A DNA stretch of 43,853 nucleotides, from NCBI GenBank assembly GCA_018242465.1, contig JAFEBY010000034.1:1-43853 (forward strand), written 5' to 3'. Positions 1 through 43,853 of the stretch are shown piece after piece. Source of the DNA: Pseudomonadota bacterium. Its GTDB lineage: Bacteria; Pseudomonadota; Gammaproteobacteria; Xanthomonadales; Xanthomonadaceae. Each line of letters begins with the position of its first letter. The stretch's first letter is position 1. The position numbers and the translations under genes were made by a program. The notes below the pieces were generated by a model that was given only the letters and a program-made list of their open reading frames with translations, had not been told where the DNA came from and ran no database searches.

Positions 1-1
1 C

Positions 2-493
2 CCGTTCGAAGTCTTCATCAACTCGAAGTCGATGGAACACTTCCAGTGGATCGTCGCGCTGACCCGCATCATGTCGGCGGTGTTCCGCAAGGGCGGCGAC
101 GTCACCTTCATCGTCGATGAAATGAAAGCGGTGTTCGATCCCAAGGGCGGCTACTACAAGGCTGGCGGCGTCTACATGCCGTCGCTGGTGGCCGAACTCG
201 GCAGCATTGTCGAGGATCATCTCAAGACCATCGGCCTGATGCACGATCCGGAAATGGACGAGCACCAGCGCGCGCTGATCGCCGAGAAGCGCCGCGCCTA
301 CGAGCAGCATGGCTCAAAAAAAAACGCTGACGCCACCCCGGTCGTCGTGATCGAGGAAGACATCGCCGTTACCGGCGAAGGTACCAGCTTTCCGCCCAGC
401 GCCACCATGTGCCACAAGTGCAACAACAAGGCCGTGGTGATCATGGACGGCTGCGCCACCTGCCTGAACTGCGGATACAGCAAGTGCGGTTGA
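2..493 (+). CDS. nrdJ: Vitamin B12-dependent (class II) ribonucleotide reductase, C-terminal part
   Basis: This is the 3' end of a gene that starts before the window; the frame is open from base 2. The product reduces ribonucleotides to deoxyribonucleotides using adenosylcobalamin, in the cytoplasm. The visible 163 residues contain the family's conserved block around EHFQWIVALTRIMSAVFR and a C-terminal cysteine tail: CHKC, then CATCLNCGYSKCG ending two residues before the stop. In this family the tail cysteines form a metal-binding, redox-active element that re-reduces the active site. The gene matters here because a broken class I reductase lies 3.3 kb downstream, suggesting that this enzyme supplies the dNTPs. 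The family assignment is firm; the rest of the protein cannot be seen. Confidence 0.9.
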   Translation, partial: PFEVFINSKSMEHFQWIVALTRIMSAVFRKGGDVTFIVDEMKAVFDPKGGYYKAGGVYMPSLVAELGSIVEDHLKTIGLMHDPEMDEHQRALIAEKRRAYEQHGSKKNADATPVVVIEEDIAVTGEGTSFPPSATMCHKCNNKAVVIMDGCATCLNCGYSKCG

Positions 494-558
494 TGCCGAA
501 CTGCGTTCGTCGAATCGCTCCAGCGTGAATCCTCCGGAGTCGGGCGCTTGCGCGTCGC

Positions 559-611
559 CACCGGGAAATTCGTTCCGGTGAGTCGCCGGATCATGCCGAC
601 GGTGCGGCATG
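559..611 (+). terminator. Two hairpins downstream of nrdJ
   Basis: Two inverted repeats follow each other in the gap after nrdJ. The first is at 559-580, with arms CACCGG(G)AA and TTCCGGTG and one bulged base. The second is at 592-611, a perfect 7-bp stem CATGCCG/CGGCATG with a 6-base loop. Neither has a T-tract, so they are at best weak or Rho-assisted transcript ends; this is inference from position. Confidence 0.3.
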
Positions 612-659
612 CGACCGGTTCCGTCGAATTCTCGGTGGGTTGACCGGCGAATTGCCTGC

Positions 660-1550
660 ATGCGCCAGCGCCCTCCCGTCATCAACGGCCTCGCCGCGAG
701 CACGCTGCAGTTGCCACCGGGAACATGGTCGACCGCGCTCGACTGCCTGTGCGATCGATTCCCATCGGTTTCCAATGGGCAATGGCGTGATCGCATGGCG
801 CGGGGTCGCGTGATCGATGGCAACGGGCAATGGGTGACGCCGGAGACTCCACATCGACCCGGACTCGAAGTCCATTACTACCGCGAAGTTCCAGAAGAAA
901 CGCCGGTTCCATTCGATGAAATCGTGCTGCACGAAGATGCCGATCTGCTGGTCGCCGACAAACCGCATTTCCTGCCGGTCACGCCCGCCGGCGCGCATGT
1001 CCACGAGACCCTGCTCGGCCGCCTGATCCGCCGGACTGGCAACCAGAGCCTTGTTCCGTTGCACCGGATCGATCGCGAGACCGCCGGCCTTGTGCTGTTC
1101 TCCACCCATCCGCGCAGTCGTTCTGTTTACCAGGCGTTGTTTCGCGAACGCCGGATCCACAAGCAGTACGAGGCGATCGCTCCGGCGTTGCCAGAAATCC
1201 GATTCCCGTACACGCGCACCAGCCGCATCGTCGCCGGCGAACCGTTTTTCCGCATGCAGGAGATTGAAGGTGCGGCGAACAGTGAAACCCGGATCGAGGT
1301 CATCGAGCGCGATGGCGAGTTCTGGCGCTATGCGTTGACGCCAGTCACCGGTCGCAAGCACCAGTTGCGCGTGCACATGGCAGCGCTGGGCGCACCCATC
1401 GCCAACGACGACTTGTATCCGTCATTGCATCGCCGCGAAGCCGGTGATCATTCGGCGCCATTGCAGTTGCTGGCAAAGCGGCTCGATTTCATCGACCCGC
1501 TCAGCGGAGTCGGGCGAGCATTCTCCAGCGGTTTTATGCTGTCGCCATGA
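660..1550 (+). CDS. RluA-family pseudouridine synthase
   Basis: Probable RNA-modifying enzyme of 296 residues that isomerises uridine to pseudouridine in rRNA or tRNA. The RluA signature HRIDRETAGLVLF is present, with the catalytic aspartate inside it (canonical HRLDRxTSGL). The segment near the C-terminus containing GRKHQLRVHMAALG matches the family's RNA-binding/active-site strand. The start is set at 660 because an upstream in-frame ATG at 609 adds 17 residues unlike the family and lies within the hairpin region. Its stop overlaps the start of the next gene (ATGA at 1547), so the two are probably translated together. The target nucleotide cannot be deduced. The divergent sequence suggests a paralogue of RluA/TruC rather than RluC/RluD. 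Confidence 0.85.
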   Translation: MRQRPPVINGLAASTLQLPPGTWSTALDCLCDRFPSVSNGQWRDRMARGRVIDGNGQWVTPETPHRPGLEVHYYREVPEETPVPFDEIVLHEDADLLVADKPHFLPVTPAGAHVHETLLGRLIRRTGNQSLVPLHRIDRETAGLVLFSTHPRSRSVYQALFRERRIHKQYEAIAPALPEIRFPYTRTSRIVAGEPFFRMQEIEGAANSETRIEVIERDGEFWRYALTPVTGRKHQLRVHMAALGAPIANDDLYPSLHRREAGDHSAPLQLLAKRLDFIDPLSGVGRAFSSGFMLSP

Positions 1551-2026
1551 ACAATTCCCTGACCATCCGCGAATACAGCGAGGCACTGGCCCCGCATTTC
1601 CGCGACATCAACGCTGAATGGATCAGTTCCATGTTCCGGCTCGAGGACACCGACCGCGAAGTGCTCGACAACCCCGGGGCGAAGATCATCGAACCGGGCG
1701 GCGTCATTCTGTTCGCCGAACACGAAACGCTGGGCATCGTCGGCGCCTGCGCGCTGCAGAAGACCGGCGCGACCCGCTACGAACTCACCAAGATGGGCGT
1801 GCGGGAATCGGTGCGCGGCCAGAAAGTCGGCGAGTTCCTGCTGTCCGCCGTCATCAAGCGAGCACTGGCCTTGAAGGCCGATCCCCTGTATCTGCTCACG
1901 AATTCGATATGCACGCCGGCCATCCATCTCTACGAGAAGCTCGGTTTCGTGCACGACGCGCAGATCATGGAGCAGTACGGCGCGCGCTACGCACGCTGCG
2001 ACGTGGCGATGCGGTATCGGGGTTGA
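1547..2026 (+). CDS. GNAT-family N-acetyltransferase
   Basis: A single-domain acetyltransferase of 159 residues, predicted to move an acetyl group from acetyl-CoA to an amine; the substrate is unknown. The acetyl-CoA-binding segment is around residues 85-100 (VRESVRGQKVGEFLL, the Q/RxxGxG/A-type loop), and the usual C-terminal YEKLGFV motif follows. It overlaps the preceding pseudouridine synthase by 4 bp, which may mean that its substrate is tied to RNA or ribosome modification, but that is only a guess from position. The stop codon abuts the stop of the convergent gnd gene with no spacer. Confidence 0.8.
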   Translation: MNNSLTIREYSEALAPHFRDINAEWISSMFRLEDTDREVLDNPGAKIIEPGGVILFAEHETLGIVGACALQKTGATRYELTKMGVRESVRGQKVGEFLLSAVIKRALALKADPLYLLTNSICTPAIHLYEKLGFVHDAQIMEQYGARYARCDVAMRYRG

Positions 2027-3046
2027 CTACGATTCCGCGGGCTTTTCAATGTGGCCGCCGAACTGGTAACGCATCGCCGACAGCAGCTTGTCGGCGAAAT
2101 CGGCATTGCCGCGCGAACTGAAACGTTCGTATAGCGCGGAGGACAACACCTGCGCGGGGACGCCTTCGTCGATGGCGGCCTTGACGGTCCAGCGTCCCTC
2201 GCCGGAATCCGACACACGACCACCGAAATCCGACAGCGCCGGATCCTTCGCCAACGCCGTCGCTGACAAGTCGAGCAGCCAGGACGTGATGACGCTGCCG
2301 CGACGCCAGACCTCGGTGATGTCCGCGAGGTTCAGGTCGTATCGATAGTGTTCGGGATCGCGCAGCGGTGTCGTTTCGGCATCGACCGCGTCCTTCGCGT
2401 TGCCGATATTGGCGCCCTTGAGGATGGCCAAGCCTTCCGCATAGGCTGCCATCAACCCATATTCGATGCCGTTGTGCACCATCTTGACGAAGTGGCCGGC
2501 GCCGCTCGGACCACAATGCAGATAGCCGTTTTCGGCGGTACCGCTTGCCTGTTCGCGCCCGGCGGTGCGGGCGATGTCACCGCGCCCGGGCGCCAGCGTC
2601 GCGAAGATCGGATCGAGATGCGCCACCACATCCGTCTCGCCGCCGATCATCAGGCAATAGCCACGCTCCAGTCCCCAGACGCCGCCGCTGGTTCCGGCAT
2701 CGACATAGTGGATGCCTTGTTTTGCCAGCGTGCCGGCACGGCGGATGTCGTCGATGTAATAGGAGTTGCCGCCATCGATCAGGATGTCGCCCGCTTCAAG
2801 ATGCGGCAGCAGGCCAGCGATGGTTTCATCCACCACGCCCGCCGGCACCATCAGCCAGATGGCACGTGGTTTGGCCAGTGATTGCATGAATTCGTCCGGC
2901 GATGCCGCACCTGTGGCGCCTTCCTTGACGGCTGCTTGCACCGCATCGGGCGAGCGGTCGTAGACGACGCATTGGTGTCCACCCGCCATCAGGCGGCGCA
3001 CCATGTTCGAGCCCATCCGGCCAAGGCCGATCATTCCAAGCTGCAT
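2027..3046 (-). CDS. gnd: 6-phosphogluconate dehydrogenase, decarboxylating (YqeC/NAD-type)
   Basis: This 339-residue enzyme oxidises and decarboxylates 6-phosphogluconate to ribulose 5-phosphate. It carries the Rossmann fingerprint GLGRMGSNM at the N-terminus, the substrate motif DGGNSYY, the SGG loop in [14 protein letters not shown], and the signature [19 protein letters not shown] with the catalytic Lys and the HNGIEY substrate loop. The length is that of the short form, which is often NAD-dependent, rather than the ~470-residue form. The start at 3046 gives MQLGMIGLG; longer upstream reading frame runs antisense through the DsbA gene and is rejected. rpiA, acting on the product of this step, lies elsewhere in the window at 30.4 kb. 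Confidence 0.92.
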
Positions 3047-3133
3047 CTGCACTCTCCGTCTGGTTTGCACCATCATCGTACCGGTGCATGATCGCACCCG
3101 CACGATGTTCCCTTGCACATCCGAGGAATCCCC

Positions 3134-3805
3134 ATGACCCCCACTCCCCTCCGCATTGATTTCGTCGCCGATGTGGTCTGCCCATGGTGCGCGATCGGCC
3201 TGACATCGCTGTCGCAAGCCTTGGCGCGCCTTGATGGTGTGGTGCAGGCGGAACTGCATGTCGAGCCGTTCGAGCTCAATCCGCAGCTCGGCCCGGAAGG
3301 CCAGGACATCTTCGAGCACCTGCAACAGAAGTACGGAATGTCGCGGGCGCAATTCACCGAGAACCAGGAAGCGATTCGCCAACGCGGTGCAGCGCTCGGC
3401 TTCACCTTCGACATGAATGCGCGCAGCCGCATCTGGAACACCTTCGATGCGCATCGCCTGGTGCGCTGGGCGGAAACCGCGGGGCACCAGGCCGAACTCG
3501 AACGCGCGTTGTTCCACGCCTACTTCGGCGCAGGCAGGAACATCTCCGATCGCGATGTGCTGGCAGGCGTCGCCGAAAGCGTCGGCCTGCCGAGTGCACA
3601 GGCGCGTGCGATTCTTGCCTCCAATGAATACGCTGCGGCGGTTCGCGAGGCGGAACGCTTCTGGAAGGATGCCGGCATCCAGGGCGTGCCGGCGATTGTC
3701 GTCGATCGCAAACACTTGATCTCCGGCGGCCAACCGGTGGACGTCTTCGAACAGGCGCTGCGCCAGATCGCTGCAGAAAACCACTCACACCACAATTCGT
3801 GTTGA
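3134..3805 (+). CDS. DsbA-family oxidoreductase (FrnE-like)
   Basis: A thioredoxin-fold protein of 223 residues with the redox motif CPWC at residues ~16-19, after [10 protein letters not shown]. FrnE-like proteins act on disulfides in the cytoplasm, and no signal peptide is visible, so a cytoplasmic location is likely. The family's cis-Pro loop is visible as [10 protein letters not shown] near residue 178. The start at 3134 is preceded by GAGGA; a TTG 21 bp upstream is in frame but has no ribosome-binding site. The substrate is unknown. The stop is followed within about ten bases by the broken nrdA remnant, so a deletion end point lies right behind this gene. Confidence 0.88.
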
Positions 3806-3810
3806 CAGGG

Positions 3811-4517
3811 CCAAGGCAACCCCAGTTGTCATCGTGCTTCCTGCTCGATTCGCCGCAGGACACGCTGGAGTCGATCCATGCGCGCTACGGCGAGATTGCG
3901 CAGCTGTCGAAGTTCAGTGGCGGCATCGGCGTGAGCTACAGCCGCGTGCGGGCGCGCGGCGCGCTGATCCGTTCCACCAACGGCCATTCCGACGGGATTG
4001 TTCCGTGGCTGACGACGCTGGACTCCTCGGTGATGGCGGTGAATCAGGGCGACAAGCGCAAGGGTGCGGCCTGTGTCTATCCGGCGACGAGGCGCGACGC
4101 ACCCACAATCTCAATCTCGCCACCTGGGTGTTCCGCGACGAATCCTGCCACATGGAATTCGCCTTCGAAGCGGTCCGCACCGTGCGCGAGGAGGAACCGG
4201 ACCTGTTCGACGACGAGATGAAGCAACAGGTCTACGCGATGCTGGAGGATGCGATCGAGTGCGCGATGCAGTTCGCGTCTGACGTGCTCTCGGGTGGCGT
4301 GGCCGGAATTTCCGAACGCGACATGCGCCAATACCTGCCGCATTGCGCCGACCACCATTTCGCCAAGCTGGGCATGCACAAGCGCTATCACGTGCGCAAC
4401 CCGCTTCCGTTCATGGAATTGCAGGACGTGCAGGAGCTCATCCATTTCTTCGAACGCCGCGTCAGTGCCTACCAGATCGGGGTAACGGGAGATGTGGGAT
4501 TCGATCACGCGTTCTGA
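3811..4517 (+). pseudogene. Collapsed class I ribonucleotide reductase remnant (nrdA-nrdB)
   Basis: Three pieces of class I reductase genes are joined here. First, frame 1 from about 3811 to 4080 encodes NrdA (large subunit) sequence, including RQPQLSSCFLL, LSKFSGGIG, STNGHS, VPWL and VNQGDKRKGAACVY. Then the frame shifts to frame 3 and about 15 further NrdA residues follow (GDEARRTHNLNLATWV), so roughly 20 codons are missing at the shift. From about 4128 the same frame runs into the C-terminal ~130 residues of NrdB (small subunit), beginning with the iron-ligand stretch FRDESCHMEFAFE and including PFMELQDVQEL and FFERRVSAYQ, up to a normal NrdB stop. The large-subunit catalytic centre and most of the small subunit are gone, so no enzyme can be made. 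The sequence is otherwise little decayed, which suggests a recent loss. Confidence 0.88.
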
Positions 4518-4611
4518 ACATTCGGACAAAAGTCAGGCGCTGAAAGCTTCGTTTAACACGCCATTGGTACGGCCCGTCCACCATACGGGCTTCCCGCCGC
4601 GCACTGACCGC

Positions 4612-5424
4612 ATGAACGATCTTTCCCGAGACAACGACCTGGCCGAGTGGATCGCCAAGGTTCCCGCGATCACCCTCGGCTTCTGGATCATCAAGATCCT
4701 GGCCACCACGTTCGGCGAAATCGGCGGCGATGCCGTCACCATGTCGTGGCTGGGCGAAACCACACCCGAAGCCAGCGCCGTGGCCTGGCATCCCGGCTAC
4801 CTGATCGGCACGGCCATCTTCGCGCTGGTGTTCGCGGCAGCGGTGGCAATGCAGATTCGCGCGTCACGCTTCAACAAATGGCTGTACTGGTTCGCCATCA
4901 TCGCCAGCACCACGGTCGGCACTACATTGGCGGATTTCGCCGATCGCTCGCTCGGCATCGGCTACCCCGGCGGCTCGCTGCTGCTGCTGACGTTGCTGCT
5001 GGCGACGCTGTTCATCTGGTACCGCAGCACCGGCACGATCGCGGTCGACAGCGTGCGCGACGGCCGCTCGGAACTGTTCTACTGGCTCACCATCACCTTC
5101 TCGCAAACGCTGGGCACGGCGCTGGGCGACTGGGTCTCCGACACGCAAAGCGATGGCTATATCGGCAGCATCATGATCTTCGGTGGCTTGTTGTTGCTGG
5201 TTTCGTTCCTGTACTTCACGACCCGGGTCTCGCGCACCCTCTTGTTCTGGGCGGCCTTCGTGCTCACGCGTCCGCTGGGCGCGGTGGTCGGCGATTTCCT
5301 CGACAAACCAGACGCTCAAGGCGGACTCGAACTCAGTCGCTATGGTGGTTCGCTGATATTGCTTGCAGCGATCGTGGTGGGCATTCTGGTCTTTCCGCAA
5401 CGCCCCGCAACCAAGGCACATTGA
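4612..5424 (+). CDS. DUF347-repeat (COG4705-type) integral membrane protein
   Basis: A 270-residue inner-membrane protein with about eight predicted transmembrane segments arranged as four internal repeats. Each repeat has a T(x)xGxxxxDxx-type signature: TTFGEIGGD, TTVGTTLADF, QTLGTALGDW and RPLGAVVGDF. That fourfold pattern matches the DUF347 repeat. The function is unknown. Acidic and small residues recurring in the membrane could line a path for a cation, but this is inference. The start at 4612 leads straight into MNDLSRDNDL and the first repeat; the in-frame ATG at 4492 lies inside the nrdB remnant and is rejected. The gene is separated by 7 bases from the next, exported protein. Confidence 0.8.
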   Translation: MNDLSRDNDLAEWIAKVPAITLGFWIIKILATTFGEIGGDAVTMSWLGETTPEASAVAWHPGYLIGTAIFALVFAAAVAMQIRASRFNKWLYWFAIIASTTVGTTLADFADRSLGIGYPGGSLLLLTLLLATLFIWYRSTGTIAVDSVRDGRSELFYWLTITFSQTLGTALGDWVSDTQSDGYIGSIMIFGGLLLLVSFLYFTTRVSRTLLFWAAFVLTRPLGAVVGDFLDKPDAQGGLELSRYGGSLILLAAIVVGILVFPQRPATKAH

Positions 5425-5431
5425 TATTGAA

Positions 5432-6193
5432 ATGGCGTCACATCGCGTTCGCCGTGGAGGGGTCGCACTCGTGCTGGTGGCCTGCAGCTGCCTTCCGCAC
5501 GTCGCATTCGCGCAGGCGGGTCCACCGCTGATCACCAACGACACCGGATCACCGGGTGATGGCCATTGGGAGATCAACCTCGCCGCGACCGGCGACCGCA
5601 CCGGCGGCACATGGAATGTCATCGCGCCCGATGCCGACATCAATTACGGATTGGGCGAACACATCCAGCTGACCGTGCATCCGGCATGGGCGCATCGCAG
5701 CGGCCCGGGATCGGCCTTTGCCTCCGGCATCGGTGGAACCGAGTTCGCCGTGCGCTGGCGCTTCCTCGACGAGGACAAGGCCGGCGTGAGCATGGCGATC
5801 CAGCCGCACTGGATCCTGCCGGGTCCGTCGATTGCACGACGCAAGGACCTGAGCCCGGCGACCCGGGAATTCCAGTTGCCGCTGCAGGTCGTCAAGACCT
5901 TCGGAAAGTCGTCGCTGGGTGTCGAGGTGATGCGTCATTTCATCGACAAGGGCGACGACGCCTGGCAGGCCGGAATGTTCTGGGCCCGTCCGTGTCCGCA
6001 CGACTGGCAATGCCTGGCCGAGATCAACGCCAGCCGCGATGACCACGGCGCGACGCAGACCACCATCAATCTCGGCACTCGTCACCCGATCAACGAGCAC
6101 TTGGTCTTCCTCGCTTCGCTGGGTCGGCAACTCTCGGGCGAACGACCGCGTGCCACCCCCGTGTTCTATCTCGGCGTCCAGGTACTAAAGTAG
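5432..6193 (+). CDS. Exported hypothetical protein, outer-membrane-barrel-like
   Basis: A 253-residue protein with a signal peptide: basic start (ASHRVRRGG), hydrophobic core VALVLVACSCLP, cut near AFAQ-AGPPL. The mature part alternates short strands with Gly/aromatic residues (for example VHPAWAHRSG, FAVRWRFLD, INLGTRHPI) and ends in FYLGVQVLK, which is the look of the transporter-like barrel proteins often annotated as putative phenol-degradation MetA-type. Its function is unknown. It lies 4 bp upstream of a response regulator gene and is probably co-transcribed with the two-component system. The start at 5432 was chosen for the signal peptide; an upstream start would overlap the DUF347 gene. 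Confidence 0.7.
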   Translation: MASHRVRRGGVALVLVACSCLPHVAFAQAGPPLITNDTGSPGDGHWEINLAATGDRTGGTWNVIAPDADINYGLGEHIQLTVHPAWAHRSGPGSAFASGIGGTEFAVRWRFLDEDKAGVSMAIQPHWILPGPSIARRKDLSPATREFQLPLQVVKTFGKSSLGVEVMRHFIDKGDDAWQAGMFWARPCPHDWQCLAEINASRDDHGATQTTINLGTRHPINEHLVFLASLGRQLSGERPRATPVFYLGVQVLK

Positions 6194-6197
6194 CGTC

Positions 6198-6872
6198 ATG
6201 CGCATCCTCATCGCGGAAGACGACGCCCACATCGCCGCCGGCATGCAGAACCTGTTGGTCGCGCGCGGCCACGCCGTCGATTGCGTGGGCGACGGCAAGC
6301 AGGCCGAACAGGCCGGCAAGAGTGGTGTCTACCAGCTACTGATCCTTGATATCGGCCTGCCATCATTGGAAGGCGGTGAAGTGATTCGCCGCTTGCGTGC
6401 GGCGCGCATCGATACCCCGATCCTGGTGGTCAGCGCCGGCGAAGCCTTGAACGAGCGCGTGCGCATCCTCGATCTCGGCGCCGACGACTATCTGGTCAAG
6501 CCATTCGCGATCGCCGAGTTCGACGCCCGCGTGCGCGCGCATCTGCGCCGCGGCTCGGCACAGGGCGCGACCGAGCTTGAAGTCGGCGGGCTGGTGATCG
6601 ATCCCGGTGACCAGCGCGCACGCGGCCCGAATGGCCCGATCGAACTCACCGCCCGCGAATTCGCTCTGGTCTCGCTGCTCGCCGCACGCGCCGGCCGCAT
6701 CGTCAGTCGCGCGCAAATGATGGAGACGATCTGCGCCTGGGACAGTGAGCTCACCGACAACGGCCTTGATATCGCACTGCATCGCCTGCGTCGCAAGATC
6801 CAGAATTGCAGCGTGCGCCTGCGCACCGTGCGCGGCCTCGGCTATCTGCTGGAACCCCTCGGCGATGAATGA
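6198..6872 (+). CDS. OmpR/PhoB-family response regulator
   Basis: A 224-residue DNA-binding response regulator. The receiver domain (1-115) has the acidic pocket EDD at 7-9, the phospho-acceptor D51 in LILDIGLP, and K101 in LVKPF. The C-terminal half is a winged helix typical of OmpR (LTAREFALVSLLA, then HRLRRKI and RTVRGLGYLL). It is the partner of the kinase that follows, with which it overlaps by 8 bp. It starts 4 bp after an exported protein gene, so the sequence suggests one transcript from 5432. The target genes are not known; proximity makes the downstream esterase/SMR/DegT operon or the mipA-type gene reasonable guesses. Confidence 0.93.
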   Translation: MRILIAEDDAHIAAGMQNLLVARGHAVDCVGDGKQAEQAGKSGVYQLLILDIGLPSLEGGEVIRRLRAARIDTPILVVSAGEALNERVRILDLGADDYLVKPFAIAEFDARVRAHLRRGSAQGATELEVGGLVIDPGDQRARGPNGPIELTAREFALVSLLAARAGRIVSRAQMMETICAWDSELTDNGLDIALHRLRRKIQNCSVRLRTVRGLGYLLEPLGDE

Positions 6873-8274
6873 GCGCGCGCCTCGGCGCACCAGTCTGTAT
6901 CGCAGCCTGCTGGTGTACCTCAGCGTGCCATTGACCGTGCTGGCGCTGATCGCCGCCCTGGTGACGTACGAGATGGCACGCTACTACGCCAATCGCGCCC
7001 ACGATGCCGAGCTGATCGAACAGGTCGATTCGGTCGTCAAGCTGATGGACACGCAACCGGAAACTTTCCGCGCGTTCTCGCCTCAGGCGTTGTTCCTCAT
7101 CCAGTACGATCCCGACGGGTTCCAGTTCTACTCCATCACCAGCGCCCGCAAGGGCGTGATCGCCGCCAATTTCCAGCCGCCTGTCGAATCACTGCCGGCC
7201 ACGGTCAACGAGCCGGTCAAGCTGTCGACGATTCGCGCGGAACGCCATCTGCGCCTGGCATCGCGTTCTTTCCACCCCAAGGTCGACCCCGGCGACACCG
7301 TGATGGTCACGGTCGCCGAAAGCTTCACCGATCGCCGGCGCTGGGCGCAGCGCATCCTGCTGCTGACCATCCCGACCCTGCTGTTGATGGTGGTCGGCCT
7401 GATCTTCGTGATCCGCAGTGGCATCGATACCGGCCTGAAGCGGCTGGATCCGCTCATCACGCGCCTGCGTCGCGGCGATGCCCTGCACAAGCCATTGCTT
7501 GATGCCGATGTCCCTTCGGAAGTCGCGCCGCTCGCCGGCACCATCGACACCCTCGTCTCCAGCCTGCGCGAAGCGTTGGCGGTGCAATCGCGTTTCATCG
7601 CCGATGCCGCCCACCAGTTGCGCACCCCCCTGGCTGGCCTGCGCCTGCACTCCGAACGTGCGCTCGCCGATCCGCGCCCGGAAGTGCTGGAGGATGCACT
7701 CGGCCATGTCGCGCGACTGACCGACCGCACCTCGCGCATCGCCGAACAACTGCTGTCGCTCGCACGCGTACAGTCGGTGCAGGCCACGTTGCCGCAACGC
7801 GTCGACCTGTCCGCAATCGTCCCAGAGATGGTGGGCGAACGCGTGCCAGATGCATTGCGTGCCGGCGTCGATCTTGGCTATGACGGCCCCCATCCCGGAA
7901 GCGTGTTCGCGATGATCGATGCTGCCGCGTTGCACGAAGCCATCGACAACCTGATCGATAACGCCCTGTTCCATGCCGGCCGCGGCCATGCCGCGACGGT
8001 GAGCCTGTCGCAACAGGACGGCACCGTCCAACTGACGATGGAAGACGACGGCCCCGGCGTCGATGACGCGGCGCTGGCTCGCCTGGGCGAGCGTTTCTTC
8101 CAGGTGGCTGGCGGCAATGGCGGCAGCGGTCTGGGCCTGGCAATCGTCGAAGAGGTGCTGTCACGCCATGACGGACGCGTGCGCTATGCGCGCGGAGGTG
8201 CGGGCGGCCTGCGGGTGGAACTCTTGTTGCCTGCCGCACAGGCTCCCGGAAAGGTGGATGAAACCGCTGGCTGA
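6865..8274 (+). CDS. Sensor histidine kinase (TctE/QseC type)
   Basis: A 469-residue inner-membrane kinase. TM1 is around 14-34, a periplasmic domain spans about 40-162, TM2 about 164-184, followed by a HAMP-like linker. The H-box has H250 in FIADAAHQLRTPLAGL; the N-box contains EAIDNLIDNALFHAG; the G-boxes are DDGPGVD and GGSGLGLAIVEEV. The N-terminal layout is that of the two-component sensor family that includes TctE (2CSK_N domain), whose members often sense carboxylates, but the ligand cannot be read from the sequence. The start at 6865 gives ATGAATGA overlapping the regulator's stop. Only 12 bp separate it from the downstream esterase gene. Confidence 0.92.
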   Translation: MNERAPRRTSLYRSLLVYLSVPLTVLALIAALVTYEMARYYANRAHDAELIEQVDSVVKLMDTQPETFRAFSPQALFLIQYDPDGFQFYSITSARKGVIAANFQPPVESLPATVNEPVKLSTIRAERHLRLASRSFHPKVDPGDTVMVTVAESFTDRRRWAQRILLLTIPTLLLMVVGLIFVIRSGIDTGLKRLDPLITRLRRGDALHKPLLDADVPSEVAPLAGTIDTLVSSLREALAVQSRFIADAAHQLRTPLAGLRLHSERALADPRPEVLEDALGHVARLTDRTSRIAEQLLSLARVQSVQATLPQRVDLSAIVPEMVGERVPDALRAGVDLGYDGPHPGSVFAMIDAAALHEAIDNLIDNALFHAGRGHAATVSLSQQDGTVQLTMEDDGPGVDDAALARLGERFFQVAGGNGGSGLGLAIVEEVLSRHDGRVRYARGGAGGLRVELLLPAAQAPGKVDETAG

Positions 8275-8286
8275 CACTCTGGCGGC

Positions 8287-9132
8287 GTGAACGAAGCACC
8301 CTTCCCGTTGCAGCCGGCCGAATTTTTCTATGAAGGCGGCCCCAATGCCGTCCTGCTGACGCATGGCCTCACCGGCACGCCCAATGAAATGCGCCTGCTG
8401 GCGCGTGGCCTCAACCGGCGCGGCTTCACCGTGTTCGGCGTGCAACTGGCCGGGCATTGCGGCGACATGGATGATTTGCTGGCGACGCGCTGGCAGGACT
8501 GGGCCGCGAGCGTACAGACCGCGGCGGAACACCTGCGCGGACATTGCGATCGTCTGTTCGTCGGCGGGTTGTCGATGGGTGCGCTGCTTGCGCTCAACCT
8601 CGCCGCCGACCGCCCCGACCTGGTCGATGGCGTCGGCGTCTATGGCGCGACTTTCCGTTACGACGGCTGGAGCGTGCCGCGCATCGCGCGATTGTCCGGG
8701 CTGTTGCCGTTGCTCAAGAAACTCAACATCGGTCGTGATCGCGTCTTCATGGAACAGCCGCCCTACGGCATCCGCGACGAACGCCTGCGCGCACAGATCA
8801 GTACCGCCATGCAGGGCAGCGACAGCTCTGTCGCGGGATTGCCCGGCAACCCCTGGCACTCGCTGGCGGAACTCCACCAGCTGGCGAAGCGCGTGCGCCG
8901 CCAGTTGTCGCAGGTCAGCGCGCCATGTCTGGTCGCGCATGCCAGCGATGACGACATCGCCAGCCTCGACAACGCCGAAGTCGTGTTGCGCAGCGTGTCC
9001 GGCCCAACCGAATTGCTCCTGCTCGACAACAGCTACCACATGATCACCATCGATCGCGAACATCGCCTGCTGATTGATCGCAGCGCCAGCTTCTTTGATC
9101 GCATCGCCGCCAATCCAGCGCACACCGCATGA
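8287..9132 (+). CDS. Alpha/beta hydrolase (carboxylesterase/lipase-like)
   Basis: A 281-residue alpha/beta hydrolase. The nucleophile elbow is GLSMG with S96; the oxyanion loop is LLTHGLTGTPNEM (about 24-36); the likely acid is in ASDDDIAS (221-223), and the base is H251 in NSYHMITID. The NSYHMxTxD end is shared with bacterial monoacylglycerol-lipase/carboxylesterases of the EstD/Est30 type, so it probably cleaves a fatty-acyl or aryl ester or an acyl thioester. No signal peptide is seen. The start is GTG. It is the first gene of a run that overlaps the SMR pair (ATGA at 9129), so it may release, trim or edit the product of the nearby ACP/ketoacyl-synthase operon; that role is inferred from context. 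Confidence 0.88.
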   Translation: MNEAPFPLQPAEFFYEGGPNAVLLTHGLTGTPNEMRLLARGLNRRGFTVFGVQLAGHCGDMDDLLATRWQDWAASVQTAAEHLRGHCDRLFVGGLSMGALLALNLAADRPDLVDGVGVYGATFRYDGWSVPRIARLSGLLPLLKKLNIGRDRVFMEQPPYGIRDERLRAQISTAMQGSDSSVAGLPGNPWHSLAELHQLAKRVRRQLSQVSAPCLVAHASDDDIASLDNAEVVLRSVSGPTELLLLDNSYHMITIDREHRLLIDRSASFFDRIAANPAHTA

Positions 9133-9473
9133 CGCCACTGGCCACCGCCCTCTGGCTCGCCAATGCCGCGCTCGATACCGGTGGACAACTCTGTTTCAAG
9201 ACCGCCGCCCATCACGGCGACAATGGCTGGCGCACGCTGGCCCGGCAACCGATGCTGTGGCTGGGCCTGCTGTGCTACTTCGGTGAATTCCTGGCGTGGA
9301 TCGCCTTCCTGTCGCAGGTTCCACTGTCGCTCGGCGTGCTGCTCGGTTCGGTCAACATCGTTGTCGTGATGGTCGCCGGGAGAATGTTCTTCCGGGAAAA
9401 ACTCACGCCATTGCGGGTGGGCGGCATCCTGCTGGTCTGCATCGGCGTGGCGCTGGTGGGGATCGGCGCGTGA
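9129..9473 (+). CDS. Small EamA/SMR-type membrane protein, first of a pair (ArnE-like)
   Basis: A 114-residue protein with four predicted transmembrane helices: about 5-20, 42-62, 67-85 and 95-113. It has the size and look of one half of a DMT/SMR transporter; the last two helices (LGVLLGSVNIVVVMVAG; GGILLVCIGVALVGIG) match the EamA half-repeat around the REKLTPLRVGG linker. It overlaps the esterase by ATGA and the second small protein by GTGA, which suggests co-translation and a heterodimer, as in the ArnE/ArnF flippase for undecaprenyl-phosphate-L-Ara4N. No arn genes are present, so a different lipid-linked or amphipathic substrate is likely. That assignment is inferred. Confidence 0.75.
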   Translation: MTPLATALWLANAALDTGGQLCFKTAAHHGDNGWRTLARQPMLWLGLLCYFGEFLAWIAFLSQVPLSLGVLLGSVNIVVVMVAGRMFFREKLTPLRVGGILLVCIGVALVGIGA

Positions 9474-9880
9474 GAAGGCTCTACGCAATCGGATTCCCCG
9501 TACTGATGGCCTTCGATACGCTGGCGCAGACCTGCTTCAAGATCGCCGGCAACCACGCCTTGCCGTTCGCGGTGGACTTCACGTGGATCGTGCGCGTGGC
9601 GGAACAGCCGTGGACCTGGGTCGCGCTGTGCGGCTATCTCGGCGCGTTCCTGACCTGGATGCGATTATTGCGCGATGCCCCGATCGGACCGGCGTTCGCG
9701 GCATCGCACCTGGAAGTGGTGAGCGTGCTGTTTGTATCCGCATGGTGGCTGCACGAACGCATCACGCCACTGCAGCTGCTGGGCGCGCTGGTGATCGTGC
9801 TTGGAATCGGACTGTTGGCCATATCGGAATCGTCGGAGTCGCACGGGGCTGCGGAGATGGCTGATGAGACGCCTGACTGA
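9470..9880 (+). CDS. Small EamA/SMR-type membrane protein, second of a pair (ArnF-like)
   Basis: A 136-residue, four-helix protein related to the preceding one. Shared features are the LAQTCFKIAGNHA opening (compare GGQLCFKTAAHHG in the first) and the HERITPLQLLGALVIVLGIGLL end. The GTG start at 9470 overlaps the upstream stop by GTGA. A longer reading frame from 9296 is rejected because it would run out of frame through the first gene. Two unequal small subunits made from overlapping genes argue for an antiparallel heterodimer. Its last 17 bases overlap the DegT aminotransferase gene. The cargo is unknown; a product of the adjoining biosynthetic genes is the simplest guess. Confidence 0.75.
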   Translation: MRRLYAIGFPVLMAFDTLAQTCFKIAGNHALPFAVDFTWIVRVAEQPWTWVALCGYLGAFLTWMRLLRDAPIGPAFAASHLEVVSVLFVSAWWLHERITPLQLLGALVIVLGIGLLAISESSESHGAAEMADETPD

Positions 9881-11060
9881 AATCCCGCCAACCGCCGGAC
9901 TGCCGCCACGACTGTCCGACCTGCTTGCATCGCGGCGCGATCTCGCCGGTGCACTGTCCGCACAACTCGGCGTCGACAACGCATTGGTCACCTGCTCCGG
10001 CACTGCTGCGCTGATGCTGGCCTTGCGCGTTGCGCAACAACGCCAACCCCGGCGCGACATCGTGGTGGTTCCGGCGTTTACCTGCCCGCTGGTCGCGATC
10101 GCCGTGCGTGCGCTGGGACTGCGCTTGCGCATCGCCGATCTCGCGCATGACAGGCTGGATATCGACCTGGACTCGTTGCGCGCGCAACTCGATGAGCGCG
10201 TGCTGGCCGCGGTGCCGACGCACCTGGGCGGACGCGTCACCGATGTCGCGGCGGTGAATCGCCTGGTTGCCGGTTCCGGCATCGTGGTGATCGAGGATGC
10301 CGCCCAATCGCTGGGCGCGACCATCGAGGGCCGCAGCATTGGCCTGGCCGGTGATGTCGGATTTTTCAGCCTCGCTGCCGGCAAGGGCCTGTCGACATAC
10401 GAAGGCGGTGTAACGATCGCACGCGATCCATCGTGGCTGGAGGCCATGGAGGCGCTGCAAAATGCACTCCCGAAACAAGCGGCGTTCGAGCGCCGCCGTT
10501 GCGTCGAACTGATCGGTTACACCCTGCTCTATCGCCCGTTGCCGCTGCGCTGGGCTTACGGATCTCCGCTGCGCCGCGCCCTGAAGCACAGCGATCCGGT
10601 AGGCGCGATCGGCGATCGCTTTCCGATGGAGGTGCCCCTGCATCGCATGGGCGCATGGCGGCAGGGCGTCGGCGCGAATGCCGCCCATCGCCTGCCGCAA
10701 TTCCTGGACGCACGTCGACGCTGCGCGTTGTCGCGGATCGACCGACTGCGTGCGATTCCCGGCGTTCATGTCTTTACGGATCGGAATGGAGAGCGTGGCA
10801 CTTGGCCAACATTGCTGGTCCGCATGGACAGTGCGCATCGACGCGATGCCGTGCTCGATCGCCTGTGGACCTCCGGCCTCGGCGCGAGCCGGATGTTCAT
10901 CCACGCCTTGCCCGATTACATCGAACTGCGTGACATCGTCCCGCGCCAACAGTGCCCGAATGCGTTGGACCTCGCTGCACGCACCCTCACGATCAGCAAC
11001 AGTCCGTGGTTGCGCGATGAAGATTTCGAGGCCATTTGCCAGGTGCTCGAGGCCAGTTAG
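9864..11060 (+). CDS. DegT/DnrJ/EryC1-family PLP aminotransferase
   Basis: A 398-residue, fold-type I PLP enzyme. The PLP lysine is K174 in SLAAGKGLSTYEGG; the cofactor-binding Asp lies in IEDAAQSLGA (144-152); the substrate/PLP loop is CSGTAAL near 44-50. Typical DegT members aminate keto-sugars on nucleotide carriers (ArnB, DesV). Here the substrate-facing segments diverge: VPAFTCPLVAIAV and LAAGKGLS replace the usual sequences, and there is a long Arg-rich insert at about 207-260. The start overlaps the SMR gene and the stop overlaps the stop of the convergent ureohydrolase gene by 4 bp. It could make an amino-sugar or aminate another carbonyl intermediate; the substrate is open. Confidence 0.85.
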   Translation: MRRLTEIPPTAGLPPRLSDLLASRRDLAGALSAQLGVDNALVTCSGTAALMLALRVAQQRQPRRDIVVVPAFTCPLVAIAVRALGLRLRIADLAHDRLDIDLDSLRAQLDERVLAAVPTHLGGRVTDVAAVNRLVAGSGIVVIEDAAQSLGATIEGRSIGLAGDVGFFSLAAGKGLSTYEGGVTIARDPSWLEAMEALQNALPKQAAFERRRCVELIGYTLLYRPLPLRWAYGSPLRRALKHSDPVGAIGDRFPMEVPLHRMGAWRQGVGANAAHRLPQFLDARRRCALSRIDRLRAIPGVHVFTDRNGERGTWPTLLVRMDSAHRRDAVLDRLWTSGLGASRMFIHALPDYIELRDIVPRQQCPNALDLAARTLTISNSPWLRDEDFEAICQVLEAS

Positions 11061-11911
11061 GGCAACGCCACGAGCAACCTGCGATTCACTTCCGCCTGCC
11101 CGCGCTGCCAGCCATCGATCTCGTCCTGGCACGGATCCGGTTGTTGGTCGATCCGACTCAGCAGTCGCTTGAACAAGCTGCGATAGCGATACATCGACAC
11201 CTCGCCGGTAATGTCGCTGGCGACGATCCGAGACCTCAAGGCCGAGATCACCGTCAACGCATCATCGAGCAGGAATCGTCCCTGGTCCCAGTTGGTGCGC
11301 ACGACTTCGGGTGCGAACACGTCCTTGTCGATCGAGAAATACACCGGCATCGGGTCGTTCGCCATCGCGGGAATGAATTCGGCGAGCAGCTGTTGCGGGG
11401 AATCGAAATTGCGCAGCGTCGTGATTCCGCGTTTTCCAGCCCACGACGTGTCGACACCGACGCACCAGTAATGCACCCGGCCACTGCGCAACGCGCCCAA
11501 CTGGTTTTCCCACGCATGCCTGCGGCCGGCATCGGCGGATGAAATGCCCAGCACGTGGACGTCAGCCACGCCGGGCAACGCCGCCGCGCGCCCAACCCAT
11601 GATCCGCAATGGAGACCGAACAGGAAACGCATATTGTCCGGATGGTTGTCCAGCACGACCACGCGCACTTGCCGGCGGCGTGCCTCGAATTCGATCAAGG
11701 GCAGGCTGAGGTGATGGAAGTCACCGCTGCCCATCAGCACCGTGCCGTGCGGTGCCATCAGCATCGGGGCGATCGCGGTGGCGAAGTGCTGCATATCGCG
11801 TCTGCGACAGGAAAAACGCAGGCGTTCCTGCCAGTGCTGCAATGGCAAGCGATCACTGAGACCGATATCGCCCACCGAGCCGTCGAGATCGAGGATCAGC
11901 GGGGCGCTCAT
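11057..11911 (-). CDS. Ureohydrolase (arginase/agmatinase-fold) family protein, divergent
   Basis: A 284-residue protein with all the dimanganese-site motifs of the arginase fold in altered form. GSGDFHH (61-67) stands where GGDHS is usual; VLDNHPD supplies D88, H90 and D92 (canonical DAHxD); and FSIDKDVFAPE supplies D195 and D197 (canonical SxDxDxxDP). So the metal ligands are kept while the surroundings differ, which points to a C-N hydrolase acting on something other than arginine or agmatine, for example a guanidino, formimino or acyl-amide group. It is the last gene of the six-gene minus operon and its start overlaps the stop of the FemAB-like gene by ATGA. Activity is inferred from the ligands only. 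Confidence 0.75.
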   Translation of the reverse strand: MSAPLILDLDGSVGDIGLSDRLPLQHWQERLRFSCRRRDMQHFATAIAPMLMAPHGTVLMGSGDFHHLSLPLIEFEARRRQVRVVVLDNHPDNMRFLFGLHCGSWVGRAAALPGVADVHVLGISSADAGRRHAWENQLGALRSGRVHYWCVGVDTSWAGKRGITTLRNFDSPQQLLAEFIPAMANDPMPVYFSIDKDVFAPEVVRTNWDQGRFLLDDALTVISALRSRIVASDITGEVSMYRYRSLFKRLLSRIDQQPDPCQDEIDGWQRGQAEVNRRLLVALP

Positions 11912-12978
11912 GCCGGCGTGCCTTCGAACAGGCCACGCATCCGCCCGAGCAACCAGCGCAGGACGGGATTCCGCGGACGCACCGCGTGCCAGGTCAGCGT
12001 GAAGCGCGCACCGAGCTGGCGTTTGGCCTCGGCGTCGGTCCAGCCGGCGACATACCGCTTCACACCCAGCATGCGCGCGTACTCCAGGTTGTGCATCCAG
12101 CTGAGCGCATAGAGGTTGTTCTCGCGAGCCTGCGGGTAGGCGAAGCCGACATACTTGTCGACCAGCATGTCATGCCGGAGATAACACAGATTCCAGCCGA
12201 TCATGCGGCCATCGCGGCGATAGACGAACACGACGCCATCGCCATCGGGCTGGCGCAGCAGCCGCGCGAGGAAGTCGCGCGTCAGCTCGTCGAAATGCAC
12301 ATCGCTCTGAGCATGCACGTTGGCGAACAACTGATGGAAGGCATCGATCGTCGCTTCTTCGGAGAAGCAGGGATCGCCACAGGCGACCTGCTCGATGTCC
12401 ACATTCTTGCGCGCGCGCAGCTTGCGACGGATGTCCTTGCGCCGTGACGACGACAGCCGTGACAGGTAGTCGTCCTCGCTGGCGTGGTCGAGCGGCACCC
12501 ACGCCAGCGGCATGCCTTCCAACAGGGCGAAGCCACGCGCTTCCAGTTCGGTGATCAACCGCTCGCAGGTGCGATTCTCGTCATCGTTCAGCAATGGTGA
12601 GTTGCGCGCCAGATCCTTGACGATCAGCAATCGCGCTTTGCGGTCGACACCGTCCACGATGGCGTCGGCAAATTTCGCCGCCGCGACACCCTTCGGCAAC
12701 AAGGCGTATTCGCTGGACGTGCAGCCGACGAATTGCGTATTCCAGCACAACCATTGTGACCAATGGCGATAGCCCGGCCATCGTTGCAACGTGCGCCGCA
12801 CCGGGGGGTCGAGCGTGGTGAGGATGTCGAATTTGGCGCGGAAACGCGGTGCGCCAGCAATCGTGTCTGCGACGAAATCGCGGGGTGGATGTTCCAGCCA
12901 CGCGCGGATCACGGCTTCGGGTTCGAGCTGGGCGATCCAGCGCGCTTCCGGTTCGGCCGCGCGGACCGCCATGTTCAC
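11908..12978 (-). CDS. FemAB-like GNAT acyltransferase (peptidoglycan/lipid aminoacyltransferase-type)
   Basis: A 356-residue protein of the Acetyltransf_6/FemAB-like group. The C-terminal GNAT half has the run VFVYRRDGRMIGWNLCYLRHDMLVDKYVG followed by LYALSWMHNLEYARMLGVKRY, which is the typical beta4-alpha3 order in these proteins. An Arg/Lys-rich stretch (SSRRKDIRRKLRARKN) in the middle is also characteristic of this group. Members attach amino-acyl or acyl groups to peptidoglycan precursors, lipids or sphingosine-like amines. Here the partner could be the operon's own acyl carrier protein, from which an acyl group would be moved to an amine; that is inference. Both ends overlap the neighbours by 4 bp. 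Confidence 0.75.
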   Translation of the reverse strand: MNMAVRAAEPEARWIAQLEPEAVIRAWLEHPPRDFVADTIAGAPRFRAKFDILTTLDPPVRRTLQRWPGYRHWSQWLCWNTQFVGCTSSEYALLPKGVAAAKFADAIVDGVDRKARLLIVKDLARNSPLLNDDENRTCERLITELEARGFALLEGMPLAWVPLDHASEDDYLSRLSSSRRKDIRRKLRARKNVDIEQVACGDPCFSEEATIDAFHQLFANVHAQSDVHFDELTRDFLARLLRQPDGDGVVFVYRRDGRMIGWNLCYLRHDMLVDKYVGFAYPQARENNLYALSWMHNLEYARMLGVKRYVAGWTDAEAKRQLGARFTLTWHAVRPRNPVLRWLLGRMRGLFEGTPA

Positions 12979-14189
12979 GCCTGGCGTACCGCCAGCACCG
13001 CGTTCAGGCCGCCAAAGGCGAACGAATTGCTGAGCGCCGCGCGAATCCTCGCCGGGCGCCCGACGTTCGGCACGATGTCGAGATCACAAGCAGGATCAGC
13101 TTGTTCGTAATTCGCAGTCGGCGGCACGAACTGCGCGTCCAGTGCCGACACCATCGCGACAAGCTCCAGTGCACCGGCCGCGCCCAGTGCGTGGCCATGC
13201 ATCGATTTGGTTGACGTGACGGGGATGCCTTGCGCATGCGTGCCCAGTGCGATGCGAATCGCCCTGGACTCGGTGGCATCGTTGGCCATGGTGCCGGTGC
13301 CGTGTGCATTTATGTAGCCGATATCCGCGGCTTCCAACTCGGCATCCTGCAGTGCACGCGTGATTGACAATGCCGCGCCCTCCGCCGATGGCGCGACGAT
13401 GTCGCCGGCATCCGCGCTCATCCCGGCCCCGGCGAGTTCGACGAGGATCGTCGCGCCACGCGACTTGGCATGCTCCATTTCTTCCAGCACGAAGACCGCA
13501 GCGCCTTCGCCCAGCACCAAGCCGCGGCGATTGGCACTGAACGGACGGCAGGTATCGTCGGCAACCACGCGCATCGCATCCCAAGCCTTCAACAAGCCGA
13601 AGGTGAGGCAGGCCTCGGTGCCGCCAGTCAACATCACATCGGCTGCACCGGAACGAATCGTTGCCAGCGCCTGCGCCACCGCGTGGTTGGCCGATGCACA
13701 GGCGCTCGAGACCGAGAACACCGGGCCGCGCAGGCCATGCACCATGCTGACATGACTTGCGGGGGCGTTGGCCATGGTGCGAACGATGGTGAGAGGATGC
13801 ATGCGCTCGGCACCCTCGCCATACAGGCGCTTGCTCTGTTCGTCATGCGAAGTGACGCCGCCGATGCCGGTGCCGATAATGGTGCCGATGCGTTCGCCTT
13901 CGCCGCGCATGTCGAGCCCGCACTGCCGCACCGCTTCATTCGATGCTGCCACCACGAATTGCGAGCAGCGATCGAGCAACGGCAGCATCGACTCGTCCAT
14001 CATCGCCGCAAGATCGATGCCTTCCGGCAATTGCGCGGCGACCTTCATCCGCACCCGCGCGGATTCGGGATGACGCAGGGGGGCAATCGCCGAACGCCCT
14101 TCGCGCAAGCCCTGCCACAGCGGCCCGACACCCACGCCGAATGGACTCACCGCACCCATTCCGGTGATGACGACCCGCCGCTTGCTCAT
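12975..14189 (-). CDS. Beta-ketoacyl-ACP synthase, FabF/KAS II type
   Basis: A 404-residue condensing enzyme with the full catalytic triad: C164 in SVSSACASANHA, H296 in NAHGTGTMANDATES, and H333 in STKSMHGHALGAAGA, with the conserved Lys328 before it. It should join an acyl group to malonyl-ACP by decarboxylative Claisen condensation. It sits 4 bp after a dedicated ACP gene and within an aminotransferase/acyltransferase operon, not in a fab cluster, so it is probably a specialised synthase and not the housekeeping FabF. The tail of the active-site loop (CRPFSANRRGLVLGEGA) matches KAS II and not chain-length-factor proteins. The acyl primer and number of rounds are unknown. Confidence 0.9.
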   Translation of the reverse strand: MSKRRVVITGMGAVSPFGVGVGPLWQGLREGRSAIAPLRHPESARVRMKVAAQLPEGIDLAAMMDESMLPLLDRCSQFVVAASNEAVRQCGLDMRGEGERIGTIIGTGIGGVTSHDEQSKRLYGEGAERMHPLTIVRTMANAPASHVSMVHGLRGPVFSVSSACASANHAVAQALATIRSGAADVMLTGGTEACLTFGLLKAWDAMRVVADDTCRPFSANRRGLVLGEGAAVFVLEEMEHAKSRGATILVELAGAGMSADAGDIVAPSAEGAALSITRALQDAELEAADIGYINAHGTGTMANDATESRAIRIALGTHAQGIPVTSTKSMHGHALGAAGALELVAMVSALDAQFVPPTANYEQADPACDLDIVPNVGRPARIRAALSNSFAFGGLNAVLAVRQA

Positions 14190-14193
14190 CGAA

Positions 14194-14463
14194 TCAGCCC
14201 TGCGCCTTTGCCGCCAATGTGCCCTTCACCACGTCCACCAACTGTTGCACGGTGTCGCTTCCGAAGTTGGGCCCCTGGTCGGGGAACGTGATGCCGTAGT
14301 GTTCCTCGATGTCGAACAGCAATTCGATCGCGTCCAGCGAGCTGACACCGATGTCCTTCAGCGTCGACTCGGGATGGATGATCGCAAGATCGATCTTGGC
14401 CTTGGCCGCGATCAGGGATGCGATCTCGTCGAAGATGGCTTTCTCGTCCGGTGTGTCGTTCAT
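14194..14463 (-). CDS. Acyl carrier protein (phosphopantetheine-binding)
   Basis: An acidic 89-residue carrier protein. The phosphopantetheine site is in DIGVSSLDAIELLFDIEEHYG, with the modified serine most likely S42; the usual Asp of the DSL motif is Ser here (SSL). The helix-2 acidic surface is retained, so docking to ketoacyl synthases is expected. It starts 23 bp after the class III aminotransferase and ends 4 bp before the ketoacyl synthase. The position suggests that one or both enzymes act on carrier-bound intermediates. It is distinct from the housekeeping AcpP, whose neighbours (fabD, fabG, fabF) are absent. Confidence 0.92.
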   Translation of the reverse strand: MNDTPDEKAIFDEIASLIAAKAKIDLAIIHPESTLKDIGVSSLDAIELLFDIEEHYGITFPDQGPNFGSDTVQQLVDVVKGTLAAKAQG

Positions 14464-14486
14464 GTCTTTCTCCCCAGTGTGGCGGC

Positions 14487-15908
14487 TCAGGCGCCGGCCT
14501 TGGCCTTGGTCAGTAACTGGTCGAGCAGCGCGATCGCCAGATCGATCTCCTCGTGCGTGATGTCGAGCGACGGCGCCAGCGTGATCACGTTCTTGTACCA
14601 GCCACCGACGTCGAGCACGAGGCCGATCGGCTTGCCGTTGTGGCGCAGGTCGCCGGCCAGTCCGATGTCGACCATGCGATCGAGCAGCGCGCGATTCGGC
14701 GTGAAACCGTCGGCTTCGCAGATTTCCGCGCGCAATGCCAGGCCCAGCCCGTCGACGTCGCCGATTTCGGGATGGCGCTTCTGCAGGTCGCGCAGTCCAT
14801 CGAGGAAGTGCGCGCCCTTCACCGGCACCGTACGCTCATAGTCCATGTCCTTGCCCAGGCGCATCACTTCCAGTCCAAGCGCGGTGCCCAACGGATTGGA
14901 ATTGAACGTCGAGTGGGTCGAGCCCGCGGGGAAGACCGTCGGGTTGATCAGTTCCTCGCGCGCCCACAGGCCCGACAGCGGATTGAGGCCATTGGTCAGC
15001 GCCTTGCCGAACACCAGCACGTCGGGCTCGACACCGAAGTGTTCGATCGACCACAGCTTGCCGGTGCGCCAGAAGCCCATCTGGATTTCATCGACGACGA
15101 GCAGGATGCCGTACTTGTCGAGCACCTTCTTCAGGTCGCGGAAGAAGTGGCGTGGCGGAATCACGTAGCCACCGGTGCCCTGGATCGGCTCGACGTAGAA
15201 AGCGGCGTACTCGGCCTGGTTGACCTTGGGATCCCATACGCCGTTGTATTCGGTCTCGAACAAGCGCGCGAAGCGCTGCACGCAGGCATCGGAATATTCG
15301 TCCGCGGTCATGCCCTTGGGGCGACGGAACGGATACGGGAACGGAATGAACATCGCGCGTTCGCCAAAATGACCGAAGCGACGGCGATAGCGATAGCTCG
15401 AGGTGATCGACGACGCGCCCAGCGTGCGCCCGTGGTAGCCGCCCTCGAAGGCGAACATCAGGCTCTTGCCGTTGCAGGCGTTGCGTACGATCTTCAGCGA
15501 ATCCTCGATCGCCTGGGCGCCGCCGACGTTGAAGTGCACGCGCCCCTTGCGACCGAACTTGGCCTGCGCATCGAGCGCGATGGTCTTGGCGAGTTCGATG
15601 CGGGTCGGATGCAAGTACTGGCTGGCGACCTGCGGCAAGGTGTCGATCTGGCGCTTCAGCGCGTCGTTGAGGCGCGGGTTGGCGTAACCGAAGTTGCAGG
15701 CGGAATACCACATCTGCAGGTCGAGATAGGGAATGCCCGCGCCGTCGTACATGTAGCTGCCATCACAGCCGTGGAAGATCTTCGGCGGATCGACGTAATG
15801 GACGGTATCGCCATGCGAGCTGTAAAGCTCTTCGTCGGCGAGAAGTTGGGCATCGTCGTAACCGTCGCCGGGACGGGTGGACTGGATCGCGGCGAGGTTA
15901 GCCGACAT
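14487..15908 (-). CDS. Class III (omega) PLP aminotransferase
   Basis: A 473-residue aminotransferase of fold type I, subgroup II. The PLP lysine is K302 in VLVFGKALTNG; D273/E274 in LLVVDEIQMGFWRTGK bind the cofactor ring; the glycine-rich FNVGGAQAIEDSLK segment holds the phosphate. It is related to 4-aminobutyrate and lysine 6-aminotransferases, but the N-terminal ~45 residues and the AMFIPFPYPFRRPKG insert are unlike the standard enzymes. Next to an ACP and a ketoacyl synthase, it could aminate a carbonyl on a carrier-bound chain, as stand-alone AMT enzymes do, or make a small amino building block. The start at 15908 gives MSANLAA and overlaps the upstream HAD gene by 11 bp; the longer frame to 16022 is antisense-like and rejected. 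Confidence 0.88.
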   Translation of the reverse strand: MSANLAAIQSTRPGDGYDDAQLLADEELYSSHGDTVHYVDPPKIFHGCDGSYMYDGAGIPYLDLQMWYSACNFGYANPRLNDALKRQIDTLPQVASQYLHPTRIELAKTIALDAQAKFGRKGRVHFNVGGAQAIEDSLKIVRNACNGKSLMFAFEGGYHGRTLGASSITSSYRYRRRFGHFGERAMFIPFPYPFRRPKGMTADEYSDACVQRFARLFETEYNGVWDPKVNQAEYAAFYVEPIQGTGGYVIPPRHFFRDLKKVLDKYGILLVVDEIQMGFWRTGKLWSIEHFGVEPDVLVFGKALTNGLNPLSGLWAREELINPTVFPAGSTHSTFNSNPLGTALGLEVMRLGKDMDYERTVPVKGAHFLDGLRDLQKRHPEIGDVDGLGLALRAEICEADGFTPNRALLDRMVDIGLAGDLRHNGKPIGLVLDVGGWYKNVITLAPSLDITHEEIDLAIALLDQLLTKAKAGA

Positions 15909-16593
15909 GTGAGGTCTCCAGGTATTCGGTGATGGATTCGAGATCGCCGCGCAACAACCGCGGCAGCCATTCCAGCGCCTCGGCGAAACCGGTGATCGGA
16001 ACATAAGGGATGCCGGCGGCACGGCAGTGTTCGATCAGGCGATGCTTGGCGAACACGAAATCGGCGCGGTCGGCTACGCAAAAGTCCGAGACACCATCGC
16101 CGATCAACAAGGTCTTGCGGCCCTGCTCGCGCGCCATCCGTGCAACCGCGCATTTGCAGGTGCCGCTGCCACAGCCTTCGGCGCTATAGGGGGATTCCAG
16201 CCGCCAGTGCTTGGGATCTGCGGTCGGCTGCAAGGAATTGGCGACGACGTCGAGATCGTCCATGCCGAAGCGTGCCAGGATGTTGTGGATCGCGTAATCA
16301 AGACCATCGCTGACCACGCGGATCGGAATGCCGCTCGCGCGCAGCGCAGCGTGGAAGGCCGGGAACGCGGGGTCGATCCACAAGTCGGCGAGATGCGCAT
16401 CCAGCTCGTCGCGGCGCATCTGCAGGAGCTTGGTCTGTCCCTGCATGCATTCGCGCGAACCGATGCGGCCCGCGCGCCAGTCGCGTTCCAGCGTTTCCCA
16501 GCCGGGCTCGCCGAAACGCACCAGCAACGAATCGATGACGTCTTCGACGCTGATGGTGCCATCGAAATCACACAACACGGTCCAGTTGCCCAC
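15898..16593 (-). CDS. HAD-IB phosphatase (MtnX/phosphoserine-phosphatase-like)
   Basis: A 231-residue haloacid-dehalogenase-type phosphatase. Motif I is DFDGT (9-13), with the catalytic nucleophile Asp9 and acid/base Asp11; motif II is VVSDGLD; motif IV is IGDGVSDFCVA. The layout, with the cap between motifs I and II, is subfamily IB, which includes phosphoserine phosphatase, MtnX and PHOSPHO1. A CxSGTCKCA stretch near the C-terminal third (EGCGSGTCKCA) is also typical of MtnX-like proteins. As first gene of the minus operon it likely removes phosphate from an early precursor of the cluster's product. The start is GTG, and the 140-bp gap upstream separates it from the divergent mipA-type gene and probably holds promoters for both. 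Confidence 0.85.
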   Translation of the reverse strand: MGNWTVLCDFDGTISVEDVIDSLLVRFGEPGWETLERDWRAGRIGSRECMQGQTKLLQMRRDELDAHLADLWIDPAFPAFHAALRASGIPIRVVSDGLDYAIHNILARFGMDDLDVVANSLQPTADPKHWRLESPYSAEGCGSGTCKCAVARMAREQGRKTLLIGDGVSDFCVADRADFVFAKHRLIEHCRAAGIPYVPITGFAEALEWLPRLLRGDLESITEYLETSHVG

Positions 16594-16702
16594 AGCGATG
16601 ACCTTTAGCCTTGAATCACGCGGCCAGCATCGTCAATTCGCCTTTCGCACGCCTTTCAAGCCGAATTTCGCCGATTTAATATTCAGTCACGCATGTATGG
16701 GC

Positions 16703-16708
16703 TAGAGT
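16703..16708 (+). promoter_or_regulatory. Possible -10 element for the MipA gene
   Basis: TAGAGT lies 25 bases upstream of the MipA-type start, in a 140-bp AT-richer gap between it and the divergent HAD gene. No convincing -35 sequence was found. The call rests on position and a single hexamer only. Confidence 0.25.
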
Positions 16709-16733
16709 CTGCGAACCCCGACAGCGCATAGTC

Positions 16734-17525
16734 ATGACCCGATTTCCACACTCCCTCGTGCTCGCCATCGCGCTTGCCGGCTGCAGCTTGGCTGCACAGG
16801 CGCAGGAATCGCCGGAAACATCGGATGCGCCGGTCTACGCCATTGGCGCAGGCATACAACGCCTTCCGGCGTGGCTGGGCGCTAAGCACCAGCGCACGCA
16901 GGTCGTCCCCTTCTTCGATATTGAACTGCCCGGCAAGGCTGAGCTGTCATCGGTCGACGGGCTCACTGTCGACATCGTGCGCGGAAAGCACTGGCATGGC
17001 GGCGTGTATGCCGACATCGTCTGGGGCCGTTCCCGCGGCGACCTCGGCCCACAACTCGCGCCGGTGGTCAAGCGCATCAATGATCGACTGGCAGCCGGCG
17101 GCTATCTCGAGAACGAAATCAACAAGACGGTGACGATCGGGACGCGCGCGATGCGCGAGCTAGGCGGCAATGGCGCCTATGCCGACCTCTACGCCGACAT
17201 CACCTTGCCGAAGATGTTCAAGCATGTGGAACACGGCTTCGAATTTTCAGTGCGCGCCGCCAATGCCGCATCCAATCATGAACGCTTCGGATTGAACGCA
17301 ATGCAGGCGTCACAGTTGAACCTGTCGCCATCTCATCCCGGAGCGGGCTGGCAACAAGCGTCGTTTCAATACCAGATCTTCGTGCCGACCAGCCAGCACA
17401 CCGGCATCGCCGCCAACATCGAATACGCGCGATTGCTTGGTGAACCTGCACGCAGTCCACTGGTGAATGGATTCGGCCAACGCATGCAACTCAGCGAAGG
17501 CATCGCCTTCGTCTATCACTTCTGA
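16734..17525 (+). CDS. MipA/OmpV-family outer-membrane protein
   Basis: A 263-residue exported protein. The signal peptide is MTRFPHSLVLAIALAGCSLAA followed by a cut near AQAQ-ESPE. The mature part opens with the family pattern YAIGAGIQRLPAWLGAKHQRT and VVPFFDIELPG, then alternating Gly/aromatic strands, and ends in the outer-membrane-type C-terminus VYHF. MipA/OmpV proteins are beta-barrels scaffolding peptidoglycan enzymes or otherwise poorly understood. The gene is divergent from the HAD/aminotransferase operon, so it may be co-regulated with it. The gene is often controlled by a two-component system in other bacteria; here a two-component system lies 8-10 kb upstream. Confidence 0.8.
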   Translation: MTRFPHSLVLAIALAGCSLAAQAQESPETSDAPVYAIGAGIQRLPAWLGAKHQRTQVVPFFDIELPGKAELSSVDGLTVDIVRGKHWHGGVYADIVWGRSRGDLGPQLAPVVKRINDRLAAGGYLENEINKTVTIGTRAMRELGGNGAYADLYADITLPKMFKHVEHGFEFSVRAANAASNHERFGLNAMQASQLNLSPSHPGAGWQQASFQYQIFVPTSQHTGIAANIEYARLLGEPARSPLVNGFGQRMQLSEGIAFVYHF

Positions 17526-17735
17526 GTACAACGTAACATGTTGACCGGGCCGATCATGATCACTACCATTCGCGCCACTTCATCCCTCCTCCCCCCGGAG
17601 ACCCGCTTCCTTGGACAGTCATAGTCGATTGCGTTACGGCACCTGCGCCGGCGAATCCTGACCCCAAGGTCGATCTCGCCCGCACAGGGCGAAGCCATGC
17701 ATATCCCCTAAGACCCGAGCAAACCGGTCTCCGGC

Positions 17736-17752
17736 ATTCCGCCCAACGGAAT
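17736..17752 (+). promoter_or_regulatory. Small hairpin just before the ABC permease start
   Basis: ATTCCG at 17736-17741 and CGGAAT at 17747-17752 form a perfect 6-bp stem with the loop CCCAA, 5 bases before the permease ATG at 17758. It replaces a normal ribosome-binding site, so it may modulate translation. The rest of the 232-bp gap after the MipA gene shows no recognised riboswitch. Confidence 0.3.
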
Positions 17753-17757
17753 CCGCC

Positions 17758-19512
17758 ATGGTGTTCTCCCCCCGCAAACTGCCAGAACGCAACGCCTTGG
17801 CCGCGTTCGCCACGGGGCGCTATGCACCCAATGCCTATGACGCACTCGCGTTCGTCCTGATCATCGGCTTGATCGCCATGATCGCCCACGGCATCGGCGA
17901 GATGCATGCGCCGCTGACCGTGCTGGCACACACGCCTGTCACCCTGGATGCATCGCGATTGCCCGAATACGGGTTGCGTACCACCTTGCGGATGTTCGCT
18001 GCGATGCTGGCATCGTTGCTGTTCACCTTCACCGTCGCCACGCTTGCGGCCAAGAACAAGCGTGCCGAACTGGTGATCGTGCCGGCACTGGACATTCTGC
18101 AATCGGTGCCAGTGCTCGGTTTCCTCACATTCACCGTCGCCTTCTTCATGCGCCTGTTCCCGGGCAGCCAACTCGGCGCGGAGTGCGCTTCGATCTTCGC
18201 GATCTTCACCGCGCAGGCATGGAACATGGCGTTCTCGTTCTACCAGTCTCTGCGCACGGTTCCGCAGGACCTGGATGAAGTGAGCCGCGGTTTCGGTTTC
18301 TCGGCGTGGCAGCGGTTCTGGCGGCTGGAGGCGCCGTTCGCCGCGCCCGGCCTGATCTGGAACATGATGATGTCGATGTCCGGCAGCTGGTTCTTCGTGG
18401 TGGCGTCGGAAGCCATCACCGTCGGCAACACCACCGTCGAACTTCCGGGCATCGGTTCCTATCTGGCCCATGCCATCGACCACAGGAATTTCGTGGCGGT
18501 CGCGTGGGCGGTGCTGGCGATGGCGGTGCTGATCGCCCTCTACGACCAGTTGCTATTCCGGCCGATCGTGGCATGGGCGGACAAGTTCCGTTTCGAGCAG
18601 ACCGCGGGCAAGGACCAGCCGCACTCGTGGATGTATGAACTGATGCGGCGCACGCGCGTGCTCAAGCATCTGTACCAACCGCTCGACTGGCTGTCGCAAC
18701 GAATGATGGCCCTGCGCCTCAGGTCGATCATGCCCGCGGCAAGAAGCCAGGCCGCACCGCAGCGGGGGTTACTCGGCGATCGCCTGTGGCTCGCGGTCGT
18801 GATCCTCACGGCGTTCGCCGGTGGCTGGCTGGCCTTCGACTACATGCGGCAATCGCTGGGCTGGTACGACGTTGGGCATGCGCTTGTCGCGGGCCTCGCC
18901 ACACTGCTGCGCGTCGTCGTCCTGATCGCCCTCGCCAGCGTGATCTGGGTACCGATCGGTGTGTGGATCGGCTTGCGCCCGCGCGTGGCCCAGCGCATTC
19001 AACCGCTGGCGCAATTCCTCGCCGCCTTCCCCGCGAACGTCCTGTTTCCGGTCGCGGTGGTGGTGATCGTGGCCACGCACGCCAACCCGGACCTGTGGCT
19101 GTCGCCGCTGATGGTGCTGGGGACGCAGTGGTACATCCTGTTCAACGTCATCGCCGGCGCCAGTGCATTCCCGGGCGACCTGCGCGAAGTCGCCATGGTC
19201 TACCGCCTGCATTCGTGGACGTGGTGGCGCAAGGTGATCCTGCCGGGCGTGTTTCCCTACTACGTCACCGGCGCCCTGACTGCCTCCGGCGGATCGTGGA
19301 ATGCCAGCATCGTGGCCGAACTCGCCAACTGGGGCGATACCCGCATCGAAGCATTCGGGCTAGGGTCCTACATCGCCAAGGCAACCCAGGCAGGCGACTA
19401 TCGGCGCGTGGTGCTGGGCATCGCGGTCATGTCCCTGTTCGTCACCCTGCTCAATCGAATCCTGTGGCGTCGCCTGTACGTCTTTGCCGAACGCCGCCTG
19501 CGGCTGTCCTGA
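17758..19512 (+). CDS. ABC importer permease, duplicated (anion/nitrate-sulfonate type)
   Basis: A 584-residue inner-membrane protein in which two permease domains of the nitrate/sulfonate/bicarbonate type are fused. Each half carries an EAA-type loop that docks the ATPase: DLDEVSRGFGFSAWQRFWRL (about residues 170-190) and DLREVAMVYRLHSWTWWRKV (about 474-494), each followed by related motifs (SGSWFFVVASEAI and SGGSWNASIVAEL). This is the architecture of COG4986, a permease with two fused halves needing no second partner. The ATPase gene follows 13 bp after the stop. No periplasmic binding protein is encoded nearby, so substrate is unknown; it could be supplied from elsewhere or not be needed. 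Confidence 0.9.
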   Translation: MVFSPRKLPERNALAAFATGRYAPNAYDALAFVLIIGLIAMIAHGIGEMHAPLTVLAHTPVTLDASRLPEYGLRTTLRMFAAMLASLLFTFTVATLAAKNKRAELVIVPALDILQSVPVLGFLTFTVAFFMRLFPGSQLGAECASIFAIFTAQAWNMAFSFYQSLRTVPQDLDEVSRGFGFSAWQRFWRLEAPFAAPGLIWNMMMSMSGSWFFVVASEAITVGNTTVELPGIGSYLAHAIDHRNFVAVAWAVLAMAVLIALYDQLLFRPIVAWADKFRFEQTAGKDQPHSWMYELMRRTRVLKHLYQPLDWLSQRMMALRLRSIMPAARSQAAPQRGLLGDRLWLAVVILTAFAGGWLAFDYMRQSLGWYDVGHALVAGLATLLRVVVLIALASVIWVPIGVWIGLRPRVAQRIQPLAQFLAAFPANVLFPVAVVVIVATHANPDLWLSPLMVLGTQWYILFNVIAGASAFPGDLREVAMVYRLHSWTWWRKVILPGVFPYYVTGALTASGGSWNASIVAELANWGDTRIEAFGLGSYIAKATQAGDYRRVVLGIAVMSLFVTLLNRILWRRLYVFAERRLRLS

Positions 19513-19525
19513 TCCGGGGAATCCC

Positions 19526-20815
19526 ATGAACGCATCCATCCAAAACACGCCCTTGGTCGCCGTACGCGGCGTGCGCAAGCTGTACGACAAGGGCGGCCCG
19601 GACGCATTGTTGGTGCTCGACAAGGTCGACCTCGAACTGCATCGCGGCGAAATCGTCGGCCTGCTCGGACGCTCCGGCTCGGGAAAATCTACCTTGCTGC
19701 GCTCGATCGCGGGATTGATCAAGCCGAGCGAAGGCACGATCGAATTCGAAGGCGCAGCCGGCGACATCGCGATGGTATTCCAGAGTTTCGCGCTGTTCCC
19801 CTGGCTCACCGTGCAGGAAAACGTCGAGATCGGACTGGAAGCTCGCGGCATGCCGGTGGCCGAGCGCCGCACGCGCGCACTGGCCGCCATCGACCTGATC
19901 GGCCTCGACGGTTATGAAAACGCCTATCCCAAGGAATTGTCGGGCGGCATGCGCCAACGCGTCGGCCTCGCCCGCGCATTGGTGGTGCATCCCAAAGTCT
20001 TGCTGATGGATGAGCCGTTCTCCGCGCTTGACGTCCTCACCGCCGAGAACCTGCGCACCGACCTCCTCGATCTGTGGTCGGAAGCGCGCATGCCGATCGA
20101 CGCCATCCTGATGGTGACGCACAATATCGAGGAAGCGGTCCTGATGTGCGATCGCATCATGATCTTCGGCTCCAACCCCGGTCGCGTCATCGGCGAGGTC
20201 CGCGTCAATCTGCCACAACCGCGCAATCGCCTCGATCCCGCGTTCCGCGCATTAGTCGAAGACATCTACGCGCGCATGACGGCAAGAACGTCACCTGCCC
20301 GTGATGGCATCTTCCCCGGTATCGGCATCGCGATGGAATTGCCGAATGTGTCGAGCAATCTGCTCGCAGGCCTGATCGAAGCGGTCGCCGCCGAGCCTTA
20401 CCACGGCCATGCCGACCTGCCGCCGTTGGCGGCTAGCCTGCAACTCGAGATCGACGAATTGTTTCCGATCGCGGAGACCCTGCAACTGCTGCGGTTTGCC
20501 GAAGTGGAAGGCGGCGATATCCGCCTCACCGCCGCAGGCCGGCGTTTTGCCGAAAGCGAAGTGGACGAACGCAAACGCATGTTCGCCCTGCAACTGGCGG
20601 CCCACGTGCCGCTGGCCGCCCACATCCGCCGCGTGCTGGATGAACGCTCCAGCCATCGCGCGTCGGCGTTGCGCTTCCGCGACGAACTGGAAGATTCGAT
20701 GTCCGACGAGTACGCCGAAGCAACCCTGAAAGCGGTCACCGGCTGGGGGCGTTACGCCGAATACTTCGCCTACGACGACGAGGCCGACATGTTTTCGCTG
20801 GAAGATCCGGGCTGA
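19526..20815 (+). CDS. ABC importer ATPase with C-terminal AAA-associated domain
   Basis: A 429-residue ATPase, partner of the duplicated permease. Walker A is GRSGSGKST (48-56), the signature is LSGGMRQRVGLARAL, Walker B is LLMDEPFSALD, and the switch His is in VTHNIEEAV. After about residue 265, past the normal end of a nitrate/taurine-type ATPase, comes a ~150-residue extra region with ELPNVSSNLLAGLIEAVAAE and HADLPPLAASLQLEIDEL, matching the AAA-associated C-terminal domain found in some bacterial ABC ATPases; it probably regulates the transporter. The start at 19526 follows a GGGGAA ribosome-binding site. Confidence 0.92.
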   Translation: MNASIQNTPLVAVRGVRKLYDKGGPDALLVLDKVDLELHRGEIVGLLGRSGSGKSTLLRSIAGLIKPSEGTIEFEGAAGDIAMVFQSFALFPWLTVQENVEIGLEARGMPVAERRTRALAAIDLIGLDGYENAYPKELSGGMRQRVGLARALVVHPKVLLMDEPFSALDVLTAENLRTDLLDLWSEARMPIDAILMVTHNIEEAVLMCDRIMIFGSNPGRVIGEVRVNLPQPRNRLDPAFRALVEDIYARMTARTSPARDGIFPGIGIAMELPNVSSNLLAGLIEAVAAEPYHGHADLPPLAASLQLEIDELFPIAETLQLLRFAEVEGGDIRLTAAGRRFAESEVDERKRMFALQLAAHVPLAAHIRRVLDERSSHRASALRFRDELEDSMSDEYAEATLKAVTGWGRYAEYFAYDDEADMFSLEDPG

Positions 20816-20825
20816 GGATGCCCGG
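20807..20825 (+). terminator. Hairpin between convergent ABC ATPase and LysR genes
   Basis: CCGGGC (20807-20812) and GCCCGG (20820-20825) form a perfect 6-bp GC stem with a 7-base loop containing the ATPase stop codon. It sits at the tail-to-tail junction of two genes, so could act in both directions. There is no T-run, so termination by this hairpin alone is uncertain. Confidence 0.35.
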
Positions 20826-20830
20826 GCCGG

Positions 20831-21736
20831 TCAATCCGCCTCGATCGCGGCAAACCGTTCGGCGAGGAAATCGATCAGCGCGCGCACCGACGGCAACAAG
20901 CCACGGCGCGACGGGAATACCGCGTGGACGATTTCCGCGCGTGGCGCCCAACCTTCCAGCACATGCTGCAGGCGACCTTCGGCCACCAGTTCATGCGTCA
21001 CCATCTTCGGCAACTGCACCACGCCGACACCGGCGACCGCGGCATCGCGCAACGCCAGCATTCCGCGGGTGACGAAACGTGGCTGGTGATGGATCGCGAC
21101 ATGTTCGCCATCGGGACCGTGCAGATCCCAGACGTGCAGGTTCTGCGGCAGGCCGAGATCCATGCTCGGGTAGTGCATCAGTTCGCCCGGCGATGACGGC
21201 TGGCCGAGACGCGCCAACAGCACCGGACTCGCCACCAGACACTGCGTGCGCGTTGCCAGCACGCGCAGCACCAGATCGGAATCTTCCAGTGGCGGCGGAC
21301 GCACGCGGATCGCGATGTCGACGCCCTCGCCGATCACATCGACACGGCGATTGGTGGCATCCAGATGCAACTCGACCTGCGGATACAGGCGCAAGAAGTC
21401 GGACACCATCGACCCGACCTGGGCATCCAGCAATGTGGTCGGGCAACTCATCCGCACCACGCCGCGCGGCTCGGCCTGGGTGCGCTGGATCGCTTCTTCC
21501 GCGGCACGCGCTTCCACCAACGCGGCGCGGGCATGGCCGTAATAGGCCTGGCCCGGCTCGGTCACCACGAATTTGCGGCTGGAACGCTGGATCAGGCGCA
21601 CGCCCAGCCGCGTCTCCAGCAGGGCGATCCGCCGGCTCAGCTTGGACTTGGGGATGCCCAGCGCCCGGCCCGCAGGGGCGAAGCCACCGTGGTCGACCAC
21701 CTGGACGAAGTAGTAGAGATCATTGAGATCCTGCAT
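20831..21736 (-). CDS. LysR-family transcriptional regulator
   Basis: A 301-residue LysR-type regulator. The N-terminal winged helix is clear: MQDLNDLYYFVQVVDHGGFAPAGRAL and IPKSKLSRRIALLETRLGVRL (the recognition helix). The remaining ~210 residues form the effector-binding domain, with the usual RIRPPPLEDSDLVLRVLA stretch. It is transcribed divergently from the pirin gene with 111 bp between, the standard arrangement in which the regulator controls its neighbour. The start at 21736 gives the exact N-terminus of this subfamily; the longer frame upstream is antisense to pirin and is rejected. The effector is unknown. Confidence 0.93.
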   Translation of the reverse strand: MQDLNDLYYFVQVVDHGGFAPAGRALGIPKSKLSRRIALLETRLGVRLIQRSSRKFVVTEPGQAYYGHARAALVEARAAEEAIQRTQAEPRGVVRMSCPTTLLDAQVGSMVSDFLRLYPQVELHLDATNRRVDVIGEGVDIAIRVRPPPLEDSDLVLRVLATRTQCLVASPVLLARLGQPSSPGELMHYPSMDLGLPQNLHVWDLHGPDGEHVAIHHQPRFVTRGMLALRDAAVAGVGVVQLPKMVTHELVAEGRLQHVLEGWAPRAEIVHAVFPSRRGLLPSVRALIDFLAERFAAIEAD

Positions 21737-21847
21737 CGTCCTGATAATAGAACGATACGGACGAGTTTTGCCTACTTTCGGCCAGATCGTTGCGAGATTA
21801 GCCTGTGCGCAATCGGTGATCCCACCGAATCCTCCTCGGAGCACACC

Positions 21848-22723
21848 ATGAACATGAAGAAGATCCTCGGCACCACCAGCGCCCCCGGCCGGCATTGGGT
21901 CGGCGACGGCTTCCCCGTCCACGGCATGTTCGGCTACAACGGCCCGGGCGTCGCCCAGCGCAGCCCGTTCCTGATGCTGGACGTCGCCTCGCCTACCGAA
22001 TTTCCGCCCAATACCGGTTATCGCCGTGGGGTCGGCCAGCATCCGCATCGTGGTTTCGAAACCGTCACGATCGTCTATGACGGCGAAGTCGAGCACCGCG
22101 ACTCCACCGGACAGGGTGGCGTGATCGGTCGCGGCGACGTCCAGTGGATGACCGCCGGTGGCGGCATCCTCCATGAGGAATTCCATTCGCACGAATACAG
22201 TCGCACCGGTGGTCCGTTCGAGATGGTGCAGCTGTGGGTGAACCTGCCGGCACGCGACAAGATGGCGCCCGGCGGCTACCAAGCCATCACCGACGGCCAG
22301 ATTCCCGCGCATGACTTGCCGAACGATGCGGGGATGGTGCGCGTGATCGCCGGCGAGTATGCAGGTTCTGCAGGACCGGCACGCACCTTCACCCCGATGA
22401 ATGTCTGGGACGTGCGCGTCGCCGCCGGCAAGACCGTCGACCTGCCACAGCCGGAAGGCTGGACCACATTGCTGGTGGTACTGGCAGGTACCGTGCAGGT
22501 GAACGGCGAATCGGTGTTGCGTGAAACTCAAATGGCGACGTTGTCGACTGAAGGCGTGGGTGTGACGATCGAAGCCAACAGCGACGCCAAGGTGCTGTTG
22601 CTTGCCGGCGAACCGATCGACGAACCGGTGGTCGGTTACGGTCCGTTCGTGATGAACACCGAAGCACAGATCGCCGAAGCCATCCGCGATTTCAACACCG
22701 GCAAGTTCGGCCAGATGCACTGA
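21848..22723 (+). CDS. Pirin-family protein
   Basis: A 291-residue bicupin protein. The metal site of the N-terminal cupin is visible: HPHRGFETVT and the His/Glu in ILHEEFHSHEYS, and the strand after it, GPFEMVQLWVNLP, is the pirin signature. The bacterial family includes quercetinase-type dioxygenases and stress-response proteins; function here is not defined. It is divergent from the LysR gene, whose product likely regulates it. The start at 21848 has ATGAACATG in the first three codons. The C-terminus is intact, ending before a 149-bp gap. Confidence 0.92.
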   Translation: MNMKKILGTTSAPGRHWVGDGFPVHGMFGYNGPGVAQRSPFLMLDVASPTEFPPNTGYRRGVGQHPHRGFETVTIVYDGEVEHRDSTGQGGVIGRGDVQWMTAGGGILHEEFHSHEYSRTGGPFEMVQLWVNLPARDKMAPGGYQAITDGQIPAHDLPNDAGMVRVIAGEYAGSAGPARTFTPMNVWDVRVAAGKTVDLPQPEGWTTLLVVLAGTVQVNGESVLRETQMATLSTEGVGVTIEANSDAKVLLLAGEPIDEPVVGYGPFVMNTEAQIAEAIRDFNTGKFGQMH

Positions 22724-22748
22724 TCGCAGTGCGCTGAGGTCATCCCCA

Positions 22749-22964
22749 TTGCACATGTCGCCTGCGCAGCCTGACGATCCGTTCCACGTCGGGCTGGTGC
22801 AAGGCGGCGAATGGCGTGCGCCGCCCACGCTGCCGAAGAATCCAAACTTCCGCGGCTACGTGGTGTTCCTGGTCAACCCATCGTCGCGTTGTCGATCACG
22901 AAGCGATACTTCACGTCGCTCTTCAGCATGCGCTCGTAGGCCTTGTCGATCTCCTTGGCGCTGA
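22749..22964 (+). pseudogene. Possible remnant of an unidentified gene
   Basis: A TTG-started frame encodes about 42 residues with protein-like composition (PDDPFHVGLVQGGEWRAPP, PKNPNFRGYVVFLV), then runs into the 3' end of the alcohol dehydrogenase gene on the other strand, where it becomes Arg/Ser-rich as an antisense frame would. It may be the N-terminal stub of a gene cut by a rearrangement. I do not recognise the family, and chance cannot be excluded. Confidence 0.25.
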
Positions 22965-23922
22965 CCATCTCGATATCCGAAACCACGCCATGTTCGGCGC
23001 AGAAATCGAGCATCTCCTGCGTCTCGGCGATGCCGCCGATCAGCGAGCCGGCGATCGTACGGCGCTTGAAGATCAGGTTGGCGACATTCGGCGAGGGATG
23101 CGCGTGCTCGGGCACGCCGACCAGCACCAAGGTGCCATCGCGCTTCAGCAGTGAAGTGAGTGCATCAAGATCGTGGCTGGCGGCGACGGTATCGAGGATG
23201 AAGTCGAAACTGTTGGCATGCGCCTTCATCTCGTCGGCATTGCGCGACACCACCACTTCGTCGGCACCCAGCGCCTTCGCATCCGCACGCTTGCCTTCCG
23301 AGGTGGTGAAGGCGACCACGTGCGCGCCCATCGCATGCGCCAGCTTCACACCCATGTGGCCGAGCCCGCCGATGCCGACGATCCCGACCTTGCTGCCCGG
23401 CCCGACCTTCCAGTGGCGCAACGGCGAATAGGTGGTGATGCCGGCGCACAGCAGCGGCGCCACCGCGGCAAGTTGTTCCTTCGGGTGACGAACCTGCAAC
23501 ACGAATTTCTCGTCGACCACGATCCGCTGCGAGTAGCCGCCCAGCGTATGACCAGGCGCATCCCCGGTCGGACCGTTGTAGGTGCCGACGAAACCGTTCT
23601 CGCAGAATTGTTCGAGGCCTTCATCGCAGGCCGAGCAATGCTGGCAACTGCCGACCAGGCAACCGACACCAACGGTATCGCCGACCTTGAATTTCGAGAC
23701 ATCGCTGCCGACCGCGCTGACCGTGCCGACGATTTCGTGCCCGGGCACGCAGGGATAGCGCGTACCGCCCCATTCCGAGCGTGCGGTATGCAGGTCGGAA
23801 TGACAGATGCCGCAATAGGCGATCTCGATCTGGACGTCGTACGGGCCGGGCGCGCGACGCGCAATATCCATCGCTTCGAAAGACTTGTCGGCGGCGTGGA
23901 CGCCGTAGGCGTGGGTGGTCAT
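22873..23922 (-). CDS. Zinc-dependent alcohol dehydrogenase (YahK/cinnamyl type)
   Basis: A 349-residue medium-chain dehydrogenase that interconverts alcohols/aldehydes using NAD(P). Catalytic zinc ligands are in YCGICHSD (Cys40), GHEIVG (His62/Glu63) and the later Cys; structural zinc ligands are C93, C96, C99 and C107 in CQHCSACDEGLEQFC. The Rossmann motif is GIGGLGHMGVK. The start at 23922 is preceded by a strong GGAGG that overlaps the stop of fis, 10 bp upstream, so both are likely on one mRNA. The YahK-type group is usually NADPH-dependent with broad aldehyde specificity. Confidence 0.92.
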   Translation of the reverse strand: MTTHAYGVHAADKSFEAMDIARRAPGPYDVQIEIAYCGICHSDLHTARSEWGGTRYPCVPGHEIVGTVSAVGSDVSKFKVGDTVGVGCLVGSCQHCSACDEGLEQFCENGFVGTYNGPTGDAPGHTLGGYSQRIVVDEKFVLQVRHPKEQLAAVAPLLCAGITTYSPLRHWKVGPGSKVGIVGIGGLGHMGVKLAHAMGAHVVAFTTSEGKRADAKALGADEVVVSRNADEMKAHANSFDFILDTVAASHDLDALTSLLKRDGTLVLVGVPEHAHPSPNVANLIFKRRTIAGSLIGGIAETQEMLDFCAEHGVVSDIEMVSAKEIDKAYERMLKSDVKYRFVIDNATMG

Positions 23923-23932
23923 GGAACCCTCC

Positions 23933-24199
23933 TCAAACGTTGTCGATACCGTATTCGCGCAGCTTCTTGCGCAGTGTCGCGCGATGGATACCGAGCATCT
24001 CGGCAGCGCGACTCTGGTTGCCATCGCAATGACCCAACACTTCCACGAACAACGGCACTTCCACTTCGCGCATCACCACCGCGTGCAAGTCGGACACGCC
24101 GCAGCCATCCAGATCGCGCAGATAGCGACTGATCGAGGAGGCGACATGTTCGCGCAGCGGCGTACGCGGATGGCGGAATTGGTCTTGGCGGTCGGGCAC
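23933..24199 (-). CDS. fis: DNA-binding protein Fis
   Basis: An 88-residue nucleoid protein. The C-terminal helix-turn-helix [21 protein letters not shown] is the Fis signature, and the N-terminal arm ([37 protein letters not shown]) has the usual dimer helices. Fis bends DNA and regulates rRNA, supercoiling and recombination. The start is GTG. It follows the DUF3426 gene by 50 bp. In many relatives fis is followed by purH-purD; here those two genes lie 10 kb further along and an alcohol dehydrogenase follows instead. Confidence 0.93.
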
Positions 24200-24249
24200 G
24201 GTGTTGTCGGATCAGGCGCCGACGCACGATGCACCAGCGGCTGGTGAGT

Positions 24250-24813
24250 TTAGCGCGTGATCGCGCCGCCTGCCGGCGGCAACAGGGCAAAATCGAACGA
24301 CACTGCCTTTTGCGGCGGATCCGCCACATTCAGCTGGACGGTGGCGGTCTGGCCGCTGCCGATCGTCGTGGCATGCGGACCCGCCAGGTATTGCGACGCG
24401 GCATAGCGCCCCTGTGCCACCGGCACGCCATTGATGTCGGACAGCGTGAGCTGCAGCAACGGCCACGCCTGCGGCCAGCCTGCGTCATTGCGGAAGCTTG
24501 CCTGCACCACCAGCACGCCGGGACGATCGGGCGCAGCGTGGATGCGATGGTCGATGATCTTCAGGCTCGAGGGATCGCTCCACGCCGGCACGGTGCAGGC
24601 GAACACCTTGCATGCGGCCACGGCCAATGGGCGCGTCGAGGCATCGTTCGCCAATGCCGCGCGGCCACCGACCAGGACCTGCACCAGCAACAGCACGAAC
24701 AACACGAATGCCAGTGGCCATGCCCAACGCGGCACCTGCAGTTTTGCAGGTTCGGCATCGGGCGTTTCGCGGGCAAAACGCGGGGTTGCGGAATCTTCGG
24801 CCATGCCCGTCAT
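24250..24813 (-). CDS. DUF3426 membrane protein without the usual zinc ribbon
   Basis: A 187-residue protein with one transmembrane helix (about 31-50, [19 protein letters not shown]) and a periplasmic DUF3426-type domain containing LACKVFAC-like cysteines ([10 protein letters not shown]) and [17 protein letters not shown]. Family members commonly start with a CxxC zinc ribbon; here the N-terminal ~30 residues have no Cys, so the cytoplasmic part is reduced. It lies between prmA and fis, a conserved position in gammaproteobacteria. Its start overlaps the prmA stop by 4 bp. Function is unknown. Confidence 0.8.
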
Positions 24814-25730
24814 TGTGCGCGACGCACGCCGTCGATGCGGATCCAGTCGTCCTGGCAGGCAACCTTCAGTTCATCGAACCACGCGGCATAGCGGTGCAGC
24901 AATTCGTCTTCCTGCCCCGCGAGGATGCCGGACAAGGCGATGCGCGTGCCGGGCTGGCAGTGATCCACCAATGTCTCCGCCAATGCATCGAGGGCGGAAG
25001 CGAGGATGTTGGCCACCACCACCGGATAGCGACGCGATGTGGCCTGCTCCGGCAACACTGCGTGCAAGTGCGCGGCAATACCATTGCGTTCGGCGTTGTC
25101 GTGGCTGGCGATGATCGCCTGTGGATCGTTGTCGATGCCGTCGGCACGCGCGGCACCAAGTTTGATCGCCGCCAGTGCAAGGATGCCGCTGCCGCAGCCG
25201 AAATCGAGGACGTCGCGGCCCTGCAATGCGCCTTGCGTGGCGAGCGTGTCCAGCCATTCCAGGCACAACGCCGTGGTCGGATGGGTGCCGGAACCGAAGG
25301 CGAGGCCGGGATCGAGGCGGATGATCGCGGCGTCGGCTCCTGCCTCGACGGGAACGTCATGGTTCCACGGCACCACCCAGGTGCGCGCGCCGAAACGCAT
25401 CGGCTTGAACTGGTCGAGCCACGCGCGTTCCCAGTCCTGGTCCTCGACCTTGCGAAAGGTCGTTTGATCCCAGCGCAGGCCGGGATCGAAACTCTCGAGC
25501 GCGGCGAGCAGCGCCAGCGCATCGGTATCGGCATCGAACAGCGCGGTCAGCGTCATCTGTTTCCACAGCGGCGTCTCGCCGACGCCGGGCTCGAAGATCG
25601 CCTGTTCGTCGGCAGTTTCGGCATCGGCGTCCTGCATCGTCACCGAGAGTGCGCCGAGGTCTTCCAGCGCGCGTTCGCAACGCGGCTGTTCCGCCAGCGT
25701 GCAGGGGAATGTGAGTTCGAGCCAGGGCAT
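24810..25730 (-). CDS. prmA: Ribosomal protein L11 methyltransferase
   Basis: A 306-residue SAM-dependent enzyme that trimethylates lysines and the N-terminus of ribosomal protein L11. The SAM-binding motif is [20 protein letters not shown], followed by [10 protein letters not shown], and the catalytic post-motif [10 protein letters not shown] contains the typical NIL. The first ~130 residues form the L11-recognition domain, with [18 protein letters not shown] before the methyltransferase fold. It is the first gene of an operon with DUF3426, fis and adh. The start codon is at 25730; a short tandem repeat lies just upstream. Confidence 0.95.
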
Positions 25731-25736
25731 GTGACT

Positions 25737-25767
25737 ATTCTGCCGTTATTCTGCCGTTATTCCGCCG
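25737..25767. repeat. Short tandem repeat at PAP2/prmA junction
   Basis: ATTCTGCCGTT occurs twice head to tail (25737-25747 and 25748-25758), followed by a partial copy ATTCCGCCG. It spans the PAP2 stop codon and lies 6 bases before the prmA start, so copy-number changes could alter spacing between the two. Confidence 0.7.
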
Positions 25768-26932
25768 CGTCTTCGACCTGGACGTGGATCTGCGCCGCGC
25801 GCAAGGCCGCCAGATCGGAGGGATTGCCGTCCAGTCGCACCGAACCGCGCGCGATCTCCACCTTCAGGTGCGGCGCCGCTTCCGGGCGCACGCTCAGCAC
25901 CATCGGCGCGGAAATCTCGTGCGCCTGCCCCGTGTGGCGAATGGCATGCATGCGCGATGTCGCATCGCTGCTGTCGTCCTCACGTACGCGCACATTGGGG
26001 AACCCGACGCCCTTGACCTCGCCCTGCAGGTGCACGGCGTCGGCCTGCGCGGGATCGACGCGCACCTCCAGCGCAGCGCTTTCCAGTTTGAGCACGTAAC
26101 TGAAATTCGCTGCCATCGGCATGCGCACGTCGATGCGCTTGTGGAACGGTCGCACGAACAGCAATCCGGCCATCACCACGACGATCAATGCAACGAGCAA
26201 GGCATATCCCAGCCACGGTGGCCAGCGCGAGACCCATGCGCGCGCGCGCTGTCCCGAGATCAATGCATGCGAGGCCAGTGCCGCAGCCCAAGTGAGGATG
26301 CCCGACCACAACACATCGGAGAGGAAATGCCCGCCGGCGGCCATGCGCGCGCTGCCGATGGCACCGCCAAGCAAGAACGAGCCGATGATGATCGCAACAC
26401 CAAGTGTGGGGCGCACCGCCATCACCGTGAGTCCGATCGCACCGACCGCGAAGCCGACGGAGCAATGCCCGCACGGGAACGACTTGCCGACACCGGGCGT
26501 GCCGAGGTCGAGCGGTGGGCGATATTGCGCCTGGCCACCGAATTCCTGCAGCGTGCGCGGGCGCGGACGACCGGTGTAATCCTTGCCGATGCCGTTCACC
26601 AGCAGGCCAGTGCCAAGCGCGACCGTCGCCAACGAGGTCAACGCCATCTTGCGCACCAACGGATACTTGCGCCAGCGCGGCACCGCGAAAGCAAGGATCG
26701 ATGCCAGCACGATCAGCCACGACAGCGCCGAACCGAAGGCATAGAGCGTCTTGTACGGCTGTTTGTTGCCCATCGGCCACGAGGCGTCGTAGCCGAGTTC
26801 GAACGGTGCTTGATGATGGAAGTAAGCAGCGGCGCGGATGTCGAGATCACTCAACCAGAACGGCACGGTGCAGGCGATTGCAGCGACCGCCAGGACGATC
26901 CATGGCAACCACGCGCGCAGGCGCGGCGTCAC
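25757..26932 (-). CDS. PAP2-family membrane phosphatase with C-terminal periplasmic extension
   Basis: A 391-residue polytopic protein of the PAP2 superfamily. Motif 1 is K117...GRPRP, motif 2 is FPCGHCSVGF (153-161, Cys in place of the usual Ser of PSGH), and motif 3 is SARMAAGGHFLSDV (194-206) with the catalytic His and Asp. It should dephosphorylate a lipid phosphate or pyrophosphate on the periplasmic side. After the last helix (about 230-250) a ~125-residue soluble region rich in beta-strand-like sequence follows and is not part of the core. The start overlaps the stop of the ArnT-like gene (ATGA), suggesting the two work together on polyprenyl-linked sugars. Confidence 0.85.
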   Translation of the reverse strand: MTPRLRAWLPWIVLAVAAIACTVPFWLSDLDIRAAAYFHHQAPFELGYDASWPMGNKQPYKTLYAFGSALSWLIVLASILAFAVPRWRKYPLVRKMALTSLATVALGTGLLVNGIGKDYTGRPRPRTLQEFGGQAQYRPPLDLGTPGVGKSFPCGHCSVGFAVGAIGLTVMAVRPTLGVAIIIGSFLLGGAIGSARMAAGGHFLSDVLWSGILTWAAALASHALISGQRARAWVSRWPPWLGYALLVALIVVVMAGLLFVRPFHKRIDVRMPMAANFSYVLKLESAALEVRVDPAQADAVHLQGEVKGVGFPNVRVREDDSSDATSRMHAIRHTGQAHEISAPMVLSVRPEAAPHLKVEIARGSVRLDGNPSDLAALRAAQIHVQVEDAAE

Positions 26933-28452
26933 GGCAAAGGCTCCGTGGTGACATGACGACGCACGCGCACCACCTGCACCATGCGCGGCGGCGCATCCAT
27001 GCGTTGCACGCGGATCACGCCAAGCGCTTCGACGCGCTCATAGGCTTTCGTCAACGCCGCCGGTTCGGGCACGACATCGCCGGTTGCGGCGGCGCGCGAT
27101 CCATCCTGGCCACCGACGAATTCCACCCACAAGGCTTCCTGCGGCAGGCCACGACGCGCGGTGTCCATCTCGAACTGGTTGGTGATACGGCCGTCAACAT
27201 CGAGTGCCGCCACCGGGTACGGGTGCGGTTGCACGTAATAGGTCAGTTCCGCCAGCAACATGCGGTCCGACGACAGGATCGGCAAACCGCCCTGCTCCTG
27301 CGTGACCGGTTGCAGGGCGCGACCGAGTTCGCGCCAGCCAAGCACGCGCGCGTAGAGGTCGTTGCCGCTGCGCGATGGCGGGTGGCCGAGCTTGGCGCCG
27401 ATGTCGCGATAGTGGAGGATGCCGAGCTGCAGCACGAAGTTGAGCAGGATCACGCTCCACATCCACGCCGGCTTGCGCCCGCCCAGCCACAACGCCAGCC
27501 ACACGCTGCCGGCGGCGTAAGCGGTCACTGCCCAATTGGCGTTCGCCGCGGTCACCAGCGACAGCGCGAGCATCACCACCAGATAGGGAATGGTGAACGG
27601 CGCGAGGTCGCGCGCGTTGTCGCCACGGTCGCGGATCATCAGCATCACCAGCAACGGGAACGCGATCAGGCCGAAGATGCCCCATTGCGCGCCGAGGAAT
27701 TCGCCGAAGTGGCCGAAGTGCAGGCCGGCCTGGCTGGCATTGGTGAGGTCGGCGGTGTGGCGCACCGTTTCGAAGTGGTGCTGGATGTTCCAGGCGATAT
27801 TCGGCGCCATCAGCGCCAACCCGATCGCCAACGCGATCCACGGGCCCTTGCCGCGCACCGGCATGGAATCACGACCCCGCCACAGCACCCACGCCGCCAT
27901 CGGCACGAAGACCAGCATGGTGTATTTCGCCAGTGCGCCGAGACCGATCGCCACGCCGAGACCAATCCACCATTTCAGCTGCCCCTGCGTGCGCGCCATC
28001 CACAGCAACCACAACGCCCACGACCACGCCACCAGCAACAGCGCATCCGGCGACAGCACCCAGCCGCCCAGCGCCTGTCCCGGCATCGACAGGAACAATG
28101 CCGCGGCGATCAGGCCGGTGCGCGCGTTCTTCATCGCCGTGCCCAGTCGATAGAGGCCGAGCGCAGCCATCGGATACCCCAGCAACGCCGGCAATTTGAC
28201 GCCGAGTTCGCCATCGCCAAGCAGCAGGGTGCTGGCGCGCACCAACCACGCCACCAGCGGCGGCTTGGAGTAATACCCGAAGGCGAGGTCGCGCGACCAC
28301 AGCCAGTACTGCGCCTCGTCGACGAACAGGCTGTAGTCGTGGGTCCAGACGAACGCGATGCGGTACAGCAGGGTGCCGATGACCAGCAGGATCAGCCACG
28401 GCGCGATGCGCGCTTCTTCCTGTTCGAATGGCGAAGACGTGGAAACGCTCAC
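26929..28452 (-). CDS. ArnT/PMT-type glycosyltransferase (GT39/GT83)
   Basis: A 507-residue membrane protein with many transmembrane helices. The first periplasmic loop contains HDYSLFVDEAQYWLW, with the Asp-Glu that is catalytic in ArnT/PMT enzymes, followed by YYSKPPLVAWL, the family's signature. Such enzymes move a sugar from a polyprenyl-phosphate carrier to lipid A, protein or glycan in the periplasm. The GTG start at 28452 is the most likely one, because further upstream the frame runs antisense through the polymerase gene. With the PAP2 phosphatase it forms a two-gene unit. The donor and acceptor are not known; there are no arn genes nearby. Confidence 0.85.
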   Translation of the reverse strand: MSVSTSSPFEQEEARIAPWLILLVIGTLLYRIAFVWTHDYSLFVDEAQYWLWSRDLAFGYYSKPPLVAWLVRASTLLLGDGELGVKLPALLGYPMAALGLYRLGTAMKNARTGLIAAALFLSMPGQALGGWVLSPDALLLVAWSWALWLLWMARTQGQLKWWIGLGVAIGLGALAKYTMLVFVPMAAWVLWRGRDSMPVRGKGPWIALAIGLALMAPNIAWNIQHHFETVRHTADLTNASQAGLHFGHFGEFLGAQWGIFGLIAFPLLVMLMIRDRGDNARDLAPFTIPYLVVMLALSLVTAANANWAVTAYAAGSVWLALWLGGRKPAWMWSVILLNFVLQLGILHYRDIGAKLGHPPSRSGNDLYARVLGWRELGRALQPVTQEQGGLPILSSDRMLLAELTYYVQPHPYPVAALDVDGRITNQFEMDTARRGLPQEALWVEFVGGQDGSRAAATGDVVPEPAALTKAYERVEALGVIRVQRMDAPPRMVQVVRVRRHVTTEPLP

Positions 28453-28495
28453 GTGGGGAGGCGCCGTGGGAAAGACGCAAGGATACCGCAGCGGC

Positions 28496-29971
28496 TCAGA
28501 ACCCCAGCCCCAATTGGGGGGATGGCGGCGTTGCCGCGCGTGCCGGAACGCGGATCCGTGGCGTCGCACCGGACGGGCTGGACATCGCCGGCGCGCGTTG
28601 CTGTTCCTGTCCTTTCTTGTGTGCCTGTGTTTGCTTGTGCGCAGACTCGGCCAGCACCTTGAACTGGCGCTCGCGCAGCCGCACCAGTTCCCCGGCATGG
28701 GCGCGGGTGCGAACATCCTCCTCCAGTTTCACGTCCGGCAGGTGCGAGAACGGGATGCGCATCGGCGCGGCATCGTGCTCGATCGCGGTCTTCATCGACG
28801 CCACGAACAGCGCGTTGTTGCCATAGCGTCCGTTGACCTTGTCCAGCACCTGCGTGACCGATTGCCTGCGCCGCGTATTGGTGATCAGTTCGCGGCTGCG
28901 CTCGCTGCGCAACTCGATCCCGACCAGCGTCGCCGCGACCGACAGCGGTGGATTGCGCCTGGCATTCCAGCGCCCGCTCGCCGCCGCGCGCTCCAGCGGA
29001 GCGAGCATCTTCGCCAGCTGGTGCAACAGGCTGGGTGTGTCGTCGATCGGTGCGAATTCGACCGACGGACTGAATCGATCATCAAGTCCGACGAAACGCA
29101 CATGCAGTTGCAGGCCACGCGCCAGATAGCCGCCGTCCTCATGGCGTAGCCGCATCGCCGCCTTCGCCAGCAGTTTGAACAACACCGCGCGCATGCCTTC
29201 GAGCGTGCGCAGTTTCGGATCGAGCACATGCGAATGGCCGATCGATCCACGCTGCGTCTTGCGGTCCGGCACTTCGAGGCCGCGCACCTGCATCCAGAAG
29301 CGCTCGCCCTCGACACCGCCCCAGATCGCACGCAAGCGATCCTTGGGCGCCGCGCACAACGCCTCCACGCTGTCGATGCCGGCCGCGAGCAGGCGCGCCT
29401 CCATCGATGCGCCAATGCCGCACAGATCGCGCAGTTGCAATACATGCAGGGCGTGGGGAAGATCGTGCTGCTCCAGCACTACCAGGCCATCCGGCTTCTG
29501 CATGTCGGACGCGGTCTTGGCCAGGAACCGATTCGGGGCGATGCCGATGGAGCAGCGAATCACGGCGAATTCGTCGGCGATGCGACGCTTGATCGACCGC
29601 GCGATCGCGATCGCATTGTCGCGCTGGCGTTCGCGCCCGATCAGCCAGCACGGCACTTCGTCGATCGATCCCGGCGTGCCATGCGGGATGCAGTCGGCAA
29701 TCGCGGCCATCAGCTGGGTATGCGCCTGCAGGTAGCGCGCTGGCCGCGCCGGCACCACGATGAGTTCCGGGCACCGCTCGCGCGCCTCACGCACCAGTGT
29801 CCCGGTGCGGATGTCGAACTGCTTGGCTTCGATACTGGCAGCGATGCAGCAGGTGCTGTCTGTCATCACCGGTGCGACCGCGACCGGCCGCCCGCGCAAT
29901 TCCTCGGCGTCCTCTTGCTCGACGGAGGCAAAGTAGGAATTGAAATCGACGAAGAGGCAACGCAGCGTCAT
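28496..29971 (-). CDS. Y-family DNA polymerase (DinB/ImuB-like)
   Basis: A 491-residue translesion polymerase. The palm motifs are FVDFNSYFASVEQ (catalytic Asp and steric-gate Tyr/Phe) and SIDEV (catalytic Asp-Glu), so the active site looks intact, unlike ImuB, in which these residues are lost. The finger/little-finger region is around 155-340. The protein is longer than DinB (~350) and ends in a Pro/Gln-rich tail finishing QLGLGF, close to a beta-clamp-binding QLxLF motif. No ImuA or LexA-like gene is adjacent. It is a lone gene separated from rpiA by a 449-bp repeat-rich gap; no recognisable LexA box was seen upstream. Confidence 0.88.
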   Translation of the reverse strand: MTLRCLFVDFNSYFASVEQEDAEELRGRPVAVAPVMTDSTCCIAASIEAKQFDIRTGTLVREARERCPELIVVPARPARYLQAHTQLMAAIADCIPHGTPGSIDEVPCWLIGRERQRDNAIAIARSIKRRIADEFAVIRCSIGIAPNRFLAKTASDMQKPDGLVVLEQHDLPHALHVLQLRDLCGIGASMEARLLAAGIDSVEALCAAPKDRLRAIWGGVEGERFWMQVRGLEVPDRKTQRGSIGHSHVLDPKLRTLEGMRAVLFKLLAKAAMRLRHEDGGYLARGLQLHVRFVGLDDRFSPSVEFAPIDDTPSLLHQLAKMLAPLERAAASGRWNARRNPPLSVAATLVGIELRSERSRELITNTRRRQSVTQVLDKVNGRYGNNALFVASMKTAIEHDAAPMRIPFSHLPDVKLEEDVRTRAHAGELVRLRERQFKVLAESAHKQTQAHKKGQEQQRAPAMSSPSGATPRIRVPARAATPPSPQLGLGF

Positions 29972-30109
29972 GAGGGTGTCCGCTTGGCTCCGCAGTATCC
30001 GCGCCGCGCGTCTCCACGATGGCTGCGAATTTCACGGTTCTACTAAGAGGATGCGCGCGGTGTGTCGCATGACTCGCGACGAAGCATCGCCCGGCTGAGC
30101 GCCTATCGC

Positions 30110-30332
30110 GGTTGTCTGCAGCCGCCGACACGCCGTGAATACATCCATGTAGGCTCGTACGCAGCATCCATGCTGCGTACGGTCGGCTCTGCAGACGAAC
30201 CGCACGGCGCCGCCGGTGGTGCCGTTCAAGCGCATGAAAGCAACAACACGCGCGCGGCGGCGGGCGCGCCAGTCCGGCGCGCGGGCGTTGCGAGCCATGG
30301 ATGGCGAGCACGAGCCATACATGGATGTACTT
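30110..30332. repeat. Palindrome-rich intergenic element
   Basis: The 449-bp gap between the polymerase and rpiA has no gene. It holds a perfect 11-bp palindrome with a 4-base loop at 30156-30181 (CGTACGCAGCA/TGCTGCGTACG). Around it, near-inverted GGTTGTCTGCA (about 30110) and TGCAGACGAACC (about 30190) extend the stem. There is a perfect 7-bp stem at 30264-30282 (GCGCGCC/GGCGCGC). A longer inverted pair matches at 30140-30157 and 30311-30329 (TACATCCATGTAGGCTCG against CGAGCCATACATGGATGTA, one extra base). This looks like a dispersed REP-type element of the Xanthomonadales; other copies would be needed to prove it. Confidence 0.65.
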
Positions 30333-30420
30333 GCTGGCGTCCCGCGCACCGGAGCTGGTCGCCCGCCAAGCCAGCGCGTGCCTTGAACGCCGGGCGATTG
30401 CTTGCTTTCCGCGCGAGGCG

Positions 30421-31086
30421 TTACAGCACGCGCGGCGGTTCGCCGCCCACGACCACCACATCCGCCGGCCGGCGCGCGAACAGCCCGACGCTGATCACCC
30501 CGGGAATCTGGTTCAGGCGTTCCTCGACGCCCGCCGGATCGGTGATGCGCAGGTTGTGCAGATCGAGGATGTAGCCGCCATTGTCGGTGACGATCGGACG
30601 CTCCATCGCGTCCATGCGGAACACCGGCTGGCCTCCGGTCAGCGCCACCAGCTCGCGCGCGACCATGCTGCGCGCCATCGGCACCACTTCCACCGGCAGC
30701 GGGAACTTGCCGAGTACATCGACCTGCTTGCTGGCATCGATGATGCACACGAACGTCCTGCTCGCCTGGGCGATGATCTTCTCGCGCGTCAACGCCGCGC
30801 CGCCGCCCTTGATCAGGTTCTTGTGCGGATCGCACTCGTCGGCGCCATCGACATACAGCTCCAGTTCGCCGACCGCATTGAGATCGAACACCTCGATCCC
30901 GTGCGCGCGCAACTTTTCCGTGCTCTGCTCGGAACTCGACACCGCGCCCCGGATGCGGTGCTTCTCGCGCCCAAGCGCATCGATGAAGAACGCCACCGTC
31001 GAGCCGGTGCCGACGCCCACCATCATGCCGTCCTCGACCCAATCCATGGCCTTTTCGGCGGCCAGTCGCTTGCCTTCGTTGCTCAT
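30421..31086 (-). CDS. rpiA: Ribose-5-phosphate isomerase A
   Basis: A 221-residue enzyme that interconverts ribose 5-phosphate and ribulose 5-phosphate in the pentose phosphate pathway. Motifs are [15 protein letters not shown] (phosphate loop), DGADE (catalytic Asp), and [12 protein letters not shown] with the conserved Lys. The full length and C-terminus match E. coli RpiA. It is monocistronic or loosely linked to the EVE-domain gene upstream (22 bp gap). Its substrate ribulose 5-phosphate is the product of gnd at 2 kb. Confidence 0.97.
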
Positions 31087-31108
31087 TGTTTCGCGTTCCA
31101 GATGGTGG

Positions 31109-31582
31109 TCATTTCTTTTCGAGGCCGAGCAACAGCTTCCACTGCGCCGCCGTCACCGGCAGCACCGACAGCCGCGAACCGGTGCGCGTCAGGGCGAATT
31201 CCTCGCCGAGCGCATCGCGATGTTCACGGATCTCGGCCAACGACAGCGGACGCTTCAGGTGGCGCACGTAGCCGATGTCGACCAGGTCCCAGCGTGGCTG
31301 TTCCTGGGTCGATTTGGGATCGAAGTATTTCGACTTCTTGTTGAACTGTGTCGGGTCGGGATAGGGCGTTCCCGCCACTTCGCCGACGCCGTAGATGCCC
31401 GGCACTTCGCAGTTGGAGTGGTAGATGAAGACCTGGTCGCCCGGCTTCATCTGGCGCATGAAATTGCGCGCCTGATAGTTGCGCACACCGGTCCACGGTT
31501 CGCGCCCGACTTTTTGCAGGTTATCGATGGAGAAATCGGTCGGCTCGGTTTTCATCAGCCAGTAGTGGGCACGCGCACTCAT
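31109..31582 (-). CDS. EVE-domain protein
   Basis: A 157-residue protein made of a single EVE (PUA-like) domain. The family's pattern is clear: [49 protein letters not shown] and WDLVDI. EVE domains bind modified bases in DNA or RNA, such as 5-methylcytosine derivatives, and some work in restriction or RNA modification. The start at 31582 overlaps the stop of the 5-formyl-THF cyclo-ligase gene by ATGA; the longer frame beyond it is antisense. The ligand here is not known. Confidence 0.9.
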
Positions 31583-32169
31583 GATTTTTCCCGCAGATAT
31601 GTGGTGGATTCGGTGACGATGGCATCGCAGGGCACGTCCCATTCGCGCGGCTGCAATGCCTCGACGCGCTGGCAGTCGAAACCGACGCCGACGCGCCATG
31701 GCGGTGAGGCGCGATGGTCGCGCAACGTGCGGTCGTACCAGCCTCCGCCCATGCCGAGGCGATGGCCTTTGGCGTCGAAGCCGGTCAGCGGCAGCACGAT
31801 CAACGCCATGTCCGTCACTCGAAGCAGCGATGTCGCTTCCAGCACCGGCTCGGGAATGCCGAAACGGTTCGGACGCGTTTCGTCGCCGGCGCGGAATGGC
31901 GCGAAGCATAAGGTGTTGTCGCTCTCATTCAGAACAGGCAGGCAGTAGACGCACTGCGGTGGCAGTCGCAACTGCCAAGCGTGCAGCGGCACTTCGCCAT
32001 CCACCGCCCAGTAGCCGGCGACGTACCCCTGCACCGGTGCGAACGGCAACGCCAGCAATGCGCGCGCCACCGTGTCGGCGGCGGCCAGGCGTTCGCCTGC
32101 GCTCACGCTGCGGCGGGCATCGCGCAGGCGGCGGCGGAGATCAAGGGCGGGATCGCGGGAGGCGGGCAT
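31579..32169 (-). CDS. 5-formyltetrahydrofolate cyclo-ligase
   Basis: A 196-residue enzyme that converts 5-formyl-THF to 5,10-methenyl-THF with ATP. Visible motifs are the N-terminal Arg-rich RRRLRDARR, the FGIPEP motif near residue 104, and the ATP/Mg loop LPLTGFDAKGHRLGMGGGWYDRTL. The gene is the partner of 6S RNA in gammaproteobacteria (ygfA in E. coli): 6S RNA lies 28 bp upstream on the same strand, so both may be made from one transcript, as in E. coli. The start is at 32169. Confidence 0.95.
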   Translation of the reverse strand: MPASRDPALDLRRRLRDARRSVSAGERLAAADTVARALLALPFAPVQGYVAGYWAVDGEVPLHAWQLRLPPQCVYCLPVLNESDNTLCFAPFRAGDETRPNRFGIPEPVLEATSLLRVTDMALIVLPLTGFDAKGHRLGMGGGWYDRTLRDHRASPPWRVGVGFDCQRVEALQPREWDVPCDAIVTESTTYLREKS

Positions 32170-32197
32170 CCGCGCATTATCCGCGATCGGGAAAGAA

Positions 32198-32379
32198 GGT
32201 TCCTCCGCCGTGCCGATGCGGCTGAACGGCCTTGAACCCAGGGTTCAAGTGGAAGCGCTTGGCGACCTTCGGGCTTTCCGCACATGGCGGACATGCACGC
32301 CCGGTCGCTTCACATTTCCGATGTCGTTCTTAAGGGACAAGGCGAATGTTTGCGCGCTGTCGAACACGGCAGAGGAAGC
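32198..32379 (-). ncRNA. ssrS: 6S RNA
   Basis: The ~182-nt minus-strand segment between zapA and the cyclo-ligase gene has the 6S RNA fold. The 5' end GCTTCCTCTGCCGTG pairs with the 3' end CACGGCGGAGGAA to form the closing stem. The diagnostic stretch CTTGAACCCTGGGTTCAAGG (32229-32248 on the plus strand) matches E. coli 6S RNA except for the central bases. The strongly bulged centre mimics open promoter DNA and binds RNA polymerase-sigma70 in stationary phase. Length (E. coli 184 nt) and gene order agree. End positions are accurate to a few bases. Confidence 0.93.
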
Positions 32380-32385
32380 AACGCC

Positions 32386-32391
32386 AGTATA
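32386..32391 (-). promoter_or_regulatory. -10 element of the 6S RNA promoter
   Basis: TATACT on the minus strand lies 7 bases before the predicted 6S RNA start at 32379, an ideal spacing for sigma70. No good -35 box is seen 17 bases further upstream. The short distance suggests that this is the processed or primary start. Confidence 0.6.
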
Positions 32392-32431
32392 GCCAACCGA
32401 AGTCGGCACGCACATGATTTTCTTCGCGCAT

Positions 32432-32728
32432 TCAGCGCGCGTCGTGGTCGGCGAGCGCGTTGAGCTTGCGTTCGAGATCCCCGAGCGTGCGATCGAATTC
32501 ATCGCCCAGCACCCCGCCCTGATGGCGCGTTTGCTGCAATTCGTGGGCAAGATTGAGTGCAGCGAGCACCGCGACGCGTTCGATCGCGGCCATGCGGTTG
32601 TTGCCGCGGATATCGCGCATCCGCTGGTCGAGCATGCGGGCGGCGGCGACCAGGTCGTCGCGTTCTTCCGGTTCGCACCCGACGCTGTAGTCGCGATCCA
32701 TCACGCGGACGTTGACGATTTCGCTCAC
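32432..32728 (-). CDS. zapA: Cell division protein ZapA
   Basis: A 98-residue FtsZ-ring-stabilising protein. The N-terminal head has VNVRVMDRDYSVGCEPEERDDL, and the coiled-coil tail is rich in heptads (LAHELQQTRHQ, RTLGDLERKLNALA). ZapA tetramers crosslink FtsZ filaments. It overlaps the upstream ZapB-like gene by 4 bp. It is followed by 6S RNA, the order known from E. coli. Confidence 0.93.
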   Translation of the reverse strand: MSEIVNVRVMDRDYSVGCEPEERDDLVAAARMLDQRMRDIRGNNRMAAIERVAVLAALNLAHELQQTRHQGGVLGDEFDRTLGDLERKLNALADHDAR

Positions 32729-32946
32729 GGCTGGTCCTCCAGCGCACGGACGCGATGAATCAACGCTTCGACGCGCACGCGCGCCTGCTCGTTGCGGGCG
32801 ATCAGGTCGGCGCGTTCATTCATCAGCTGCTGCTGCTCGGCGCGCAAGGCGCGATTCTCGTCGCTCAGGCGATGCAGGCGTGCGGACAGTCCTTCGGCGC
32901 GCTCCACCAGCGCCTGAAGTCGATCGATCGCGTCCTGCCCGTTCAT
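32725..32946 (-). CDS. ZapB-like coiled-coil protein (TIGR02449 type)
   Basis: A 73-residue protein that is nearly all coiled coil: repeated Leu/Ala heptads with LHRLSDENRALRAEQQQL. The gene precedes zapA and overlaps it by ATGA in many gammaproteobacteria of this group, so it probably works with ZapA in Z-ring assembly. Short coiled coils are hard to classify, so the family name is tentative. Confidence 0.8.
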   Translation of the reverse strand: MNGQDAIDRLQALVERAEGLSARLHRLSDENRALRAEQQQLMNERADLIARNEQARVRVEALIHRVRALEDQP

Positions 32947-33004
32947 GCCGAAACATTAGCATGCGGTCGCCGCCGGGCGTCACCGCCTGCTTTACACTGC
33001 GGAC

Positions 33005-33547
33005 ATGTCCGAACCCCTGCCCACCGCACCCGCCCTGCAAGCCGAACTCGACCAGCTTGGGCTGGCGACCACGCCCTGGGAACTGCAAGGCGCCCTGATC
33101 GGCTGGATCGCCGGTGGTGGCGATGCCGACCGCGAATGGCTGCGCAAGGTGATGGCCGATCCCGCCCTGCCCGCGCTGGCGGACGGCAGCGCGATCGAAC
33201 ATTTCGGTCGCGGCACCCAGGCCCGGATCGAAGACAACGACCTTGGCCTGACGCTGCTGCTGCCCGATGAAGACGCGACGCTGCAGGCGCGCAGCGCCGC
33301 CCTGTTCGACTGGTGCCGGCATTTCCTCGGCGCCTTCGGTTTGGCCTGCGGCGCGGAACCGCCGCTGTCGGACGAAGGCGAGGAAGCCCTGCAGGACCTG
33401 GCACGGTTGGCCACCGCCACCGCCGAGCCGGATGGCGACGAGGAAGACGAAGCCGCGCTGGCCGAGATCGAGGAGTTCGTGCGGGTCGCGGCGCTGCTGC
33501 TGCATGGCGACGTCGCCATCGCGAAGCGTCGTCGCCAGTTGCACTAG
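33005..33547 (+). CDS. UPF0149/YgfB-family protein
   Basis: A 180-residue protein similar to E. coli YgfB, which lies upstream of pepP in many bacteria as it does here (11-bp gap). Visible family features are the LGLATTPWELQGALIGWIAGG opening, FDWCRHFLGAFGL in the middle, and the acidic linker DGDEEDEAA before the final EIEEFVRVAALLL helix. The YgfB protein is reported to influence regulation in Pseudomonas, but no general function is known. It is divergent from the zapB-like gene; the two starts are 58 bp apart. Confidence 0.9.
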   Translation: MSEPLPTAPALQAELDQLGLATTPWELQGALIGWIAGGGDADREWLRKVMADPALPALADGSAIEHFGRGTQARIEDNDLGLTLLLPDEDATLQARSAALFDWCRHFLGAFGLACGAEPPLSDEGEEALQDLARLATATAEPDGDEEDEAALAEIEEFVRVAALLLHGDVAIAKRRRQLH

Positions 33548-33558
33548 GCCGCGTCCCG

Positions 33559-34881
33559 ATGCCGACCGGCCTGTCCGCGGCCACCCATGCCCGTCGCCGC
33601 CGGCAACTGATGCGGCAGGTTGGCGATGACGGCATCGTCATCGTCCCGAGCGCACCGGAACGCATCCGCAGTCGCGATACCCACTATCCATACCGCCCCG
33701 ATTCCGATCTCTGGTATCTGAGCGGATTCGCCGAACCCCACGCCGTACTGGTGATGATTCCGGGTCGGGCGCACGGCGAATCCATCCTGTTCTGCCGCGA
33801 ACGCGATCCCGAACGCGAAGGCTGGGACGGCGCGCGGGTCGGGCCGGAAGATGCCGTACATGCGCTCGGCTTCGACGACGCCTATCCGATCGATGATCTC
33901 GACGAAATCCTGCCCGGCCTGCTGGAAGGCCGCGGCCGCGTCCACTACCACCTGGGACGCGATACCGAATTCGACCTCAAGCTAATCGGTTGGCTCAACC
34001 GCGCGCGCGCGCACAACCGCCGCGGCGTGCAATCGCCCAACGAATTCATCGAACTCGGCCACCTCCTCGACGAGATGCGGCTGTTCAAGAGCGCCGAGGA
34101 GTTGCGGGTGATGCAGCGCGCGGTCGACATCAGCATCGAAGCGCACCAGGCGGCGATGCGCGCGGCACGTCCCGGCATCGCCGAATACGAATTGCAGGCC
34201 GAACTCGAACGCGTGTTCCGTCGCAACGACGCCTGCCCCGCCTACGGCAGCATCGTCGGCGCGGGCGCCAATGCCTGCGTGCTGCACTACATCGACAACA
34301 ACGCCAAATCCGGCAAGAACGACCTGATCCTGATCGATGCCGGTGCCGAATATCGCGGCTATGCCTCCGATATCACCCGCACCTTCCCGGTCAATGGTCG
34401 CTTCAGCGATGAACAGCGCGCCCTCCATGACTTGGTCGGTGCGGCGCAGCGGGCGGCACTGGCGCAGGCGCAACCGGGCCGACCGTGGTCGGCGATGCAC
34501 GATGCCGCGATCGCAACCCTGACCGACGGCTTGCTGTCGCTCGGCCTGCTCAAGGGCACGCTCAAGCAGCATCTCAAGGACGAAAGCCACAAGCGGTTCA
34601 CCCGCCACAAGACCGGCCACTGGCTCGGCCTTGATGTCCACGACGTCGGCGAATACCGCATCGACGGCGAATCCCGGGTGCTGGAACAGGGCATGGCCTT
34701 TACCGTCGAGCCCGGCCTCTACATCAGCCCGGATGACCGCGGCGTGGCGGCGAAATGGCGCGGCATCGGCATCCGCACCGAAGACGACGTGGTGATGACC
34801 GCCAGCGGCCACCGCATCCTCAGCGATGCCCTGGTTCGCGACGCCGGCGCCATCGAGGAATTCATGGCCGACGGCCTATAA
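33559..34881 (+). CDS. pepP: Xaa-Pro aminopeptidase
   Basis: A 440-residue pita-bread-fold peptidase that removes an N-terminal residue preceding proline. Metal ligands are visible: D in [22 protein letters not shown] (two Asp), H in [15 protein letters not shown] in FTVEPGLYI and the final Glu in [13 protein letters not shown]. The N-terminal domain contains [14 protein letters not shown], the PepP signature. It starts at 33559, 11 bp after ygfB. In E. coli ubiH follows pepP; here purH does. The stop codon TAA forms part of a TATAAT promoter-like box for purH. Confidence 0.95.
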
Positions 34882-34882
34882 T
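34877..34882 (+). promoter_or_regulatory. -10 element for purH
   Basis: A perfect TATAAT overlaps the pepP stop and lies 27 bases before the purH start. A -35 hexamer is not evident at 17 bp upstream. It suggests that purHD has its own promoter. Confidence 0.4.
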
Positions 34883-34909
34883 TCCACGTCCCCGCACCGC
34901 TCCACACCC

Positions 34910-36499
34910 ATGCCCGTGAATTCCGTGACTGGCGACGCCATCGCCATCCGCCGTGCCCTGCTGTCCGTCTCCGACAAGACCGGGTTGATCGATCTCGCCA
35001 AGTCGCTCTCCGCACGCGGCGTCGAACTGCTCTCGACCGGCGGTACTGCGAAAGCGATCCGCGAAGCGGGCCTTGCCGTGCAGGACGTCAGCGATGCCAC
35101 CGGCTTCCCGGAAATGATGGATGGTCGCGTCAAGACCCTGCATCCGGTCGTGCATGGCGGCCTGCTCGGGCGCGCCGGCACCGACGACGCGGTGATGGCC
35201 GAACACGGCATCGCCCCGATCGACCTGCTGGTGCTGAACCTGTATCCCTTCGAGCGGGTCAGTGCCGATCCGGACAGCAGCTTCGCCGACATCATCGAGA
35301 ACATCGACATCGGCGGCCCGGCGATGCTGCGTTCGGCAGCGAAGAATTTTGCGCGCGTCGCCGTCGCCACCGATCCGGCGCAATACGCCGCGCTGCTGTC
35401 GGAACTCGATGCGAACAACGGCGCGTTGTCGGCGAAGACGCGCTTCGAATTGTCGATCGCTGCGTTCAATCGCGTTGCCCAGTACGACGCCGCGATCAGC
35501 AACTACCTTTCGGCCATTGAAGCCGATGGTTCGCACTCTGCGTTCTCGGCGCAGGCCAACGGCAGCTTCGTCAAGGTGATGGATCTGCGCTACGGCGAGA
35601 ATCCGCACCAGCAGGCTGCGTTCTACCGCGACCTGTATCCGGCGCCGGGCTCGCTGGCGACCTTCACCCAGTTGCAGGGCAAGGAACTGAGCTACAACAA
35701 CATCGCCGACAGCGATGCCGCCTGGGAATGCGTGCGCCAGTTCGATGCGCCGGCCTGCGTGATCGTCAAGCACGCCAACCCTTGCGGCGTTGCCGTGGGA
35801 ACCGGCCCCGCCGATGTCTACGAAAAAGCCTATGCCACCGACCCGACCTCGGCCTTCGGCGGCATCATCGCCTTCAACCGGATGCTCGATGGTGCAACCG
35901 CGAAAACCATCCTCGATCGCCAGTTCGTCGAAGTGCTGATCGCCCCCGACTATGACGCCGACGCACTCGCCTACGCGAAGAAGAAGGCCAACGTGCGCGT
36001 GCTGCGCATTCCCCTGGCGCCGGCATCCAAGGGCTTCATCGACACCAAGCGCGTCGGTTCCGGAATGCTGATGCAGACCGCCGACGATCGCGTCGTCAGC
36101 CGCGACGAATTGAAAGTGGTGACCAGGCTTGCGCCGACCGAAGCGCAGTTCGCCGACCTGCTGTTCGCGTGGAAGGTGGCGAAGTTCGTCAAGTCGAACG
36201 CGATTGTGTATGCCAAGGACCTGCAGACCATCGGTGTCGGCGCCGGCCAGATGAGCCGCGTCTATTCCGCGCGCATCGCCGGCATCAAGGCGGTCGATGC
36301 CGGACTCGCCGTGCCCGGCTCGGTGATGGCCAGCGACGCCTTCTTCCCGTTCCGCGACGGCATCGACGCCGCGGCGGAAGCCGGCATCAAGGCGGTGATC
36401 CAGCCCGGCGGTTCAATGCGCGACACCGAAACCATCGCCGCCGCCGACGAACATGGCATCGCCATGGTGTTCACCGGCATCCGCCATTTCCGCCACTGA
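34910..36499 (+). CDS. purH: Bifunctional AICAR transformylase / IMP cyclohydrolase
   Basis: A 529-residue enzyme for the last two steps of IMP synthesis. The N-terminal IMP cyclohydrolase domain begins with [17 protein letters not shown] and has [13 protein letters not shown] and [13 protein letters not shown]. The C-terminal transformylase domain has [11 protein letters not shown] with the catalytic Lys-His, and [12 protein letters not shown] near the end, and ends in GIRHFRH. The start at 34910 gives MPVNSVTGD. purD follows after 9 bp, so the two are co-transcribed. Confidence 0.98.
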
Positions 36500-36508
36500 G
36501 AACGCACC

Positions 36509-37801
36509 ATGAAACTCCTCGTCATCGGTTCCGGCGGACGCGAACACGCGCTGGCGTGGAAGCTGGCGCAGTCTCCACGGGTGGATGAAGTGCTGGTCGC
36601 GCCCGGCAACGCCGGTACCGCGCATGAAGACAAGTGCCGCAACGTCGACGTCAAGGCCACCGACATCGACGGCCTGCTCGCACTGGTCGCACGCGAAGGC
36701 GTCGTGCTCACCGTGGTCGGCCCGGAACAACCACTGGTCGCCGGCGTGGTCGATCGCTTCCGCGCGCACGGCCATCGCATCTTCGGCCCCACCGCCGCCG
36801 CTGCGCAGCTGGAAGGCAGCAAGGCGTATGCGAAAGAGTTCCTGCAGCGCCACGGCATCCCGACCGCGTTCTACGCCGTGCATACCGATGTCGCCGCCGC
36901 GCTCGCCTACGTGCGCGAGAAAGGCGCGCCGATCGTCATCAAGGCCGATGGCCTTGCTGCCGGCAAGGGTGTGATCGTGGCGATGACACTGGACGAAGCC
37001 GAAGCCGCCGTGCGCGACATGCTGGAAGGCAACACGTTCGGCGATGCCGGCGCACGCGTGGTGATCGAGGAATTCCTCGCCGGCGAGGAAGCCAGCTTCA
37101 TCTCCATGGTCGATGGCAAGACCGCATTGCCGATGGCGACATCGCAGGACCACAAGCGCGTCGGCGACGGCGATACCGGCCCGAACACCGGCGGCATGGG
37201 CGCGTATTCGCCCGCGCCCGTCGTGACACCCGACGTCCACGCACGGGTGATGCGCGAGATCGTCAATCCGACCGTCGCCGGCATGATCAAGGACGGCATT
37301 CCATTCACCGGCTTCCTCTACGCGGGATTGATGATCGACGCCACGGGCGCGCCCAAGGTGATCGAATTCAACGTGCGCTTCGGCGATCCCGAAACCCAGC
37401 CGGTGATGTTGCGACTGCAATCCGACCTGGTCGACCTGGTCGACGCCGCGATCGACGGCACGCTCGATGCCATCGAAGCGCAGTGGGATCCGCGCCCGTC
37501 ACTCGGCGTGGTGATGGCGGCAGAAGGCTACCCCGGTACGCCACGCATCGGCGACACCATCAACTCGATCGACGCGCCCGACCTCGACGACACCAAGGTC
37601 TTCCACGCTGGCACCCAACCGGAAGGCGAGCACGCCGTCACCGCCGGCGGCCGCGTGCTGTGCGTATGCGCGCTGGGCAAGACCGTGGCCGACGCGCAAC
37701 AACGCGCCTACGCCGAACTGTCCGGCATTTCCTGGCCCGGTGAATTCCATCGCCATGACATCGGCTGGCGGGCGATCGAGCGGGAACGCGCGGCGGGCTG
37801 A
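36509..37801 (+). CDS. purD: Phosphoribosylamine-glycine ligase
   Basis: A 430-residue ATP-grasp enzyme that joins glycine to phosphoribosylamine in the purine pathway. The N-terminus [20 protein letters not shown] is the GARS signature; the ATP-grasp segments are [16 protein letters not shown] and [23 protein letters not shown] is the substrate loop. It follows purH by 9 bp. Immediately after its stop (37799-37801) comes gene debris, first a Doc/Fic fragment. Confidence 0.98.
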
Positions 37802-37802
37802 G

Positions 37803-38036
37803 TGGCATCGCCTCGATCATGTGGCCGAACATGGTGGCGGCAGCGGCAACAAGCGCACGGCTGCAGTCATCTGCGAGGCATTCCTCATGCCCAACAGCAT
37901 GGCTCTGCTGACCAGCAACGTCGAGCTGTACCCGGTCTATTTTTCCTTCGCCGAAGGCTCGCTGGACGAGGCCGGGTTCGCCGACTGGTTGCGACCGCAC
38001 CTACTCGACACAGGAGTGAACGTTCGGGTGTGGTAG
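37803..38036 (+). pseudogene. Doc/Fic-type toxin, C-terminal fragment
   Basis: About 77 residues in one open frame right after purD resemble the C-terminal half of Doc (death-on-curing) Fic toxins. GNKRTAAVICEAFL matches the end of the HPFxDGNKRT active-site motif and its following helix; ELYPVYFSFAEGSLDEAGFADWLRPHL matches the family's last helices. The motif's front is altered (HGGGSGNKRT, no Phe or Asp) and the N-terminal half and any antitoxin gene are missing. So the fragment is unlikely to be active. There is no start codon in a proper position; the frame is open from within purD. Confidence 0.65.
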
Positions 38037-38316
38037 GTTTTGATCGGGGTGAAGATTTCATGTTTGCCCAGATGGGCGAACAGCGAGTCCTCCGCGCTGA
38101 AGGCCGACGAATGCGTAAGCACGTCGAAACGGAGGTCGCGCCGCTGGAACTTGCCCTTACCCAGGCAGCCCCACTCGGCGAAGATTTCGAGCAGGTTGTC
38201 CCGACACTTAGCGATATTGTCGGGCAGAAGCTCGGCCCCATAGATACACATCAATCCATGCAGCGCAAAATGACGCTTCTCGAGCTCGGACTTGCCGTAC
38301 TTGAGCTTACCGGCGG
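38030..38316 (-). pseudogene. DNA methyltransferase/restriction-type gene fragment
   Basis: In a minus-strand frame shifted relative to the HD gene, about 90 residues look like part of a large restriction/N6-methylase protein: GKLKYGKSELEKRHFALHGL, then IYGAELLPDNIAKCRDNLLEIFAEW, followed by LGKGKFQRRDLRFDVLT and HEIFTPIKTY. The segment IYGxELLPDNIAxCRxxLL is typical of the region after the methylase catalytic domain in type II/Eco57I-like enzymes. Catalytic motifs are missing, there is no start, and the piece runs into the Doc fragment at about 38036. I take it as a leftover of a lost restriction-modification gene, probably with an internal deletion. Confidence 0.55.
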
Positions 38317-38748
38317 CGTGGTGGCAATGTCGCGCAGGTTGGCGATCTTGTCGGCACGCTTCACCAATTTGGCACCGTGCGGTACGTGCGCGGCAAGCTC
38401 CATCTGCAAGCGCTTTCGCTCTGCCTTGGGTAGCGTTTTGTCGTCGGTGACCGCATCCACGTAAGCAAGGACTTGCGGACCGAAGCGTTCGCGCAGCAGC
38501 GCGCTGCCTTCATCCAGGCTCCATTCCTTGCCCGGGCCGCAACAACCCTCGATGAAATCGTGCAGGGCAGCGGCGCTGAGCACATCTGCGTCATCGACGC
38601 CGGCCTCAACTGCGAGGATGTGCACCAGGGCAACGGGATGGTTGATGTAGGGCGTCTTTGCCTCGTCCTTGCGTCGCTGGTGGCGCTGCGCGTGCACAGC
38701 GAAGATGAGGGCATGGATCACACGCGCAATGTCTGAGTTGGTGGCCAT
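38251..38748 (-). CDS. HD-domain (RelA/SpoT-hydrolase-like) protein with replaced C-terminus
   Basis: A 165-residue frame whose first ~146 residues are a small HD-type phosphohydrolase of the MESH1/SpoT-hydrolase kind: FAVHAQRHQRRK, PYINHPVALVHIL, ALHDFIE (HDxxE) and KRADKIANLRDIATTPP. The fold normally continues for about 40 more residues after KxADKxxNLRDI; here at about 38311 the frame leaves the family and adds 19 unrelated residues (VSSSTASPSS...) that come from the methyltransferase remnant read in another frame. The metal-binding residues remain, but the missing end makes activity uncertain. The start follows GAGGAACGCCGC. Confidence 0.7.
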   Translation of the reverse strand: MATNSDIARVIHALIFAVHAQRHQRRKDEAKTPYINHPVALVHILAVEAGVDDADVLSAAALHDFIEGCCGPGKEWSLDEGSALLRERFGPQVLAYVDAVTDDKTLPKAERKRLQMELAAHVPHGAKLVKRADKIANLRDIATTPPVSSSTASPSSRSVILRCMD

Positions 38749-38844
38749 GCGGCGTTCCTCATCGGTCTATGGCCATGATCGCCGGTTGTAGTCTCGGGAG
38801 TGGAGACGCTTCGGCTATCCTCCCCCAATCCTCGGGGAGCCCAC

Positions 38845-40797
38845 ATGTCCCATTCCCAATTCGCCCTGCTGCGCCAGCGCCGCTTCGCGCCGTTCTTCAC
38901 GGTGCAGTGCCTCAACGCCTTCAACGACAACGTGTTCCGCCAGGGCATCATCGGCCTGCTGTTCTGGCTGCAGGTGCCGGATTCGGAACGCGGCCTCTAC
39001 ACGCAGCTGGCGCCGGCGATCTTCATCCTCCCCTACTTCCTGTTCTCGGCCACTGCAGGCCAGATCGCCGAGAAGATGGAGAAGGCGAAACTGATCCGCC
39101 TCGCCATGTTGCTGGGCGTGCTGATCATGCTGGTCGCGGCGCTCGGCTTCGTCACCCATCACCTGCCGCTGCTGCTGATCGCGCTGTTTGCAACCGGCGT
39201 GCATTCGACGCTGTTCGGACCGGTGAAGTATTCGATCCTGCCGGCAGTGCTGCATCCGCGCGAACTCACCGGCGGCAACGGACTGGTGGAGATGGGCACG
39301 TCGGTGTCGATCCTGGTCGGCATGATCCTTGGCGGGCTGATTTTCAACATCGGTGGCGCACATTCGCCGTGGCTGGCGGGTGGCGCGGTACTGGCGATCG
39401 CGACAGCCGCATGGATCGCCGCGAAGCTGATTCCGACAGTCGGTGCCAGTGCACCCGACCTGGCGATCAACTGGAATCCGGTTACCGAAACCATCGGCGT
39501 GATGAAGCTGGCACGCAAGCAGCTGGCCGTGCGCAATGCCGTGCTCGGGGTGTCGTGGTTCTGGTTCGTCGGCACAGTGTTCGCGGCGGAATTGCCCGAC
39601 TACGCGATCCTCAATCTCGGCAGTCCTGAAAACAAGACAGCGATCTATATCTTCGTGCTGGCGCTGTTCTCGATCGGCACCGGCGTCGGCGCGGTGTTGT
39701 GCGAAAAACTCTCCGCTCGCACGGTCGAAATCGGCCTGGTCCCGCTCGGCGCATTCGGCATCAGCGTGTTTCTGTTCGATCTCTACTTCGCGCGCAGCGG
39801 TGCCGCGCCCGTCCATGGCCTCGACATCGCCGGCTTCATGCACCAACCCGGCAGTTGGCGCATCGCCATCGACCTCGTCGGCATCGGCATGTTCACCGGT
39901 TTCTTCGTGGTGCCGCTGTTCGCGCTGATCCAGAGCCGCACGCCCAAGGATGAACTGTCTCGGGTGATCGGCGCGCTCAACATCCAGAACTCGGGCTTCG
40001 TGGTCGCGGCGTCGCTGATCTGCCTCGTGCTGCGCCTGCAGCCGGGTGCATTGTGCGGCGGGAAACTTCCGGGCTGGGCCTGCAGCATTTCGATGCACTT
40101 GCCTGGCTGGACCATCCCGCAAATCTTCCTCGCGCTCGCCATCGCCAATACTTTGGTCGCGATCTGGATCTTCACCATCGTCCCCGAATTCCTGATGCGC
40201 TTCCTCAGCTGGGTGCTGGTGCGCACGCTGTACCGGCTGCGCACGCGCGGCATCGACCACATCCCGGACGAAGGCGCGGCGCTGATCGTCTGCAACCACG
40301 TCAGCTTCATGGATGCGTTGATCCTGTCGGCATCGATCCCGCGCCCGGTGCGCTTCGTCATGTATTACAAGATCTTCAACATCCCGGTGTTGCGCTGGAT
40401 CTTCAGGATTTCCAAGGCGATCCCGATCGCCGGTGCGAAAGAGGATCCGGAACTGATGAAGCGCGCATTCGCCGAGATCGACGCTGCGCTGGCCGAAGGC
40501 GAACTGGTCGGCATCTTCCCGGAAGGCGCGTTGACGAAGGATGGCGAGATCGCACCGTTCAAGTCCGGCGTCGAGAAGATCCTCGAGCAACGCCCGGTGC
40601 CGGTGATCCCGATGGCATTGCGCGGGATGTGGTCGAGCATGTGGAGTCGTCGCGATTCCAGACTGCACCGCGCGCGCCTGCCGCGGCGATTCCGCGCCCA
40701 TGTCGACGTGGTCGCCGATGCGCCGATCGACGGCCATGGCGTCACCAGCGAAACATTGGAAGCGAAGGTGCGCGAACTGCGCGGAGATGCGGCCTGA
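38845..40797 (+). CDS. Fused LplT-like MFS transporter and PlsC-type acyltransferase
   Basis: A 650-residue fusion. Residues ~1-425 are a major-facilitator transporter similar to the lysophospholipid flippase LplT (FNDNVFRQGIIGLLFW near the start; TLFGPVKYSILP; GNGLVEMGTSVSILVG). Residues ~430-650 are a 1-acyl-glycerophosphate acyltransferase: the catalytic HxxxxD box is in CNHVSFMDALIL (~484-489) and FPEGALTKDGEI (~557) binds the substrate phosphate. In E. coli, LplT works with Aas, which has PlsC plus an acyl-ACP synthetase domain; here the synthetase domain is missing. The protein likely imports lysophospholipid and re-acylates it. The start at 38845 follows CGGGGAG. Confidence 0.88.
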   Translation: MSHSQFALLRQRRFAPFFTVQCLNAFNDNVFRQGIIGLLFWLQVPDSERGLYTQLAPAIFILPYFLFSATAGQIAEKMEKAKLIRLAMLLGVLIMLVAALGFVTHHLPLLLIALFATGVHSTLFGPVKYSILPAVLHPRELTGGNGLVEMGTSVSILVGMILGGLIFNIGGAHSPWLAGGAVLAIATAAWIAAKLIPTVGASAPDLAINWNPVTETIGVMKLARKQLAVRNAVLGVSWFWFVGTVFAAELPDYAILNLGSPENKTAIYIFVLALFSIGTGVGAVLCEKLSARTVEIGLVPLGAFGISVFLFDLYFARSGAAPVHGLDIAGFMHQPGSWRIAIDLVGIGMFTGFFVVPLFALIQSRTPKDELSRVIGALNIQNSGFVVAASLICLVLRLQPGALCGGKLPGWACSISMHLPGWTIPQIFLALAIANTLVAIWIFTIVPEFLMRFLSWVLVRTLYRLRTRGIDHIPDEGAALIVCNHVSFMDALILSASIPRPVRFVMYYKIFNIPVLRWIFRISKAIPIAGAKEDPELMKRAFAEIDAALAEGELVGIFPEGALTKDGEIAPFKSGVEKILEQRPVPVIPMALRGMWSSMWSRRDSRLHRARLPRRFRAHVDVVADAPIDGHGVTSETLEAKVRELRGDAA

Positions 40798-40810
40798 CCC
40801 GCGCATCGCC

Positions 40811-40819
40811 TGCTATGCT
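40811..40819 (+). promoter_or_regulatory. Extended -10 promoter for the CD225 gene
   Basis: TGCTATGCT contains an extended -10 (TGnTATGCT), 30 bases before the GTG start at 40849. It lies just after the stop of the fused transporter. A matching -35 is not clear, as is usual with extended -10 promoters. Confidence 0.4.
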
Positions 40820-40848
40820 CGCCCGGAATCCAACGTGGGGGCGATACC

Positions 40849-41163
40849 GTGGCGAATTCCAGGAATATCCCGAACCATCTGGCGTGGACGATCATCTCGA
40901 CCGTCCTCGGTACCTTGCTGTGCTGCCCGCTGGGCCTGCTCGGCATCGTCGGCATCGTCTATTCGTCGAAGGTCGATCGCCTCGCCAATGCCGATGATGT
41001 CGCCGCCGCGCAGAACGCTTCCGGCAATGCCAAGACCTGGGCGATTGTCGCCACGGTACTCGCGGCAATCGGCCTGCTGACCAATATCTGGTTCCGCATG
41101 CATGGTGGCAGCGAAGCCTTGCTGCACCAGATTCAAGCAATGCAAGCCGCCAGCGGGAAGTGA
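40849..41163 (+). CDS. CD225/dispanin-family membrane protein
   Basis: A 104-residue protein with two hydrophobic stretches: the conserved first intramembrane part LAWTIISTVLGTLLCCPLGLLGIVGIVYSSKV, including the CCP pattern and the GxVYSSKVxxL that follow, and a second membrane helix WAIVATVLAAIGLLTNIWF. The family is best known from eukaryotic interferon-induced transmembrane proteins, but bacterial members are common and of unknown role. The GTG start overlaps no gene; the stop overlaps the following DUF2752 gene's GTG by 4 bp. Confidence 0.85.
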   Translation: MANSRNIPNHLAWTIISTVLGTLLCCPLGLLGIVGIVYSSKVDRLANADDVAAAQNASGNAKTWAIVATVLAAIGLLTNIWFRMHGGSEALLHQIQAMQAASGK

Positions 41164-41609
41164 CATCCACGATCGCCATCGTGTTCCAGCAGCCCTCCGC
41201 GCGCCGCACGTTGGGGCTGTCGGCGCTGGCCATCGTTGGCGCCTGCCTGGCGATCCTGCTCTATCGCAATGATCCCGCGAATCCAGCCAGCCAATGGGCG
41301 ACCTGCGTGTTCCGCGACATTACCGGCTTGTACTGCATCGGTTGCGGGATGACGCGCGCCTGTTACGCGATGCTGCATGGCCATCCGCTGCATGCATTCG
41401 CGATGAACCCGCTCGGCGTCACCCTGATGCCGGTGGCCGCATTGTCGCTGGCATGGTGGGCGGGTTGGCAACCGCGCGTGTTCGTGCCGCTGATGCGCGT
41501 GTTGAACATGCCGAAACTGTGGATGATCCTGCTTCCCGCCTACTGGATCGCCCGCAACCTGCCGTGGCCGCCGTTCCACTGGCTGGCGCCGGGCGGGCTC
41601 AATTGGTAA
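41160..41609 (+). CDS. DUF2752 membrane protein
   Basis: A 149-residue inner-membrane protein of the DUF2752 type. Diagnostic is the cysteine motif around residue 55 (TGLYCIGCGMTRACYAML), next to a Cys at 50. Three to four transmembrane helices are predicted. It is often paired with a CD225-family gene, as here, with GTGA overlap. Function is unknown; the conserved CxxCGMTRA might bind a metal or form a disulfide. Confidence 0.85.
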   Translation: MTSTIAIVFQQPSARRTLGLSALAIVGACLAILLYRNDPANPASQWATCVFRDITGLYCIGCGMTRACYAMLHGHPLHAFAMNPLGVTLMPVAALSLAWWAGWQPRVFVPLMRVLNMPKLWMILLPAYWIARNLPWPPFHWLAPGGLNW

Positions 41610-41630
41610 CGATCGGCTGGTGACGATGCG

Positions 41631-42527
41631 TCAGGCGCGCTCGCCTGCGGCCCACTGCTCGATCAGCCAGCGCGAAATCGATACGCGCGGCGACACTTCC
41701 AGATCGTTCTCGCCATTGCGTCCTTCCAGCGCGCGCAGCACGTCGTCTTGCGTGAACCAGCGTGCGTCTTCCAGCTCGTCCTGCCGGGTATCCGGGATGT
41801 CGGGTTCGGCATGGGCAACAAACCCGAGCATCAACGAACCCGGGAACGGCCACGGTTGCGAGGCGAGATAGCGGCTGCGCAGCACGCGCACCCGGCTTTC
41901 TTCGAACACTTCGCGCTGTACCGTCTGTTCCAGTGATTCGCCCGGCTCGACGAAACCGGCCAGGGTCGAATAACGCATCTTCGGCATCCACATCGACTGG
42001 CGACCAAGCAACAGCCGTTCGCCATCGCTCACCGCGACGATCACCGCAGGATCGCTGCGCGGATACTGCACCGTGCCGCAGGCCGCGCAATCGCCCTGCC
42101 AGCCCCCGCGCGCGAACGCCAGCGCATGCGCGCAAACCGGGCAATGGCGGTATTGCGAGCGCCAGCGCAACACCGCCCGCGCCTGTGCAAACAGGGTGGA
42201 TTCGAACGCGGCCCACTGCATCGCTGCGGCGCGCAGGTCGAGCGTGCGTTGGCCTTCCGGCCACTGCGTGATCACCCGCGCGAACCACGGCAGGTCGCCC
42301 TGCATCCCGAGGAAGATCGCATCGTCGGGCACGTCTTCCGGCAACACCTGCAACTCGCCTTGTGCATCGACGGCGGTACGGCCTTCGCCATCGACGCCAA
42401 TGCAGCGCGCGTGCGTGCGCAAGCCGGCGAGCGCGGCTTCATCCCTGCGCAAATGATCGGCGCGATCCAGCGGCTCGGCGATGAAGGCGAAACCCGGAAG
42501 ACCGTGTCCCATGAAGGCCGGCGTCAT
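41631..42527 (-). CDS. nudC: NAD+ diphosphatase (Nudix)
   Basis: A 298-residue enzyme that hydrolyses NAD(H) and decaps NAD-RNA. The zinc ribbon is [19 protein letters not shown] followed by CAAC-type residues (about 133-155). The Nudix box is [21 protein letters not shown], and the NudC-specific [14 protein letters not shown] follows. The start at 42527 overlaps the erpA stop by ATGA, so the two are expressed together, a common arrangement in Xanthomonadales. The N-terminal domain of about 110 residues is the family's usual one. Confidence 0.95.
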
Positions 42528-42901
42528 GTCGTGAACGACGATCCGCAGCCGCAGGTGGTCTTGGCGTTGGGGTTGCGGATGGTGAACTGCGCGCCGGTCA
42601 GCGATTCGACGTAATCGACGGTCGCGCCCATCAGGTATTGCAGGCTCAGCGGATCGACCAGCAACGTCACGCCATTGGTGACGACGGCGAGGTCGTCCTC
42701 GGCCTGCGTTTCATCGAATTCGAAGCCGTACTGGAAACCGGAACAACCGCCGCCCTGGATGTAGACGCGCAGCTTGAGATCGGCATTGCCTTCCTCGGTG
42801 ATCAGTTCGGCAACCTTGGCGGCCGCAGCCGGGGTGAACTCGAGCGGCGTCTCCAGCTGCAGGTAGCTGGGTGTCGTAGCGGTGGTGGAGTGTGCTTCCA
42901 T
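42524..42901 (-). CDS. erpA: Iron-sulfur cluster insertion protein ErpA
   Basis: A 125-residue A-type carrier that delivers 4Fe-4S clusters to target proteins. The three cluster-binding cysteines are in [13 protein letters not shown] (first) and CGCGSSF (last two). The start at 42901 gives [10 protein letters not shown]; a frame continuing upstream to 42994 is longer but antisense to other sequence and lacks a ribosome-binding site. It is followed by nudC with a 4-bp overlap. Confidence 0.95.
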
Positions 42902-42938
42902 GCCCACAAGGATAAGGGCGAATGGCGTCGATTCAAGC

Positions 42939-43634
42939 TCAATCCGTGTCGACCACGTCCTTCCACGCGAACGAGCTCTCGACCGCCGCGCCACCCGCCG
43001 GCTGCAGGTGCGCCAGCACCCGCGTCGGCGCGAAGCCCGGCGGCAAGGCGATATCGCCGGACACCCGCTGGAACAGCTTGAAGTCGTAGGGAATGCCGTC
43101 GGAACCGGCGTCCTGGCGCAGGTCGCTCCATGCCAGCTTGCGCAGCTTGCCGTCCTGCATGCCTTCCAGGCCGAGGGTGAACTTGCCGCTGTTGTCGCCG
43201 TCGCGGTTCACGTTCTGCCCGATCATCGCCTGGAAACGCCAGACCGCACCGCCCTGCGGATGCACCTGCATCGCCTGTACCGCCAGCGGCCGCCGGTCCG
43301 CCGTCGCACCGACGAACTTCTGGTAGAACGCGGCATCCGCCTTCAACGAGGCGATTTCCTCGTCGCGTTGCGCCAGCGTCTTCTGCAATTCGGCATTGGC
43401 CGCGCGCGAGATTTCGTCGGACTTGCGGGCATTCGCCAATGCCTGCTGCAGGTCGGCGACATTGCCCGGCATCGTCATGGCCGGATTCAGCGTGCCTGGC
43501 GGTGCGCGATGCGCCGCCCGCCACAGGCCCAGCGCCGCCCCGGCCATCACCAGCAGCGCCGTCGCGGTCCAGGCCACGCCCGCCAGACTGAGGCGACGTT
43601 TTCCGGTCGATTGCGTGGAGGGGTCCACAGTCAT
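42939..43634 (-). CDS. Membrane-anchored coiled-coil protein (DUF6776-like)
   Basis: A 231-residue protein with one N-terminal membrane helix (about 18-38, [20 protein letters not shown]), then a coiled coil around 62-100 ([26 protein letters not shown], cut short here), then a beta-rich domain of about 120 residues with YQKFVG and GVLAHLQP-type strands. Its neighbours (erpA, then nudC) and length fit a conserved Xanthomonadales family; I call it DUF6776-like without proof. It likely sits in the inner membrane facing the periplasm. Function is not known. Confidence 0.65.
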
Positions 43635-43724
43635 ACGGTCGTATAGCCTCCTGCTTCACACCGCGTCAAGGTAGGCTGCTGCATAAAGCGCCGGAACGGG
43701 AACCGCTCCCGAGGGGAACTGCCC

Positions 43725-43853
43725 ATGTTGCACCTGACGTCCACCCATGTCTTCATCATCGGCATCCTGCTGGCCTGGCTGGCGGGTATCCGCGTCTATC
43801 TCACCGTGTTCGGCATCGGACTCGCCGGCGCGATGGGCTGGATGCACCTGCCC
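43725..43853 (+). CDS. DUF4126-type membrane protein, N-terminal part
   Basis: The last 129 bases encode 43 residues of a gene cut by the window end, starting at 43725 after GAGGGGAA. The sequence is very hydrophobic, with FIIGILLAWLAGIRVYLTVF and GIGLAGAMGWMHLP, which resembles the first helices of DUF4126 proteins. Only this stretch is available, so the family is tentative. Confidence 0.5.
   Translation, partial: MLHLTSTHVFIIGILLAWLAGIRVYLTVFGIGLAGAMGWMHLP

What the first reader, a model, noticed from the sequence alone, without database searches (positions are those of the whole stretch)
8287..16593. Two convergent operons form an unassigned ACP-linked aminotransferase/acyltransferase biosynthetic system
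Ten genes are packed with start-stop overlaps: HAD phosphatase, class III aminotransferase, dedicated ACP, KAS II-type ketoacyl synthase, FemAB-like acyltransferase and ureohydrolase on the minus strand; esterase, two SMR-type proteins and a DegT aminotransferase on the plus strand, the two runs meeting with a 4-bp stop overlap. The mix (carrier, condensation, amination, C-N hydrolysis, export) suggests an aminated acyl or amino-sugar-acyl product. I know no described pathway with this exact set. The product is inference.
Basis: partly seen in the sequence, partly recalled or inferred. Interest (0 to 1): 0.78.

Follow-up and report, generated by a model that had tools for sequence, protein, structure and literature searches.

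The report
Unassigned envelope aminolipid-type gene module
A set of about ten linked bacterial genes with no known product recurs together in many Proteobacteria and looks like a dedicated pathway that makes and exports an amine-bearing envelope molecule, probably a lipid.

Summary
They belong to a real co-inherited module. In the best 80 loci found with the arginase-like protein, the FemAB-like gene is present in 80, esterase in 70, SMR genes in 69-70, DegT in 69, class III aminotransferase in 60, KAS in 58. Five of the genes mark nearly the same 11-14 of 100 relative genomes.

Two corrections. KAS/ACP are optional: not seen at the locus in Stenotrophomonas maltophilia or in 15 of 18 loci from other lineages. 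The widest constant is HAD + class III enzyme + esterase, often with the FemAB-like/arginase-like pair and two EamA proteins. The plus operon really begins with a two-component system (6198-8274).

The FemAB-like model resembles MprF/FemX aminoacyl-tRNA-dependent transferases; the arginase-like protein keeps its metal ligands. Relatives add a fatty acid desaturase, CFA synthase or DevC-like exporter. Best reading: an envelope aminolipid pathway in which an amine is amino-acylated, deguanidinated and exported. Product, acceptor and amino acid are inferred. Ten searches of a partial literature library showed no description.

The parts
6198..6872 (+). response regulator, first gene of the plus-strand run
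   Evidence: frame; homologue near the module in 41 of 80 loci, threshold E 1e-5, so unrelated regulators may be counted
6865..8274 (+). sensor histidine kinase
   Evidence: ATG at 6865, 8-bp overlap with the regulator; homologue in 44 of 80 loci
8287..9132 (+). alpha/beta hydrolase (esterase)
   Evidence: Hydrolase_4; Ser/Asp/His conserved
9129..9473 (+). EamA/SMR small membrane protein 1
   Evidence: EamA; best model ArnE, 41 bits against a cut-off of 92
9470..9880 (+). EamA/SMR small membrane protein 2
   Evidence: EamA; best model ArnF, 25 bits against a cut-off of 99
9864..11060 (+). DegT-type PLP aminotransferase
   Evidence: PF01041; PLP Lys 85/85
11057..11911 (-). arginase-family (ureohydrolase-fold) protein
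   Evidence: PF00491; metal ligands 108/108; model pLDDT 91.2 and arginase-fold hits
11908..12978 (-). FemAB-like/GNAT protein
   Evidence: PF13480 and PF04339; model pLDDT 91.4 closest to MprF/FemX
12975..14189 (-). FabF-type ketoacyl synthase
   Evidence: Cys-His-His 73/73
14194..14463 (-). acyl carrier protein
   Evidence: PF00550; Ser 72/72
14487..15908 (-). class III aminotransferase-fold enzyme with Thr at the usual keto-acid Arg position
   Evidence: PF00202
15898..16593 (-). MtnX-like HAD-IB phosphatase
   Evidence: TIGR01489 above cut-off; Asp 86/86
16734..17525 (+). MipA-like outer-membrane protein, divergent from HAD; possible partner
   Evidence: PF06629; homologue near the module in 20 of 80 and 5 of 18 loci

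Best explanation
The locus is a dedicated, regulated pathway that makes and exports an amine-bearing envelope molecule, most likely an aminolipid. SHOWN: the genes are linked, co-inherited and keep their catalytic residues; HAD, the class III enzyme and the esterase form the widest core, often joined by the FemAB-like/arginase-like pair and two EamA proteins; KAS/ACP, DegT, a desaturase, a CFA synthase and an ABC/TolC-type exporter occur only in some lineages; a two-component system and a MipA-like barrel are often beside it. INFERRED: HAD and the class III enzyme build the amine; KAS/ACP, where present, supply a dedicated acyl chain and the esterase releases or trims it; the FemAB-like enzyme, with the fold of MprF and FemX, transfers an amino acid (I suggest arginine, from its tRNA) onto that amine; the arginase-like enzyme then removes urea and leaves an ornithine-like cationic head; the EamA pair flips the product, and DevC-like exporters, where present, carry it outward; the two-component system turns the pathway on under envelope stress.
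For: Co-inheritance: 11-14 of 100 genomes, nearly the same ones for five genes. Linkage. FemAB-like fold: the 26 best PDB hits are all MprF/LPG synthase, FemX or Sba18/Sbb17 type, E 5e-11 to 1e-8, TM 0.47-0.56. Arginase-like: metal ligands 108/108, fold hits to formimidoylglutamase, metformin hydrolase, proclavaminate amidinohydrolase, guanidinopropionase, agmatinase, arginase. Lipid signs in some lineages: KAS/ACP, desaturase and CFA synthase beside it in Rhizobium and Phyllobacterium, a desaturase in L025, DevC-like permease in L093, TolC/ABC/adaptor genes in Agrobacterium and X. sacchari. Envelope signs: two-component genes and MipA/OmpV genes. Small EamA proteins resemble ArnE/ArnF, below cut-off.
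Against: No chemistry. The FemAB-like protein shares 10-15% identity with its fold hits, is not in the MprF Pfam family, and its profile finds no PDB chain by sequence, so tRNA use is untested. Lipid-type additions are lineage-specific. Versions lacking the FemAB-like/arginase-like pair exist (G018, L142, L152-L157 apart from a partial FemAB-like match in L154), and in Bartonella only class III + FemAB-like + arginase-like were seen within 25 kb. MprF-type genes occur in 4 of the 13 genomes with the arginase-like gene, so the module does not simply replace MprF.
Confidence: 0.35

Rival explanations
1. A soluble secreted natural product (signal-, siderophore- or antibiotic-like N-acyl amine) made by the same enzymes and exported by the EamA pair and, in some lineages, a TolC-type ABC pump.
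For: Carrier, condensation, amination and export genes together; patchy distribution and plasmid carriage; adaptor/ABC/TolC genes beside it in several lineages.
Against: No activating or releasing synthetase among the ten proteins. CFA synthase and desaturase in Rhizobium-type versions point to lipids.
Confidence: 0.28
2. KAS and the class III enzyme make a beta-amino fatty acid on the ACP, which the FemAB-like enzyme then acylates or amino-acylates.
For: KAS, ACP and class III enzyme are intact and next to each other in the window. Class III domains do this in iturin-type synthases (recalled).
Against: KAS/ACP are not seen at many loci that keep the class III enzyme (15 of 18), so a dedicated ACP is not generally needed; general fatty acid synthesis could still supply one.
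Confidence: 0.13
3. An Arn-like modification of an envelope sugar: DegT aminates a sugar and the EamA pair flips a lipid-linked amino sugar.
For: DegT matches sugar aminotransferases; EamA proteins' best models are ArnE/ArnF; G018 has a PIG-L deacetylase in the operon.
Against: All Arn models are below cut-off. No sugar-nucleotide or glycosyltransferase gene among the ten. DegT is found in 5 of 18 loci outside the order.
Confidence: 0.1
4. An arginine, guanidine or polyamine catabolic locus whose genes happen to be neighbours.
For: Class III aminotransferase and arginase-fold families are common in such pathways.
Against: Co-inheritance of five genes. KAS, ACP and FemAB-like have no place there. 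The window arginase-like protein matches no NCBIfam model.
Confidence: 0.06

Closest known systems
MprF (aminoacyl-phosphatidylglycerol synthase plus flippase)
   Same: Best fold match of the FemAB-like protein is a MprF synthase domain; a transferase and membrane proteins that could flip a lipid stand side by side.
   Different: FemAB-like is a 356-residue soluble-type protein, scores PF13480/PF04339 and not PF09924; the putative flippase is an EamA pair; HAD, class III, esterase and arginase-like enzymes have no MprF counterpart.
FemX/FemAB and Sba18/Sbb17 aminoacyl-tRNA-dependent transferases
   Same: Fold matches at ranks 2-25.
   Different: 10-15% identity; acceptor and donor unknown here.
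Ureohydrolases (arginase, agmatinase, proclavaminate amidinohydrolase)
   Same: Fold and metal ligands.
   Different: Weak Pfam score (26.3 bits), no NCBIfam model, own NWDQG motif (Asn, Asp and Gln each 108/108).
Arn (aminoarabinose) operon
   Same: EamA pair and a DegT aminotransferase.
   Different: ArnE, ArnF and ArnB models all below cut-off; no other Arn enzyme among the ten.
DevBCA-type lipid exporters
   Same: A DevC-like permease with ATPase, adaptor and outer-membrane protein lies beside the module in L093.
   Different: 72 bits against a cut-off of 290; no such permease beside the ten genes in the window was identified.

Membership tests
MprF / LPG synthase | match to PF09924 | tested here: not met
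   only PF13480 and PF04339 for the FemAB-like protein; the same genome G000 has no PF09924 match
MprF / LPG synthase | dual-GNAT transferase fold | tested here: met
   MprF domain at rank 1, TM 0.56 by query; moderate similarity only
MprF / LPG synthase | aminoacyl-tRNA as donor | not testable with these tools
   needs an assay
Ureohydrolase superfamily | fold and di-metal ligands | tested here: met
Ureohydrolase superfamily | membership of a named arginase or agmatinase family | tested here: not met
   no NCBIfam model; the Agrobacterium homologue reaches agmatinase models far below cut-off
Class III aminotransferases | fold family and PLP lysine | tested here: met
   PF00202; Lys 90/90
Class III aminotransferases | Arg that binds the keto-acid carboxylate (role recalled) | tested here: not met
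   alignments show Arg in GABA aminotransferase and two racemases; Thr here in 90 of 90
Arn aminoarabinose pathway | ArnB, ArnE, ArnF equivalogs | tested here: not met
   ArnE 41 of 92, ArnF 27 and 25 of 99, ArnB 76 of 631 bits
Bacterial ceramide pathway | serine palmitoyltransferase in the locus | tested here: not met
   the only PLP enzymes are class III and DegT
Ornithine-lipid pathway (OlsBA/OlsF) | OlsB/OlsA or OlsF homologues | tested here: inconclusive
   no such hit; whether those libraries hold dedicated models was not checked
Anti-phage defence systems | match to a PADLOC model | tested here: not met
   none for 8 of the 10 proteins (the two small EamA proteins were not given)

The most novel reading that the evidence does not exclude
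A tRNA-dependent route to ornithine-headed lipids: an MprF-fold enzyme puts arginine from Arg-tRNA onto a dedicated lipid amine, and a lipid-arginase converts the head to ornithine in place. This would give ornithine, an amino acid without a codon, a path from the translation pool into the membrane, with its own flippase pair and sensor.
Probability: 0.15. Interest if true: 0.85.

Novelty: new variant of a known kind. Interest (0 to 1): 0.6.

Why it matters
The same unassigned module sits in soil, plant, insect and clinical genera (Rhodanobacter, Dyella, Stenotrophomonas, Xanthomonas, Delftia, Rhizobium, Agrobacterium, Bartonella, a Gilliamella assembly), often next to two-component genes. If it makes a cationic lipid, it is a missed part of envelope chemistry in much-studied bacteria, and it would give meaning to genes now annotated only as generic hydrolase, aminotransferase and transporter.

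Tried and rejected
Literature: ten searches of a CC-licensed PMC library. Searches returned no paper; one unrelated paper each; 13, 4 and 2 papers; 1,081 papers, of which I saw the 20 listed. None of the titles and abstract starts shown describes this gene set. Most subscription journals are not held, so absence is weak. Of papers I saw search listings, passages of PMC3222319 and the abstract and outline of PMC10936184, nothing more.

Serinol idea: HAD plus aminotransferase could make serinol from dihydroxyacetone phosphate, as RtxA does. The passages do not say that RtxA is class III, and nothing here supports it.

MprF replacement: tested and not supported. MprF-type genes are in 12 of 100 relatives; 4 of the 13 genomes with the arginase-like gene have both, slightly more than chance (P 0.048).

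Sequence profiles against the PDB: none for FemAB-like, weak hits for arginase-like (best E 3e-4).

Loss or insertion within the genus: a gene on each side was searched in the 17 genomes of the genus. They were found in 5 and 6 genomes, all of which carry the module, so the six module-bearing members may be one subclade and no clean empty site was found. I built no tree. The probabilities ignore relatedness, and the five gene searches used different E-value limits (1e-3, 1e-150, 1e-40, 1e-30, 1e-10).
Full report
WHAT IS THERE. Pfam and NCBIfam place them as alpha/beta hydrolase, two small EamA/SMR membrane proteins, DegT-type aminotransferase, arginase-family protein, FemAB-like/GNAT protein, FabF-type KAS, ACP, class III aminotransferase and MtnX-like HAD phosphatase. 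The plus-strand run is longer than reported: a response regulator (6198-6872) and a histidine kinase (6865-8274) precede the esterase, with 12 bp between kinase stop and esterase start. On the other side a MipA-like outer-membrane gene (16734-17525) diverges from HAD.

IS IT MORE THAN CHANCE. The arginase-like protein was searched in 100 relative genomes: 13 hits, 6 among the 17 genomes of the genus (own included) and 7 outside it. The class III enzyme (14), esterase (14), FemAB-like (14, one of them weak at 31% in G081) and DegT (11) fall in nearly the same genomes. Among these five, pairwise overlaps are 11-14 genomes with hypergeometric values of 3e-12 to 2e-17. Those values ignore relatedness, and the six congeners may be one subclade. 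In an even draw of 281 genomes of the class, 3 had a match: the own genome, one other strong, one very weak. They are mostly Xanthomonadales (Lysobacter silvestris, Rhodanobacter, Dyella, Luteibacter, Stenotrophomonas, Xanthomonas) plus Salinisphaera, Delftia, and assemblies labelled Comamonas, Burkholderiaceae, Betaproteobacteria and Gilliamella.

GENE CONTENT. In those 80 loci (up to 21 kb, several cut by contig ends): FemAB-like 80, arginase-like 80, esterase 70, SMR2 70, SMR1 69, DegT 69, class III 60, KAS 58, ACP 57, HAD 56, kinase 44, regulator 41, MipA-like 20 (E up to 1e-5, so some kinase and regulator matches may be unrelated family members). The order is rearranged between genera while the set stays together. 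KAS/ACP are not seen at the S. maltophilia, X. vasicola, Pseudoxanthomonas, Delftia and Gilliamella loci. Dyella amyloliquefaciens keeps had and the class III gene about 150 kb away on the same contig.

OUTSIDE THE ORDER. The class III enzyme was found in 28 of 397 genomes drawn from the phylum. I fetched 18 of these 28 neighbourhoods and scored them with profiles of each family: HAD 16, esterase 16, FemAB-like 10, arginase-like 10, DegT 5, MipA-like 5, KAS 3, ACP 3 of 18 (some cut by contig ends). Of the other ten, five were already held and five were not examined. Thirty-four plasmid records carry the gene: Rhizobium 16, Agrobacterium 10, Bartonella 5, Xanthomonas 1, Sinorhizobium 1, Phyllobacterium 1. 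I read five. Rhizobium leguminosarum and Phyllobacterium: HAD, class III, arginase family, EamA, fatty acid desaturase, alpha/beta hydrolase, FemAB-like/GNAT, EamA, CFA synthase, then a convergent MipA/OmpV gene. Agrobacterium: HAD to the second EamA, followed by TolC, ABC permease, ATPase and adaptor. Xanthomonas sacchari: the full window-like set. Bartonella sp. HY406: within 25 kb only class III, FemAB-like and arginase-like. Genome G018 keeps HAD, class III, esterase, EamA pair, ACP and KAS but has a PIG-L deacetylase and a 615-residue protein without a Pfam or NCBIfam hit next to HAD, and no FemAB-like or arginase-like gene there.

THE ENZYMES. Residues needed for catalysis are conserved. 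The FemAB-like model (pLDDT 91.4) has MprF synthase domains, FemX and Sba18/Sbb17 as its 26 best PDB hits, with TM 0.47-0.56 by query and 10-15% identity; it is not in the MprF Pfam family. The arginase-like model (pLDDT 91.2) matches formimidoylglutamase, metformin hydrolase, proclavaminate amidinohydrolase, guanidinopropionase, agmatinase and arginase. The class III enzyme is the most conserved member: 65-80% identity in most loci outside the order where the FemAB-like protein is at 24-49%. In alignments with solved enzymes the position of the Arg in NVLRI of GABA aminotransferase, which binds the keto-acid carboxylate (role recalled), is Thr here: in 90 of 91 rows, and in 90 of 90 after the non-orthologue L097 was dropped. 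BioA is another class III enzyme without this Arg (recalled), so an unusual donor or acceptor is likely.

HOW IT MAY WORK. The steps are marked as shown or inferred in the best explanation. Lipid signs in some lineages (KAS/ACP, desaturase, CFA synthase, DevC-like exporter) and envelope signs (two-component genes, MipA-like barrels) favour an envelope aminolipid. MipA of P. aeruginosa is reported as a polymyxin sensor that works with ParRS (PMC10936184, abstract); this is a lead, not a test. The step from an arginyl to an ornithyl head is my inference from finding an MprF-fold transferase with an arginase-fold hydrolase in 80 of 80 loci. Those loci were chosen by the hydrolase, so the figure counts the transferase's company and not the reverse.

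WHAT SPEAKS AGAINST. There is no chemistry. Versions differ (a core without the transferase/hydrolase pair; a trio alone in Bartonella), so the product may differ by lineage. MprF-type genes coexist in 4 of 13 genomes. The literature library is partial, so novelty is provisional.

VERDICT.

Noticed in passing
window 2027-3784 (-): One 585-residue frame joins an N-terminal half to a 6-phosphogluconate dehydrogenase-like half. G006 also has it in one frame; in G004, G007 and G014 the two halves match separate places.
   Followed up: partly
window 3834-4517 (+): A 227-residue protein matches only the last third of the ribonucleotide reductase small-chain model.
   Followed up: no
window 20831-22828 (-): A LysR-type regulator whose frame has about 365 residues before the DNA-binding domain; the true start may lie downstream.
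   Followed up: no
window 17758-20815 (+): A double-permease ABC transporter gene and an ATPase gene with a C-terminal AAA_assoc_C domain; the permease is next to the module in only 2 of 80 loci, so it is probably unrelated.
   Followed up: partly
L154:7866-9479 (-): The esterase frame continues into a partial FemAB-like region (E 9e-13 against the L025 homologue): a possible fusion of two module genes.
   Followed up: partly
L156:9911-12231 (+): A 55%-identical class III enzyme overlaps a sulfotransferase gene, with no other module gene seen.
   Followed up: no
L161:11986-17989: The Bartonella plasmid trio (class III, FemAB-like, arginase-like) lies convergent to a DltB-like MBOAT acyltransferase and an AlgX-like gene.
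   Followed up: no
L048 near 3.0 kb and 5.7 kb: Two class III homologues (86% and 61%) lie in one locus, a possible paralogue.
   Followed up: no
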